A stretch of DNA of 41,564 bases from Candidatus Martarchaeota archaeon (GTDB lineage Archaea > Micrarchaeota > Micrarchaeia > Micrarchaeales > CABMGC01), in contig JAMCYP010000016.1 in NCBI GenBank assembly GCA_023476545.1, positions 2,037 to 43,600 on the forward strand, read 5' to 3'. The translations under genes were made by a program, and so were the position numbers. Numbering within the stretch: the stretch's first letter is position 1; the number at the start of each line of letters is the position of its first letter. Positions 1-41,564 of the stretch are shown here, piece by piece. A model generated the notes under the pieces. It saw only the letters and a list, made by a program, of their open reading frames with translations. It was not told the origin of the DNA and did no database searches.

Positions 1-776
1 TTGCGCCCAAGGCACCGCCGGGTGCTTGCCAGGTGTACAGGCCGGAAGGCCCAGGAACCACAACGAACATCAACATAGAAGGGATATGCAGTGGCGAACT
101 ACCTCAGTATGTTGCCGACTTTAAGTCTGTCTATAACAGCGGCGGAGGTTATATTGATCTGGGCACCAACCCAAACACAGGGCCCGTGAAGAATAGCTGG
201 ACTCTTGTTTATTGGATCAGCTTTTCAAGTCTGCCTCCTACCAGTAGCAACTACGGTTTCCCATTCAACAACAACAGGAATCCCAATTGGATCGACACCA
301 AGGTATTCTATCCTAGCACTTTGGGGTACGAGATCTACAATGTATCAAATTCCGCTTATCACGGATGCACAGGGTTTGCAGTGAGTACAAACACGTGGTA
401 CCAGCAGGCATTGGTAATAAATGAGACCAGCCTACAGGTTATGGAGTACGGTGATGGTGCCGTTTACTCTCCCTGCACCGCAACTCTTGCAGGAGCCTAC
501 AGCTACTATTCAAATGGGCCATTCTACATATCGAACCCCTACATAAATGGATCCATAGCGAATGTGCAGATATACAACACTTCGCTCACTGCAAACGAGA
601 TTCAATACCTATACACAGAGGGCATTGGCGGAGCGCCGGTCAACCTTCAGCAGATAGTTGGCTGGTGGCCGCTCAACGGAAACGTAAACGACTACTCCGG
701 AAACAGCAACAATGGGAAGGTAGCAGGGATTGTGACATACGCGGGCCAGTGGGATACTGGCTATGCTGCTCCATGA
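1..776 (+). CDS. LamG-domain surface protein, 5' end outside the window
   Basis: The reading frame is open to the window edge (first full codon at base 3), so this is the C-terminal part of a longer protein; the GTG at 33 is internal. The residues before it, APKAPPGACQ, match the segment that follows the membrane helix in the paralogue at 15663-16640, so the missing part is probably a pilin-like class III signal peptide and helix. The visible part is a concanavalin/LamG-type jelly roll. Near the end come NVQIYNTSLTANEIQYLY, then GGAPVNLQQIVGWWPLNGN and NDYSGNSNN, nearly the same as in the paralogue. Such proteins sit on the cell surface and may bind carbohydrate; the ligand is unknown. The many Asn-X-Ser/Thr sites fit N-glycosylation. 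The stop TGA is at 774-776. Confidence 0.8.
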   Translation, partial: APKAPPGACQVYRPEGPGTTTNINIEGICSGELPQYVADFKSVYNSGGGYIDLGTNPNTGPVKNSWTLVYWISFSSLPPTSSNYGFPFNNNRNPNWIDTKVFYPSTLGYEIYNVSNSAYHGCTGFAVSTNTWYQQALVINETSLQVMEYGDGAVYSPCTATLAGAYSYYSNGPFYISNPYINGSIANVQIYNTSLTANEIQYLYTEGIGGAPVNLQQIVGWWPLNGNVNDYSGNSNNGKVAGIVTYAGQWDTGYAAP

Positions 777-813
777 TGTAGGTTTCGAGAGCATTCGCCG
801 TGGTCACAGAAGG

Positions 814-821
814 TATTTTAA
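814..821 (+). promoter_or_regulatory. TATA box of the aIF5A-ribosomal protein operon
   Basis: TATTTTAA lies in an AT-rich stretch after the LamG gene. A start of transcription about 26 bases downstream would give a leader of roughly 24 bases before the TTG at 866, which supports TTG over the upstream GTG at 800. No competing box is seen nearer the gene. Confidence 0.5.
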
Positions 822-865
822 CTTTCTTGCATTATCCTATTAGTCTGAATTTTGTTAGTGGTTAT

Positions 866-1276
866 TTGGCAGAGGATGTAAGCTACAACCTTAAGTCCGC
901 GAAGGAGATCGGCAAGGGCAGCTTCGTGATAATCGACGGCATACCATGCAAGATAGTGGACATTGAGACGTCCGCGCCGGGTAAACACGGGGCAGCGAAG
1001 TCCAGGATAACCGCCATAGGCATCTTCGACGGCTCGAAGAAGACGCTCCTTGTGTCCGGCCACGGTGAGGTGCAGGTGCCTGAGATACTAAAGAAGCGCG
1101 CCCAGGTGGTCTCGGTAACGGAGAACATGGCGCAGCTCATGGACCTTGAGAACTATGACATATTCGAGTCCGTGGTTCCGGAAGAGATGAAGGGGTCGCT
1201 CAAGTCGGGCGCCGAAGTTGAGGTTCTGGAAACTATGGGAAAGAGGGCAATAACTAGAGTAGTAGGTGGCGGATGA
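866..1276 (+). CDS. Translation initiation factor aIF5A
   Basis: 136 residues, the usual length for archaeal IF5A. The N-terminal SH3-like domain carries the hypusination loop TSAPGKHGAAK, in which Lys40 is the residue modified by deoxyhypusine synthase. The C-terminal OB fold follows and ends LETMGKRAITRVVGG. The factor binds the ribosomal E site and helps peptide bond formation at difficult sequences. The TTG at 866 is chosen because AEDVSYN begins the conserved region and the TATA box at 814 would make an upstream GTG at 800 lie outside the transcript. Its stop overlaps the ATG of S24e, so the two are translationally coupled and head an informational operon. The family call is sure; the exact start is less so. 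Confidence 0.93.
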   Translation: MAEDVSYNLKSAKEIGKGSFVIIDGIPCKIVDIETSAPGKHGAAKSRITAIGIFDGSKKTLLVSGHGEVQVPEILKKRAQVVSVTENMAQLMDLENYDIFESVVPEEMKGSLKSGAEVEVLETMGKRAITRVVGGG

Positions 1277-1673
1277 TGGCGATAACTAAGGCGGAGATAA
1301 AGGAAGACGTTGAGAACAAGCTTCTGGCCGCATCTCTCTTCTTCTGCTGAAGCGCAGGGAACTGCGCGTGGCGCTCGAGTTCGAGGGCGGAACTCCTTCA
1401 AGGGACGAGATAAAGAGGAGCATAGCTGACAAGTTCAACCTCAAGGAGGCGAACATAGTTATAGTGAAGGCGGAGCAGCTCTACGGCACAAAGGAGGGGC
1501 TCGCAGTAATACACGAGTACCACGATGCGGAATCGATGAAGATCGCGCAGAAGCACGTGCTGCAGAGGCCCAAGACGAAGGGCGGCAAGGAGGCGGCGCC
1601 TCAGCCTGCCGCTGCGGCAGCACCCGCTGAGAGGAAGGAAACGGAGAAGAAGGAGGCGCCGAAGAAAGAGTAG
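1273..1673 (+). CDS. Ribosomal protein S24e, reading frame broken by a one-base shift
   Basis: A start ATG at 1273 overlaps the aIF5A stop and reads MMAITKAEIKEDVENKLL, then hits TGA at 1348-1350. The next frame, entered at about 1326-1329, reads GRISLLLLKRRELRVALEF and continues through GGTPSRDEIKRSIADKF to the stop at 1673. Joining the two by reading one extra G in CTGGCC gives a continuous S24e: the NKLLGR-to-GGTPSR spacing matches the family, where NPLL(N/G)R leads into a basic strand and then GxTPSR. The C-terminal tail is Ala/Pro/Lys/Glu rich. S24e is part of the small ribosomal subunit. A gene this essential is unlikely to be truly dead; a dropped G in a G/C run is the simplest cause, with programmed -1 frameshifting the alternative. 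A GTG inside the second frame at 1368 is not a credible start because it removes the first beta strands. Confidence 0.85.
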
Positions 1674-1682
1674 GTGATCTAG

Positions 1683-1844
1683 ATGGCGGAAGAGAAGGCA
1701 AAGAAGGAGGCAAAGAAGCAGTTTAAGCCATACAAGCCCGCGACAAAGTTCTGTCCCAAGTGCGGCTCAAGGATGGCAGATCATGCGAACAGATTCGCGT
1801 GCGGGAAGTGCGGCTACGCCGAGTTCAAGGAGAAAGGCAGGTAG
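1683..1844 (+). CDS. Ribosomal protein S27ae
   Basis: 53 residues with a Lys-rich N-terminus and a zinc ribbon whose ligands are in CPKCGS (Cys 24 and 27) and CGKCGY (Cys 40 and 43). This is the archaeal S27ae protein, fused to ubiquitin in eukaryotes but free-standing here. It binds the head of the small ribosomal subunit. The start follows a GGTGAT ribosome site ending four bases before the ATG, and the gene begins nine bases after the S24e stop, so it belongs to the same operon. It is too short for many gene finders and could easily be missed. Confidence 0.92.
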
Positions 1845-1851
1845 ATTACTT

Positions 1852-2532
1852 TTGCAGAAGAAGAGAGATGCGGCCAGAAGCGTGGCCAGAGCCGTTTATT
1901 TCATAGCGATACTTCTCGCATTTGAGCTTCTTTTCAACGCGCTGCCCGTATACCTGTACTACACATCGGCCATAAGCTACGACACCTTTGGCTTCTTCTC
2001 CACCGCAGCCCTGTCGCTCGCGTTCTCCGCGAGCTCGATAGCGTACCTGTATCTGGTTGAGAAGAGCAGGAAGAGCATCATAGAGAGGCTCGGCCTCAGC
2101 GCAAAGGGCCTCACTCCCCGCAATCTCTCTATCGGAGTCTTCCTCTTCCTCATAATCTTCCTTCTCGAGGTAATCGTGGGCCTGGCAAGCAGCGTGAGCG
2201 GAGTGCCGATAAACACAAACGTGTCCCTGGTGTTTGCCGGTGCGCCTCTCTGGTTCCTTGTCTTCGCATCAGTGGTGGCTCCGGTCAACGAGGAGGTGCT
2301 GTTCCGAGGCGTCCTGGTCCCAAGGCTTGGCGTCTTTGTTAGCGCGCTCTTCTTTGCCATACCCCACCTGACCTACGACTCCACCTTTGCGATAGAGTTC
2401 CTTGCGGCTTTCGCCTTCGGCCTTCTCGCCGGCCACGTCTTCAAGAAGACGGGATCGCTCTACCCGTCCGTGATCGCGCACATTCTGGTCAATACGCTTA
2501 CGCTCGTCTCCACATTCTCCCTGCTCATCTAG
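1852..2532 (+). CDS. CPBP-family intramembrane metalloprotease
   Basis: About 226 residues with some seven hydrophobic helices. All three signatures of the CPBP (Abi/Rce1-like) family are present: NEEVLFRG gives the EExxxR motif, FAIPH the FxxxH motif, and HILVN the HxxxN motif. Glu and His bind the catalytic metal inside the membrane. Archaeal members are membrane proteases; their substrates are mostly unknown. The TTG at 1852, seven bases after the S27ae stop and behind AGGCAGG, is taken as the start; an in-frame ATG at 1783 lies inside S27ae and would add an unlikely polar leader. The gene is carried in the ribosomal operon and is followed eight bases later by the methyltransferase. Confidence 0.85.
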   Translation: MQKKRDAARSVARAVYFIAILLAFELLFNALPVYLYYTSAISYDTFGFFSTAALSLAFSASSIAYLYLVEKSRKSIIERLGLSAKGLTPRNLSIGVFLFLIIFLLEVIVGLASSVSGVPINTNVSLVFAGAPLWFLVFASVVAPVNEEVLFRGVLVPRLGVFVSALFFAIPHLTYDSTFAIEFLAAFAFGLLAGHVFKKTGSLYPSVIAHILVNTLTLVSTFSLLI

Positions 2533-2540
2533 GCGACGCG

Positions 2541-3230
2541 ATGAGGGTGAAGGTGATAATTATGGAGCCGAAGTACCAGGTGAACCTGGGCTATGCGGCC
2601 CGAACTGCCAGGAACTTCGGCGTGGACAGACTGTATGTGGTGAACCCGAGGGCGAGCCTGCGCGGCAAGACCGCGCGCATGTATGCGAAGCACGCGTATA
2701 TGCTGCTCGAGAGGGCGAAGACATACCGCAGCCTGGGCGAAGCCACTAAGGACTGCGACCTGCTTGTGGGCACAACGGGGATACGCAACAAGGCGAAGGC
2801 GAACTTCAGGCGCATCTACTTTGCCGAGGATATGGTAAAAAGGGTGGCGAGCCTCGGCGCCATAGGGACGGTGGGCCTGCTGATCGGCAGGGACGACATA
2901 GGTCTGAAGAGCAACGAGATCGAGAGGTGCGACATGATGGCGTACATAGAGACAGATCCCGGCTATCCGGTGCTCAACATCTCGCACGCCCTCGCAATCT
3001 TCCTGTACCTTCTGAGGCGTGCGGGCCTGAGGCTGCAGAACGAGGAGGGGCTGCGCGGCGAGGAGGCAGGTGCGGAAGAGATGCACACGCTGCTGAAGCT
3101 CTTCGAACGCATGATAGCTAATAAGAAGATGAGAAACAGGAAGGCGGTGCTAGGAGTGTTCAGGAGGATGCTGAGAAATGCGCAGCCGAGCAGGCAGGAA
3201 CTCCACGCGCTTATTACTGCGCTGAAGTAG
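2541..3230 (+). CDS. TrmJ-like SPOUT RNA 2'-O-methyltransferase
   Basis: 229 residues. The SPOUT knot is shown by MEPKYQVNLGYAARTARNFG near the N-terminus (the Asn-Gly-Arg substrate motif 1), LLIGRDDIGL (motif 2) and YPVLNISHALAIFLY (motif 3, normally YPsLNlsqAv). This arrangement is that of TrmJ, which methylates the ribose of nucleotide 32 in tRNA, although other SpoU enzymes share the fold. The C-terminal tail of about 60 residues is basic and helical. It is the last gene of the aIF5A operon and its stop directly abuts the stop of sepF on the other strand with no spacer, so a transcription stop must lie inside sepF or depend on a factor. Confidence 0.85.
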   Translation: MRVKVIIMEPKYQVNLGYAARTARNFGVDRLYVVNPRASLRGKTARMYAKHAYMLLERAKTYRSLGEATKDCDLLVGTTGIRNKAKANFRRIYFAEDMVKRVASLGAIGTVGLLIGRDDIGLKSNEIERCDMMAYIETDPGYPVLNISHALAIFLYLLRRAGLRLQNEEGLRGEEAGAEEMHTLLKLFERMIANKKMRNRKAVLGVFRRMLRNAQPSRQELHALITALK

Positions 3231-3611
3231 CTACTGTGTCGCTCCCTTCTTCTTCTTGATTATCTTTACCTTGGCAGGCGTTATCAGGATGCGCGTGTCG
3301 TCTATCTGCGCTATGTCGCCGTTTATCTTCATGACATAGTTCTTCAGATTTGTTATCACGTTGTTCCTTGTCGTAGGCCTCTTCGCGAGCTCTTCTATGT
3401 TCAGCAAGAGTATGTTCTTCTTAGCCAGCTCGTCCTCTATGAGCTTGAGCTCGTCCTCGCTGGATATCGAGACGGGCTTCACGTACATGTCTGCAGGTTC
3501 GTGCATGACATCTACCTGTTCCATCTCCGCCGAGTTCATATACTCTTCTATGTTCAGATCCTTTGACGAGGCAACGCCAAATGCCTGGCCTAGTTTGTCG
3601 AAAACTCCCAT
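3231..3611 (-). CDS. sepF: Archaeal SepF cell-division protein
   Basis: 126 residues from the ATG at 3611. It opens with MGVFDKLGQAFG, an amphipathic helix of the type that ties SepF to the membrane, followed by a flexible acidic linker and the SepF (DUF552) core: NILLLNIEELAKRP, a helix, then GDIAQIDDTRILITPAKVKI. SepF anchors FtsZ filaments to the membrane during division in most archaea that use FtsZ. The upstream ATG at 3632 is rejected because GGTGA lies just before the 3611 ATG and a TATA-like TTATTATATTG precedes it. The gene is alone on its strand; the helicase gene ends 140 bases upstream. The gap 3612-3750 otherwise shows only a small CGACT/AGTCG hairpin. Confidence 0.88.
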   Translation of the reverse strand: MGVFDKLGQAFGVASSKDLNIEEYMNSAEMEQVDVMHEPADMYVKPVSISSEDELKLIEDELAKKNILLLNIEELAKRPTTRNNVITNLKNYVMKINGDIAQIDDTRILITPAKVKIIKKKKGATQ

Positions 3612-3750
3612 TCTTTCACCGGTCGCAATCAATATAATAAAAGCATCTTCTTTTTAATCTTTTCCCTGTTCTCGACTGTAGTAGTCGTTTCCAAAAATCA
3701 TCCAGATCTTGGTCTCTGACCTTGCCGCAAGCTTTCTTTCTCGCGTGCGA

Positions 3751-6700
3751 TCATCCTTGCAACTGCTCCATTATCCTCTTTGCTATCTCCTTGCCGAAGA
3801 GCCTCTCGACCTTCTCAGCGGATCCCGGCAGCCTCAGGTCAGAGACGCGCCTTATGCCGTTAGCGTACATGAGCCTCGCCCTCACCCTTCCCACCTGCTC
3901 CAGGCGTATGAGGTCGAGCAACTCCTTCCTGACCCCGTACTTGGTGCGCACCCTCAGCTCCAGCAGCTTGGTTATGCTGACGTGCATCAGCTTCGCAATC
4001 TCCGAGGTGGCGTATAGCATCCAGTCCGCGTTGTTCAGCTTTACGAATAGCGTGCCGGGAGTGGTGCTGTACTTCTTCACCAGCTCCCTCTCCGGAGTCT
4101 CATTTGCCCAGTCGCGCATCATCAGCGCGGTGCTTAGAGGCTTTACCGGATCGTAGTAGCTGAAGCTGTCAGCCTCGTAATTAATTACTGAGCCCTCAAG
4201 CAGGCTCTCATAGTTGAAGAAGAGTTCGCTCGCCTCCTCGGTTGCCTTGACGTGCGGCCTCATCTCCACCGTGTTGCATACTGCGAACATGTAGGAGACA
4301 TCGTCGCTCACCCTCGGCAGCGTGTCTATAAGCCACTTGGCAGACATGGGATCTATGTACAGCTCGCTGACGCGCTGGCCGATGCGCGTGGGCTCGTAGA
4401 CGCTGCCGCGCCGTTCTACGAATCCCCACGCGGCAAGCTCGTTGAGCACGTCGGCGAGTATGACCTCTAGCTCCCGCGTGTTGGAGAACTGGTGGCCGTA
4501 CAGGGTCTCGTTCAGGAACGAGAGGATGCCCTCCTTGGTCTTGAGCATGCGCGAGGCGATGAACGCGAGGGTGTGCATGCGCAGTATCGGCTGCACTCCA
4601 AGCTTGGAGCTTATGGGCTCCAGTTCTGAGTTGATGTAGCGCTCGTAGAGGTCGCGTATCTCCGCCTTGCTCTTGGCTATCAGCAGAGCCCTGCCCTCCT
4701 TGTCGTATTTGGGTCTGCCCGCCCGCCCGAAGAGCTGTGTTACCTCATTTACGCTCAGCTTTTCCGAGCCTGCGCCCTCGCTGTACCTGCTGGTGTCGCG
4801 AACAAGAACGGTATGGGCGGGAAGATTCACTCCGAGAGAGTTGTGAACGACAAAAGACCCAACATAGCTGGCCTCGTTTTCGACTTCGAGGTTGTATACC
4901 TGTCCAGAATAGTGCAGTTCCTTTACCTTTCTTATCGGCATGTAATAGTAATCCTTGTCGATATGGCCCAAATTGAAATCTCTGTTTCCAGCAGTTGTTA
5001 TGCGTCTTCCCAGAACGTCGTTTGCAAATTTCTTAATCTGCCTCCCGGAAATTGCGACAACGAATATATCACGGTAACCCAAACGGGTTCCGAAGCCCGT
5101 ACTCTTCTTTTTAGACACGCAGGGCATGTATCCTAGCTTGACTAAAAGAGCAAACAGCTGATAGGCTAGCGTTTTTGAGGCAGTGGAATATCGTGCGACA
5201 TTGCTGTTCCCATATCGACCAAAAGTTCCGTCACCGAGCCACATGCCTCGTATGAGCCTAAGTAGCTCATTTTTAGGCAAATAGAGAAAATTTGAGGGAA
5301 GCTGTTTTGTTAGCGCATTGGAACCAAACAATTCTCTGAATTTGGATGCGATCTGTTTCGAGCAGGCTTGAACCCTCCTTCGATGCCTTTCTTGGTCTTT
5401 GACTGTGTATCTGAGTCCGAGGGCTGAAAACCAATCAGTTATCAGTTTTGTTAAGTTCTCTTCCCTGACATTTATATCGAAGTTTATCACGCCGTTTTTA
5501 CCCGTGGATCCTTCTGCGACAAACAAACCCATTATTTCGAGCGTTTTTGTATCTAGCCCTAGGTTGGACCTCTTTAATCTAGTCCAATGTTGACCTACAA
5601 CCCCCGTTTGGTTAAGGCTCGGGCCTATCTTCCCGAGTTTGATGCTCCCAAGGCTCTTGTGCGTTTTGATTCTAGGGAAAAGCACCAAAGTTCCAGGTTT
5701 AAGCTTATTAGCCTCAATCCATTCAGGAGCCGAGTATGTCCACCAGTGTTTGTTTGTAGCGCCATTATGGATCGAATGGCGTGTTCTTTCTGATACCAGC
5801 ACCCGGTGCTCGGGGGTCATTTTCATACCGAACTGCCCATGCGGAACTATCTCCAATAGGTTTCCATCAAAATGCCGTGAAGTAGGAAGTATCACTCTTT
5901 CAAATTTCCCATTTCTCGATAGGACTTTGTCGCCGCTCTTGACATTGCTTATTGGATTTGGACCCGGGTTGTAGCACACCACGGCCTCGTCTTTCGGCAT
6001 GCAGAGTGTCGGTGTAGCGCATATCGCTTTTATCAAGTTCGTCTTGAAAGCGTTCTCTATCGCATGTCTCTGCTCGTTCACAAGCCCGCTGTGGTGAAAC
6101 GCTGCGCCTTTTGCAACAATCTTAGCAAGTTTCTCGCACTGCGCAGTGGGCTTGCTTAGCGCATGCAGTATCTCGTCGCTCAGTTCCATAAGCTTGACCT
6201 TCTCTGCAGGAGTGAGCTGATCGTATATTGTCTGGGCTAGCCTCTCGGCTCCCGCCTCCGCGTTGCGCTTGGTGCCGTAGAAGATGAGTATCTGCTTCTT
6301 CCTGTCTAGCGTGTCCTGCACTATGCGGATTTCGGGTATGGAGCTGGATCCCGCAAGCTCGTCCTCGCGGTCGACGAAGTATGCCTGGCCGTTGAACGCC
6401 ACTCCTTTCTCAAGCCTCACCGGCCTGTAGTCGCTCTCCACCAGTTCTGCGTCCAGCCATTCGGCCAGCTCTCTGGAGTTTCCTATGGTGGCACTCAGCG
6501 CGAGGAGCTGCGCGCTCGGGCAGAGTCTTCGCAGTTTGGTGATCAGTATCTCAAGGGTCGGCCCTCTTCCAGGGTCGTCAAGCATGTGAACCTCATCGAC
6601 CACGACACAGCCTACGTCGTCGAGCCAGCTGAGTCCGTGCCTTATCAGGCTGTCGAACTTCTCGGTTGAGACAAACACTATGTCGTAGCCGGATAGCCAG

Positions 6701-7035
6701 TGGTCCAGGGAGTCAAGGTCTCCTATCGACATTGCGATCTTGAGGAACGGGTATGCCTCCTTGAACTCCTCGTACTTCTCGCTCACTAGGGCACGCAGCG
6801 GGGCAACATACACGGCCTTCTTCCTGTTCCTTATCACTCCGTTGAGCATCGCCATCTCTGCTATGAAGGTCTTGCCGCTGGCTGTGGGTGATGCGACGAC
6901 GATGTTGCCTCCCTTGAGCAGGCCGCGCTTCACAGCCATCTCTTGTGGCGGTGTGAGGCTCTTTATCCCGCGTTGCTCCATGGTCTCGAGCACCTCGTTT
7001 GGGATCGAGCCTTTGAGCTCGCTTACCTGCATCAT
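3751..7035 (-). CDS. hel308: Hel308-type superfamily 2 DNA helicase with an intein
   Basis: A 1094-residue precursor that becomes about 706 residues after removal of the intein (residues 345-732), which is the usual Hel308 size. Motifs in order: Q-motif region IKSLTPPQ, Walker A SPTASGKT (48-56), motif II DEVH (147-150), motif III SATIGN (181-186), the split motif ATPTL...SLGVNLPA around the intein, and motif VI QLFGRAGRP (767-775). The C-terminus has the ratchet and a helix-hairpin-like end (VGRVRARLMYANGI). Hel308 unwinds lagging-strand forks in archaeal repair and replication restart. The paired ATG at 7035 is preferred to the ATG at 7098, which would add a leader overlapping the promoter region; a TATA-like CTTATATTC lies close upstream. 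Transcribed away from the carbamoyltransferase gene. Confidence 0.92.
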   Translation of the reverse strand: MMQVSELKGSIPNEVLETMEQRGIKSLTPPQEMAVKRGLLKGGNIVVASPTASGKTFIAEMAMLNGVIRNRKKAVYVAPLRALVSEKYEEFKEAYPFLKIAMSIGDLDSLDHWLSGYDIVFVSTEKFDSLIRHGLSWLDDVGCVVVDEVHMLDDPGRGPTLEILITKLRRLCPSAQLLALSATIGNSRELAEWLDAELVESDYRPVRLEKGVAFNGQAYFVDREDELAGSSSIPEIRIVQDTLDRKKQILIFYGTKRNAEAGAERLAQTIYDQLTPAEKVKLMELSDEILHALSKPTAQCEKLAKIVAKGAAFHHSGLVNEQRHAIENAFKTNLIKAICATPTLCMPKDEAVVCYNPGPNPISNVKSGDKVLSRNGKFERVILPTSRHFDGNLLEIVPHGQFGMKMTPEHRVLVSERTRHSIHNGATNKHWWTYSAPEWIEANKLKPGTLVLFPRIKTHKSLGSIKLGKIGPSLNQTGVVGQHWTRLKRSNLGLDTKTLEIMGLFVAEGSTGKNGVINFDINVREENLTKLITDWFSALGLRYTVKDQERHRRRVQACSKQIASKFRELFGSNALTKQLPSNFLYLPKNELLRLIRGMWLGDGTFGRYGNSNVARYSTASKTLAYQLFALLVKLGYMPCVSKKKSTGFGTRLGYRDIFVVAISGRQIKKFANDVLGRRITTAGNRDFNLGHIDKDYYYMPIRKVKELHYSGQVYNLEVENEASYVGSFVVHNSLGVNLPAHTVLVRDTSRYSEGAGSEKLSVNEVTQLFGRAGRPKYDKEGRALLIAKSKAEIRDLYERYINSELEPISSKLGVQPILRMHTLAFIASRMLKTKEGILSFLNETLYGHQFSNTRELEVILADVLNELAAWGFVERRGSVYEPTRIGQRVSELYIDPMSAKWLIDTLPRVSDDVSYMFAVCNTVEMRPHVKATEEASELFFNYESLLEGSVINYEADSFSYYDPVKPLSTALMMRDWANETPERELVKKYSTTPGTLFVKLNNADWMLYATSEIAKLMHVSITKLLELRVRTKYGVRKELLDLIRLEQVGRVRARLMYANGIRRVSDLRLPGSAEKVERLFGKEIAKRIMEQLQG
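4840..6003 (-). mobile_element. Intein with LAGLIDADG homing endonuclease inside Hel308
   Basis: 388 codons in frame. The first residue is Cys (CMPKDEAVVCYN, block A), block B holds MTPEHRVLV with its T-x-x-H, and the end is SFVVHN followed by Ser as the first residue of the C-extein, so every residue needed for splicing is present. Between them sit two dodecapeptide motifs, LEIMGLFVAEGS and LIRGMWLGDGTF, each with an acidic catalytic residue, typical of a LAGLIDADG nuclease. The intein divides the helicase motif ATPTL/SLGVNLPA, a strictly conserved part of the RecA2 domain, as inteins usually do. Its DNA is more AT-rich than the flanking helicase, which fits recent arrival. Boundaries are firm to the residue. 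Confidence 0.93.
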
Positions 7036-7110
7036 TGGTTTCTCTTTACCGATGAGAATATAAGAAGTTTGCGTGCTTTCCGCGATAAGGATACGCAACT
7101 GTCTTATGTG

Positions 7111-7139
7111 CGGTTCTAACCGAATCCTGCTTTATAAGC
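7111..7139 (+). promoter_or_regulatory. Promoter of the carbamoyltransferase operon with an upstream palindrome
   Basis: The TATA box TTTATAAGC (7131-7139) lies about 30 bases before the ATG at 7168, so the transcript is nearly leaderless. Directly upstream is the palindrome CGGTTCTAACCG (7111-7122), five-base arms around CT, in the position where archaeal activators or repressors often bind. The role of the palindrome is inferred from its place only. Confidence 0.5.
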
Positions 7140-7167
7140 GTTTACGTCTCATTATCGCCGATACTTG

Positions 7168-8895
7168 ATGCCAATCCTGGGCGTGCATGATGCACACGAT
7201 GCTGGAGCCGCCATTGCGCATGATGGGGAGGTAGTCGGAGCAGTGAACGAGGAGAGGTTCACTAGGAAGAAGAACGACGTCGGCTTTCCTGTCAACGCAA
7301 TAAACTACATGATCAAGAGCTCCGACGAGGAGATAGACAAGATAGCCATACCCTGGGTGGGCGGCAGCGCGCTCTTCGCCAGGGTCTTTCCGAACCTCGA
7401 GGTGAAGCGCAGGCTTCTGTGGAGGAGGCAGGCGAAGAAACCCAGTGCAACCAAGATGAAGCTTACCAACCTTGTTTTCAAACTTGTTCAGGATCAGTAT
7501 CCGAGAAGCCTATGGAACGCTGTAGGCACAAGCGTAGGCGGCAGCCTGCTCAAGAGCCGGTTCAGGAGGCTGGGCCTAGACAAGAAGCTCGTATTCGTTG
7601 ATCATCATCTGGCGCACGCTGCTGGTGCGTACTATGCCTCCGGATTCAAGGAGGCGCTGGTGGTCACGCTTGACGGGGCCGGCGACGGGCTCAGTGGCAC
7701 TGTCAGCATAGGAGAGAACGGCGAGATGAGGAGGATAAACTCATTCAAGGCGAGCGCGAGCATAGGACTGCTGTACGGCGCGGCGACTCTCGCATGCGAC
7801 CTACGGTTCAGCGAGGACGAGGGCAAGCTGATGAGCCTTGCGGCATACTCGTACCCCGCCGAGATGAAGGAGCTTGACGGCTTTGTCAGGTACGACGAGA
7901 AGAAGAAGCAGCTCGTCAGCGACCTCGGGGCAAAGTACGAGTTCCTGTTAGCAGAGCACATAAAGAACACGCTGCTCTGGAAGTACAACAGGGAGGCGCT
8001 GGCGTACGCGGTGCAGCATCATGTGCAGCAGCAGGTGCTGAAGATAATCTCCAGCTACATGAAGGAGACGAAGATAAGGAACGTGGCGGTCTCTGGCGGC
8101 TTCTTCTCTAACGTCATAACGAACATGGCGATAAACGAGATGCCCGAAGTGAAGGACTTCTTCGTCTTTCCTCAGATGGGCGACGGTGGCCTTGCCCTTG
8201 GTGCCGCCTACTATGTCGACTTCCAGGAGAACGGAAAGTTCAACAGCAAGCAGATGGACAACCTGTACTACGGGCCCGAGTACTCTGATGCGCAGATAGA
8301 GAAGGACCTGAGGAGGCATAGGAAGGAGGGCAGGATAAGATACGAAGAGGTCAAGGACCTCGCTGGATTCTCCGCGGAGAAGATCGCGAAGGAGAACAAG
8401 ATAGTGCTCTGGTTCCAGGGAAGGATGGAGTTCGGCCCGAGGGCACTGGGCAACAGGAGCGTCATCTCCCTTGCCAACAACCCGGAGAACAGGAACGAGA
8501 TAAACCTCATAATCAAGCGCAGGCCCTATTACCAGCCGTTTGCAAGCACCATACTTGAGGAGGATGCAAAGCGCCTTCTTGACCCCTATCCGCGCGGCAC
8601 CAAGTTCATGACCATCGGATACCGTGTCCGACCAGAGAGATTCAACGACCTTGTCGCAGCATCGCACATTGACATGACAACAAGGCCACAGGTGCTCGGG
8701 AAGGAGAACAAGCGCTACAGAGAGCTCATCTCTGGAATCAGGAAGGAGATCGGCTATGGCGCGGTTCTGAACACAAGCTTCAACAAGCACGGGGTGCCAA
8801 TAGCGATGACACCAGAGGATGCGCTCTGGGCGCTGGAGAACACGGGCGCTAGGTACATGGCCATAGGCAACTTCTTCGTCGAGAAGATAAAATGA
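7168..8895 (+). CDS. NodU/TobZ-family carbamoyltransferase
   Basis: 575 residues, the standard length. The N-terminal ASKHA (Kae1-like) domain begins ILGVHDAHDAGAA and carries VNEERFTRKK, the metal-binding VDHHLAHAAGAYY and LDGAGDG. The C-terminal domain has VSGGFFSNV, MGDGGLALGAAYY, FQGRMEFGPRALGNRS and LNTSFNKHG. Family members make carbamoyl-adenylate from carbamoyl phosphate and ATP and pass the carbamoyl group to a hydroxyl of a sugar or antibiotic. In an archaeon the likely target is a surface glycan, but nothing here names it. The second of two start codons (ATG 7168 after TTG 7165) fits the family. Its last four bases overlap the next gene, so the two are co-translated. Confidence 0.9.
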   Translation: MPILGVHDAHDAGAAIAHDGEVVGAVNEERFTRKKNDVGFPVNAINYMIKSSDEEIDKIAIPWVGGSALFARVFPNLEVKRRLLWRRQAKKPSATKMKLTNLVFKLVQDQYPRSLWNAVGTSVGGSLLKSRFRRLGLDKKLVFVDHHLAHAAGAYYASGFKEALVVTLDGAGDGLSGTVSIGENGEMRRINSFKASASIGLLYGAATLACDLRFSEDEGKLMSLAAYSYPAEMKELDGFVRYDEKKKQLVSDLGAKYEFLLAEHIKNTLLWKYNREALAYAVQHHVQQQVLKIISSYMKETKIRNVAVSGGFFSNVITNMAINEMPEVKDFFVFPQMGDGGLALGAAYYVDFQENGKFNSKQMDNLYYGPEYSDAQIEKDLRRHRKEGRIRYEEVKDLAGFSAEKIAKENKIVLWFQGRMEFGPRALGNRSVISLANNPENRNEINLIIKRRPYYQPFASTILEEDAKRLLDPYPRGTKFMTIGYRVRPERFNDLVAASHIDMTTRPQVLGKENKRYRELISGIRKEIGYGAVLNTSFNKHGVPIAMTPEDALWALENTGARYMAIGNFFVEKIK

Positions 8896-10124
8896 GCAAG
8901 CAACAAAGCAGACCAAACATAACTGTAATAGTGCTGGACACGCTTAGACAGGACGCATTCGAGGAGCTCACTGGGATGGAAGGCGAGAGCCTAGCAGAAC
9001 TGGGGAACTTCACAACACTTGGAAAATGCATAGCTCCGTCACCATGGACGCTGCCGTCCCACGCCTCGCTCTTTACGGGAATGTATCCGAGCGAGCATGG
9101 ATCACATGAGAGCAAGACAGTGAAGGCGTTGGACATAGGGAAGATATCGCTCAAAAAGAAGACGCTTGTAGGCGACCTTAACGCGCTTGGATACAGCACC
9201 TATGCGATATCCGCCAACCCGTACGTGCATCCGGTCTACGGTTTCGACGAGTTCAAATCATTCAAGGAGGAGTCGTACTTTACCGACATGTGGGGCAGCG
9301 TTGTGGAAGTGTCTGCAAAGCTGAAACCGATGTTTGCAAAGTACAGGGAGAGGTATGGCAGCGGACTTACGAGCAGCCTGGTCAAGATACCGCTTGCCAC
9401 TCTTGCGGAAGACCCGGGACTCTTCCTGGAAGGCGTCGCGTCAGGGCTAGCGCTCACTCCCGTGGCAGCGGCAAAGAAGTTGAAGGCCAAGGTAGTGGAC
9501 AACTGGCCGCTGGAGAAAGGAGGCAAGAGAATAGTGAGGGCAGTGAAGGAGATGGAGCTGAGGGAGCCGTCGTTCCTCTTCCTGAACCTTATGGAAGCTC
9601 ACGATCCGTACACTGACTCGAAGAAGACTGCGCTCAACTGGGCCACGCCGTTCCTGAAGAAGCCTGTAGACGAGAAGACGATCGAGCTGTGGAGGAACCT
9701 CTACCAGAAGGCAGCGCACAAGGCGTACGGCTACGCGTATGACATAATAGAGAACCTGGTGGAAAGGTTCGGGGACAACCAGATAATACTGCTTACTAGC
9801 GACCACGGTCAGGAGTTCAACGAGCACGGATTCCTCGGCCACGGAGCGGCGCTGCACGACGAGATTGTCCGCGTGCCGATGTCTGTGCTTCTGCCCAGAA
9901 GGTTCAGTACAGATGCGCGTTCAGGCTACTCCTCCTTAGTCAACGTTAGAAAGTTCATTCTCAACGCAATAGCGGGAAAAGAGGATGCGCTGAACTCTCT
10001 GTACAGCAAGGAGGTGCGCGCCGAAAGCTTCGGCGTCGTCACCTCGCTTTCGGGCCGCAAGGATATCGATCAGAGGAAACTAAAGGCGTACGAGAAGACC
10101 ACAGTGAGACGGTTCAGGCAGTAG
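8892..10124 (+). CDS. Sulfatase/alkaline-phosphatase-fold hydrolase or transferase with a Thr nucleophile
   Basis: 410 residues. The fold is shown by ITVIVLDTLRQDAF (first metal Asp16), APSPWTLPSHASLFTGMYP and the second metal site TSDHGQEFNEHG. In true sulfatases the third motif reads C/S-x-P-S-R with Cys or Ser turned into formylglycine; here Thr53 occupies that position (WTLPSH), as in phosphoglycerol and phosphoethanolamine transferases. It therefore probably acts on phosphate esters by a Thr-phospho intermediate, or is a sulfatase-like enzyme of unknown substrate, and needs no formylglycine-making partner. There is no signal peptide, so it works in the cytosol or is exported in another way. 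It starts within the carbamoyltransferase stop (ATGA), which suggests both act on the same molecule. Confidence 0.8.
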   Translation: MSKQQSRPNITVIVLDTLRQDAFEELTGMEGESLAELGNFTTLGKCIAPSPWTLPSHASLFTGMYPSEHGSHESKTVKALDIGKISLKKKTLVGDLNALGYSTYAISANPYVHPVYGFDEFKSFKEESYFTDMWGSVVEVSAKLKPMFAKYRERYGSGLTSSLVKIPLATLAEDPGLFLEGVASGLALTPVAAAKKLKAKVVDNWPLEKGGKRIVRAVKEMELREPSFLFLNLMEAHDPYTDSKKTALNWATPFLKKPVDEKTIELWRNLYQKAAHKAYGYAYDIIENLVERFGDNQIILLTSDHGQEFNEHGFLGHGAALHDEIVRVPMSVLLPRRFSTDARSGYSSLVNVRKFILNAIAGKEDALNSLYSKEVRAESFGVVTSLSGRKDIDQRKLKAYEKTTVRRFRQ

Positions 10125-10127
10125 AGG

Positions 10128-11348
10128 TCAGCTGACCGTCCCGATGCCTGCGAACTTGCCGTCGCTATAGAGCACAAACCTTCCAAGCTCCCTCGTGACA
10201 TCGTAGTTTTCCACGGGCACCTTCTTGGCAAGTTTCACATCAGCTTCCACAGCTCCGAGGATCTTCGCCTTCTTCGATGCGCTGCTCTCTCCTGTGGTGA
10301 CGTCAATATTGCGTATAACGTTTACGCTCTTGCATGCTATTTCAGTGCCGTTGAACTTCGCAAGCGTTCTCTTGCCGAACCTGCCTGTCACGAATATCCT
10401 TAGGCGCACTTGGTCGGTCACCTTGGGCTTGTGTTCAGGATCTGCCATGACGCTGCCCCGCATCGCGTATCCTAGGTTCCTGTCAAGCTGGAGCGCCACA
10501 TTCTCGCCCACCTTCCCGCTCTTTACCCTCTTGCCCTTGACCATTATGCCTATGACCTTTACTGTCATACCCTGTGGAAGCACGCTGACTTTTTCGCCAG
10601 TCTTTACGTTGCCACTCACTATCCTTCCAACAACATGTTCTCCCGCATTTCCGGGTATCACACCCTGTGTGATTATTCTGAGGCTGCCTGTTTGCTTCTT
10701 TTCCTCTCCTTTCGCTTTCTCATAGAGCACCTCTATGAGCGGTTTTCCGCCGTACCATTTCATCTTTGGACTTTTCTTCATCAGATTGTCCCCCTTGTAG
10801 GCGGATATTGGTACAAAACTAACTTCAGATCTGTCGAATCCTATTTTTGTTATGAATTTTTCAAGTTCGCCGCTTGTCTCATCAAATGTTTTCTTATCGT
10901 AGTCTATGGTGTCCATCTTGTTGACCGCAACGACAAGCTTGCCTATCCCGAGCATCCTGGATATGAAAAGGTGCCTTTTGGTCTGGTCCTTTATGCCCTC
11001 GTCCTTTTTCACTGATACGAGAAGAAGCGCGACCTCTCCATAGCTAGCGCCGCTAATCATGTTTTTTATCAGCTCCTCGTGTCCCGGTACGTCTATGAAC
11101 GCGAAAGCCAGGTCTTTGTACTTTATCTCGGCCCTTGTGGTGTCTATGGTCATCTCCTGCAGTCTCTCTTCTGCAAAGCTGTCGAGTATGAAAGCCGGTT
11201 CGAAATCTTTATGCAACCGTTTGCTGTATTCCTCTGCCTCTTTTATCCTAACTTTCGTCGCCGCGCCAGTAAGCATAAGCATGTTCCCTATTAACGTAGA
11301 TTTGCCATGATCTTTATGACCTAAGAGTGCGATAGCTTTGACAATCAT
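10128..11348 (-). CDS. cysN: ATP sulfurylase GTPase subunit CysN-like
   Basis: 406 residues of an EF-Tu/EF-1A-like GTPase: G1 GHKDHGKST (10-18), G2 region EMTIDT, G3 DVPGHEE, G4 NKMD, then two beta-barrel domains. It is CysN rather than an elongation factor because it has DQTKRHLFISRMLGI, VVAVNKMDTIDY and FVPISAYKGDN followed by MKWYGG, all typical of CysN, and because cysD lies upstream in the same operon. CysN uses GTP hydrolysis to drive CysD in making adenylyl sulfate (APS) from sulfate and ATP. It starts inside the stop of the LAGLIDADG gene (4-base overlap) and ends just after the sulfatase-like gene on the other strand. No APS kinase domain is fused at the C-terminus. Confidence 0.85.
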   Translation of the reverse strand: MIVKAIALLGHKDHGKSTLIGNMLMLTGAATKVRIKEAEEYSKRLHKDFEPAFILDSFAEERLQEMTIDTTRAEIKYKDLAFAFIDVPGHEELIKNMISGASYGEVALLLVSVKKDEGIKDQTKRHLFISRMLGIGKLVVAVNKMDTIDYDKKTFDETSGELEKFITKIGFDRSEVSFVPISAYKGDNLMKKSPKMKWYGGKPLIEVLYEKAKGEEKKQTGSLRIITQGVIPGNAGEHVVGRIVSGNVKTGEKVSVLPQGMTVKVIGIMVKGKRVKSGKVGENVALQLDRNLGYAMRGSVMADPEHKPKVTDQVRLRIFVTGRFGKRTLAKFNGTEIACKSVNVIRNIDVTTGESSASKKAKILGAVEADVKLAKKVPVENYDVTRELGRFVLYSDGKFAGIGTVS

Positions 11349-11653
11349 GCGAATACCCTCATCTTTGGTCCTTTGTTAGAGTGTCGCATCTTGATTTTTG
11401 CCGCAACGCTGTTTCTAAATCTCCTCTCAATTTTGGTAATGCGTCCATAATTGAATACATTTTTTAATTTATGTTTATGGAGCGAGCCGACCCTAAATTT
11501 TGCCTGGATTTCTTTTAGAATAGCCTCATTCGAATTTGTTACGTATACTCTCAACTGATAGTACTGCCTGTGCACAGGTTCGGGCGGTGCAATGCTGATG
11601 CTACCTTCTGCATCAAAGAAACCAGCGAAATATGCAAGTGCAGTCTCGTTCAT
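11345..11653 (-). CDS. Free-standing single-motif LAGLIDADG endonuclease, possibly shortened
   Basis: 102 residues. LAYFAGFFDAEGSISI near the N-terminus is the LAGLIDADG helix with its catalytic acid, followed by the beta strands QLRVYVTNSNEAILKEIQAKF. Proteins with a single motif work as homodimers but are generally longer, about 130-160 residues, with a further helical end; this one stops at PKMRVFA, so it may have lost its C-terminus. It is not an intein or an intron product: cysD ends and cysN starts normally. It overlaps cysD by four bases upstream and cysN by four bases downstream, so it is translated as part of the operon. The DNA is AT-richer than cysN. Whether it still cuts is unknown. 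Confidence 0.85.
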   Translation of the reverse strand: MNETALAYFAGFFDAEGSISIAPPEPVHRQYYQLRVYVTNSNEAILKEIQAKFRVGSLHKHKLKNVFNYGRITKIERRFRNSVAAKIKMRHSNKGPKMRVFA

Positions 11654-12438
11654 AAGTATCCCAACGCCCTTAGCCGTTGCATAACGTATTCGCGCTCTTT
11701 ATCCATACTTCTGCCTGATCTCTCTTCCTGTTTTGTAATCTCGAGCTCTTTTATTATGTCGTCTACCTTTTGGGCATTAGATTTTAATGCGACTGTGCAG
11801 TGCGTACAGCCCAAACTTCTATATCTGAATCCGTTTCTCGAGAAATAAAGCGGGTTTATCGGAATGCGTTCTTGCTTAACATACCTCCAGATGTCTAGCT
11901 CATTCCAGTCTAGAAGCGGATGCACTCTGACATGGCCTTTAGTATCTAGTTTGCTCGAATAGTCATCCCATAATTCGGCCGGTTGATTGCGATAATTCCA
12001 TCTGAACTTTTTATCACGTGGAGAAAAATACCTTTCCTTGCTTCTTATAGCATGCTCATCCCTCCTTATTGAAACGATGAGGGCGTCGAATCCGTACTCT
12101 TTCATTATCTTCTTCAACGTCTCTGGCTTGTTCTGGCCGCAGCACGCAGAGCCCACGGAATCTGGCTTTATGTCGCTGTGGCCCACTATGACCTTGAAGT
12201 TCCATTTCTTCGCAAGATATTCCCTGAATGCGTATGTTTCAGGAAAATCGATGGAGTTGTCGATGTGGATTACAGGAAACGGTATCTTGCCCAGGAACGC
12301 CTTCCTTGTGAGTGCGAGCATGGTTGTAGAGTCCTTGCCCATGCTCCACAGCGCGGCTATGTTCTTGAACTTCAGCTTCGCCTCCCTTATTATGTAGATG
12401 CTCCTTTCTTCAAGCGTCTTCAGATCTTGTGCTATCAT
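11650..12438 (-). CDS. cysD: ATP sulfurylase catalytic subunit CysD
   Basis: 262 residues. The N-type ATP-pyrophosphatase PP-loop is SMGKDST (32-38). Further CysD marks are LEERSIYIIREA at the start, FPVIHIDNSIDFPE, SIRRDEHAIRSKERYFSPRD, the NQPAELWDDY segment, RVHPLLDWNELDIWRY and LGCTHCTVALKSNAQ. The PAPS reductases share this fold, but the ESIHIIRE-like start, the RRDE motif and the pairing with cysN point to sulfate adenylyltransferase. It activates sulfate to APS in the cytosol. It starts four bases after the unknown upstream gene. The C-terminus ends MQRLRALGYL, a tail shared with the regulator at 12761-12985. The sequence from CTHC gives two close cysteines that E. coli CysD lacks. Confidence 0.87.
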   Translation of the reverse strand: MIAQDLKTLEERSIYIIREAKLKFKNIAALWSMGKDSTTMLALTRKAFLGKIPFPVIHIDNSIDFPETYAFREYLAKKWNFKVIVGHSDIKPDSVGSACCGQNKPETLKKIMKEYGFDALIVSIRRDEHAIRSKERYFSPRDKKFRWNYRNQPAELWDDYSSKLDTKGHVRVHPLLDWNELDIWRYVKQERIPINPLYFSRNGFRYRSLGCTHCTVALKSNAQKVDDIIKELEITKQEERSGRSMDKEREYVMQRLRALGYL

Positions 12439-12442
12439 AGGA

Positions 12443-12751
12443 TCATTCCCTTATCCACTCGTCTACCTTGTTTATCGTAAGCAGGCCTTTCATGTAGTAC
12501 GTTGCTCCTGTTATCTTCTTCCCGTCCTTCTCATAGATCGGTATCCTGACAGCAGGCTTCTGCTTTGCGTCGTAGAGCTGCGCATAGTCGTCTACCAGGT
12601 CTGTGACCCTCTTGATCTTGCCCTTCTGGAACACGACCTTGTAGTACTTCAGCCCGCTCTTAGGCAGCGCCTTTACGAACTCGGCCCAGTTCTGCCTGCT
12701 CGGGTTCTTCCAAAGCGCATCAACTATCTTTTTCATATCAGCCTTTGCCAT
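12443..12751 (-). CDS. Hypothetical protein of the sulfate-activation operon
   Basis: 102 residues, not recognised. It is soluble and basic, with predicted helix at the start (MKKIVDALWKNPSRQNWAEF) and mixed strands after it (YYKVVFQKGKIKRVTDLVDD, then AVRIPIYEKDGKKITGATYY). No cysteine and no signal peptide. It sits nine bases after the ribbon-helix-helix gene and four bases before cysD, so it is co-transcribed and probably helps or controls sulfate activation. No function is proposed beyond that. Confidence 0.75.
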   Translation of the reverse strand: MAKADMKKIVDALWKNPSRQNWAEFVKALPKSGLKYYKVVFQKGKIKRVTDLVDDYAQLYDAKQKPAVRIPIYEKDGKKITGATYYMKGLLTINKVDEWIRE

Positions 12752-12760
12752 AGCATCATC

Positions 12761-12985
12761 CTAAGCGTAGCCCAGTGCCCTGAGCTTCTCCAGAACCCCC
12801 TCAGTGTCCTTCTTTCCGGCCTTCCTCATCTCCATCTCGGAAGTGGTCTCTCTCAGTATGTAGGTCACGTAGTCGGATACTGACGAGAAACCCGTGTTCT
12901 TTATCCTCTCCTGCAGCCTCTGGAAGAGCGGAGCGGGTATGGTTATCGTGGTGTACTTCCTCTTCTCCATGGTTTTCTTTCCCAT
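12761..12985 (-). CDS. Ribbon-helix-helix (CopG-like) regulator
   Basis: 74 residues. The strand YTTITIPAPLFQRLQERI followed by a Gly-Phe turn and SSVSDYVTYILRE is a ribbon-helix-helix DNA-binding domain that works as a dimer. After it come a short charged linker and the tail LEKLRALGYA. It is the first gene of the cysDN operon and lies directly behind an operator-like set of repeats, so it most likely represses its own operon. ATG 12985 or the internal ATG 12970 could start it; the TATA box position favours 12985. Antitoxins share this fold, but the partner gene here does not resemble a toxin. Confidence 0.85.
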   Translation of the reverse strand: MGKKTMEKRKYTTITIPAPLFQRLQERIKNTGFSSVSDYVTYILRETTSEMEMRKAGKKDTEGVLEKLRALGYA

Positions 12986-12986
12986 A

Positions 12987-13023
12987 TTACACTATAATGT
13001 TGTTACATTATATTATATATAAA
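12987..13023 (-). promoter_or_regulatory. Promoter and probable self-operator of the cys operon
   Basis: Read on the minus strand, a TATA box TTTATATATA lies at 13023-13014, about 30-38 bases before the ATG at 12985. Between it and the start are a perfect palindrome TAATGTTGTTACATTA (12995-13010, six-base arms) and two direct repeats TTACA(C/T)TATA at 12987-12996 and 13003-13012, spaced 16 bases apart. Such paired half-sites over the transcription start are what a ribbon-helix-helix dimer of dimers would cover. Confidence 0.6.
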
Positions 13024-13036
13024 CCTTCCCTTCTGG

Positions 13037-13730
13037 GCTTTGTTGAATAGATCCTAATCTGTTGAATTAATCTGCTTTTTGTTGAAATAATTAGTTCTAC
13101 AACAATAAGTGGATTAATGATGCTGAAGCATAAAAATTGGGGTAATTATGGGCCACATAAACATTGAAATAAAGGCAAGGTGTTCTGATCATGAAAGGAT
13201 TCGGTCCATATTGCAATCTAAAAATGCCGAGTTTAAAGGTTTAGACCATCAAATAGATACATATTTTAAAGTAAATTCTGGAAGGTTAAAGTTAAGGGAA
13301 GGAAATATAGAAAATCATCTTATATTTTATGATAGGGTAGACCAAGAGGGTCCAAAGCAATCCAACGTTACTTTGTTCAAAACTGAACTTAATAGTGAAA
13401 TAAAGAGCATCCTGACTAAAGCTCTTGGAGTTTTGTATGTGGTTGATAAAGCAAGGGAGGTGTACTTCATAGATAATGTCAAATTTCATTTAGATACCGT
13501 AAAAGATTTGGGTACCTTTATGGAAATAGAAGCCATAGATACTGGAGGAATACCAAAAGAAAAACTTACAGAACAATGTAAAAATTATATGCAACTTTTT
13601 GAAATAAAGGATTCGGATTTGTTATCTGTTTCTTATAGCGATTTATTACTTGCCAAGTCTAAGTTAGAAGTTAATTGATTCTTGAAATAATGCGAGAAGT
13701 GCTGAGAAAATGTCAATTATTCAACAAAGC
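13037..13730. mobile_element. Candidate non-autonomous element with IS903-like ends carrying a CYTH gene
   Basis: GCTTTGTTGAATA occurs at 13037-13049 and its exact reverse complement at 13718-13730, enclosing 694 bases. The left end extended, GGCTTTGTTGAATAGATC, differs at one base from the terminal repeat of IS903 (IS5 family) as I recall it. The enclosed DNA is far more AT-rich than both sides and contains one gene and no transposase. Inside the left end GTTGAA repeats at 13042, 13061 and 13081, about 20 bases apart. No clear target duplication is seen (cccttctgg against tgcatcggc), so the ends may have decayed or the repeats may have another role. Confidence 0.5.
13148..13678 (+). CDS. CYTH-domain (CyaB/ThTPase-like) protein
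   Basis: 176 residues. The CYTH signature H-x-E-x-K is HINIEIKA at the start, followed by the alternating charged strands of a triphosphate tunnel: DTYFKVNSGRLKLREG, DKAREVYFIDNVKFHLD and FMEIEAIDTGG. Members bind an inorganic or organic triphosphate with metal ions; known activities include class IV adenylate cyclase, thiamine triphosphatase and tripolyphosphatase. This sequence resembles the CyaB branch, but activity cannot be read from it. Codon use is strongly AT-rich, unlike the GC-rich thrS just downstream, which signals transfer. It is the only gene between the inverted repeats described at 13037-13730. A second, diverged CYTH gene lies at 32398-32919. Confidence 0.85.
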   Translation: MGHINIEIKARCSDHERIRSILQSKNAEFKGLDHQIDTYFKVNSGRLKLREGNIENHLIFYDRVDQEGPKQSNVTLFKTELNSEIKSILTKALGVLYVVDKAREVYFIDNVKFHLDTVKDLGTFMEIEAIDTGGIPKEKLTEQCKNYMQLFEIKDSDLLSVSYSDLLLAKSKLEVN

Positions 13731-13883
13731 TGCATCGGCGGGCTTTGCTTGCGCGGTGCGCGCTCTTTTACGCTGTACGGAAAGAATAAGAACATGGCCT
13801 GCCGATCAGGCGTGATTGGGATGTCAGAAGGCAGATACTTCCAAACAGCAGGGGCGTGAGGAGCGCCAGCAATCCTGATTCGC

Positions 13884-13894
13884 TTTTTATTAAT
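13884..13894 (+). promoter_or_regulatory. TATA box of thrS
   Basis: TTTTTATTAAT lies 30-40 bases before the thrS ATG. The rest of the 193-base gap (13731-13923) is GC-rich and shows no gene, tRNA or clear structure. Confidence 0.5.
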
Positions 13895-13923
13895 TCTGTT
13901 CCCAATAGTAACAGGTTTTCCGG

Positions 13924-15618
13924 ATGAAGGTCCTTCAGCTCGACGTTGACAGGCTAGCCTATGACGTGCTCAAGCCAGAGGCGAGCGTGTACGAGGAGAC
14001 GAAGGAGAAGCACGCAGAGTATGACGATGCGCTCGTGATGTGGGTCTGCGTAGAGAAAGGCGATACTGATGCTACCGCAGACGCTGCCATGAAGGACACG
14101 CTTGCGTTCATGGACCAGGTCGGGAGGAGGAAACTGGTCGTGTACCCGTTTGCGCACCTCAGCAGCGACCTGGCGGAGCCGAAGGAGGCGATGCGCATAC
14201 TCGAACACATGTACAAGGGAGTGCCGAAGGGCATAGAGGCGGCGAAGGCGCCGTTCGGCTGGACGAAGAAGTTCACGATTGAGATGAAGGGCCATCCGCT
14301 GGCGGAGCAGGCGAAGAGCTACGACGCGAAGGGCACGGGGAAGAAGACGTACAAGAAGGCGAAGCCTGTAAGCGAAAACACCGCTACCGTGAAGAAGAGC
14401 GACTGGTCTGGCCTGCCTGATACTGATCACAGGAGCATAGGGGAGAAGCTGGACCTCTACAGCTTCCAGGAGGTCTCTCCGGGCATGGTCTACTGGCACC
14501 CGAAGGGGCTCAAGGTCTATCTGGAGCTAGTGAAGTTCATAAGGGAGAACCAGGACAGGTACGGTTACCAGGAGATAAGCACGCCTGCGATAGCGAATCT
14601 CGCGCTGTGGCAGGTCAGCGGGCACCTGGACCACTACAGGGAGAACATGTTCATCTTCGAGAACGAGGGACAGGAGTACGGGCTCAAGCCCATGAACTGT
14701 CCCTCATCGATACTCATATACAAGTCCAAGAGGTGGAGCTACAGGGACCTGCCGTTCCGCAGCTCCATAATGGACAGGCTCTACAGGAACGAGATAAGCG
14801 GGGCGCTCACCGGCCTCTTCCGTGTCCGTGAGCTCACCCAGGACGACTCGCACATATTCGCAAGGGACGACCAGCTGCAGGAAGAGCTCCACAACGTGCT
14901 CAAGCTGCTCAACGAGACCTACTCCACGTTCGGCTTCGCCTACAAGGCAAAGCTCTCCACCATGCCTGACGACCACCTTGGTGACGAGCAACTGTGGGAG
15001 AGGGCCACCGAGGGCCTGAAGAAGGCGCTCGAGGCCAACAAGATCGCTTATGAGGTAAAGGAGAAGGAAGGCGCGTTCTACGGGCCGAAGATAGATGTGG
15101 ACATACAGGACTCGATTGGTAGGGAGTGGCAGTGTGCCACCATACAGATAGACTACCAGCTTCCGCTCCGCTTCAAGCTCGAGTACGCTGGCGAGGACGG
15201 CAAGCAGCACACTCCTGCGATAATACACAAGACGATCTATGGGTCGCTCGAGAGGTTCCTCGGCATACTCGTCGAGCACTATCAGGGGAAGTTCCCCACC
15301 TGGCTGGCACCGGTGCAGGTCAAGGTCATATCCATCTCAGACCAGTCCAACGAGTACGCGCACAAGACCTACGAGCAGTTGAGAAACGCCGGGATCAGGG
15401 TTGAGGAGGACATACAGGACCGCACCATGGAGTACAAGCTCAGGGAGGCGATAGAGCAGAAGATACCCTACATGCTTGTAGTTGGCAAGAAGGAGGTCGA
15501 CGCAGGCACCGTGGCCGTGAGGGTGAGGAGCGGCGGCCAGAAGTTCGGGGTGAAGCTCGACGACTTCATAGAGAAGCTGCACGTGGAGATCGGCAAGAGG
15601 CTGCTCAGCGCCAACTGA
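13924..15618 (+). CDS. thrS: Threonyl-tRNA synthetase, archaeal type
   Basis: 564 residues. Residues 1 to about 145 form the archaeal editing domain (related to D-aminoacyl-tRNA deacylase), which removes serine from mischarged tRNA-Thr. The class II catalytic domain follows, with FRVRELTQDDSHIFA (motif 2) and YGSLERF (motif 3). The three zinc ligands that select threonine are present: Cys in KPMNCPSS, His in DDSHIFA and His in AIIHKTIYG. The C-terminal anticodon-binding domain starts near LAPVQVKVI and ends with KLHVEIGKRL. The whole is a little shorter than other archaeal ThrRS. The gene stands alone behind its own promoter, next to the putative mobile CYTH segment. A tRNA-Thr gene lies 15 kb away at 29256-29327. 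Confidence 0.95.
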   Translation: MKVLQLDVDRLAYDVLKPEASVYEETKEKHAEYDDALVMWVCVEKGDTDATADAAMKDTLAFMDQVGRRKLVVYPFAHLSSDLAEPKEAMRILEHMYKGVPKGIEAAKAPFGWTKKFTIEMKGHPLAEQAKSYDAKGTGKKTYKKAKPVSENTATVKKSDWSGLPDTDHRSIGEKLDLYSFQEVSPGMVYWHPKGLKVYLELVKFIRENQDRYGYQEISTPAIANLALWQVSGHLDHYRENMFIFENEGQEYGLKPMNCPSSILIYKSKRWSYRDLPFRSSIMDRLYRNEISGALTGLFRVRELTQDDSHIFARDDQLQEELHNVLKLLNETYSTFGFAYKAKLSTMPDDHLGDEQLWERATEGLKKALEANKIAYEVKEKEGAFYGPKIDVDIQDSIGREWQCATIQIDYQLPLRFKLEYAGEDGKQHTPAIIHKTIYGSLERFLGILVEHYQGKFPTWLAPVQVKVISISDQSNEYAHKTYEQLRNAGIRVEEDIQDRTMEYKLREAIEQKIPYMLVVGKKEVDAGTVAVRVRSGGQKFGVKLDDFIEKLHVEIGKRLLSAN

Positions 15619-15662
15619 CACTCCCGCTCATAAGGCTTTGCTTCCATTATACAGTGTAACCT

Positions 15663-16640
15663 ATGACTGGAAGCAACAACTTCTGGGCTGCTGTCTTGGG
15701 GAGAGGACAGGGGAGATCCGAGAACACGAGGCGCAAGCATCTGCTCAGGGGAAAGGCCGAGAAGGAGCAGAGCGCGATGGAGTACCTGCTCACCTACGGC
15801 TGGGCAATACTGATAATCGCTATAGTCATGGGCATACTATTCCAGATAGGGGCGTTCAACGGGCTCGCGTTTGCGCCGAGGGCGCAGCCGGGTTCCTGCC
15901 AGGTGGTCAAGACCGCGGCCGGGGAGCAGTTGTTGGGAATATGCAGCGGCCTGCTGCCGCAGTTCGTCGGCTCGCTCGCCGGACAGACGACTGGCGGAGG
16001 CAGCGGGAACGGCAATGGCGGCGCAGGAGGCATCGCCTGCGTAAACACCACCATCCCGACGATGAACCTGCAGACAGGAGGGTACAACACGGTGACGTTC
16101 TGGATGTACTGGAACGGAACGCTCAACGAGAGCCCAGTGGGCTACCCGGGCTACTTCCTCTGGCTCTCGACCAACAGCTGCATAGGGTACTCAACGGGCA
16201 ACAAGGACGCATATGGAGTAAGCGCGAGCGGCCTGGCCAGCAAGTGGGTTATGGTAGCTGTCGAGTTCTACAACGGCCCATACACGCTTAACAGCACGCT
16301 CTACATCAACGGGGCAGCGCAGAACCTCTACCAGTGCCTTCCGACTGCGCACACCGGCCTGGCGAAGGGCAACCTGTTGATAGGAAGCAACACAGGCTCA
16401 AAGTACAAGTTCACTGGGGCGCTTGCCAACGTGCAGATCTACAACACCTCTCTCAACGCGGCCGAGGTGCAGGCGATATACGACGAAGGACTCGGAGGAG
16501 CACCTGTCAACCTGCAAAACCTGGTGGCCTGGTTCCCGCTCAACGGCAACGCGAACGACTACTCTGGCAACTCGCAGAACCTGGTAGTTGCAAAGTGCGC
16601 GTACAGCTACCTCGGCTCGTACTCAACACCGCTGCCGTAG
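15663..16640 (+). CDS. Pilin-like LamG-domain surface protein
   Basis: 325 residues. After a basic N-terminus comes GKAEKEQSAMEYLLTYGWAI and a hydrophobic helix to about residue 67: a class III (archaeal type IV pilin) signal, expected to be cut by the prepilin peptidase just before QSAMEYL. A Gly/Ser/Asn-rich spacer follows, then a LamG jelly roll ending LANVQIYNTSLNAAEVQAIY and GGAPVNLQNLVAWFPLNGN. It is a paralogue of the gene at 1-776. Such proteins may be minor pilins or pilus-borne adhesins. Several cysteines (CQV, CSG, ACVN, NSC, QCL, KCA) could form disulfides outside the cell. The ATG at 15663 follows a TATA-like ATTATACAG at only a short distance, so a TTG at 15696 is an alternative start. 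Confidence 0.85.
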   Translation: MTGSNNFWAAVLGRGQGRSENTRRKHLLRGKAEKEQSAMEYLLTYGWAILIIAIVMGILFQIGAFNGLAFAPRAQPGSCQVVKTAAGEQLLGICSGLLPQFVGSLAGQTTGGGSGNGNGGAGGIACVNTTIPTMNLQTGGYNTVTFWMYWNGTLNESPVGYPGYFLWLSTNSCIGYSTGNKDAYGVSASGLASKWVMVAVEFYNGPYTLNSTLYINGAAQNLYQCLPTAHTGLAKGNLLIGSNTGSKYKFTGALANVQIYNTSLNAAEVQAIYDEGLGGAPVNLQNLVAWFPLNGNANDYSGNSQNLVVAKCAYSYLGSYSTPLP

Positions 16641-16714
16641 CTGGCACTTTGGAATAAAAGAAAAATAGAAAAGGGAAAAAAAGAAAATAAAAACAGAGTA
16701 AGAGGCAGACAGAA

Positions 16715-16876
16715 TCAGTTGTTCTTCTCTATCGCCTTTATCCTTTCCTCGACGCCCTTCGTCTCCTCCTCAAGGTTCTTCTTGTACTCCTTCAGTATCT
16801 CCAGTTTCTCCTCCTTGGTGAGGAAGTTCCGCATCCCGTATCCGTATCCGTTCCCGCATCCACATTCTTCACGCAT
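16715..16876 (-). CDS. Small Cys/Gly/Tyr-headed coiled-coil protein next to PadR
   Basis: 53 residues. The head MREECGCGNGYGYGMRNF holds two cysteines and a Gly/Tyr run; the rest (LTKEEKLEILKEYKKNLEEE and on to the stop) is a charged helix, probably a coiled coil. GGTGA stands eight bases before the ATG. Short archaeal proteins with a Cys/Gly head and an EEKLExLKxYKxxLExE helix are often found beside PadR regulators; I recall the pattern but cannot name a function. The pair of cysteines could bind metal, and the PadR protein next door has a similar Gly-Gly-Tyr-Gly-Cys stretch. It is divergent from that gene and shares its operator. Confidence 0.75.
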   Translation of the reverse strand: MREECGCGNGYGYGMRNFLTKEEKLEILKEYKKNLEEETKGVEERIKAIEKNN

Positions 16877-16900
16877 CTTGTTTCACCTATCGCGTCCAAA

Positions 16901-16957
16901 TATAGGACATCATATATTATACGTCAGCATATATTTAAATATATCGCATGTCCTATA
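16901..16957. promoter_or_regulatory. Shared divergent promoter with PadR-type operator
   Basis: TATAGGACAT (16901-16910) and its perfect inverse ATGTCCTATA (16948-16957) are ten-base arms 37 bases apart. Between them are TATA boxes for both directions: TATTTAAATATA at 16932-16943 for padR and TATAATATATG at 16920-16910 for the small protein. Each arm falls near one transcription start, so one regulator could shut both genes. PadR proteins commonly bind such sites and repress themselves. Confidence 0.65.
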
Positions 16958-16971
16958 CTTGCTGGTATTCA

Positions 16972-17286
16972 ATGCACGGCACGCGAGGAGGATATGGCTG
17001 CGATATGCGCGGCATGCTCTCCTTCCAGATAATGTGGCTGCTCTCCAAGAAGGAGATGCACGGCGAAGAGATAGCTGAAGAGATAGCGAAGCGAAGGGGC
17101 AGCAAGCCCAAGGCGGGCACCATCTACCCGGCGTTGAAGTCCCTGGAGGAGAATGGCGTAATAACGGGCGAGAAGAAGGGCAAGACAGTGGTCTATTCTC
17201 TCACTTCTGAGGGGAAGAGAAGTGTGAAACGTGCAGTGATCTACTTCTGCAGATCCTTCGGCGAGATATTCGAAGGCTCTAGCTAA
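16972..17286 (+). CDS. PadR-family transcriptional regulator
   Basis: About 104 residues from the ATG at 16972. The winged helix begins MRGMLSFQIMWLLSKKEMHG, where PadR proteins usually have Y-G-Y-E after the last Met, and continues IAEEIAKRRGSKPKAGTIYP, ALKSLEENGVI and GKTVVYSLTSEGKRSV. The short C-terminal helix is reduced, as in PadR subfamily 2. The ATG at 16948 overlaps the operator and sits only about ten bases behind the TATA box, so it is unlikely. The N-terminal extension MHGTRGGYGCDM, with its Gly/Tyr/Cys, resembles the head of the small divergent protein. It probably controls that gene, itself and perhaps the transporter 40 bases downstream. Confidence 0.87.
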   Translation: MHGTRGGYGCDMRGMLSFQIMWLLSKKEMHGEEIAEEIAKRRGSKPKAGTIYPALKSLEENGVITGEKKGKTVVYSLTSEGKRSVKRAVIYFCRSFGEIFEGSS

Positions 17287-17325
17287 GCTGCATATACTTT
17301 TATTGTCTCGGGTAGATAACGGGGC

Positions 17326-18192
17326 ATGGACCAAGCGATAGGAATTATTTGCGCAGGCGCAGCGCTGGTCTTCTGGGGAGTTGGCGACTTCCTGATACAG
17401 CGAACAACGCGGCGCGTTGGAGACTGGGAGACGCTCTTCATAATCTCAATCATCGGAGTAGTGATATTCACACCATTCGTCTACGGTAACATAGGCTACC
17501 TGTTCAGCGCACACTCGTTGGTCATCCTTGCCTTGGTATCAGCAGTCATGTTCTCCGCTGCGCTGATTGACTTTGAGGCACTGAAGAATGGCAAGATTTC
17601 CGTGGTGGCGCCCCTAATGTCGCTCGAAGTACCAGTGGCCGCAACGCTATCGGTTCTCTTCCTAAGCGAAACGCTGCAACCAGTCGAGATCGTTCTTGTG
17701 GCTCTGATAGTCGTAGGCCTAGGGATGGTATCATTGAAATCCAATGATCTATCAAAAAAGGTGTGGCTGGAGCGGGGCGTGATGCTGGCTGTTGCTGCAG
17801 CGGTGCTGCTTGGACTCGCAGACTTTCTGGTGGGCTTTGGCTCCAGAACTACGAGTCCGCTAATGATAAATTGGTTCATCTCTGTGACACTGACAGTGTA
17901 TACACTAGTGTACATCACCGCACAAGGGAATCTGCGCGGAATGCTGACCAGGACAAGGAAGGCGGGAGTGTTGGTGGTGATCATGGGCATACTGGACAAC
18001 GGCGCATGGCTCGCGTTCGCGTTTGCCACCGTGTTCATACCGATAACGCTCACAGTGGCGATATCAGAGAACTACATAGCCCTTGCCGCAATACTGGGTC
18101 TCTTGGTGGGTGGAGAGAGGCTGATGAAGCATCAGAAGATAGGCTTGGTGATTGCGTTGGCCAGCGCCGTGGTGCTCTCGCTACTAGCCTAG
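17326..18192 (+). CDS. EamA/DMT-superfamily transporter
   Basis: 288 residues with ten hydrophobic helices in two EamA halves. The first half ends with the usual PL(M)SLEVPVAATLSVLFLSE, the second with TVAISENYIALAAILG and a GGERL loop. The family exports or imports small metabolites such as amino acids and nucleotide sugars; the substrate cannot be read from the sequence. It begins 40 bases after padR on the same strand, with a TATA-like CATATACTTTTATT of its own between them. Its stop overlaps that of the alkyltransferase gene on the other strand. Confidence 0.85.
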   Translation: MDQAIGIICAGAALVFWGVGDFLIQRTTRRVGDWETLFIISIIGVVIFTPFVYGNIGYLFSAHSLVILALVSAVMFSAALIDFEALKNGKISVVAPLMSLEVPVAATLSVLFLSETLQPVEIVLVALIVVGLGMVSLKSNDLSKKVWLERGVMLAVAAAVLLGLADFLVGFGSRTTSPLMINWFISVTLTVYTLVYITAQGNLRGMLTRTRKAGVLVVIMGILDNGAWLAFAFATVFIPITLTVAISENYIALAAILGLLVGGERLMKHQKIGLVIALASAVVLSLLA

Positions 18193-18485
18193 AGCGCGCC
18201 TTCGCGCCTGAGCATATTTTCCTTGGCTTTAGAGCCGCCCCTTCCGGAGTAATGACCGATGCTGCCGTCGCTCTTGACCACCCTATGGCACGGAATCGTG
18301 GGAGCGAACGGGTTCATGCGCATGACGCTGCCAACGGCCCTGTATGCATTGGGTCTGTGCACGGCAGCTGCTATCTGCTTGTACGTGCGAGTCTCGCCTT
18401 TCGGTATCTTAGCTGTCGCAAGGAGAACCTGCCTCTGGAAGTCTGTGAGCTTGTATTCGTTCAGCAATCTCCGCGCATCCCTCAT
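18189..18485 (-). CDS. O6-alkylguanine-DNA alkyltransferase, catalytic domain only
   Basis: 98 residues covering only the DNA-binding and active-site domain of MGMT/Ogt. It has the helix-turn-helix TYKQIAAAVHRPNAYRAVGS with the arginine finger, and the acceptor motif PCHRVV with Cys66, so it is not an alkyltransferase-like protein that has lost the cysteine. HYSGRGGSKAKENMLRREGA is the usual end. It would remove alkyl groups from guanine by suicide transfer. The N-terminal domain of full-length enzymes is absent, as in other short forms. A TATA-like AATATAAACTTTT about 25 bases upstream lies inside the end of the acetyltransferase gene. Confidence 0.88.
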   Translation of the reverse strand: MRDARRLLNEYKLTDFQRQVLLATAKIPKGETRTYKQIAAAVHRPNAYRAVGSVMRMNPFAPTIPCHRVVKSDGSIGHYSGRGGSKAKENMLRREGAL

Positions 18486-18529
18486 GTCTCTTCCATTTGC
18501 TCTAAAAGTTTATATTCTTGGCAAGATGC

Positions 18530-19048
18530 TCATATCTTTCTGGCCATCAGCACGGCGTGAGGATCCTCCTCCCTTGGTATTATCCTGCTCCTCCTGAAAC
18601 CCAACTTGGCGTAGAACGGGCGCGATCTTCCCGCGGCCCATGTGAACAGCGTGTCCCTGCCTGATGCCTTTGCTTCCGCAATGGACCACTTTACCAGCCA
18701 GGTACCAAATCCCGATCTCTGGTGGCTTGGAGCCACTACGAGCCAGTCTATGCCCGCGATGTTTCTGGGATAGTATGTGTGCCAGTATAGGCAGACCAAA
18801 GCCACGACCTTGCCCTTCTCGGTCAGCACCCTTTTTGGATAGAAGGGCAGGTCGCCGTACGGCAAGAGCGTGAGGTCTTCTCTGCATACTGCTTCGTGCT
18901 TTCTGCCGAGCGCGCGGCGGACCAGCCTGAGGCATGGCTCGAGATCGCTCTTCCTGAAACCCCTGAATGCGATGCCGGTAGGTAGCCTTCCCGCCCTTCT
19001 GACGCGCATGAGGCAGTATGGCGCTGTATGGTTATTAGCCTTTGCCAA
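18530..19048 (-). CDS. GNAT-family N-acetyltransferase
   Basis: Up to 172 residues. IAFRGFRKSDLEPCLRLVRR is the first strand-helix; IDWLVVAPSHQRSGFGTWLV is motif A, with Q/R-x-x-G-x-G for acetyl-CoA binding; RPFYAKLGFRRSR is motif B. Substrate unknown. The TTG at 19048 opens the longest frame, but the AT-rich box at 19062-19072 would place transcription start very near it, so the ATG at 19009 may be the real start; both keep the full domain. The promoter region is shared with the ABC transporter operon transcribed the other way. Confidence 0.8.
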   Translation of the reverse strand: MAKANNHTAPYCLMRVRRAGRLPTGIAFRGFRKSDLEPCLRLVRRALGRKHEAVCREDLTLLPYGDLPFYPKRVLTEKGKVVALVCLYWHTYYPRNIAGIDWLVVAPSHQRSGFGTWLVKWSIAEAKASGRDTLFTWAAGRSRPFYAKLGFRRSRIIPREEDPHAVLMARKI

Positions 19049-19095
19049 CCTAACCGTCCAAGAGACTTTTTAATGCTTGGCTGGATAGTCTAATC

Positions 19096-19785
19096 ATGCA
19101 AACCTCTTCTGTCAAGATTCAGGACGTAAGCAAGATCTACGTCTCCGGAGAGATTAGGGTAAAGGCCCTTGACAAGGTCTCGTTCGCGCTCAAGCCCGGG
19201 GAGTTCGTGGCGATAGTCGGACCGTCGGGAAGCGGCAAGAGCACGCTGATGAATCTCCTTGGCACGATAGACAAGCCCAGCACGGGCGAGGTCTACATAG
19301 ACGGCACGCCGACATCGCGCATGAGCGGAGACCAGCTCGCAGATTTCAGGAACAGGAAACTGGGCTTCATATTCCAGGCATACAACCTAATTCCCGGCCT
19401 CGATGCCGAGAAGAACGTGGAGATGCCGCTGATGACCCGCGACATGCCTCAGGAAGAAAGGAAGAGGCGGGCGGACAAGCTGCTGGAGCAGCTTGGCCTG
19501 GGCGAGCGGCTGAAGCTCAGGCCCACGCAGCTCAGCGGAGGCGAGCAGCAGAGGGTCGCGATAGCCAGGGCACTGGTAAGCGAGCCCGCGCTCATACTGG
19601 CTGACGAGCCAACCGGCAACCTGGACACCAAGACGGGCAACGAGGTAATAAAACTGCTGAAGGAAGTATCTAAGAGCAGGCACGTCACAATAGTCATGGT
19701 AACACATAACCCCGATCTCACGAAGCACTGCGATCGCGTGATCCACATCAGGGATGGGAGGATAGAGAAAGAGGTCTTGAATTGA
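19096..19785 (+). CDS. MacB/LolD-type ABC transporter ATPase
   Basis: 229 residues. Walker A GPSGSGKST (42-50), signature LSGGEQQRVA (146-155), Walker B LILADEP with GNLD after it (D-loop), and the switch His in MVTHNP. The V(K)ALDKVSF start and the tight sequence match the MacB/LolD/FtsE class, which drives FtsX-like permeases without passing substrate through a classic channel. It is the first gene of a three-gene operon with a secreted partner (19782-21035) and the permease (21045-22361). A TATA-like TTTTTAATGC lies about 25 bases before the ATG, giving a near-leaderless message. Confidence 0.93.
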   Translation: MQTSSVKIQDVSKIYVSGEIRVKALDKVSFALKPGEFVAIVGPSGSGKSTLMNLLGTIDKPSTGEVYIDGTPTSRMSGDQLADFRNRKLGFIFQAYNLIPGLDAEKNVEMPLMTRDMPQEERKRRADKLLEQLGLGERLKLRPTQLSGGEQQRVAIARALVSEPALILADEPTGNLDTKTGNEVIKLLKEVSKSRHVTIVMVTHNPDLTKHCDRVIHIRDGRIEKEVLN

Positions 19786-21035
19786 GAATAGGAAGGAGCA
19801 TACTCGGAATCGTACTGTTGCTGTTTTCGGTAATGCCCGCTGCAGTCTACGCGGGAACCAGCGGGCCTTCTCCGATACCCGCACCGCCCGCCTTCCAGAT
19901 AAGCGCGTCTTCGCTCACGCTCTGCCGGGGAGTGGTCAACAACGTGCCCGTCAAGATCTCTAATCCAGGGACGCAGCCCATGACGAGCGTGCAGCTCGGC
20001 ATAGTCGCCTCAAGGAACATATATGCCATAGGCAACGGTACTGTCACGACCTCCACGGTGCCATCGAACTCCAGCGTAATGGTTAACCTGCCGATATTCG
20101 TAAGCCTCAACACCTCAGACCTCGTCTCCGCAGGCATCTCGATAACGTACAACTACCTGACCCTCTACTCGGACAGCGAGGTCAGGAACGTGAGCTTCGG
20201 GGTGCAGACCTGCTCTTCTCCGCTATCGATATCGGTAAACCACACAATAACATCTGGCAAGATAGACACGGTCGTGCTCAACCTCACCAACACCGGCAAC
20301 ACCACGCTCAATGCTATTTCGGTAAGGACGATCATGCCATCACAAGACGCAGCGGTGCTCAGCAACCAGCCGGTGCAGGTAGGGGCTCTTCTCCCAGGTG
20401 GCGCTGCACAGATCAACGTCAGCACCTTCGTCTACCGCAACGCGTCGCAGTCCTTCCCGATGAACGTCTCGGTAAGCATGTTCAACGGCACCAGCCCCGT
20501 GCAGATGCTGAATTCCATACAGCTGCTCTCCGCTGGCATAATCAACATGACGCCGTCTAGCATAACGCTCTCGCCCACGCTTCCCGGTCCAGGCAGCATC
20601 TTCTCCGTCTCGTTCGTGCTCACCGACATAGGAACGTCCGGCGCCTCCGCGGTGAGCGTGACCGCTATGCCGCAGCAGGGCTTCACCTCCTTCGGCTCCA
20701 ACTCAACCTTTGTTGGAGACATGGCAGTGGACACCCAGACCCCTGTAACAATAACTCTGCTCGCCAACCGCACGCTCCAGCCCGGCAGCTACACCATACC
20801 CGTAAGGATAAGCTACCTCAACAACTTCAGGCAGAACCTGAGCACCGTGATAGACGTGCCACTCACCATAGGCAGCTCATCAGGAGCCCAGTCAGCAGGG
20901 AGCGGCCCCGTGGTGGTCAGGTCTGGTTCGGGAAGCGCGGGAGGCGGTCTGATCATCCTCTTCCTGCTCGTAGTCATAGTGGTGCTTGGCTACCTCTATT
21001 ACAGGGAGCGCAAGAGGACGCACAAGGCCAAGTAG
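19782..21035 (+). CDS. Membrane-anchored extracytoplasmic partner of the ABC exporter
   Basis: 417 residues from a TTG that overlaps the ATPase stop by four bases. A signal peptide (SILGIVLLLFSVMPAAVYA, cleavage after AYA-like Ala) leads into three or so beta-sandwich repeats of the CARDB/NPCBM kind, seen as NVPVKISNPGTQPMTSVQLG, TVVLNLTNTGNTTLNAISVR and FSVSFVLTDIGTSGASAVSV. A Gly/Ser stretch and one helix (GGGLIILFLLVVIVVLGYLY) with a basic tail anchor it at the C-terminus. Two single cysteines (TLC, QTCSS) could pair. Placed between ATPase and permease, it probably hands cargo to or from the permease, as MacA does in bacteria, but the fold is different. Confidence 0.8.
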   Translation: MRIGRSILGIVLLLFSVMPAAVYAGTSGPSPIPAPPAFQISASSLTLCRGVVNNVPVKISNPGTQPMTSVQLGIVASRNIYAIGNGTVTTSTVPSNSSVMVNLPIFVSLNTSDLVSAGISITYNYLTLYSDSEVRNVSFGVQTCSSPLSISVNHTITSGKIDTVVLNLTNTGNTTLNAISVRTIMPSQDAAVLSNQPVQVGALLPGGAAQINVSTFVYRNASQSFPMNVSVSMFNGTSPVQMLNSIQLLSAGIINMTPSSITLSPTLPGPGSIFSVSFVLTDIGTSGASAVSVTAMPQQGFTSFGSNSTFVGDMAVDTQTPVTITLLANRTLQPGSYTIPVRISYLNNFRQNLSTVIDVPLTIGSSSGAQSAGSGPVVVRSGSGSAGGGLIILFLLVVIVVLGYLYYRERKRTHKAK

Positions 21036-21044
21036 GTTAAGAGC

Positions 21045-22361
21045 ATGGACCTGCAGGATATACTGTGGCTGAGCTACAAGGACCTTAGGGACAAGAGGGT
21101 CAGGACCGCGCTCACGGTCCTGATGGTCATGATAGGCGTTGCGGCGATAGTCGCTCTTACCTCGTTCACCGCCGGAATAAACCAGAGCATCTCTTCCAGC
21201 CTTGAGGCTCTCGGCCCCACGTCGATAATAGTGTCCTCCGCCAGTTCCACAGGCTTCACCTCGGCCGATGTGGGCAGGATAGCGACGCTGCCCAACGTCA
21301 CAAGCGTGACCCCGGTGCTCACCGGCTCGGGCTACTTCTATGCGGGCAACCAGAACATCAGCGTGACGCTTGTGGGCGTCACCTCCCAGGGCATGATCCA
21401 GCTACTCGGTGGCAACCTCACCCTCTACCAGGGCACAAGCTTCCAGGACACGATAGCGCCTGATGCCGTTGTGGGCCACAGCGTGGCATTCCCGAGCTCC
21501 GCTGCGGGCCAGCAGACGATAATTGTGGGCCAGAGCGCCTCCCTGAGGCTAGCTGGAAGGGGTGCTCAGACTGTCACGGTTCCGATTGTGGGCATACTCC
21601 AATCGCACGGCGGCTTCATCATACCGATAGACACCTCCGTCTTTGTCCCGCTCTCCGCCGCGGAGGTCCTCCTCCACAAGAACTCGTTCAACGAGATGCT
21701 CGTGCTCGCCTCGAATATAAGCAGCGTCAACGCCACGGCATCGCTCATAACTGATGTCTACGGCAGCGGAGCAAGGGTGCTTACGGTATCGCAGCTGCTC
21801 TCAACCGTGGCCACTGTCATAGGAGGCATATCACTGCTGTTCGGGGTCATCGCCGGCGTGTCGCTCCTGGTAGCGGCCGTGGGAATAATGAACATCATGC
21901 TCATGTCCGTCATGGAACGTACGCATGAGATAGGCATAATGAAGGCCATAGGCTTCAAGGACAAGCATGTGCTCCTGGTCTTCATGCTGCAGGCGTTGAT
22001 CATAGGCGTGTTTGGCGGGATTCTCGGGATAGGAGTTGGCGCGGGCGTGTCCTATTCGCTCTCTGCGGCTTTTGGAAGTGGGTCAGGCGGCGCGGCGCCG
22101 ACTCAGTCATCATCTGGTCCCGCTACCTCAAGGACCGGTGGCGGAGTTGTGGTAAGTGGGAGAGCGGGAGGCGGCAACCAACAGTTCGCGGGCGGTCAAT
22201 CAAGCTCGGGTTCCTCGGGACTAACATTCTCCCCTGCGTTCCCCATAAGCACGATCCTCTCAGCCTTCATCATAGCGATAATAGTGAGCATCGTTGCGGG
22301 GCTATACCCTGCCTGGCGCGCAAGCAAGATGCAGCCGATAGACGCGCTCAGGGAACTATAA
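21045..22361 (+). CDS. MacB/FtsX-like ABC transporter permease
   Basis: 438 residues. TM1 is near the start (RTALTVLMVMIGVAAIVALT), a large MacB_PCD-type outer domain follows (about residues 45-240), then TM2-TM3 around GGISLLFGVIAGVSLLVAAV, the cytoplasmic EIGIMKAIG motif with MERTHEIG before it that couples to the ATPase, and TM4. The loop between TM3 and TM4 holds an unusual run of about 50 Gly, Ser, Thr and Gln residues (GSGSGG to SSGSSG) that normal members lack. The end LYPAWRASKMQPIDALR is classic. Ten bases separate it from the partner gene. Confidence 0.92.
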   Translation: MDLQDILWLSYKDLRDKRVRTALTVLMVMIGVAAIVALTSFTAGINQSISSSLEALGPTSIIVSSASSTGFTSADVGRIATLPNVTSVTPVLTGSGYFYAGNQNISVTLVGVTSQGMIQLLGGNLTLYQGTSFQDTIAPDAVVGHSVAFPSSAAGQQTIIVGQSASLRLAGRGAQTVTVPIVGILQSHGGFIIPIDTSVFVPLSAAEVLLHKNSFNEMLVLASNISSVNATASLITDVYGSGARVLTVSQLLSTVATVIGGISLLFGVIAGVSLLVAAVGIMNIMLMSVMERTHEIGIMKAIGFKDKHVLLVFMLQALIIGVFGGILGIGVGAGVSYSLSAAFGSGSGGAAPTQSSSGPATSRTGGGVVVSGRAGGGNQQFAGGQSSSGSSGLTFSPAFPISTILSAFIIAIIVSIVAGLYPAWRASKMQPIDALREL

Positions 22362-22366
22362 ATCGA

Positions 22367-22419
22367 AGCCCCCAGGAGTCCTGCGAACTTTGAGTGAGGA
22401 GCCCTTACTATAGCAAATG
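22367..22419 (+). repeat. Repeat copy A: tRNA-Thr 3'-end-like sequence
   Basis: Starts AGCCCCCAGGAG (one extra C relative to the tRNA end) six bases after the permease stop. About 53 bases align with copy B at 23847-23898 with roughly nine differences, ending ATAGCAAATG against ATAGCAAACG. It marks the left edge of the low-GC island and runs in the same orientation as all other copies. Confidence 0.65.
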
Positions 22420-22486
22420 CTAGTGTTTGATAGTTTTTGACATGCGCCAAAGAATTTAAATAATTCATTAGTGCTACCTGACATAT

Positions 22487-23041
22487 ATGGAGACTTATGA
22501 CGTGGTCTCGGTAAGGCAAAAGGGAATTTGGGGCTCATCTCTATTAATCATATTTATCGTAGTATCTCTACTACTGTCTTTTGTTTACTATGCGGCTGTA
22601 GCTTCGAATCCGACGCTGTATCAAGATTATTTCTTAGTTTTTGGAACAATCGAGATCGGAGGTTTATTGCTATTGACCTCTGCCCTTTACGATTTCGGAA
22701 AAGCAAATAATAAACAGAGGATTGGAACGCTTGCAGTTGTGGGAACCATACTGTACATAGTTGGAACAGCGCAAGGTTGGATAAGTACATTTGCTTACGG
22801 CTCAATGCCCGCATGGCTGCAGTTTGTGATAATTGGGTTAGCCGGCTTGATAAGCCACGGAGCATATCTGATCGCATTAGTAGATATTGGCAATGTATCG
22901 AAAATTGAACTATTTAAGTACTCTGGTTATGCGCTGTTCGTCAGCGCAATTTTGGCTTTTGTAATTACTATTTTCGCAGACCCAATCGGGCTCGTAGCAT
23001 GGATACTGTGCGCTATTGGTTTCAATAACCTGAAGAAGTAG
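22487..23041 (+). CDS. Hypothetical five-helix membrane protein
   Basis: 184 residues with five hydrophobic segments (around GSSLLIIFIVVSLLLSFVYY, GTIEIGGLLLLTSALYDF, IGTLAVVGTILYIVGTAQGW, FVIIGLAGLISHGAYLIALV and YALFVSAILAFVITIF). It resembles the archaeal DUF996 type of small membrane proteins in layout, but I cannot assign it. A TATA-like ATTTAAATAA lies about 30 bases before the ATG, so it is probably leaderless and transcribed alone. Codon use is AT-rich compared with the ABC operon upstream, consistent with an acquired gene. Confidence 0.75.
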   Translation: METYDVVSVRQKGIWGSSLLIIFIVVSLLLSFVYYAAVASNPTLYQDYFLVFGTIEIGGLLLLTSALYDFGKANNKQRIGTLAVVGTILYIVGTAQGWISTFAYGSMPAWLQFVIIGLAGLISHGAYLIALVDIGNVSKIELFKYSGYALFVSAILAFVITIFADPIGLVAWILCAIGFNNLKK

Positions 23042-23058
23042 GCTACCCTGATTTGCTT

Positions 23059-23718
23059 TTATAGCACACGTCTCAGTTGGTTCAAGGTTCCTGAAATCTT
23101 CTGTGATGCAACCCTCTTTATCTGCCTGATGCTGTCCGTTGTCTCCGAGAATGTGCTGGCAGACTCGTTCATTTCGGTATTTTCAGTCTGATATCTTTGC
23201 TTTCTACTATGGTAAGTCATCCCAATGAAAGCCGCGGCTCCAAGAATAGCGATGCCTGCGCCTGCGATCATTGCGTCATTGGCCGATCCGACTGCCGACT
23301 TGGCAGCATAGAACCACTCTAGCGTAGCCCACTTGTCGTTTAGCCCTGGGAATGTTTGGGCAACTTTCACCATCCAGCTGGTGCTTCCGGAAACCTCGGA
23401 GAAAGCGCTGCCCGGATTTATGGTTTTCGTTATTGCATCAGTAGGCATGGGGTTGGTTGCACTGGCGTTCCAAAACGCCACAATAGCAGAAGATATGCCT
23501 TGAGAGTTCGGTTGGCTGAGCCCAAGCAACTTAGCACACATCAACATGGCAGCGGTCGGCGTGTTGGCGCATGCGCCGGGATCGCCGACATGTGCCGTGT
23601 ATGAGGCTGCAAACTGGTATGCGTTTGCCAGTTGCTCCTTTCCGTAAACCGCAAGCCCGGTTCCTATCGTGGTTTCGACTGCTGAAACACCTTGCGCGAT
23701 TCTAATTCTGGAAACCAT
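23059..23718 (-). CDS. Hypothetical protein with one C-terminal membrane helix
   Basis: 219 residues, not recognised. The first 145 residues are rich in Ala, Ser and Gly with two cysteines (GACANT, MCAKLLG) and alternate short helices; a clear transmembrane helix AMIAGAGIAILGAAAFIGMT follows at about 145-165, then a polar tail of about 50 residues rich in Ser, Thr and charges. A hydrophobic stretch near the start is weak, so orientation is uncertain; a tail-anchored or single-pass surface protein is likely. TATA-like GTATAAATA lies about 35-40 bases upstream. It converges on the previous gene with an 17-base gap. Confidence 0.65.
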   Translation of the reverse strand: MVSRIRIAQGVSAVETTIGTGLAVYGKEQLANAYQFAASYTAHVGDPGACANTPTAAMLMCAKLLGLSQPNSQGISSAIVAFWNASATNPMPTDAITKTINPGSAFSEVSGSTSWMVKVAQTFPGLNDKWATLEWFYAAKSAVGSANDAMIAGAGIAILGAAAFIGMTYHSRKQRYQTENTEMNESASTFSETTDSIRQIKRVASQKISGTLNQLRRVL

Positions 23719-23845
23719 TCTATCACAAAATATGTTGGTTTTTCAGCTTATTTATACATTAGTGAAATTTTCAGAACATACAAAGAAATTTGGGATTTTG
23801 TAACCAGCTTATTTTGTCCTCGATTTGTCATCGAAAATTTTCTGA

Positions 23846-23898
23846 CAGCCCCAGGAGTCCTCCGAGCTTTGAGCGAGGGACCCTTTCGATAGCAAACG
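23846..23898 (+). repeat. Repeat copy B: tRNA-Thr 3'-end-like sequence
   Basis: Begins CAGCCCCAGGAG (23846-23857). Its first 11 bases after C equal the last 11 bases of the tRNA-Thr gene region at 29256-29266; about 52 bases align with copy A. It lies in the gap between the unknown membrane protein and hicA, just past the 3' end of hicA. Confidence 0.7.
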
Positions 23899-23913
23899 AT
23901 ATACAAGCAGTCT

Positions 23914-24156
23914 TTATTTGACCCTGGCCAGAAATTCCTCTTTCTTTATTCCTGCCAGTTCGAGTATGCCGAGTAGGGTACCGGTCTTGACGTCCCTGTG
24001 CAGAGGCACAACTGTGACCACTTTTCTTCCATTCACGAACTTTCGTAAGACTATGTGGCTGCCTCTTTGGCGCACCGCAGAAAAGCCGAATTCCTTAGTA
24101 AGGGTCTTTATTATTTCAGTGCCAGAAAGCCTAGGCGATCTCGACACTGATTGCAC
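23914..24156 (-). CDS. hicA: HicA-type mRNA interferase toxin
   Basis: Up to 80 residues. LSGTEIIKTLTKEFGFSAVR, then QRGSHIVLRK with the catalytic His and VPLHRDVKTGTLLGILELAG is the HicA (YcfA) double-stranded-RNA-binding fold. It cuts mRNA unless bound by HicB. The GTG at 24156 or the GTG at 24147 starts it; both lie inside the end of hicB, so antitoxin and toxin overlap by 17-26 bases with antitoxin first. That order (hicB before hicA) is the less common one, seen in some HicAB pairs. Confidence 0.9.
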   Translation of the reverse strand: MQSVSRSPRLSGTEIIKTLTKEFGFSAVRQRGSHIVLRKFVNGRKVVTVVPLHRDVKTGTLLGILELAGIKKEEFLARVK

Positions 24157-24340
24157 CTATCTTCTTGGCGCTCTTAAGGTCCTTCTTTACATTAGGCATT
24201 TCATCCAGATAGAGACCAACAGCCTCCTTTATGTTTTTGATGGCTTCCTCTATGGTTTTGCCTTGGGTGGTAACTCCGGTCATAGCCTCCTTTATGACGT
24301 ACCATTTGCCTTCTTTCCAGATGTTCGTCTGCAGTTCCAT
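24131..24340 (-). CDS. hicB: HicB-type antitoxin
   Basis: 69 residues from the ATG at 24340. NIWKEGKWYVIKEAMTGVTT followed by GKTIEEAIKNIKEAVGLYL is the HicB partial RNase-H-like fold that plugs HicA. There is no added DNA-binding domain, so repression may depend on the complex. The frame is open further upstream to 24463, but that stretch crosses repeat copy C and has no family similarity. A palindrome covers the start codon. Confidence 0.88.
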   Translation of the reverse strand: MELQTNIWKEGKWYVIKEAMTGVTTQGKTIEEAIKNIKEAVGLYLDEMPNVKKDLKSAKKIGAISVEIA

Positions 24341-24354
24341 TGGTCGTACCAATG
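24338..24354. promoter_or_regulatory. Palindrome over the hicB start, likely operator
   Basis: CATTGGTCGTACCAATG has seven-base arms around CGT and includes the hicB start codon. TATA-like TATTAATAAC lies upstream on the minus strand near 24370-24382. The position suits autoregulation by the HicAB complex; a translational hairpin is also possible. Confidence 0.5.
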
Positions 24355-24416
24355 TAATTTGGGTGATAAAGTTATTAATACAATGCCGGGTTGACGCTCC
24401 CCACTCGATTTTCTCC

Positions 24417-24428
24417 CAGCCCCAGGAG
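24417..24428 (+). repeat. Repeat copy C: tRNA-Thr 3'-end-like sequence
   Basis: CAGCCCCAGGAG, identical to the first 12 bases of copy B and sharing 11 bases with the tRNA 3' end. Similarity to copy B fades after AGGAGT. It stands upstream of the hicBA pair, so copies B and C bracket the toxin-antitoxin module exactly. Confidence 0.65.
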
Positions 24429-24502
24429 TTCCCCCGCCGACATGGTGGGTGCCCCGTCTGCATGAAAAACGTCCCTTTTTCCTTCCGCTTCTGAGCCTAG
24501 CA

Positions 24503-24586
24503 TTATCTCGCCAAGGGTGTTTGCCTAGATGGTTTTAATAGGCTTGTCGTCTGGAAAGGGGAGGCGAATCCCATTAGGCGAGGTGA
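24503..24586 (+). ncRNA. Candidate structured RNA or folded repeat
   Basis: TTATCTCGCC (24503-24512) can pair with GGCGAGGTGA (24577-24586) in a ten-base helix with two G-U pairs. Inside lie a second stem GCCTA/TAGGC (24523-24527 with 24539-24543) and a short GGG/CCC stem (24558-24560 with 24570-24572). The layout is a closed multi-branch structure, but no known RNA family is recognised and it does not fit a tRNA. It may be part of a mobile element end. The stretch 24341-24835 otherwise holds only the palindrome, copy C and one small open frame. Confidence 0.3.
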
Positions 24587-24621
24587 GAGGACTAATACAG
24601 TGAACATCCAAATGAGTTGTA

Positions 24622-24792
24622 ATGGCAATCGTTTATCGAACACGCAAGTTGAACATACGGTTCCATATTCAAGTTTTCGGCCTAACCATTCCCATTGAAA
24701 CAACAGTAGAGAGAAAACTAGCGGAATGGCTATGCCCTGACGCCAAGCGACAAGTAAAGTGGGCCAGGAAAAACCAAACGTCTGGCGCATAG
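24622..24792 (+). CDS. Possible small protein of 56 residues
   Basis: An open frame MAIVYRTRKLNIRFHIQVFG and onward to QTSGA, basic, with no recognised domain. Support is limited to normal-looking codon use and its place in a stretch with no other gene; there is no convincing ribosome site. It could equally be chance. Confidence 0.25.
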   Translation: MAIVYRTRKLNIRFHIQVFGLTIPIETTVERKLAEWLCPDAKRQVKWARKNQTSGA

Positions 24793-24835
24793 TTTACGCT
24801 GATTAGTCAAAGTCAGTCAGACACTGTAGGATACA

Positions 24836-25132
24836 TCAGTCCTTTATTCTGAAATGTACCTTTAGTAATTGTTTAATTATAGGCCTTAACAGTTCGGCGT
24901 CCTCTTCTTTGGATATGTAAAAAGAACCCAATGCACCGCAATTTGCTTCAAGAAACATAAAGCCCTCTTTCGTTTCGAGGAAATCAAGAGTAAAATTGTC
25001 TTTGCTTTTGCGATCTGCCAAACGCGTGGCGATCTCGGTTGCCTGATTTATCAGGTTGGCAGGGACTTCCTGCTGTGAGATATCTTGAATGTTCAGTGCC
25101 TTTTCCCAGTTGTTTTTATCTCGGATTTTCAT
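24836..25132 (-). pseudogene. ATP-grasp enzyme, C-terminal fragment
   Basis: 98 residues that match only the end of an ATP-grasp ligase (RimK-like): NFTLDFLETKEGFMFLEANC, where Asp, Glu and Asn bind magnesium and nucleotide. The N-terminal and central lobes are missing. Immediately upstream on the same strand is the cut-off start of a PLP decarboxylase in another frame, overlapping by 17 bases. Together they look like the two ends of neighbouring or fused genes joined by a deletion. Function is almost surely lost. Confidence 0.6.
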
Positions 25133-25424
25133 ACAGCGACACAGCTTTCGGCCTATAAAATGAAACCTCCATTCCGATGTTGGCGTGTGCTACGGCTTCC
25201 ACGAATGCGTTGCCCTTGTTCGCCTTTGCCGAGTAAAAGATGCCCTCTCTTGCTCCAAAATCCGAGAAAACTTCCTTGAATCTGCGGATGTTATCTATAA
25301 ACACCTGCGGAAACAGGATGTTCAGTGGTGAAGAATGATTTTCCAGCAAATCGCTAAGCGTTAAGCGATGTGCATCAAGGAAATCAACCACTAAACTGTT
25401 TTTTAAAGGGTCTAATCCCCCCAT
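25116..25424 (-). pseudogene. PLP-dependent decarboxylase (lysA/speA-like), N-terminal fragment
   Basis: 102 residues. SPLNILFPQVFIDNIRRF and GIFYSAKANKGNAFVEAV are the start of the alanine-racemase-type barrel of diaminopimelate/ornithine decarboxylases; the Lys in YSAKAN would hold PLP. After NIGMEV the similarity ends, and the frame closes at ENPR. The catalytic second half is absent. The open frame and intact start suggest recent decay. The gap to the transporter gene (25425-25540) contains an AT-rich tract but no gene. Confidence 0.6.
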
Positions 25425-25540
25425 ATCCTATCCTGCCCTGAGCCACCTTCTCAGGTCATTTCTGCACGCTTATAGAGTATTGTGCATGTCTTGATTTAAA
25501 AGGTTTTGTGCAGTTTCGTTTAATGTCTTAATTATAAAGA

Positions 25541-26446
25541 CTATGAGGCAGCCACTAAGAGTATACCAATGAGCGTCAATAGCAATCCAACTATTAGCCC
25601 AGAATATGATAGCGAAAGGAAAAAGACAGAGTACACAATTATGCCCAGAAGCTCAAGGTTTCCTATGATATTCGCCAAGTTGATGTATTTCGCCTTGGCT
25701 CTCCTAAGCAGCCTATAACCAAATTCTTCTGCGTAATACGCAAATGCTACAAAAAGAGCGATTATTCCAGCTAAAGCGATCCCATTGCCAGTCAGTAAAG
25801 GGCTGCCCTGAAGTAAGCCAAACCCTATAACGTAGGCTAAGACGACGCCTAATGTTGTAACCAATACGGCAGGAACAGCAATAAGCAATTGCATTTTGCC
25901 GTAGGCATAGTAGAATGAGCAGTAGAAACCTACCGCATAGAGAACAAGCATCGCAGTCGATAAAAGTATCACGCTAAGAGAGGCGCTTATACCCATCGGG
26001 TTCAATGCGAATGTCTGGGCTATGAGGCCTGCAACCACAAGAATTGTTCCGAGAAGGTACCGCATTTTTAGTCGTTCGTGTTTTACCCTGCTTATCAGCA
26101 ACGCCAGCACTATGATGTAGCCGAACTGAAATGAAGAGACCAAAGGGAAATTCTGGTTGCCTATCAGGCCATAGTAGATTATAATTCCAAGCCCAAAGCA
26201 TATGCCCGCTACCACGGGATATTTCGCAAGCTTCCTATCATTATCTGTGAGTTTCATCCTCTTGAATGCCATATAAATGACGAGTATCACAAGAGTTATT
26301 GCGGTTACAAAACCTTCCACAAACAAGAGATACAAGATAGCAGTTTGGGTATTCAGCGAAACTATTACATTTGATAGTATCGACCAGAAGGTCCACGCAA
26401 TAGCGCCTGCAGCGGCAAGCAGCAATCCTTTACCGATATTCTGCAT
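25541..26446 (-). CDS. DMT-superfamily (EamA-like) transporter
   Basis: 301 residues with about ten hydrophobic helices, beginning GLLLAAAGAIAWTFWSILSN and ending with a paired helix and GLLLTLIGILLVAAS. Divergent from the two other DMT proteins in this window. It follows rsgA by 19 bases on the same strand, so the two are probably co-transcribed. Substrate unknown. The DNA is AT-rich in keeping with the island. Confidence 0.8.
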   Translation of the reverse strand: MQNIGKGLLLAAAGAIAWTFWSILSNVIVSLNTQTAILYLLFVEGFVTAITLVILVIYMAFKRMKLTDNDRKLAKYPVVAGICFGLGIIIYYGLIGNQNFPLVSSFQFGYIIVLALLISRVKHERLKMRYLLGTILVVAGLIAQTFALNPMGISASLSVILLSTAMLVLYAVGFYCSFYYAYGKMQLLIAVPAVLVTTLGVVLAYVIGFGLLQGSPLLTGNGIALAGIIALFVAFAYYAEEFGYRLLRRAKAKYINLANIIGNLELLGIIVYSVFFLSLSYSGLIVGLLLTLIGILLVAAS

Positions 26447-26465
26447 TCAACCAGCTCCTTGCAGC

Positions 26466-27545
26466 TTAGCTCTTTGAAAGAAGTCTGATATAGCTGTTGT
26501 ACCTCTCGCGAGGTATTAACCCTTCTTCAACTGCTTTCTTTACAGCGCATTTCGGCTCGTGGGAATGCGTACAGTCACTGAATTCGCAGCGGGGCGCAAA
26601 TTCGGCGAATTCTGGGTAGTATAGGCGCAGAGAGTCTGGGCTAACGTTCCAGAGGCCCAGCGAACGTATGCCTGGTGTATCTATAAGCATGGTAGACTTG
26701 TCAAGAAGGTGCAGGGATGTGGAAGTGGTCGTGTGCCTGCCCTTGCCAGATTTCTCACTCACCTCCTTGGTGAGTATCGCTTCCTCTTTGAGCAGGCTGT
26801 TAATAAGCGATGACTTCCCGACACCACTATTTCCTACAAGGACGCAGCGCTTGCCTTCCAGATATGGCAAGAGCTGGTCTATGCCTTCTTGTGTCTTGTT
26901 CGAAACGCTAACAATTGGAAGATCGGCATTCCTGTACATTGACAGATCTGGAGATGGGGCTATGTCGATTTTGGTTAGGCACAACAATGGCCTGATGTTC
27001 CCATACTGGCAAATTATAAGATACCTATCAACAAGCCTTGGATGGAAAACAGGGTTTACTGTTGAGGCGACAATCACAGCAAGGTCTATGTTTACTGCAA
27101 AAACATGCTCCTCTCCGATTCCAGACCTCCTCGAGGCGTCCGCCCGCAACCTTGCAAGCTTTGAATGGCGTGTCGTTATGCCCTTTATGACCAGCTGCTG
27201 GTTGGATATCTCAAATACTACGTTATCACCCACAGCTAACTGATTCAACAATGCGCTCTGCTCGCTGGATGACGCAGACCCAGGCAGAAACTTGCCATCG
27301 TACAGGATAGAGAAGGCTGGGAAGCTTACATCTGCAAGGATGCCTATCCTCCCGTGCTGTGATGCTTCAGCGGGATCGTAAACAGCCAACTCAGGCATTT
27401 CCTCTTCTTGGTCATTTACTTTCTGGCCAAAAGACTTTCTATCGTGGTTGGCTTCACGCTGTGCCTTCTTCCTAAGGGCGCGTTTGTTCTTCCATCTTTC
27501 CGAGTACCAGTCCTTGCTTTTCATCACTTTAGATTGAGTCTGCAA
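26466..27545 (-). CDS. rsgA: RsgA-type circularly permuted ribosome-assembly GTPase
   Basis: 359 residues. An OB fold (about 63-125) precedes a GTPase with permuted order G4-G1-G3: TKID (191-194), GNSGVGKS (238-245), DTPG (289-292). The zinc finger is C320-x4-C325-x-H327-x5-C333 (CEFSDCTHSHEPKC). In bacteria RsgA checks the decoding centre of the late 30S subunit and leaves on GTP hydrolysis. The protein is standard in bacteria and rare in archaea, so transfer is likely, consistent with its place in a tRNA-bordered island. The first 50 residues are a charged, Lys/Arg-rich extension not needed for the fold. The promoter region shows TTATTAATTTT. Confidence 0.9.
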   Translation of the reverse strand: MQTQSKVMKSKDWYSERWKNKRALRKKAQREANHDRKSFGQKVNDQEEEMPELAVYDPAEASQHGRIGILADVSFPAFSILYDGKFLPGSASSSEQSALLNQLAVGDNVVFEISNQQLVIKGITTRHSKLARLRADASRRSGIGEEHVFAVNIDLAVIVASTVNPVFHPRLVDRYLIICQYGNIRPLLCLTKIDIAPSPDLSMYRNADLPIVSVSNKTQEGIDQLLPYLEGKRCVLVGNSGVGKSSLINSLLKEEAILTKEVSEKSGKGRHTTTSTSLHLLDKSTMLIDTPGIRSLGLWNVSPDSLRLYYPEFAEFAPRCEFSDCTHSHEPKCAVKKAVEEGLIPRERYNSYIRLLSKS

Positions 27546-27678
27546 CTTATTAATTTTAGTTAGGATAAGGTATGTTCGAAGAGATATTTATAGGTGAGCA
27601 TAGCGGCAACTTTGTTTGTCTCAAAAAGAGGAGTGAACACCAAAGTTTCCCCCTAAAAGAGATAAAGATTTATGAGTC

Positions 27679-27690
27679 CAGCCCCAGGAG
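27679..27690 (+). repeat. Repeat copy D: tRNA-Thr 3'-end-like sequence
   Basis: CAGCCCCAGGAG followed by GGAGT. From A27680 on it matches 13 bases of the tRNA-Thr 3' end (AGCCCCAGGAGGG), longer than copies A to C. It lies in the 257-base gap 27546-27802 between rsgA and the methyltransferase, which otherwise contains a weak open frame at 27572-27751 that runs across the repeat and an AAGGA/TCCTT hairpin near 27755-27770. Confidence 0.65.
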
Positions 27691-27802
27691 GGAGTGCCTG
27701 ATTTTGTGTGGGGCTTATTCGATTTGCCATATTGGCGCCGACGACAGATAGAAAGTAAAGGAATTTATCCTTTTGGTGAGCTTTGGGTTGGCAGGGCACG
27801 GC

Positions 27803-28561
27803 TTACTGTTTTTGCGCCACTACGACTATGGATAAGCTATTTGATTTTCTGAATTTCTTGCCCCAACCTCCGTACACGCTCAGAATCTTGAATCCGTTCT
27901 TTTCTAACAATCGTTTGAGTTCAGTGCGCGAGTATATCTGCATGTCCCAGCTGTCTTTGATTATCTTTGGTCTGTCAAATCCTTTTTGTATCCAAGTTTC
28001 TTGATTTATTTTGAGTAGGCGTGCTTTAGAGTCCAGATGGTTGTGGTTAAATCTCACATATGTGTTTTCTTTATCCTTTAAAGCGGCATCGATAAAGTCG
28101 TATTCGAGAGCCCAGTAGTTATACTCAAGATTGAAGATATCAAAAATGTATAGCCCATGAGCCTTGAGGTTATGGTTTATGTTCTGAAGCGCTGTAACGA
28201 ATTCGTTCTCTTTCAGATGACCTATCGCATTGAATATCGTGATAACAGCGTCGAATTTGCCCAATCTGGCGTATCTGATGTCGCCCTGGTTAAACTTCAG
28301 ATGCACCCTCAGTTTCTTGGCTTTGGATTTGGCAATGTCCAGCATTCCCTTGCTCATGTCGTTGGCAACGACCCTGTAAGATTTCGAGAGATATAACGCC
28401 TGTGCCCCAGTGCCGCACGTGAAGTCTAAAACGCTCTTTGCTTTGTGCCTCTTTAGCGCCGAATCTATGAATGAGTTTGATTTAGAGTAGAACCAATCCG
28501 CTTCAAGCTCTAATGTGTCGTAATATTTTGCAAGCCTGTCATAACTGTATTGTTTCATCAT
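27803..28561 (-). CDS. Class I SAM-dependent methyltransferase
   Basis: 252 residues. YDRLAKYYDTLELEADWFYS at the start, motif I VLDFTCGTGAQALYLSK, the acidic residue of motif II in VVANDMSKGML, motif III GDIRYARLGKFDAVI and a post-motif NHNLKAHGLYIFDIF define a Rossmann-fold methyltransferase of the ubiE/Methyltransf_25 kind. The acceptor is unknown. Two tandem ATG codons (28561, 28558) and an ATATAATATAGG box upstream mark the start. Island-type AT-rich codons. Confidence 0.85.
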   Translation of the reverse strand: MMKQYSYDRLAKYYDTLELEADWFYSKSNSFIDSALKRHKAKSVLDFTCGTGAQALYLSKSYRVVANDMSKGMLDIAKSKAKKLRVHLKFNQGDIRYARLGKFDAVITIFNAIGHLKENEFVTALQNINHNLKAHGLYIFDIFNLEYNYWALEYDFIDAALKDKENTYVRFNHNHLDSKARLLKINQETWIQKGFDRPKIIKDSWDMQIYSRTELKRLLEKNGFKILSVYGGWGKKFRKSNSLSIVVVAQKQ

Positions 28562-28619
28562 AATCGCGTTTCCTATATTATATCTAAAGCTTTATGGGCT
28601 AATTATTAATTAAAGTTGA

Positions 28620-29052
28620 TTGAATCGCCAGAATCCTAATCATAGGTCCTTCGGGCTCCGGCAAGACATTCGCAGCAGAGGCACTGAAAAAGGAAGGCAT
28701 CAATGCCGTAGATGCCGATTCTGTACCTGGACTATATGCTTGGTACAGCAGGGGCAAGAAAGTGAAGCATCCAAAGTTGACCAAAAAATTTGTTCACTCC
28801 CACCCTTTTCTTTGGGACAGAAAGGTGTTAATAAAATACCTTAAGACCAACCCCAACATCTATCTTTTCGGCTTGTCAGGAAATGTTTTTGACACGATCG
28901 ATTTATTCGACAAGGTGTACTTCCTTAAGGTAAACCCACAAGTGGTAGTAAGAAGATTAATGCATTCGAGTAGGAAAAACCCCTGGGGCAAGAAGGAATG
29001 GCAGCAAAAAGCAACAATCGACTACCACTCCTATTATTTTCTTGCAATTTAA
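28620..29052 (+). pseudogene. P-loop nucleotide kinase, frameshifted and shortened
   Basis: The frame with the P-loop reads RILIIGPSGSGKTFAAEALK, VDADSVPGLYAWY, SHPFLWDRK, IYLFGLSGNVFDTIDLFDKV and VVVRRL, which fits a small AAA_33/shikimate-kinase-like P-loop kinase. No usable start lies in that frame: TGA stands at 28621-28623. A TTG at 28620 opens another frame (MNR) that would join the P-loop frame if one C of CGCC at 28626-28629 were removed, giving MNRRILIIG. The protein also stops early (HSYYFLAI) about 30 residues before the usual family end. It is probably a decaying gene, though a sequencing error could explain the front break. Confidence 0.6.
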
Positions 29053-29187
29053 ATGTTGACTTTAAATTCTGTTGCTCTCCGAAAGCACAACGAACACAGA
29101 GGTTCGTCTTGAAAAAGATGCAAAGTTTAAACTAATATCGATTCAATGCTAATGCCTTGTTCCATTATCCTGAAAACCAATGGATGC

Positions 29188-29219
29188 GAACCCTCGACGA
29201 CAGAATGCATTTTTACGAA
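29188..29219 (-). repeat. Partial copy of the tRNA-Thr anticodon and T arms
   Basis: On the plus strand GAACCCTCGAC (29188-29198) and TTTACGAA (29212-29219) repeat two blocks of the tRNA-Thr gene (29273-29283 and 29290-29297) in the same order and orientation, but 13 rather than 6 bases apart. There is no matching acceptor or D arm, so it is a tRNA remnant, not a gene. Confidence 0.5.
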
Positions 29220-29255
29220 TCTTCTTCGACGACAAAATCTGGTAAAACGTTGGTT

Positions 29256-29327
29256 AGCCCCAGGAGGGGGTTGAACCCTCGACTTCCAGTTTACGAAACT
29301 GGCACTCTGCCACTGAGTTACTGGGGC
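29256..29327 (-). tRNA. tRNA-Thr (anticodon CGT)
   Basis: Read on the minus strand: acceptor GCCCCAG pairs with CTGGGGC, D stem ACTC/GAGT with a seven-base loop containing GG, anticodon stem CCAGT/ACTGG with loop TTCGTAA giving CGT, variable loop AAGTC, T stem GAGGG/CCCTC with loop TTCAACC, discriminator T. All stems pair fully and there is no intron. It reads ACG. CCA is not encoded. The 3' end faces the low-GC island, and its terminal bases recur at 22367, 23846, 24417 and 27679. Confidence 0.95.
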
Positions 29328-29383
29328 GCGCTATCTATAAAAACATGCGAGCAAATAAATACTTACTCTCAATAGCGATTCTC

Positions 29384-32300
29384 ATGGATGATTCTTCAAC
29401 TCCAAACAATCCACCTTCGACTCCGGAGCCGATTCCCCCCACTCCACCTCCCGAACCTTCTCCGCAGCCGGAACCTACTCAGCAATCAGAGCCTCAGACA
29501 TCCCAGCCTGCGCAGGAGGAGCAGCAGGCCACCAGCTCCCCATTCAACAACAGAATTCCTGACTTCTTGTCAGGCGTAAAGGTGCCCGAGCCCAGGATAG
29601 TGGTCTCGATAATCGCTGTCATCGTGATTGCAGCAGTAATACTTGCCCTGTTTCCGGGGCCGTCTACCCAGACCACGTCCACTACCACCGCCGTTCAGCA
29701 GGTGAACCTTTCCAGGATAAGCGCGTGCGAGCAGATAAACAAGCCAGGAACATACTACCTCATGAGCGACATAAACTACAGCTCAACTTCCGGAGCCTGC
29801 ATAAGCGTAGTATCGAGCAACGTACGCCTGGTCGGCAACCAGCATACGATAACCGGCAGCGGCCCATACACAGGCCTGCCTCCGTACTCGTACGGCATCG
29901 CGGTCCAGAACGTCTCAAACGTTACAGTTACCGCGTTACGCGCTCTCAGATTCTCGTACGACCTTTTCGTCAACAACTCAATAGGCACGCAGGTCATAAG
30001 CAACAACTTCACCACATCTACTCTTGCAGGCATCTACCTGCTCAACTCCGTAGGTGGCACCGTGCAGGAGAACTCAGTATCAAATGCGCAGAGCACCCGG
30101 GGAGGCATCTTCCTCTCAGGTGGCGGCGGAAACAAGGTCTTCAACAACTCCATATACAACAACGCCTACTATGGCATCGTGGTCAACTCTACTGGGAACA
30201 ACTTCACGCGCAACACCTTCGGAAGCAACGCGGCTGATCTCGTCTGCAACCTCGCGGCCGCGTCCTCCCTCTCTAACGTATTCAGCGACTCCAAGTGCGC
30301 CATAAACGACTATTGCGGGTTTGCCTCATGTTCGATCAACGTGCCCTTCAACATCTCCTCCATAAGGTTGGCTCCTGGCAGCGTGAACAGCTGCGGCACG
30401 ATCTACTCACCTGGCAACTATGTGCTTTCCAAGAGTGTAAGCGCATCCGCATACCTGAACACGTCCAACCCTCTGTCGAAGAGCGTCGCATGCATACAGA
30501 TACTCGCTCCCAACGTCAACTTCGACTGCGCAAACAAGCAGATCAACAACTCGGGCTACGGCATATACATAGGGCCATCTTCAAACGTCAACGTCTCAGG
30601 GTGCACGTTCACCAAGGATACCTATGGGGTCTTCGCTACCAGTGCTTTCAACCCTAAGGTCAGCAACTCCACTGCCAGGGACAACACCTACGGCGTCTAT
30701 ATAACAAATACCACCGGCGGCGGCCTCTCTAACGTAAACCTCACCATGAACAACACCTACGGCCTGTTCGTAAACTCGTCCAGTGGCCTCCTGCTCGATG
30801 GCGTCAAGGCGCAGAACAACACATACGGCATATACATGAACAGCGGAGAAAGCAACGTGTTCAGCGGGGGCGTCGCGACCAACAACACCGAGGCAGACCT
30901 CTACTGCAGCGCCAACACGTATAACTCCACCACCAACCTCGCTCAGAGCATATCTTGTGGCGTGACCGACTGCAGTTGGGCTTCAGCTTCATGCAAACAG
31001 ACTGTTCAGCCGCAGCTTTCCGTCTATCCGGTCACCTCCTGCAAGACAATCACGGACCCGGGCACCTATGCCCTCAGCCAGAATGTGATTGACTCAGGCA
31101 CATGCTTCAACATAGAGTCCAACAACGTGGGCTTCAACTGCAACTCCCACCTACTGGTAGGGTCTTCGCAGAAGAGCGCGTTCTACGTAGCCAACAGGCA
31201 GAACGTGAGCATATCCAACTGCATCATAACCGGCTTCAACGTTGGCGTGAACGTTACCAACTCGTCAAGCATAAGCATTGACAACCTGACAGTCAACTCG
31301 CCCGCCAGCGGGGTGCGCTTCTCGCGCGTCTCCGCAAGCTCGGTAAGCAACGTAAAGGTGACAGGTCAGTCATTCGCGGCCTACAACTTCACGAACGTCA
31401 ACACCAGCACGATAAAGGACAACATAGCCTTTGGGGGATCGCAGCAGGGCAGCGGCTTCCTCTTTACAAACTCCAGGCAGAACCAGATAACGCTCAACAA
31501 CGCCACAGAGAACCCGGTTTTCGGGTTCAGCTTCGCCAATTCGAGGAACAACACCGTTTCGAACAACAGCGCGTCGTCGAACAAGAACGTTGACTACTCC
31601 TGCTCCGGCAGCTCCACCGGCCTCTACTCCAACCCTCTTGGAATCAACTCAGGCTTGACAAAGTCGCAGTGCGCGTGGATGGTGGTGCAGAGCCCGCTCA
31701 CCGTAGGGCCCACGTGCCAGGCGGTCTTCTCGCCCTCGCAGATAGTGCTCGGCTCTGACATGGTCTACTCTTCAGGCAGCACCTGCTTCAGCGCGTACCG
31801 AACAAACTCCTCTTCTGCGAACAGCACTCTGATAAACTGCGCCGGCCACACGGTCTACGCATTGCACGGAGGCACGTTTGCTGACGTGGTCGGTGCCTCT
31901 GGAGTCAAGGTCTACAACTGCCTCCTACTCAACTTCTCAGTGGGAGTGCAGAGCAGCAACTCGATCAGCCTGTCGGTGTTCAACAACACCTTCCAGGGCG
32001 GAGGCGTGGGCGTAATGTTCAACGACACCAAGTCAGCAAGCGTCTACAAGAACGCGGTCTACAACAATACCGACGGCCTGCTCTTCTACAACACCACGAG
32101 CTCCAAGGTCTACAACAACCTCCTCTTCAACAACACCGTAGGGCTCGGATTCTACGGCGGCTCCTCTCCAATAATAACCAACAACACCGCAAGAAACAGC
32201 TCAACCGGCCTGCTCTTCAACGCCACAAGGCTCGCCAACATACAGGACAACACCTTCCTCAACTCCAGCCAGGGGGCCATAGTCTGCGTGGGCTCAGCCG

Positions 32301-32401
32301 CCAACCTCTCGAGCAGCAACGGCGACGGGGGCGGGAACATCTGCCAGAACGCGAGCTCCACCTGCAGCTGGATAAGCGCCTCGCCCTCCTGCAAGGCCTA
32401 G
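29384..32401 (+). CDS. Giant membrane-anchored parallel beta-helix surface protein
   Basis: 1005 residues from the ATG at 29384. A Pro/Gln/Glu-rich cytosolic N-terminus of about 65 residues precedes one helix (IVVSIIAVIVIAAVILALF), so it is a type II membrane protein with the rest outside. The outer part has four similar modules of about 230 residues, each starting with a C..I..PGTY.LS-type segment and ending with a Cys pair near a Ser/Trp motif (for example DCSWASASCK and TCSWISASPSCK). Each module contains NosD-like right-handed beta-helix rungs, with very frequent N-x-S/T sites (NNT, NNS) that suggest dense glycosylation. Likely a cell-surface or S-layer-associated binding protein. ATG 29345 is rejected because TCTATAAAAAC ends only three bases before it. 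Confidence 0.8.
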   Translation: MDDSSTPNNPPSTPEPIPPTPPPEPSPQPEPTQQSEPQTSQPAQEEQQATSSPFNNRIPDFLSGVKVPEPRIVVSIIAVIVIAAVILALFPGPSTQTTSTTTAVQQVNLSRISACEQINKPGTYYLMSDINYSSTSGACISVVSSNVRLVGNQHTITGSGPYTGLPPYSYGIAVQNVSNVTVTALRALRFSYDLFVNNSIGTQVISNNFTTSTLAGIYLLNSVGGTVQENSVSNAQSTRGGIFLSGGGGNKVFNNSIYNNAYYGIVVNSTGNNFTRNTFGSNAADLVCNLAAASSLSNVFSDSKCAINDYCGFASCSINVPFNISSIRLAPGSVNSCGTIYSPGNYVLSKSVSASAYLNTSNPLSKSVACIQILAPNVNFDCANKQINNSGYGIYIGPSSNVNVSGCTFTKDTYGVFATSAFNPKVSNSTARDNTYGVYITNTTGGGLSNVNLTMNNTYGLFVNSSSGLLLDGVKAQNNTYGIYMNSGESNVFSGGVATNNTEADLYCSANTYNSTTNLAQSISCGVTDCSWASASCKQTVQPQLSVYPVTSCKTITDPGTYALSQNVIDSGTCFNIESNNVGFNCNSHLLVGSSQKSAFYVANRQNVSISNCIITGFNVGVNVTNSSSISIDNLTVNSPASGVRFSRVSASSVSNVKVTGQSFAAYNFTNVNTSTIKDNIAFGGSQQGSGFLFTNSRQNQITLNNATENPVFGFSFANSRNNTVSNNSASSNKNVDYSCSGSSTGLYSNPLGINSGLTKSQCAWMVVQSPLTVGPTCQAVFSPSQIVLGSDMVYSSGSTCFSAYRTNSSSANSTLINCAGHTVYALHGGTFADVVGASGVKVYNCLLLNFSVGVQSSNSISLSVFNNTFQGGGVGVMFNDTKSASVYKNAVYNNTDGLLFYNTTSSKVYNNLLFNNTVGLGFYGGSSPIITNNTARNSSTGLLFNATRLANIQDNTFLNSSQGAIVCVGSAANLSSSNGDGGGNICQNASSTCSWISASPSCKA

Positions 32402-32919
32402 TGCTTCAGCCTGATATATCCCAGGGCATTCAGCCTGTCCTCTATGTCCGCGTAGCTTTTTCCGCATAGCAGACTGCCGGCCAGGAATCTCTCGTCCGTC
32501 ACGTCCCTCAGGCAGAAGTCTGGCGCTTTGAACGCATTCATCGCAGCCTCGTCCGCAAACTCGAAGTCGATCAGCACGAGCCCGGAGAGGCCCTCCTGGA
32601 ACACGCCGATCTGCGCCTCAGTGCCATCGCTGTCGTAAAAGTATCTTGTCTTGTGCAGCATCTTGCCATCCATGCCCGAGAGCGGCTCGAACTCCTCCTC
32701 CGTTATCTCTATCGTCTCCTCGTTTGCCATCGCGGGGTCGCTCTCGCTCCTTGTCTTCTTCGTTATCTCGAAGCTCTCCCCGTTCTTGCGTATCCGCAGC
32801 TTCGGGTGTTCAGAGCTCTTCGGCAGGTAGATGTCGATGACCTCCCTGCTCTTGCTGCCCTGCAGGTCTGGAAGGTACTTCGCCAGGAATGTCTTTTCCA
32901 GTTCTCTCATGCCGCCCAT
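32398..32919 (-). CDS. CYTH-domain triphosphate-tunnel protein
   Basis: 173 residues from the ATG at 32919. MRELEKTFLAKYLPDL provides the E-x-E-K signature; tunnel strands follow: VIDIYLP, PKLRIRKNGESFEITKKT, ETIEITEEEFEPL, KTRYFYD and LVLIDFEFADEAAMNAF, then a C-terminal helix. These features fit a TTM (triphosphate tunnel metalloenzyme) of the short bacterial/archaeal kind acting on a triphosphate; the exact substrate is unknown. The tail IEDRLNALGYIRLKH recalls the LRALGY tails of the cys operon proteins. A TATA box 25 bases upstream makes the message leaderless at 32919; the frame upstream of that to 32976 is not used. Its stop overlaps the end of the beta-helix gene by four bases, tail to tail. 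Confidence 0.8.
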   Translation of the reverse strand: MGGMRELEKTFLAKYLPDLQGSKSREVIDIYLPKSSEHPKLRIRKNGESFEITKKTRSESDPAMANEETIEITEEEFEPLSGMDGKMLHKTRYFYDSDGTEAQIGVFQEGLSGLVLIDFEFADEAAMNAFKAPDFCLRDVTDERFLAGSLLCGKSYADIEDRLNALGYIRLKH

Positions 32920-32937
32920 TGCTATTTCTGTGATAGC

Positions 32938-32949
32938 ATTTATATATTT
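32938..32949. promoter_or_regulatory. Single TATA region shared by two divergent genes
   Basis: ATTTATATATTTG-like sequence lies midway between two near-leaderless genes: about 20-30 bases from the CYTH start (32919, minus) and 20-31 bases from the MIP18 start (32970, plus). One near-symmetric box probably serves both directions. GATAGCAT occurs on either side (32932-32939 and 32964-32971). Confidence 0.5.
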
Positions 32950-32969
32950 GAAAATCACAGACAGATAGC

Positions 32970-33275
32970 ATGGCACAACTTGCTGTAGCAGACGTAACGA
33001 ACGCGCTCAAGAACACGGTAGACCCTGAGATTGGGATAAACATAGTGGACCTGGGTCTGCTATACGACATCAAGGTGGACGAGAAGAACGACATCAGCCT
33101 CAGGCTCACTATGACAAGTCCCATGTGCCCGGTAACCAGCGTTATAATGGCAGACGTGCAGCTCAGGCTTGAAAACCTGCCAGAGGCGGGCAAGGTCAGC
33201 CTCGACCTGGTATGGGAACCGGCCTGGAGCCCGGAGATGATAACCGAAGAGTACAGGGTCGCGATGGGAGCCTGA
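32970..33275 (+). CDS. MIP18/SufT-family iron-sulfur assembly protein
   Basis: 101 residues. VTNALKNTVDPEIGINIVDL, LLYDIKVDE and LTMTSPMCPVTSVIMADV define the MIP18 (DUF59) family; the Cys in PMCP is the conserved one. Related proteins (SufT, PaaD, Cia2) help deliver Fe-S clusters to target proteins. The ATG is near-leaderless behind the shared TATA. The end VWEPAWSPEMITEE is family-typical. Its stop abuts the stop of ndk on the other strand with no gap. Confidence 0.9.
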   Translation: MAQLAVADVTNALKNTVDPEIGINIVDLGLLYDIKVDEKNDISLRLTMTSPMCPVTSVIMADVQLRLENLPEAGKVSLDLVWEPAWSPEMITEEYRVAMGA

Positions 33276-33818
33276 TCAGAAGAAGTTGTCCTCAAAATAC
33301 TTTATCTCTACTTCTGCCCTGTCGTCGTCAGAAGCATGCAGCAGGTTGAACACAGCCCTCCTTTCCATGTTCGCCTTCATGATGGAGTCGTTGCCGAGGT
33401 CTCCACGCACTGTTCCCCTGTCCGCCTTTGACGGATCCGTGTAACCGATCAGCTTCCTGGTCCTGTTCGCCGCGTCTTCCCCTTCTACGATCACACCTAT
33501 TATGTCACCAGCGGTTTCGTACTGCCTCTTCCAACTGACAATCTGCCTTCCCATCTCCACAGGGTCGAGGCTGCCAAATATCTTTCTAACCTCATCCTCT
33601 GATATGTTGTTCTCCTTCATACCGGTCAGCGTCTTCTCGCCTCTCCCTTTGAAGTACTCTTCGGTGTCCACGTACATTAGCTTTGCGAGCTTGTCTGACA
33701 TCTTCCCCTTCTTCATCTTCACTATCTTGAAACCAGAGTCCTCGAACATGGTTATTACCTTTCCCACAAGCTTCCTATCAATCGCATCCGGTCCCAGGAA
33801 AATCAACTCTCTGCTCAC
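33276..33818 (-). CDS. ndk: Nucleoside diphosphate kinase
   Basis: 180 residues from a GTG at 33818 with GGTGA six bases before it and a TATA-like ATTAAAATATA upstream. LIFLGPDAIDRKLVGKVI is the start of the fold; the Kpn-loop and helix follow; DPSKADRGTVRGDLG is the nucleotide-binding stretch, and NLLHASD (His161, normally NxxHGSD) has the phosphorylated His. It transfers phosphate between nucleoside di- and triphosphates. It is about 30 residues longer than usual, mostly between residues 50 and 95, where the chain carries a charged insertion. Confidence 0.92.
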   Translation of the reverse strand: MSRELIFLGPDAIDRKLVGKVITMFEDSGFKIVKMKKGKMSDKLAKLMYVDTEEYFKGRGEKTLTGMKENNISEDEVRKIFGSLDPVEMGRQIVSWKRQYETAGDIIGVIVEGEDAANRTRKLIGYTDPSKADRGTVRGDLGNDSIMKANMERRAVFNLLHASDDDRAEVEIKYFEDNFF

Positions 33819-33886
33819 TAACTCACCTATATTTTAATATCTTGATTAAGGATATAATATTAACCCAGCTGTTTTTGGTGATATTT

Positions 33887-35635
33887 GTGATAAGACAGCC
33901 GATTATCTGCGTGATGGGCCATGTAGACCATGGGAAGACCAGCCTGCTCGACAGGATAAGGAGCAGCACCATAGCTAGCAGGGAGGCAGGCGGCATAACC
34001 CAGCACATAGGCGCCAGCGAGGTGCCGCTGAATGTGATAGAGGATGTGGCCGGGCCGGTGCTGAAGCAGTTCGGCGCAAAGATCACCATTCCCGGCCTGC
34101 TCTTCATAGACACTCCGGGGCACGCGGCTTTCACCAACCTGAGAAAGCGCGGCGGATCCGTCTCCGACCTCGCCATACTCGTCGTCGACATTACCAAGAA
34201 CTTCGAGCCGCAGACCTACGAAGCGCTGGACATACTCAAGGAGTACAAGACGCCATTCATCGTGGCCGCCAACAAGATAGACCTTATAACCGGCTGGCGC
34301 CCACAGAAGACGAGCAGCTTTGCCGAGTCGCTTGCCAAGCAGGAACGCAGCATAGCAGACGCGCTGGAAGCCAAACTCTACGAGCTTGTTGGCAAGCTCA
34401 GCGAGGCGGGCTTCTCGAGCGAAAGGTTCGACAGGATCAAGGACTTCAAGAGCGAGGTTGCGATAATGCCGGTAAGCGCCAAGACCGGTGAGGGTATAGC
34501 GGAGCTTCTTGTGTTCACCGCTGGCATAGCCCAGCGGTTCTTGGAGGCCCAGCTCAACATAGAGGTAAAGGGACCTGGCAAGGGCAGCGTGCTGGAGAAG
34601 AAGGAGGAGAAGGGCCTCGGCACCACAATAGACGTGATACTCTACAACGGCACACTGAAGGTTAACGACACGGTCGCGTTCGCAACCCCCACGGGCGTCG
34701 CCAAGGCGAAGATACGCGCCCTTCTCAAGCCGAAACCGCTGCAGGAGATGAGGGAGAGCAGCAGCAAGTTCTACTACGTCGACTCCGTGGCAGCCGCGTC
34801 AGGAATCAAGATAAGCGGCGTAGGGTTCGAGGACGCGCTTCCTGGCTCGCTGCTCATCTCCACCGAGGACAAGAGCTACGAGAAGGAGATAGCCACTGAG
34901 ATCAAGGACGTCTTCGCCACCGAGAAGGTAGGCGTGGTGCTCAAGGCCGACACCATAGGTAGCATGGAGGCGCTCTCAAGGCTCCTCGGAGCCGCGGAGG
35001 TGAAGATCAGCAAGAAGGAGGTAGGCAACGTCACGAAGCGCGACGTGCTCGACGCGTTCAGCATGCGCGCTCTCGACCCATACAACGCCGTCGTGCTCGC
35101 GTTCAACGTCGGCATAGAGCCAGACGCTCAGTCCGAGAGCGAGGCTGCGAACGTTAAGATCATCAGCCAGAACATAATATACAAGATAATCGACGACTAC
35201 AAGGAGTGGCTTGATTCGCAGAAGAAGAAGGAGAGGGAGGACGCGGCCAAGTCTCTCACCTTCCCGTGCATAGTGAAGGTGCTGCCCAATACCGCCTTCC
35301 GCATCTCCCACCCGGCGATATTCGGAGTGGATGTTGCTGCGGGCAGGCTAAAGTCATCGGTGCTGCTGATGCACGAGAACGGCGACACGATAGGCAGAGT
35401 GAAGGAGATGCAGAACAACGGGATGAGTGTGGGCGAGGCCAAGAAGGGAGAGAGTGTGGCCATCTCTGTAGACGGCATAACCTTCGGCAGGCAGGTGAAG
35501 GACAACGACGTGCTCTACTCGCACATAAACGACGATGAGGAGCAGCTGCTCAGGTCAAAGTTCAACTACCTACTCAGCGAGGAAGAGAAGGAGCTTCTCA
35601 ACGAAATATCTGTTATAAAAAGGAGTAACAAGTAA
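33887..35635 (+). CDS. infB: Translation initiation factor aIF5B
   Basis: 582 residues from the GTG at 33887. G1 GHVDHGKTSLLD, switch I region REAGGITQHIGA, G3 DTPGHAAF, G4 NKID, then the domain II barrel (GLGTTIDVILYNGTLKV), domain III (VGVVLKADTIGSMEALSRLL) and domain IV (VLPNTAFRISHPAIFGVDV). aIF5B joins the ribosomal subunits at the end of initiation using GTP. GGTGAT lies six bases before the GTG, which is preferred to a TTG at 33842 that lies inside the promoter (TATA-like GATATAATATTAA at 33850-33862). No intein is present, although some archaeal homologues have one. Confidence 0.95.
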   Translation: MIRQPIICVMGHVDHGKTSLLDRIRSSTIASREAGGITQHIGASEVPLNVIEDVAGPVLKQFGAKITIPGLLFIDTPGHAAFTNLRKRGGSVSDLAILVVDITKNFEPQTYEALDILKEYKTPFIVAANKIDLITGWRPQKTSSFAESLAKQERSIADALEAKLYELVGKLSEAGFSSERFDRIKDFKSEVAIMPVSAKTGEGIAELLVFTAGIAQRFLEAQLNIEVKGPGKGSVLEKKEEKGLGTTIDVILYNGTLKVNDTVAFATPTGVAKAKIRALLKPKPLQEMRESSSKFYYVDSVAAASGIKISGVGFEDALPGSLLISTEDKSYEKEIATEIKDVFATEKVGVVLKADTIGSMEALSRLLGAAEVKISKKEVGNVTKRDVLDAFSMRALDPYNAVVLAFNVGIEPDAQSESEAANVKIISQNIIYKIIDDYKEWLDSQKKKEREDAAKSLTFPCIVKVLPNTAFRISHPAIFGVDVAAGRLKSSVLLMHENGDTIGRVKEMQNNGMSVGEAKKGESVAISVDGITFGRQVKDNDVLYSHINDDEEQLLRSKFNYLLSEEEKELLNEISVIKRSNK

Positions 35636-35664
35636 CTACCTATGCTCTAAGACGGGGATTCTAT

Positions 35665-36273
35665 ATGCAAACTCCTGTGTTGGAAAACCCCTGCTCTTTG
35701 AAGATGCTGAAAAAGATAGCAGCATACGAAAAGCGGGTTTTCTCATCGGATGCCATACCTCTATCGCGAATGATAGAACTTTGGAAGAAGAACCCCTTCA
35801 TGTTCACTGCACTGCGTTCAGGCAACAAGTTTCTTGGGTATTTTGACATATTCGTGCCCAACGAACCGGGCGAGAAGGTCTTGCGTGAGCGCAATGGCAT
35901 AGACCAAAAATTGAGCGCTGAGCACATGCGCGATCCACAGAGCATGCGCGGCACGAAAATGATATACTTTGACGCTATCGGGGCTGTGGGCTCTGGAGAA
36001 TCGAGGAAACGCATCGCTGCGATGCTCATGTACGGGAGGGCGACGTTCGTGCAAAGGAGGTTCAGGCTTCCGAGCACAATATACGTCATCCCAACAACCC
36101 CGGAAGGCAAGAAGCTTGTAAAGTCGTATGGCGGCGCCAGGTTCGCGAAAGCAAGCATCTCACACACTGTCTACTGGATGTTCAAGCTCCGCGCGACCGC
36201 GAGCTGGTGCAAAAAGGTCAAGGCACGCGCCGCAAAGAGAGCCGTGCCGAAGATCGCGTTTGCAAGAGTATGA
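35665..36273 (+). CDS. Hypothetical protein, possible acetyltransferase fold
   Basis: 202 residues. The pattern LKMLKKIAAYEKRVFSSDAI, FTALRSGNKFLGYFDIFVPN, MIYFDAIGAVGSGESRKRIA and GRATFVQRRF hints at a degenerate GNAT fold (a helix, a beta hairpin, then strand 4 with an acetyl-CoA-like turn), but no clear Q/R-x-x-G-x-G motif exists. The last 40 residues are very basic (KKVKARAAKRAVPK) and could bind nucleic acid. It begins 30 bases after infB on the same strand and may be co-transcribed. Confidence 0.55.
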   Translation: MQTPVLENPCSLKMLKKIAAYEKRVFSSDAIPLSRMIELWKKNPFMFTALRSGNKFLGYFDIFVPNEPGEKVLRERNGIDQKLSAEHMRDPQSMRGTKMIYFDAIGAVGSGESRKRIAAMLMYGRATFVQRRFRLPSTIYVIPTTPEGKKLVKSYGGARFAKASISHTVYWMFKLRATASWCKKVKARAAKRAVPKIAFARV

Positions 36274-36276
36274 ACC

Positions 36277-37323
36277 CTACTTCATCTCTTCTCCCACTGT
36301 CCAGTCGATTACGTTGTAATCTTTCTTGTCATCAACGCTCCTCAGCGGAAGCCGCCCAATAAGCATCTTGTCTATCTCGTAGCACAGCACGTATGCGATA
36401 TTGTTTCCAAGCGCCTGCTTGTGGTACTTCGCAATCTGGGCTGTTGCTGTTTTGAAGTCATCAAAAACGCCGACGCCGAAATGGTCGTAGCTGCCTATTA
36501 ATGGCGCCAGGACGATATACCTGCTTATCAGCGTGTTCTCGTCGTCACTCTGGAACGCCCTCCTCACCTTGAGCACCTGCTTCTCAAAGTCCTCTTTCGG
36601 TGTGTACTTCACCAGAAACGCCGCTGTTGATACGTAGTCGGGCTTGTCCATCGTTATGGTGAAGCGCTTTATGTAGTTCATCTTCAGGAGCTTGTTGAAC
36701 GTGTATGCTACTGTGTTGAAGTGCATGCTTAGCCGCTTCGAAAGTTCTTGGAAGGTGACCCTGGAGTTCTCGTTGAGTATCTTGAGCATCTCCTTGTACT
36801 TTGGAGCTATGCTGCTCTTCTCCAGCATCTCGTTTCTCAGTGGGAAGAAGCCGAGCTGCGTGTGAACCACTTCAGATGTCTGCGCAAGCGTACCGTACCT
36901 TGCCAGCAGCACGGCGATCGCGTTGTCCCAGTATACGTACTCACTTGTCGATGTGGCTATGCCGTATATCAGTATGGCGTTCTTTCCCTTTACGGAGAAC
37001 GCGATCTGGGGAATCGGAGATTTCTTCAGCACCTTCTCCACATACTCGTAATCCGGCTTCTCCTTCAGCTCTACGAAAACGATGTGCGGGCTCGTGAGCC
37101 CGAGCTTGTTGTAATCCAGCTCTACGGTGTACCTTATGCCAAGCTCCTGCTCTATCTTCTTGAGCCTCATGCTGACCGTCCTCCTTGAGAGCCCTGTGTT
37201 ATTCGCGAGGTCCGAGATGGATATCCGCGAGTTCTCGGAAAGCATCCTGACTATCTTCCTGGTGATCGTCCCATACTTGTCATTAAACTCGCTGTGAAGC
37301 TGGTAAGAAAGTTCCTCGGCCAT
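36277..37323 (-). CDS. Double-HTH Lrp/AsnC-like regulator
   Basis: 348 residues from the ATG at 37323. Two AsnC-type winged helices occur: IVRMLSENSRISISDLANNT with GLSRRTVSMRLKKIE near residue 35, and MLKILNENSRVTFQELSKRL with SMHFNTVAYTFNKLLK near residue 185. Each is followed by a strand-rich domain (PHIVFVELKEKPDYEYVEKV; STAAFLVKYTPKEDFEKQVL). The protein is thus an internal duplication that may act as a built-in dimer. It is transcribed away from the DMT transporter at 37406 and probably controls it. The longer frame to 37608 would cross that promoter, so it is rejected. It converges on the gene at 35665-36273 with three bases between the stops. Confidence 0.82.
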   Translation of the reverse strand: MAEELSYQLHSEFNDKYGTITRKIVRMLSENSRISISDLANNTGLSRRTVSMRLKKIEQELGIRYTVELDYNKLGLTSPHIVFVELKEKPDYEYVEKVLKKSPIPQIAFSVKGKNAILIYGIATSTSEYVYWDNAIAVLLARYGTLAQTSEVVHTQLGFFPLRNEMLEKSSIAPKYKEMLKILNENSRVTFQELSKRLSMHFNTVAYTFNKLLKMNYIKRFTITMDKPDYVSTAAFLVKYTPKEDFEKQVLKVRRAFQSDDENTLISRYIVLAPLIGSYDHFGVGVFDDFKTATAQIAKYHKQALGNNIAYVLCYEIDKMLIGRLPLRSVDDKKDYNVIDWTVGEEMK

Positions 37324-37405
37324 GTGTATATCAAAATAACAAACTATAATAATAATTCTGTTAATTTTCGTGGACTTTAAATGCGTTGCTTTCCAAGCAT
37401 CTAAT

Positions 37406-38671
37406 GTGCAGATCAAGAATGTTGCGAATGCGTACCTTATCATAGGAATAGTGATAGCCGCGCTCTGGCCCGTGGTGCTGAACCTGGCAACCAGCGTCAA
37501 CGTCTTCGAGTTCACGTTCTTCGCGTACCTTCTGGCACTTCCGGCGTCATTGGCCTTCGTCGTGCTTTCTGGGAAGACCAAGGACCTGCGCAAACTGATC
37601 GCAAGCAAGCGCGATCTCGCCGTGGTCTGCGTGGTTGGCGTGCTGAACTACGGATTCATGGACTTCGGCATACTGTTTGCAGAGCACTACATCAGCCCAT
37701 CGCTGGCCGCCGTCCTCTTGAGGTCGTATCCGCTGCTAATGCTGGTGTTCCTGCCAGTGATACTGAGGGAGAAGGTGAGCAGAATCCAGGTAGGAGCGCT
37801 GATGCTCGGGTTCGTGGGCATCATTGCTGCCGTAATGTTCGGCCAGTCTGGCGCCTTCGGTGGCACAGAAGCCATGATGGGCATAGGCATGGCGCTTGCC
37901 GTGGCTCTAGCAACAGCGTTCTCGCTGACGCTTACAAAGAGATACATATACGACACGGAGTCATCCATACTCGCGTTCAACTGTGTGAGCGTGATCTTCT
38001 TCGGCATCGCCTTCTTTGCCGTTGGGGCGCCGCTCGGCGGCATAACCGCGCCGGTGATCTTCGCCCTGCTCTTCACTAGCATAGTTGCGAATGTGCTTTT
38101 TGCATTCGTCTACTACATGTCGATAAGGATGATGAAGATAACCGTGGTCACCAACTCATATCTGGTGGTTCCATTCTTGACGTTTGCATTCTCATACATC
38201 ATACTCGGCCAGCCGATGCTTCCCATATACTTCCTCGTTGGCATACTCGTGTCAGCCGGCATCCTTCTGCAGAGATTTGACAAGGTTGGCGGCACCTTCC
38301 TCGCAAAGGAACAGCATAAGCTGAGGGATTTCGTGATATTCGATGTCAGTGGTGCATTCGCCAACACGGGAGAGGTTGCGATCTCAAGCGCCCTCAGAGA
38401 GGGCGCCAGGGTTATGGCGGTCAAGCTTCCGGAGAGGCATAGGAAAACTGTCGAGAAGAGGATTAACGGTGGCAACTACTCTTCTGTGTTCACTAACAAG
38501 CACGAGCCGATCGCCAGCGAGGTCAACTACGTTAAGGGCATAATGGGAGCCGCGCCTAGCGACATGATACTGATGAAGGTAGGCAGCTTCGATGAGGGCG
38601 AGGCCTTCTTCGCCGGAATGTCGGATCTTGTAAGCCACGAGGAGCCACCATTCCAAAATAACAATAGTTAA
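37406..38671 (+). CDS. DMT transporter fused to a unique cytoplasmic domain
   Basis: 421 residues from a GTG at 37406; ACTTTAAATGC at 37374-37384 is the likely TATA box, which rules out the GTG at 37370. Ten hydrophobic helices (two EamA halves, LRSYPLLMLVFLPVILREK near the first conserved end) fill residues 8-290. After them comes a soluble domain of about 125 residues: LRDFVIFDVSGAFANTGEVA, EGARVMAVKLPERHRKTVEK, FTNKHEPIASEVNYV and PSDMILMKVGSFDEGEAFFA. Normal DMT proteins end after helix ten, so this domain may sense ligand or hold a partner; no family is recognised. It is divergent from the double-HTH regulator. Substrate unknown. Confidence 0.78.
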   Translation: MQIKNVANAYLIIGIVIAALWPVVLNLATSVNVFEFTFFAYLLALPASLAFVVLSGKTKDLRKLIASKRDLAVVCVVGVLNYGFMDFGILFAEHYISPSLAAVLLRSYPLLMLVFLPVILREKVSRIQVGALMLGFVGIIAAVMFGQSGAFGGTEAMMGIGMALAVALATAFSLTLTKRYIYDTESSILAFNCVSVIFFGIAFFAVGAPLGGITAPVIFALLFTSIVANVLFAFVYYMSIRMMKITVVTNSYLVVPFLTFAFSYIILGQPMLPIYFLVGILVSAGILLQRFDKVGGTFLAKEQHKLRDFVIFDVSGAFANTGEVAISSALREGARVMAVKLPERHRKTVEKRINGGNYSSVFTNKHEPIASEVNYVKGIMGAAPSDMILMKVGSFDEGEAFFAGMSDLVSHEEPPFQNNNS

Positions 38672-38781
38672 CGTCATTTATGTAAAATTCAGAAGGGTAT
38701 TTAAACAAGAAAGATCATATGTATATACAGGGATTTACGGTTAGCAAATCTTTTTGTTTAACTAAAATCCCACCCACCCAC

Positions 38782-38814
38782 AAAAAGAGGCACGCCGGAA
38801 GGTGTGCCCTTTTT
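38782..38814. terminator. Hairpin terminator with GGAA tetraloop, usable in both directions
   Basis: AAAAAGAGGCACGCC pairs with GGTGTGCCCTTTTT around a GGAA (GNRA) loop, giving about 13 pairs with one mismatch; a run of T follows on both strands. It separates the DMT gene from gatE (stop at 38815), whose genes run toward each other. The rest of the gap 38672-38781 is AT-rich with no gene. Confidence 0.7.
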
Positions 38815-40650
38815 CTATTTAACTAACCTGTTCAGCTCATCGCCATCGACGTTGAACCTGTGCTTGCTCATTATCTCCCGCACCGCCTCTTCTCCGCCCC
38901 TGCCTTTCTTGGCCTCTCGCACCAGCTTCTCGAGCTCCCGGCCCTTTATCCTTTCCAGCTTTCCGCTTCTTATGGCGCCGCTCACAGCCTCGGCCGTCTC
39001 TGGCGCCTGCTTGATCAGCTCCTCTATCGCAGCCTTGGTTATGCGGCCTTTTGCGTACTCGTCGAAGATGCGGAGCATGGCGGCATCGCTTATGTTGTCC
39101 ACGTTCTTTCCCATGCGCCGGGCCTGGGTCATCTTGTCAAGCAGCACTGTGGCCACGGTACTGCCCTCCACGCCAGTCTTCTCCACTATCTGCGTGAACA
39201 GTCCGAGCTGCTGAGACCAGAGCATCTGCTCCTCCAGCTGTTTGTTCTTTATCTCGCGGGCCAGCCTCCTCACAGTTTTCTCCACATCCACGGCCTGCCT
39301 CTTCGCCTCCGCGTGCACCTCTGCACCTATTGGTATAGGGCGCACGTCCGTCTCAGGGTACATGCGCGCTCCTCCGGGCAGCGGCCTCAGGAATGTGGTT
39401 ATGAGCAGTTTCGAGTCAACCCCCCTGGTCTCGTTAGGCACCTCGAGCGCGGCCTGCTGCGCCCTCACGTTCGCAAGAGCGAGCGCGTTTTCGCATATGT
39501 GCTTCTCACCTGCGACGAGCATGAACGCATCTTCGTCGTCTGCGCCTATCATGCGCCTGAGCTCCTGCAGTTCGTGGTCATCGAACCCGTAGGCCTTCAG
39601 GTCCTCGTCGCTGTGAATTATGCCGCCTACCCCAGCCAGCTTCGCGTATCCGCTTATCTCGCTGCCAAGCCTCCTGCCTGGGTTGATCTCCCTGCCGAGC
39701 AGGCCTCCGTATCCCTCAAGTCTCGATGCCAGCACAGCCCCCTCCACATCCTGCAGGCTCTTCCTTAGTACCTTCACTTTCGTGTCTCCCAGAACGCTGG
39801 TGACGTCTACGGGCGGATGCACCTTCGCGTTTCTCTTCTGCAGCTCCTTCTTTATCTCTATGAGCGCGAGCTGCCTCTGCACCTCGCTCTCTATTATCTT
39901 GTCCATGGTCTCCAGCTCCTGGAAGCCCTTGATCTCAACTCTCGCCCCTCCGCGTATCGAGACGTTAACGTCCTGCCTTATGGATCCGATCCCGCGCTGT
40001 ACCCTGCCGGTCAGCCTGAGCATGAGACCTATCCTGCGAGCCAGATCCTTGGCCTCCTCAGGGCTTCTTATCTCTGGTTCGGTGTCTATCTCCACGAGCG
40101 GTATGCCCAGCCTGTCTACATTGTATATCACCATGCTGCCGTCGCTGTGCTCTATGCCGCTCGATTCCTCCTCGAGGAATACCGAGGTTATGCCCAGGCG
40201 TCTGTTCCTGAACTCGAGGTAGCCATCATGGCCTACCAGCAGCGTTCTCTGGAATGCGCTGGTGTCGCTGCCATCCACCACTCCCTTCCTCATCGGCTCC
40301 AGCTCTGCCGGCACCCATCCCTTGAATGAGGCGACTATCTGCAACGCTATCGCGAGCGCATCGGGGTTGAGCTCGTGAGGCGGCTCTTCGTCTATGTCGA
40401 CCATGCACGTAGTGTTCCTGAACAGGTTGTAGACGAACTTCCTGCCGCGCTGCGTCTCAAACGCGGCTGAGAGGTCAATGCGCCCAAGCTCCCCGGCCAC
40501 CGCCCTCTGCCTCCTCTCCACCTCCGCTACCGAAACATCGTTAGACAACCGCGCGTCGCACGAGCAGAAGAGCTTGTGCTCAGTCTCCAGCCTCTGGTGT
40601 ATCTCCAGGCCGCACATGAACCCAAGCGCTTCGTAATCCAAAACCGCCAA
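38815..40650 (-). CDS. gatE: Glu-tRNA(Gln) amidotransferase subunit E
   Basis: 611 residues starting at TTG 40650 behind GAGGTGG. LGFMCGLEIHQRLETEHKLF, the cysteines of LFCSCD, VYNVDRLGIPLVEIDTEPEI, GIGSIRQDVNVSI and RVEIKGFQELETMDKI are diagnostic; the middle contains the GAD-like insertion that GatE has and GatB lacks, and the end is the helical Yqey-like tail. GatE phosphorylates and amidates the glutamate on tRNA-Gln using ammonia from GatD. Its partner gatD lies 10 bases upstream in the same operon. The pair means that this organism makes Gln-tRNA by the archaeal indirect route. Confidence 0.96.
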   Translation of the reverse strand: MAVLDYEALGFMCGLEIHQRLETEHKLFCSCDARLSNDVSVAEVERRQRAVAGELGRIDLSAAFETQRGRKFVYNLFRNTTCMVDIDEEPPHELNPDALAIALQIVASFKGWVPAELEPMRKGVVDGSDTSAFQRTLLVGHDGYLEFRNRRLGITSVFLEEESSGIEHSDGSMVIYNVDRLGIPLVEIDTEPEIRSPEEAKDLARRIGLMLRLTGRVQRGIGSIRQDVNVSIRGGARVEIKGFQELETMDKIIESEVQRQLALIEIKKELQKRNAKVHPPVDVTSVLGDTKVKVLRKSLQDVEGAVLASRLEGYGGLLGREINPGRRLGSEISGYAKLAGVGGIIHSDEDLKAYGFDDHELQELRRMIGADDEDAFMLVAGEKHICENALALANVRAQQAALEVPNETRGVDSKLLITTFLRPLPGGARMYPETDVRPIPIGAEVHAEAKRQAVDVEKTVRRLAREIKNKQLEEQMLWSQQLGLFTQIVEKTGVEGSTVATVLLDKMTQARRMGKNVDNISDAAMLRIFDEYAKGRITKAAIEELIKQAPETAEAVSGAIRSGKLERIKGRELEKLVREAKKGRGGEEAVREIMSKHRFNVDGDELNRLVK

Positions 40651-40660
40651 CAGCCCACCT

Positions 40661-41524
40661 CTAAAACCAGTCCACCTCCGTCCTCTCGGTTATCTCGCCC
40701 GCGATGTTCTTGTCCAGCATCTTCGCAGCTTCCGCGCGCTTGTGGTTGCCAAGCAGCCATCCGAGCTTGACGAGCGCGACCTCGGGCAGCATGTCCTGGC
40801 AGTATATCGCTCCCGCCCCAGCGATCAGCCTCAGGTTCCTGTAGACGTTCGTGTTCACCCTTCCGTTCAGCGTCTGCGATGTCATGCCCACCACGACCCC
40901 TGCATCGGCTGCGCGCTTTATGTGTCCGAGCCACGAGTACTTCTCGTCGGCTGGAGAGACGGCAACATGCCCCATGCCCGTGCCCTCTATTATGATCCCC
41001 TTGTACTTCTTGTCTACGTAGTAGTCGATTATCTCCGGATCGGAGTTCGGATAGAACTTCAGCAGCGCAACCTTCGGCTCATACCCGGCCTTCAGGCGCA
41101 GCTCTCCACCGCCCTCCCCGATCCTCCTGTGCGGGCTGACGTAATCTATGTTGCCCGCTGGGTCCACCGTGGCTATCGGCCTGCTGTTTATCGGCCTGAA
41201 TGCGTCCCTGCGTGTCGTGTGCATCTTCCTCGCCTTAGTTCCTCTGATGAAGCTGCAGTAGCTGTCGGAGGAGCTCGCGTGCATGCAGATGCCCACCTCG
41301 GCAATGTTCGCCTTTCCGGCAAGGTGCGCGGCGCACACGAGGTTCATGAACGCGTCGCTAGATCCGCGGTCCACGCTCCTCTGCGCTCCGGTGAGAACCA
41401 CCGGCCCGCTGAGTCCGCTGAGCATGAAGCTAAGCGCCGCAGATGTGTAGTGCATGACGTCGGTGCCGTGTAATATGACCACTCCGTGCTTGAATATCTC
41501 CCTGCTGCATCTCTCGCATCGCAT
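40661..41524 (-). CDS. gatD: Glu-tRNA(Gln) amidotransferase subunit D, N-terminal part missing
   Basis: 287 residues of an L-asparaginase-like enzyme: VVILHGTDVMHYTSAALSFM (with the second catalytic Thr-Asp pair), VVLTGAQRSVDRGSSDAF, GTKARKMHTTRRDAFRPIN, GIIIEGTGMGHV and MTSQTLNGRVNTNVY. Whole GatD is about 420-440 residues; the part with the N-terminal domain and the first catalytic Thr is not in this frame. Upstream the frame meets TGA at 41533-41531 and TAG at 41545-41543, but another frame is open to the window edge and reads FHSIDTRLKSEN before the join. ATGCATGCGATGCG at the join suggests a slipped repeat. So a frameshift, not a short gene, is likely, and the gene continues past the window. 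Confidence 0.85.
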   Translation of the reverse strand: MRCERCSREIFKHGVVILHGTDVMHYTSAALSFMLSGLSGPVVLTGAQRSVDRGSSDAFMNLVCAAHLAGKANIAEVGICMHASSSDSYCSFIRGTKARKMHTTRRDAFRPINSRPIATVDPAGNIDYVSPHRRIGEGGGELRLKAGYEPKVALLKFYPNSDPEIIDYYVDKKYKGIIIEGTGMGHVAVSPADEKYSWLGHIKRAADAGVVVGMTSQTLNGRVNTNVYRNLRLIAGAGAIYCQDMLPEVALVKLGWLLGNHKRAEAAKMLDKNIAGEITERTEVDWF

Positions 41525-41564
41525 GCATTCTCACTCTTTAATCTAGTATCTATGGAGTGGAAGG

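Follow-up and report, generated by a model that had tools for sequence, protein, structure and literature searches.

How does a single gene come to lie between the ends of an insertion sequence when no transposase accompanies it? The question is raised by a short segment of the window (the whole stretch of 41,564 nucleotides analysed here, from the genome of a Candidatus Martarchaeota archaeon of the Micrarchaeota), where a gene coding for a CYTH-domain protein is found between perfect inverted repeats. This segment is very probably a mobile insertion cassette (MIC), in which a foreign CYTH gene, unaccompanied by a transposase, is enclosed by the ends of a transposon family. Gene gain in genome-reduced DPANN archaea is poorly known, and the family described here, together with its single-gene cassettes, represents a concrete vehicle with precise ends.

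The element and its cargo

The perfect 13-bp inverted repeats reported in an earlier note on this DNA were confirmed at positions 13037-13049 and 13718-13730 of the window, with 668 bp between them; the best boundaries of the element are 13036-13731 (696 bp), and its outermost base pair is mismatched. The element is non-autonomous; its left end is of type A and its right end of type B. The left terminal repeat (13036-13053, plus strand, GGCTTTGTTGAATAGATC) agrees at 17 of 18 positions with what we take to be the end of IS903, just as the note had it, and the right one (AGCTTTGTTGAATAATTG) lies at 13714-13731 on the minus strand. Further inside there are short iterons. Two of them belong to the A end and are on the plus strand, at 13060-13071 (TGTTGAATTAAT, element positions 25-36) and 13080-13091 (TGTTGAAATAAT, element positions 45-56), and one inverted copy belongs to the B end, at 13680-13691 on the minus strand (ATTATTTCAAGA, positions 41-52 read from the right end).

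The GC content falls from about 0.5 outside the element to 0.32 inside, and the third codon positions of the CYTH gene have a GC content of 0.28, the minimum among the other open reading frames of the window of at least 200 amino acids being 0.47. This gene (13148-13678, plus strand) is intact, codes for 176 amino acids and is the only open reading frame of the element. The CYTH domain (PF01928) was recognised with E=5.5e-15, and no transposase remnant was detected in the element by blastx against seven transposases of the family (best E = 1.4). The AT-rich CYTH gene without transposase is thus as originally described; lacking a DDE transposase of its own, the element is not an insertion sequence.

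Relatives of the CYTH protein number 406 in the genome collection, and the 80 that were kept (59-74% identical) come from Micrarchaeota, Parvarchaeota, Woesearchaeota, Patescibacteria, Bacteroidota and others. Most of their tree is unresolved, and it does not reproduce the taxonomy, a pattern that fits frequent horizontal transfer. The subfamily is strongly conserved and cross-domain. Among the positions conserved in at least 95% of the sequences, the protein of the window keeps 58 of 59 (the exception being V for I), which indicates that the gene is intact. To judge from its composition and from its absence in the other members of the genus, the gene is foreign and has been horizontally acquired.

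As regards function, the enzyme had been proposed to be a triphosphate hydrolase or a cyclase. Class IV adenylyl cyclases (CyaB) carry an N-terminal HF motif, and the second Glu of their C-terminal ExE is replaced by Ala, whereas the phosphatases among the triphosphate tunnel metalloenzymes have an ExExK motif and a C-terminal ExE (Vogt et al., PMC8233210). In the protein of the window the N-terminus (MGHINIEIK) has no HF motif, the C-terminal FMEIE keeps both Glu of ExE, and the match to TIGR00318 (45.9 bits) is under the cut-off of 57.95. The cyclase function was rejected since HF is absent and EIE is kept, so that the protein is more likely a triphosphatase, as predicted from these motifs, and probably not a cyclase. 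It resembles the triphosphate tunnel metalloenzymes and class IV cyclases in its CYTH domain and the former's C-terminal EIE, but has NxEIK instead of the ExExK hallmark; this change of the first Glu to Asn is found in nearly all of 58 homologues. The protein was not assigned to any known defence family by PADLOC.

A transposon family with asymmetric ends

A lone 13-bp inverted repeat in 41 kb could have arisen by chance. However, the ends of the window element are, on the evidence of the following comparisons, those of a large and apparently undescribed family of Micrarchaeota transposons. In the host genome (0.76 Mb, 25 contigs) an exact match to the 13-mer was found at three places and to its reversed control at none, and a slightly degenerate form of the 18-bp end was matched in 49 of the 164 genomes of the order, the reversed-pattern control giving very few matches. 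Position weight matrices were applied to the subterminal bases, the terminal 18 bp being excluded. Among 83,024 positions, the left side had the highest A-end score and the right side the second-highest B-end score, the highest belonging to a position inside the left end of the window element itself. Neither the A-end nor the B-end score was reached by any of 20,000 shuffles, and the scores became ordinary when the A and B assignments of the two ends were swapped. Besides, the fetched loci contain 106 distinct pairs of facing ends, and 9 of these pairs have exact 9-bp target-site duplications (TSDs), where 0.0004 were expected.

Members of the family have one A end and one B end. Two direct iterons of the TGTTGAAATAAT type, spaced by 20 bp, lie near positions 25 and 45 of the A end, and the B end contains inverted iterons near positions 22 and 41. 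The window element has one end of each kind, in register, and the register of its B-end iteron is that of a TSD-flanked element from another genus (G031); the second expected B-end iteron, at position ~22, is missing. No target duplication of 7-10 bp was found at the window copy at any of the tested offsets. The missing TSD, the lost B-end iteron and the mismatched outer pair point to a copy that is older or altered, whose last move is therefore not provable; with that iteron lost and the outermost pair mismatched, it may be mobile no longer.

In the group with TTGA-type ends, the elements flanked by 9-bp duplications measure between 56 and 4692 bp; in the group with GGCTTTGCTAA ends they are up to 5586 bp long. 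The smallest of them are hairpins of 56-76 bp, which consist of A and B ends with the same iterons. These short repeats were also considered as RNA hairpins or terminators, a proposal that was rejected although some of them fold better than shuffles; they are regarded as minimal elements because they have 9-bp TSDs and the common iterons. At four loci, L031 (genome G056), L033 (G042), L069 (G114) and L067 (G039), hairpin elements of 56-76 bp flank genes, with exact or near outer TSDs, and the two hairpins at L031 resemble each other in their inner flanks as well, as a cointegrate would leave them.

An IS5-family transposase with the same kind of ends, which the earlier note had proposed to look for, is present in relatives. 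The transposases of the autonomous members have 402-420 amino acids and consist of an N-terminal SWIM zinc finger (PF04434) and a DDE_Tnp_1 domain (PF01609). Their best NCBIfam model is transpos_IS5_2, which the protein of G029 matches with 141.2 bits (above the cut-off of 140) and that of G001 with 123.6 bits (below it). Both of these elements are flanked by TSDs and have TTGA-type ends, and the parent elements combine an IS5-type DDE transposase, inverted repeats starting with GGCTTTG and a 9-bp TSD. Transposase matches, with fragments and distant relatives counted, were found in 68 of the 164 genomes of the order, and matches of E<=1e-30, from several families, in 56 of the 301 genomes of the phylum. 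No relatives of the transposase were detected in the scan of viral contigs.

The cargo of the autonomous members is mostly related to restriction-modification (R-M), and defence genes are common among the genes that elements of this kind hold in neighbouring species. The cargo consists of a D12 methylase in G029, an Eco57I-type methylase and a restriction endonuclease in G001, a D12 methylase and an HNH nuclease in contig C13 of the host, and a methylase and a MamI-type restriction endonuclease in G093. G002 has two such elements, the first with an N6 methylase and a specificity subunit, the second with a methylase, an AIPR protein and a SocA/Panacea antitoxin. A 3729-bp part of an R-M transposon is 100% identical in G093 (L087) and G042 (L088), which are of two different families; this identity suggests a very recent transfer, though it may reflect a binning artefact.

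The search for other end copies in the host genome, also proposed in the earlier note, was successful. In contig C3 the third exact copy of the 13-mer is part of an exact 18-mer end (C3:9894-9911, GGCTTTGTTGAATAAATC) with an A-end score of 57; there, an intact isochorismatase-family gene (PF00857) lies between the A end and a frameshifted SWIM-DDE transposase (L012:5347-5912), 65-70% identical to that of G001. The opposite end of this C3 copy was not found. A further end copy with one mismatch lies at C15:30879. In this contig (L013:5812-6250) a CTAA-type end (5812) adjoins a TTGA-type B end (5879), after which come a small intact Cys-rich open reading frame and a convergent C-terminal transposase remnant, an arrangement that possibly represents nested elements. 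Contig C13 holds an autonomous transposon of 4258 bp (L083:1336-5593) with an intact SWIM-DDE transposase and a TSD (CGTTAGCGA), whose ends (GGCTTTGCTAATAAAGT) belong to the related GGCTTTGCTAA (CTAA-end) subgroup. An intact transposase with exactly TTGA-type ends was not found in the host assembly, which is 87.5% complete. Since the intact C13 transposase has CTAA ends and the cognate TTGA one in C3 is decayed, the matching enzyme may have been lost or may be encoded in the missing part of the assembly.

Members without transposase also exist elsewhere. The G031 element has 689 bp, a single open reading frame for a membrane-type protein, no transposase and a perfect TSD (ATTGCCAAG); by its organisation it is the direct analogue of the window cassette. 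Others carry a TIR protein and membrane-type proteins (G044), an NYN protein (G056) or an ATPase-like protein (G042).

The insertion site and the rival explanations

The element lies between a gene of 74 amino acids on the left (12761-12985, minus strand), whose product looks like a ribbon-helix-helix protein by eye, and the gene of an archaeal threonyl-tRNA synthetase (ThrRS) on the right (13924-15618, plus strand). Both point away from the element, and both are syntenic in G001 and G007. In G007, the closest congener by ThrRS (85%), the order of the genes is unchanged and the region between them is short and empty, so that an empty site in a relative, another of the proposed checks, was found. 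In G001, the same flanking genes enclose an R-M transposon of the family (4692 bp, TSD CTTTACGCT). Once the elements are removed, the flanks of the host and of G001 can be aligned across the junction, with about 3 bp between the two points of insertion; the two elements have the same orientation, with the A end on the left and the B end on the right. The landing place between outward-facing genes, called neutral in the earlier note, is not just neutral, given the G001 element within ~3 bp. The G001 insertion is considered recent because its TSD is perfect while the flanks of G001 and the host have clearly diverged; the comparison thus indicates that the two insertions are probably independent and that the site upstream of thrS is preferred.

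None of the other members of the genus has this CYTH gene. Two members of the order have close homologues, and in them the gene is found at another, conserved locus, beside a tRNA gene. According to the earlier note, a 13-mer without further copies, together with a CYTH gene at the same locus in distant relatives, would speak against an element; copies do exist, and the homologues occupy the other locus. In L103, L107, L108 and L109 the CYTH genes (at about 3001-3510 in each) also appear, by eye from the upstream sequence, to lie beside tRNA genes. Among some 30 homologous loci scanned, no convincing case of a CYTH gene flanked by inverted repeats and target duplications was found.

The reading of the segment as a cargo-carrying non-autonomous element, advanced in the earlier note, gains support from the family ends, the 689-bp sibling and the empty site. 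The most serious rival is that an autonomous transposon with both a transposase and the CYTH gene landed here and lost its transposase by an internal deletion, and that the 696-bp unit never moved as such. The host C3 copy, where the cargo is directly beside a decaying transposase, lends some weight to this origin, as do the parent elements, which carry cargo next to the transposase, and the absence of a TSD and of one iteron, which suggest an old copy. It is nevertheless rather unlikely, for the element retains no trace of a transposase, both ends keep the normal anatomy, and the G031 sibling, with a single gene and a perfect TSD, indicates that such short units insert as they are.

It is also conceivable that an old insertion upstream of thrS was common to the lineages of the host (G000) and G001, and that its interior was later swapped by recombination between the ends, giving R-M genes in one lineage and CYTH in the other. 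The proximity of the two elements and their common orientation agree with such an exchange, which is nonetheless improbable: the perfect TSD and perfect ends of the G001 element between diverged flanks argue for a recent insertion, the end subtypes differ (TTGATTTAGTC, perfect, in G001 versus TTGAATAGATC in the window), and G007 has neither element. Lastly, the view that the repeats are fortuitous and CYTH merely an AT-rich gene acquired horizontally can be dismissed as extremely improbable, since, even though it is not in itself rare for 41 kb to contain perfect 13-bp inverted repeats less than 1 kb apart and no TSD is present, the motif belongs to a family with tens of copies, the iterons are in register, the nearest congener has an empty site and a sibling element occupies the same site.

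Proposed mobilisation and comparison with known systems

The preferred reading remains that of a mobile insertion cassette, which a related transposase most likely moved in trans. In the proposed sequence of events the CYTH gene would have been acquired by horizontal transfer and then enclosed by IS5/IS903-like ends. A transposase with SWIM zinc finger and DDE domain, the product of a gene at some other place in the cell, would recognise the terminal repeat and the iterons spaced by 20 bp at one A end and one B end, so that the cassette could be cut out or copied whatever gene it contains. Insertion at a 9-bp staggered cut would have placed it in the short stretch that separates two divergent genes, upstream of thrS. 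Mobile insertion cassettes have been described as working in this manner (PMC3913671). The TSD of the window copy was presumably lost by a later change beside the element; IS903-type elements can cause adjacent deletions, and one of these could have removed it. Taken together, the ends with their asymmetric A/B iterons, the duplication of 9 bp and the transposase of SWIM-DDE type make up a complete and testable hypothesis of mobilisation in trans.

More tentatively, Micrarchaeota, and perhaps other DPANN archaea, might use IS5/SWIM ends as a general gene-cassette system, a possibility to which we give somewhat less than even chances. The autonomous R-M elements would supply the transposase, and cassettes without transposase but with compatible A/B ends would carry single genes from one genome to another and bring them to preferred sites, of which the one upstream of thrS would be an example. 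If so, these ends would be a main way by which very small archaeal genomes acquire genes.

Mobile insertion cassettes and cargo-bearing insertion sequences are already known as kinds. The variant described here (a micrarchaeal host, CYTH as single cargo, asymmetric iterons at IS5/IS903-like ends, and parents that have a SWIM-DDE transposase and are rich in R-M genes) was not found in the searchable open-licence papers, nor was any description of SWIM-domain IS5 transposons or of transposons with R-M cargo in Micrarchaeota. CYTH, from a subfamily scattered across domains, is an unexpected cargo.

IS903 produces a 9-bp target duplication, and MIC231 derives from IS231, of the IS4 family. The window element resembles the IS903/IS5 family through the 9-bp TSD of its sibling elements and the match of the transposases to transpos_IS5_2; it differs in that the transposases of its parents have an additional N-terminal SWIM zinc finger and the parents carry cargo. 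The mobile insertion cassettes MIC231A1 of Bacillus cereus and mic-qnrD carry a functional passenger gene between the inverted repeats of an IS family and encode no transposase, MIC231A1 is mobilised in trans by IS231A, and a target-site duplication is usual in such cassettes, though not constant (PMC3913671). The window segment likewise has family inverted repeats, a passenger gene, no internal transposase and, in G007, an empty site; its assignment to this class is well supported but provisional, as its copy has no TSD. Compared with MIC231, it has IS5/IS903-like ends, iterons, asymmetric A and B ends and a micrarchaeal host, and it lacks the duplication. To the IS-linked movement of R-M genes (PMC3031569) the autonomous relatives are similar in that they mostly carry R-M genes, but here these genes are inside a transposon with its own transposase and a 9-bp TSD, and the window element carries CYTH. 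Finally, with the TIMEs, miniature inverted-repeat elements derived from Tn3 (PMC4133298), the hairpins of the family have in common that they are found on either side of genes and, acting as pairs, may transport these genes, as at L031, L033 and L069; TIMEs differ from these hairpins by another transposase family and another target duplication.

Follow-up and report, generated by a model that had tools for sequence, protein, structure and literature searches.

Tandem accretion of CIMEs at tRNA genes has been described in Streptococcus (PMC5704250), and 15 islands at the ssrA gene of Dehalococcoides were reported to lack an integration module (PMC3146451). A review of the archaea describes tandem integration as well as integrated elements that lack integrases (PMC8371274). 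Here, a stretch of 41,564 nucleotides (the window) from contig C9 of a Ca. Micrarchaeota genome, that of an acid-mine archaeon, was analysed. Four units stand in tandem at its tRNA-Thr(CGT) gene and two at tRNA-Thr(TGT) on contig C11 of the same genome, which is the tandem arrangement known from CIMEs. Like CIMEs, the Thr units carry no integrase or transfer genes, retain att sites and lie at the 3' end of a gene. CIMEs use the integrase of another element, and the same is proposed here for the Thr units. The absence of integration and transfer genes with attL and attR retained agrees with the definition of a CIME, and it would also agree with never having had those genes. The Thr units differ from CIMEs in that they are far smaller (from 571 bp), are archaeal, have arms interchangeable across two loci and include units made only of a toxin-antitoxin pair.

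The Dehalococcoides islands, the nearest known counterpart besides CIME accretion, resemble the Thr arrays as rows delimited by copies of the target-gene end, but their target is tmRNA, their recombinases are serine recombinases and the islands are larger. With tRNA genomic islands and archaeal tyrosine-integrase elements, the Thr units share the core at the tRNA 3' end, the direct repeat at the far border and the regenerated tRNA; such archaeal elements usually encode their integrase, whereas the Thr units do not (PMC8371274, PMC4383910). Integron arrays and CALINs, including archaeal ones, have in common with the Thr arrays small promiscuous cassettes, one orientation, toxin-antitoxin cassettes and an enzyme encoded elsewhere (PMC9668308). 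However, the Thr arrays are without attC boxes, IntI and attI, and have a tRNA-type core with long arms. They are best read as a variant of the known, CIME-like accretion at tRNA sites. The size of the units, the interchangeable arms at two loci, the units with only toxin-antitoxin genes and the host group are new. A search of the open-access literature found nothing on a Micrarchaeota integrase with a tRNA gene or on a DPANN tyrosine recombinase, which is weak evidence of novelty.

The array at tRNA-Thr(CGT)

The host genome consists of 760,819 bp in 25 contigs, is 87.5% complete and contains 34 tRNA genes; tRNA was the sole match of the Rfam search. The original prediction placed five copies of the tRNA-Thr(CGT) 3' end, all in one direction, across a low-GC island. 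All five copies of CCCCAGGAG were found on the plus strand (22370, 23849, 24420, 27682 and 29258), every one in the sense of the tRNA. The expected number was 0.32, and none of 100 shuffles reached five. Since the tRNA gene lies on the minus strand, the repeat reads CTCCTGGGGCT in the tRNA sense, which is the last 11 nt of the tRNA. The target gene itself is still complete (67.2 bits). The GC content is about 42–50% inside the island and about 54–59% outside, as had been claimed. The finer matches were also recovered: copies B, C and D have CAGCCCCAGGAG in common, copy D matches the tRNA over 13 nt, and the match between copies A and B extends over 53 bp at 83% identity. Copy A has one extra C.

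Throughout the genome, CCCCAGGAG occurs nine times: five times at this array, three times at tRNA-Thr(TGT) on C11 and once as a chance match within a gene. The 11-mer CTCCTGGGGCT occurs seven times against 0.36 expected, four times in the C9 array and three times on C11. All seven are confined to the two tRNA-Thr arrays in the sense of the tRNA end. The copies are therefore neither scattered nor present in both orientations, as random placement would have it, and a same-sense copy of the tRNA 3' end marks the far border of the island.

In the direction of the tRNA, each unit is composed of the 11-bp core, a proximal arm (the end after the core), the cargo and a distal arm (the end before the next core), followed by the next core (Table 1). 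The cargo is separable, as foreseen. Family matches were obtained for the methyltransferase of c1 (E 1e-16), for RsgA (5e-50) and weakly for the EamA-like transporter of c2, and for HicA of c3 (E 9e-14), whose partner is HicB-like; the two proteins of c4 belong to no family. The expectation that the window holds no integrase was borne out, as the integrase search of the genome gave only a sub-threshold match there (E 0.7). Terminal inverted repeats of a MITE were not found, the longest match within the 50-nt ends being 8 nt. The units c1 and c2 have no recognised partner arm, and c2 contains gene fragments. Both look decayed, so that the array looks like a mixture of scars and intact units. 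The decay suggests that some units are old, and part of the array is probably fixed.

Table 1. Features of the tRNA-Thr(CGT) array, in window positions.
Feature	Position	Strand	Remarks
tRNA-Thr(CGT), integration target	29256..29327	-	last 11 nt CTCCTGGGGCT (29256-29266) = core
Unit c1	27691..29255	-	methyltransferase (27803-28561); P-loop kinase-like frame without usual start codon
CGACGACA, two copies (29195, 29227)	29195..29234	+	in proximal end of c1, adjoining the tRNA
Gamma distal arm of c1	27691..27784	-	99% to C11:39238-39334; contains CCGACGACAGA
Core copy D	27680..27690	-	separates c1 from c2
Unit c2	24429..27679	-	RsgA GTPase (26466-27545); EamA-like transporter (25541-26446); gene fragments
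Alpha proximal arm of c2	27592..27679	-	common to C11 unit c1' and G007:C50
Core copy C	24418..24428	-	separates c2 from c3
Unit c3	23858..24417	-	571 bp core to core; HicB-like antitoxin (24131-24346), HicA toxin (23914-24156)
Beta proximal arm of c3	24386..24416	-	common to C11 toxin-antitoxin unit, G005:C9 and G004
Delta distal arm of c3	23858..23917	-	the A/B repeat of the original prediction
Core copy B	23847..23857	-	separates c3 from c4
Unit c4	22379..23846	-	two small proteins without family (22487-23041 +, 23059-23718 -)
Delta distal arm of c4	22379..22439	-	
Core copy A	22367..22378	-	one inserted base; distal end of the array

A second array, common arms and related genomes

The predicted extent of the array stood at tRNA-Thr(CGT) and was understated for the genome, as the second tRNA-Thr gene has the same layout. 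On C11, tRNA-Thr(TGT) is followed by same-sense copies of the core 9.0 and 9.7 kb downstream. The first unit, c1', is 9.0 kb long and contains a Lrp-like regulator, a transporter, and transketolase-like and hydrolase frames, all assigned by inspection only. The second, c2', is 674 bp long and encodes a MazE-like antitoxin and a ParE toxin. The two parallel arrays have their arms in common, and the cargo between the arms is unrelated. The proximal arm alpha (90% over 82 bp) is found in c2, c1' and one unit of the relative G007. The other proximal arm, beta, is found in c3, c2' and G005, and in G004 it directly follows tRNA-Thr(TGT). Of the distal arms, gamma occurs in c1, c1', G001 and G005, and delta in c3, c4, c2', G001 and G005. 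The gamma copies of C9 and C11 are 99% identical over about 104 bp and then diverge. Both c3 and c2' are of the beta–delta type with different toxin-antitoxin pairs, and c1' is of the alpha–gamma type. Among 79 family genomes, gamma and delta were found in this genus only. Judged from sequence, the interchangeable ends fit what would be expected of the attP arms of separate circular elements.

The relatives recovered through the host integrases are Candidatus Micrarchaeota. The sister genome G005 contains a copy of c2' (C9:1708-2393, 87% over 689 bp). The homology runs from core to core plus one base, the flanks are unrelated, and the copy has a further core-bounded stretch on one side and a DEAD-box helicase gene on the other. 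Such a recurrence, in which homology stops where the repeats lie, would be expected of a mobile cassette. Both tRNA-Thr loci are polymorphic between relatives. At tRNA-Thr(TGT), no unit is present in two relatives, where the next gene is 44 bp (G001) or 35 bp (G005) away; two or three positions of the G005 tRNA end differ from the core. The distance from this tRNA to the conserved gene X is 0.6 kb in G004, 1.8 kb in G002 and 10.2 kb in G000, and two relatives other than G001 and G005 have different inserts. In G001 and G002, the helicase begins 1.8 and 9.5 kb, respectively, downstream of tRNA-Thr(CGT). Presence and absence at the site itself, as known for tRNA islands, were thus found.

Other tRNA genes of the host were surveyed in the same way. 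For 10 of the 34 tRNAs, a same-sense copy of the 3'-terminal 11-mer was found no more than 10 kb downstream, and the control placements (antisense, upstream and antisense upstream) gave no copy for any of the 34. The copy of tRNA-Gly(gcc) is the neighbouring tRNA-Gly and was excluded, leaving nine. That of tRNA-Ala falls in a coding frame and may be a chance match, which leaves eight or nine tRNAs with copies. Short intervals without an integrase, of 528 bp for Ser, 735 bp for His and 1,557 bp for Val(tac), were found; a further one, at tRNA-Pro, spans 1,192 bp and encodes a HicA toxin. On C6, the integrase-bearing unit at tRNA-Val(gac) precedes a second one, and the first 90 bp of the two are nearly identical. 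A delta-like distal end was considered for the tRNA-Pro element and dropped, as the delta profile did not extend to it.

Tyrosine integrases of the host

The host genome contains three tyrosine integrases only. The C6 integrase adjoins tRNA-Val(gac), the C25 integrase lies inside a tRNA-Val(cac) element, and the C23 integrase has no adjoining tRNA. The search of the host genome found none near either tRNA-Thr array, and neither array has an integrase of its own. At a genome completeness of 87.5%, a Thr element carrying an integrase of its own could be absent from the assembly. The three proteins form one family (43–51% identity) in which the catalytic R, K, HxxR, H and Y positions are conserved. 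They are XerA-like and not XerA, because their scores against NF040815 are 51–61 bits and the cut-off is 220. The C23 integrase and that of G001 occupy a common chromosomal place, between the HAD and MsrA genes, in different orientation.

Among 74 GTDB loci of the family, a tRNA of one of many specificities lies directly upstream of the integrase in most, and tRNA-Thr lies beside the integrase in none. Of a set of 50 integrase-adjacent tRNAs, 12 had CGACGACA no more than 70 bp from their end (0.23 expected), 9–11 nt past it. The motif was also found in the proximal end of c1, the gamma arm and the C25 element. Moreover, the 10-mer CGACGACAGA occurs four times in the host genome, every time in an element end. 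The motif CGACGACA, which was noticed post hoc and is present in only some Thr units, is a candidate integrase-binding site that would connect the Thr units with this family. In viral contigs, the gamma-core, core-alpha and core-beta patterns had no match and the integrase profile gave a single weak match of 25%, so a viral helper was not found there.

Explanations of the arrays

The original prediction had left the choice between an array of integration scars and cassettes moved by an enzyme coded elsewhere. Such a reading is supported, as the repeats are not scattered, the loci are polymorphic, a unit recurs in another genome and the integrases lie only elsewhere in the host genome. We consider it quite probable that the island consists of four small integrase-less cassettes, inserted site-specifically and in succession at the tRNA-Thr(CGT) 3' end and moved in trans. 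Integration would keep the tRNA intact and duplicate its end. A unit would then circularise at its cores, and this presumed circle would reinsert at a tRNA-Thr end or at an existing core. The mover is probably a tyrosine integrase coded elsewhere and supplied in trans, most likely one of the Micrarchaeota tRNA-targeting family of the C6, C25 and C23 integrases. The units may still be active at present.

The same arrays could be dead scars of full elements that carried their own integrases, inserted successively at tRNA-Thr and decayed to cores and arms with no movement now. The degraded look of c1 and c2 and the changes in core A and the G005:1708 core agree with this, and loss of the integrase after integration is known for archaeal elements (PMC8371274). 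However, in two genomes whose flanking sequences are unrelated, the 674-bp unit retains its two arms, its two cores and open genes, and the gamma arms are 99% identical between the two loci. Besides, it is unlikely that independent deletions in larger elements would have produced units of 571 and 674 bp whose beta and delta arms match. We regard dead scars as a doubtful account of the arrays. Accretion in cis, in which the units are CIME-like passengers that travel only with a neighbouring integrase-bearing element at the same tRNA, is documented elsewhere (PMC5704250, PMC3146451), and the pair of units at tRNA-Val(gac) resembles it. It seems rather unlikely here: neither Thr array has an integrase-bearing element, and the recurrence of a lone unit in a different neighbourhood requires that borders be used unit by unit.

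Homologous recombination between the arms and the tRNA copies could shuffle cargo without site specificity, since arms of 60–100 bp are similar enough and the distal flanks of both tRNA-Thr genes vary between genomes. We judge it improbable, because the homology of the recurring unit stops within one base of the cores with no common arm outside, and the Val, Pro, His and Ser tRNA ends are copied alike without shared arms. An integron or an attC cluster without integrase is hardly credible: archaeal integrons exist (PMC9668308) and the cassette size, toxin-antitoxin cargo, single orientation and absent integrase are like theirs, but the arrays begin at tRNA ends, the three host integrases score 20–28 bits against the IntI model TIGR02249 (cut-off 265), and attC-like R'/R'' box pairs and GTTRRRY are absent near all cores in a test that used consensus boxes rather than an attC covariance model.

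Micrarchaeota genomes are about 1 Mb or less, yet inserted units lie beside roughly a quarter of the host tRNA genes. If the cassettes move in trans, streamlined DPANN archaea would gain a cheap cassette exchange in which each gene requires only an 11-bp core and a pair of arms. This would explain how toxin-antitoxin and metabolic genes are gained with no plasmid or virus at hand. The clear borders of the units would help to locate such units in further archaeal genomes. As a tentative extension, which we put forward as less likely true than false, the arrays would be a functioning equivalent of the integron in archaea. In this Micrarchaeota genus, gene-sized cassettes with standard interchangeable arms would be excised and inserted singly. 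The sites would be tRNA-Thr ends as well as Thr-like cores lying within tRNA-Pro elements, the enzyme would be a tyrosine integrase, resident or itinerant, that acts in trans, and toxin-antitoxin cassettes would stabilise the arrays. Such nesting is suggested by one case in G001 and two in G005, where a conserved stretch of about 60 bp separates a Thr-like core from the tRNA-Pro core CGGCCTCCCCG; the tRNA-Pro gene itself is present only on the G001 contig. Two of these Thr-like cores have gamma upstream and the third has delta, and to judge by their sequence Thr-type units apparently inserted at Thr-like cores within tRNA-Pro elements.

Flanks and common sequence of the two tRNA-Thr islands

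The distal flanks vary between genomes at both tRNA-Thr genes. The MGMT-side block lies beyond the tRNA-Thr(CGT) array in the source genome (G000) and directly adjoins tRNA-Thr(TGT) in the related genomes G001 and G005. Flanks could be exchanged between the two loci via recombination of the identical cores bordering their units. A 47-bp stretch with 85% identity is found in both islands, and partial copies are also present in G005, G006, G007 and G039. This stretch may code for a conserved C-terminus, NVWRVVYAD. In G007, part of the cargo of c1', the first unit of the C11 array, is fused directly to the alpha arm (a proximal arm family). This cargo part matches its C11 counterpart at 95% over 890 bp, and the locus represents the c1' unit with an interior shorter by about 6.1 kb.

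Integrase loci and repeated genes

On C6, two units lie in a row behind tRNA-Val(gac): first one of 3.0 kb with an integrase, then a second, the initial ~90 bp of which nearly match those of the first. A short PIN-like frame was seen by inspection within the second unit. Two other integrases, one in G000 and one in G001, occupy a common chromosomal place with no adjoining tRNA; a role as resident helper, acting in trans, is possible for them. Similar repeated genes in the window have a MEYLLTYGWAILIIA start and glycine-rich ends, and more copies were located on contig C2.

Locations of the features described
Feature	Location
Distal flank, CGT	window 14434-20633
Distal flank, TGT	C11:40573-42668
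47-bp stretch	window 24767-24813; C11:33284-33330
Shortened c1' unit	G007:C50 9851-10836
tRNA-Val(gac) locus	G000:C6 7171-10400
Integrases without tRNA	G000:C23 7646-8473; G001:C3:386534
Repeated genes	window 1-776; window 15761-16571
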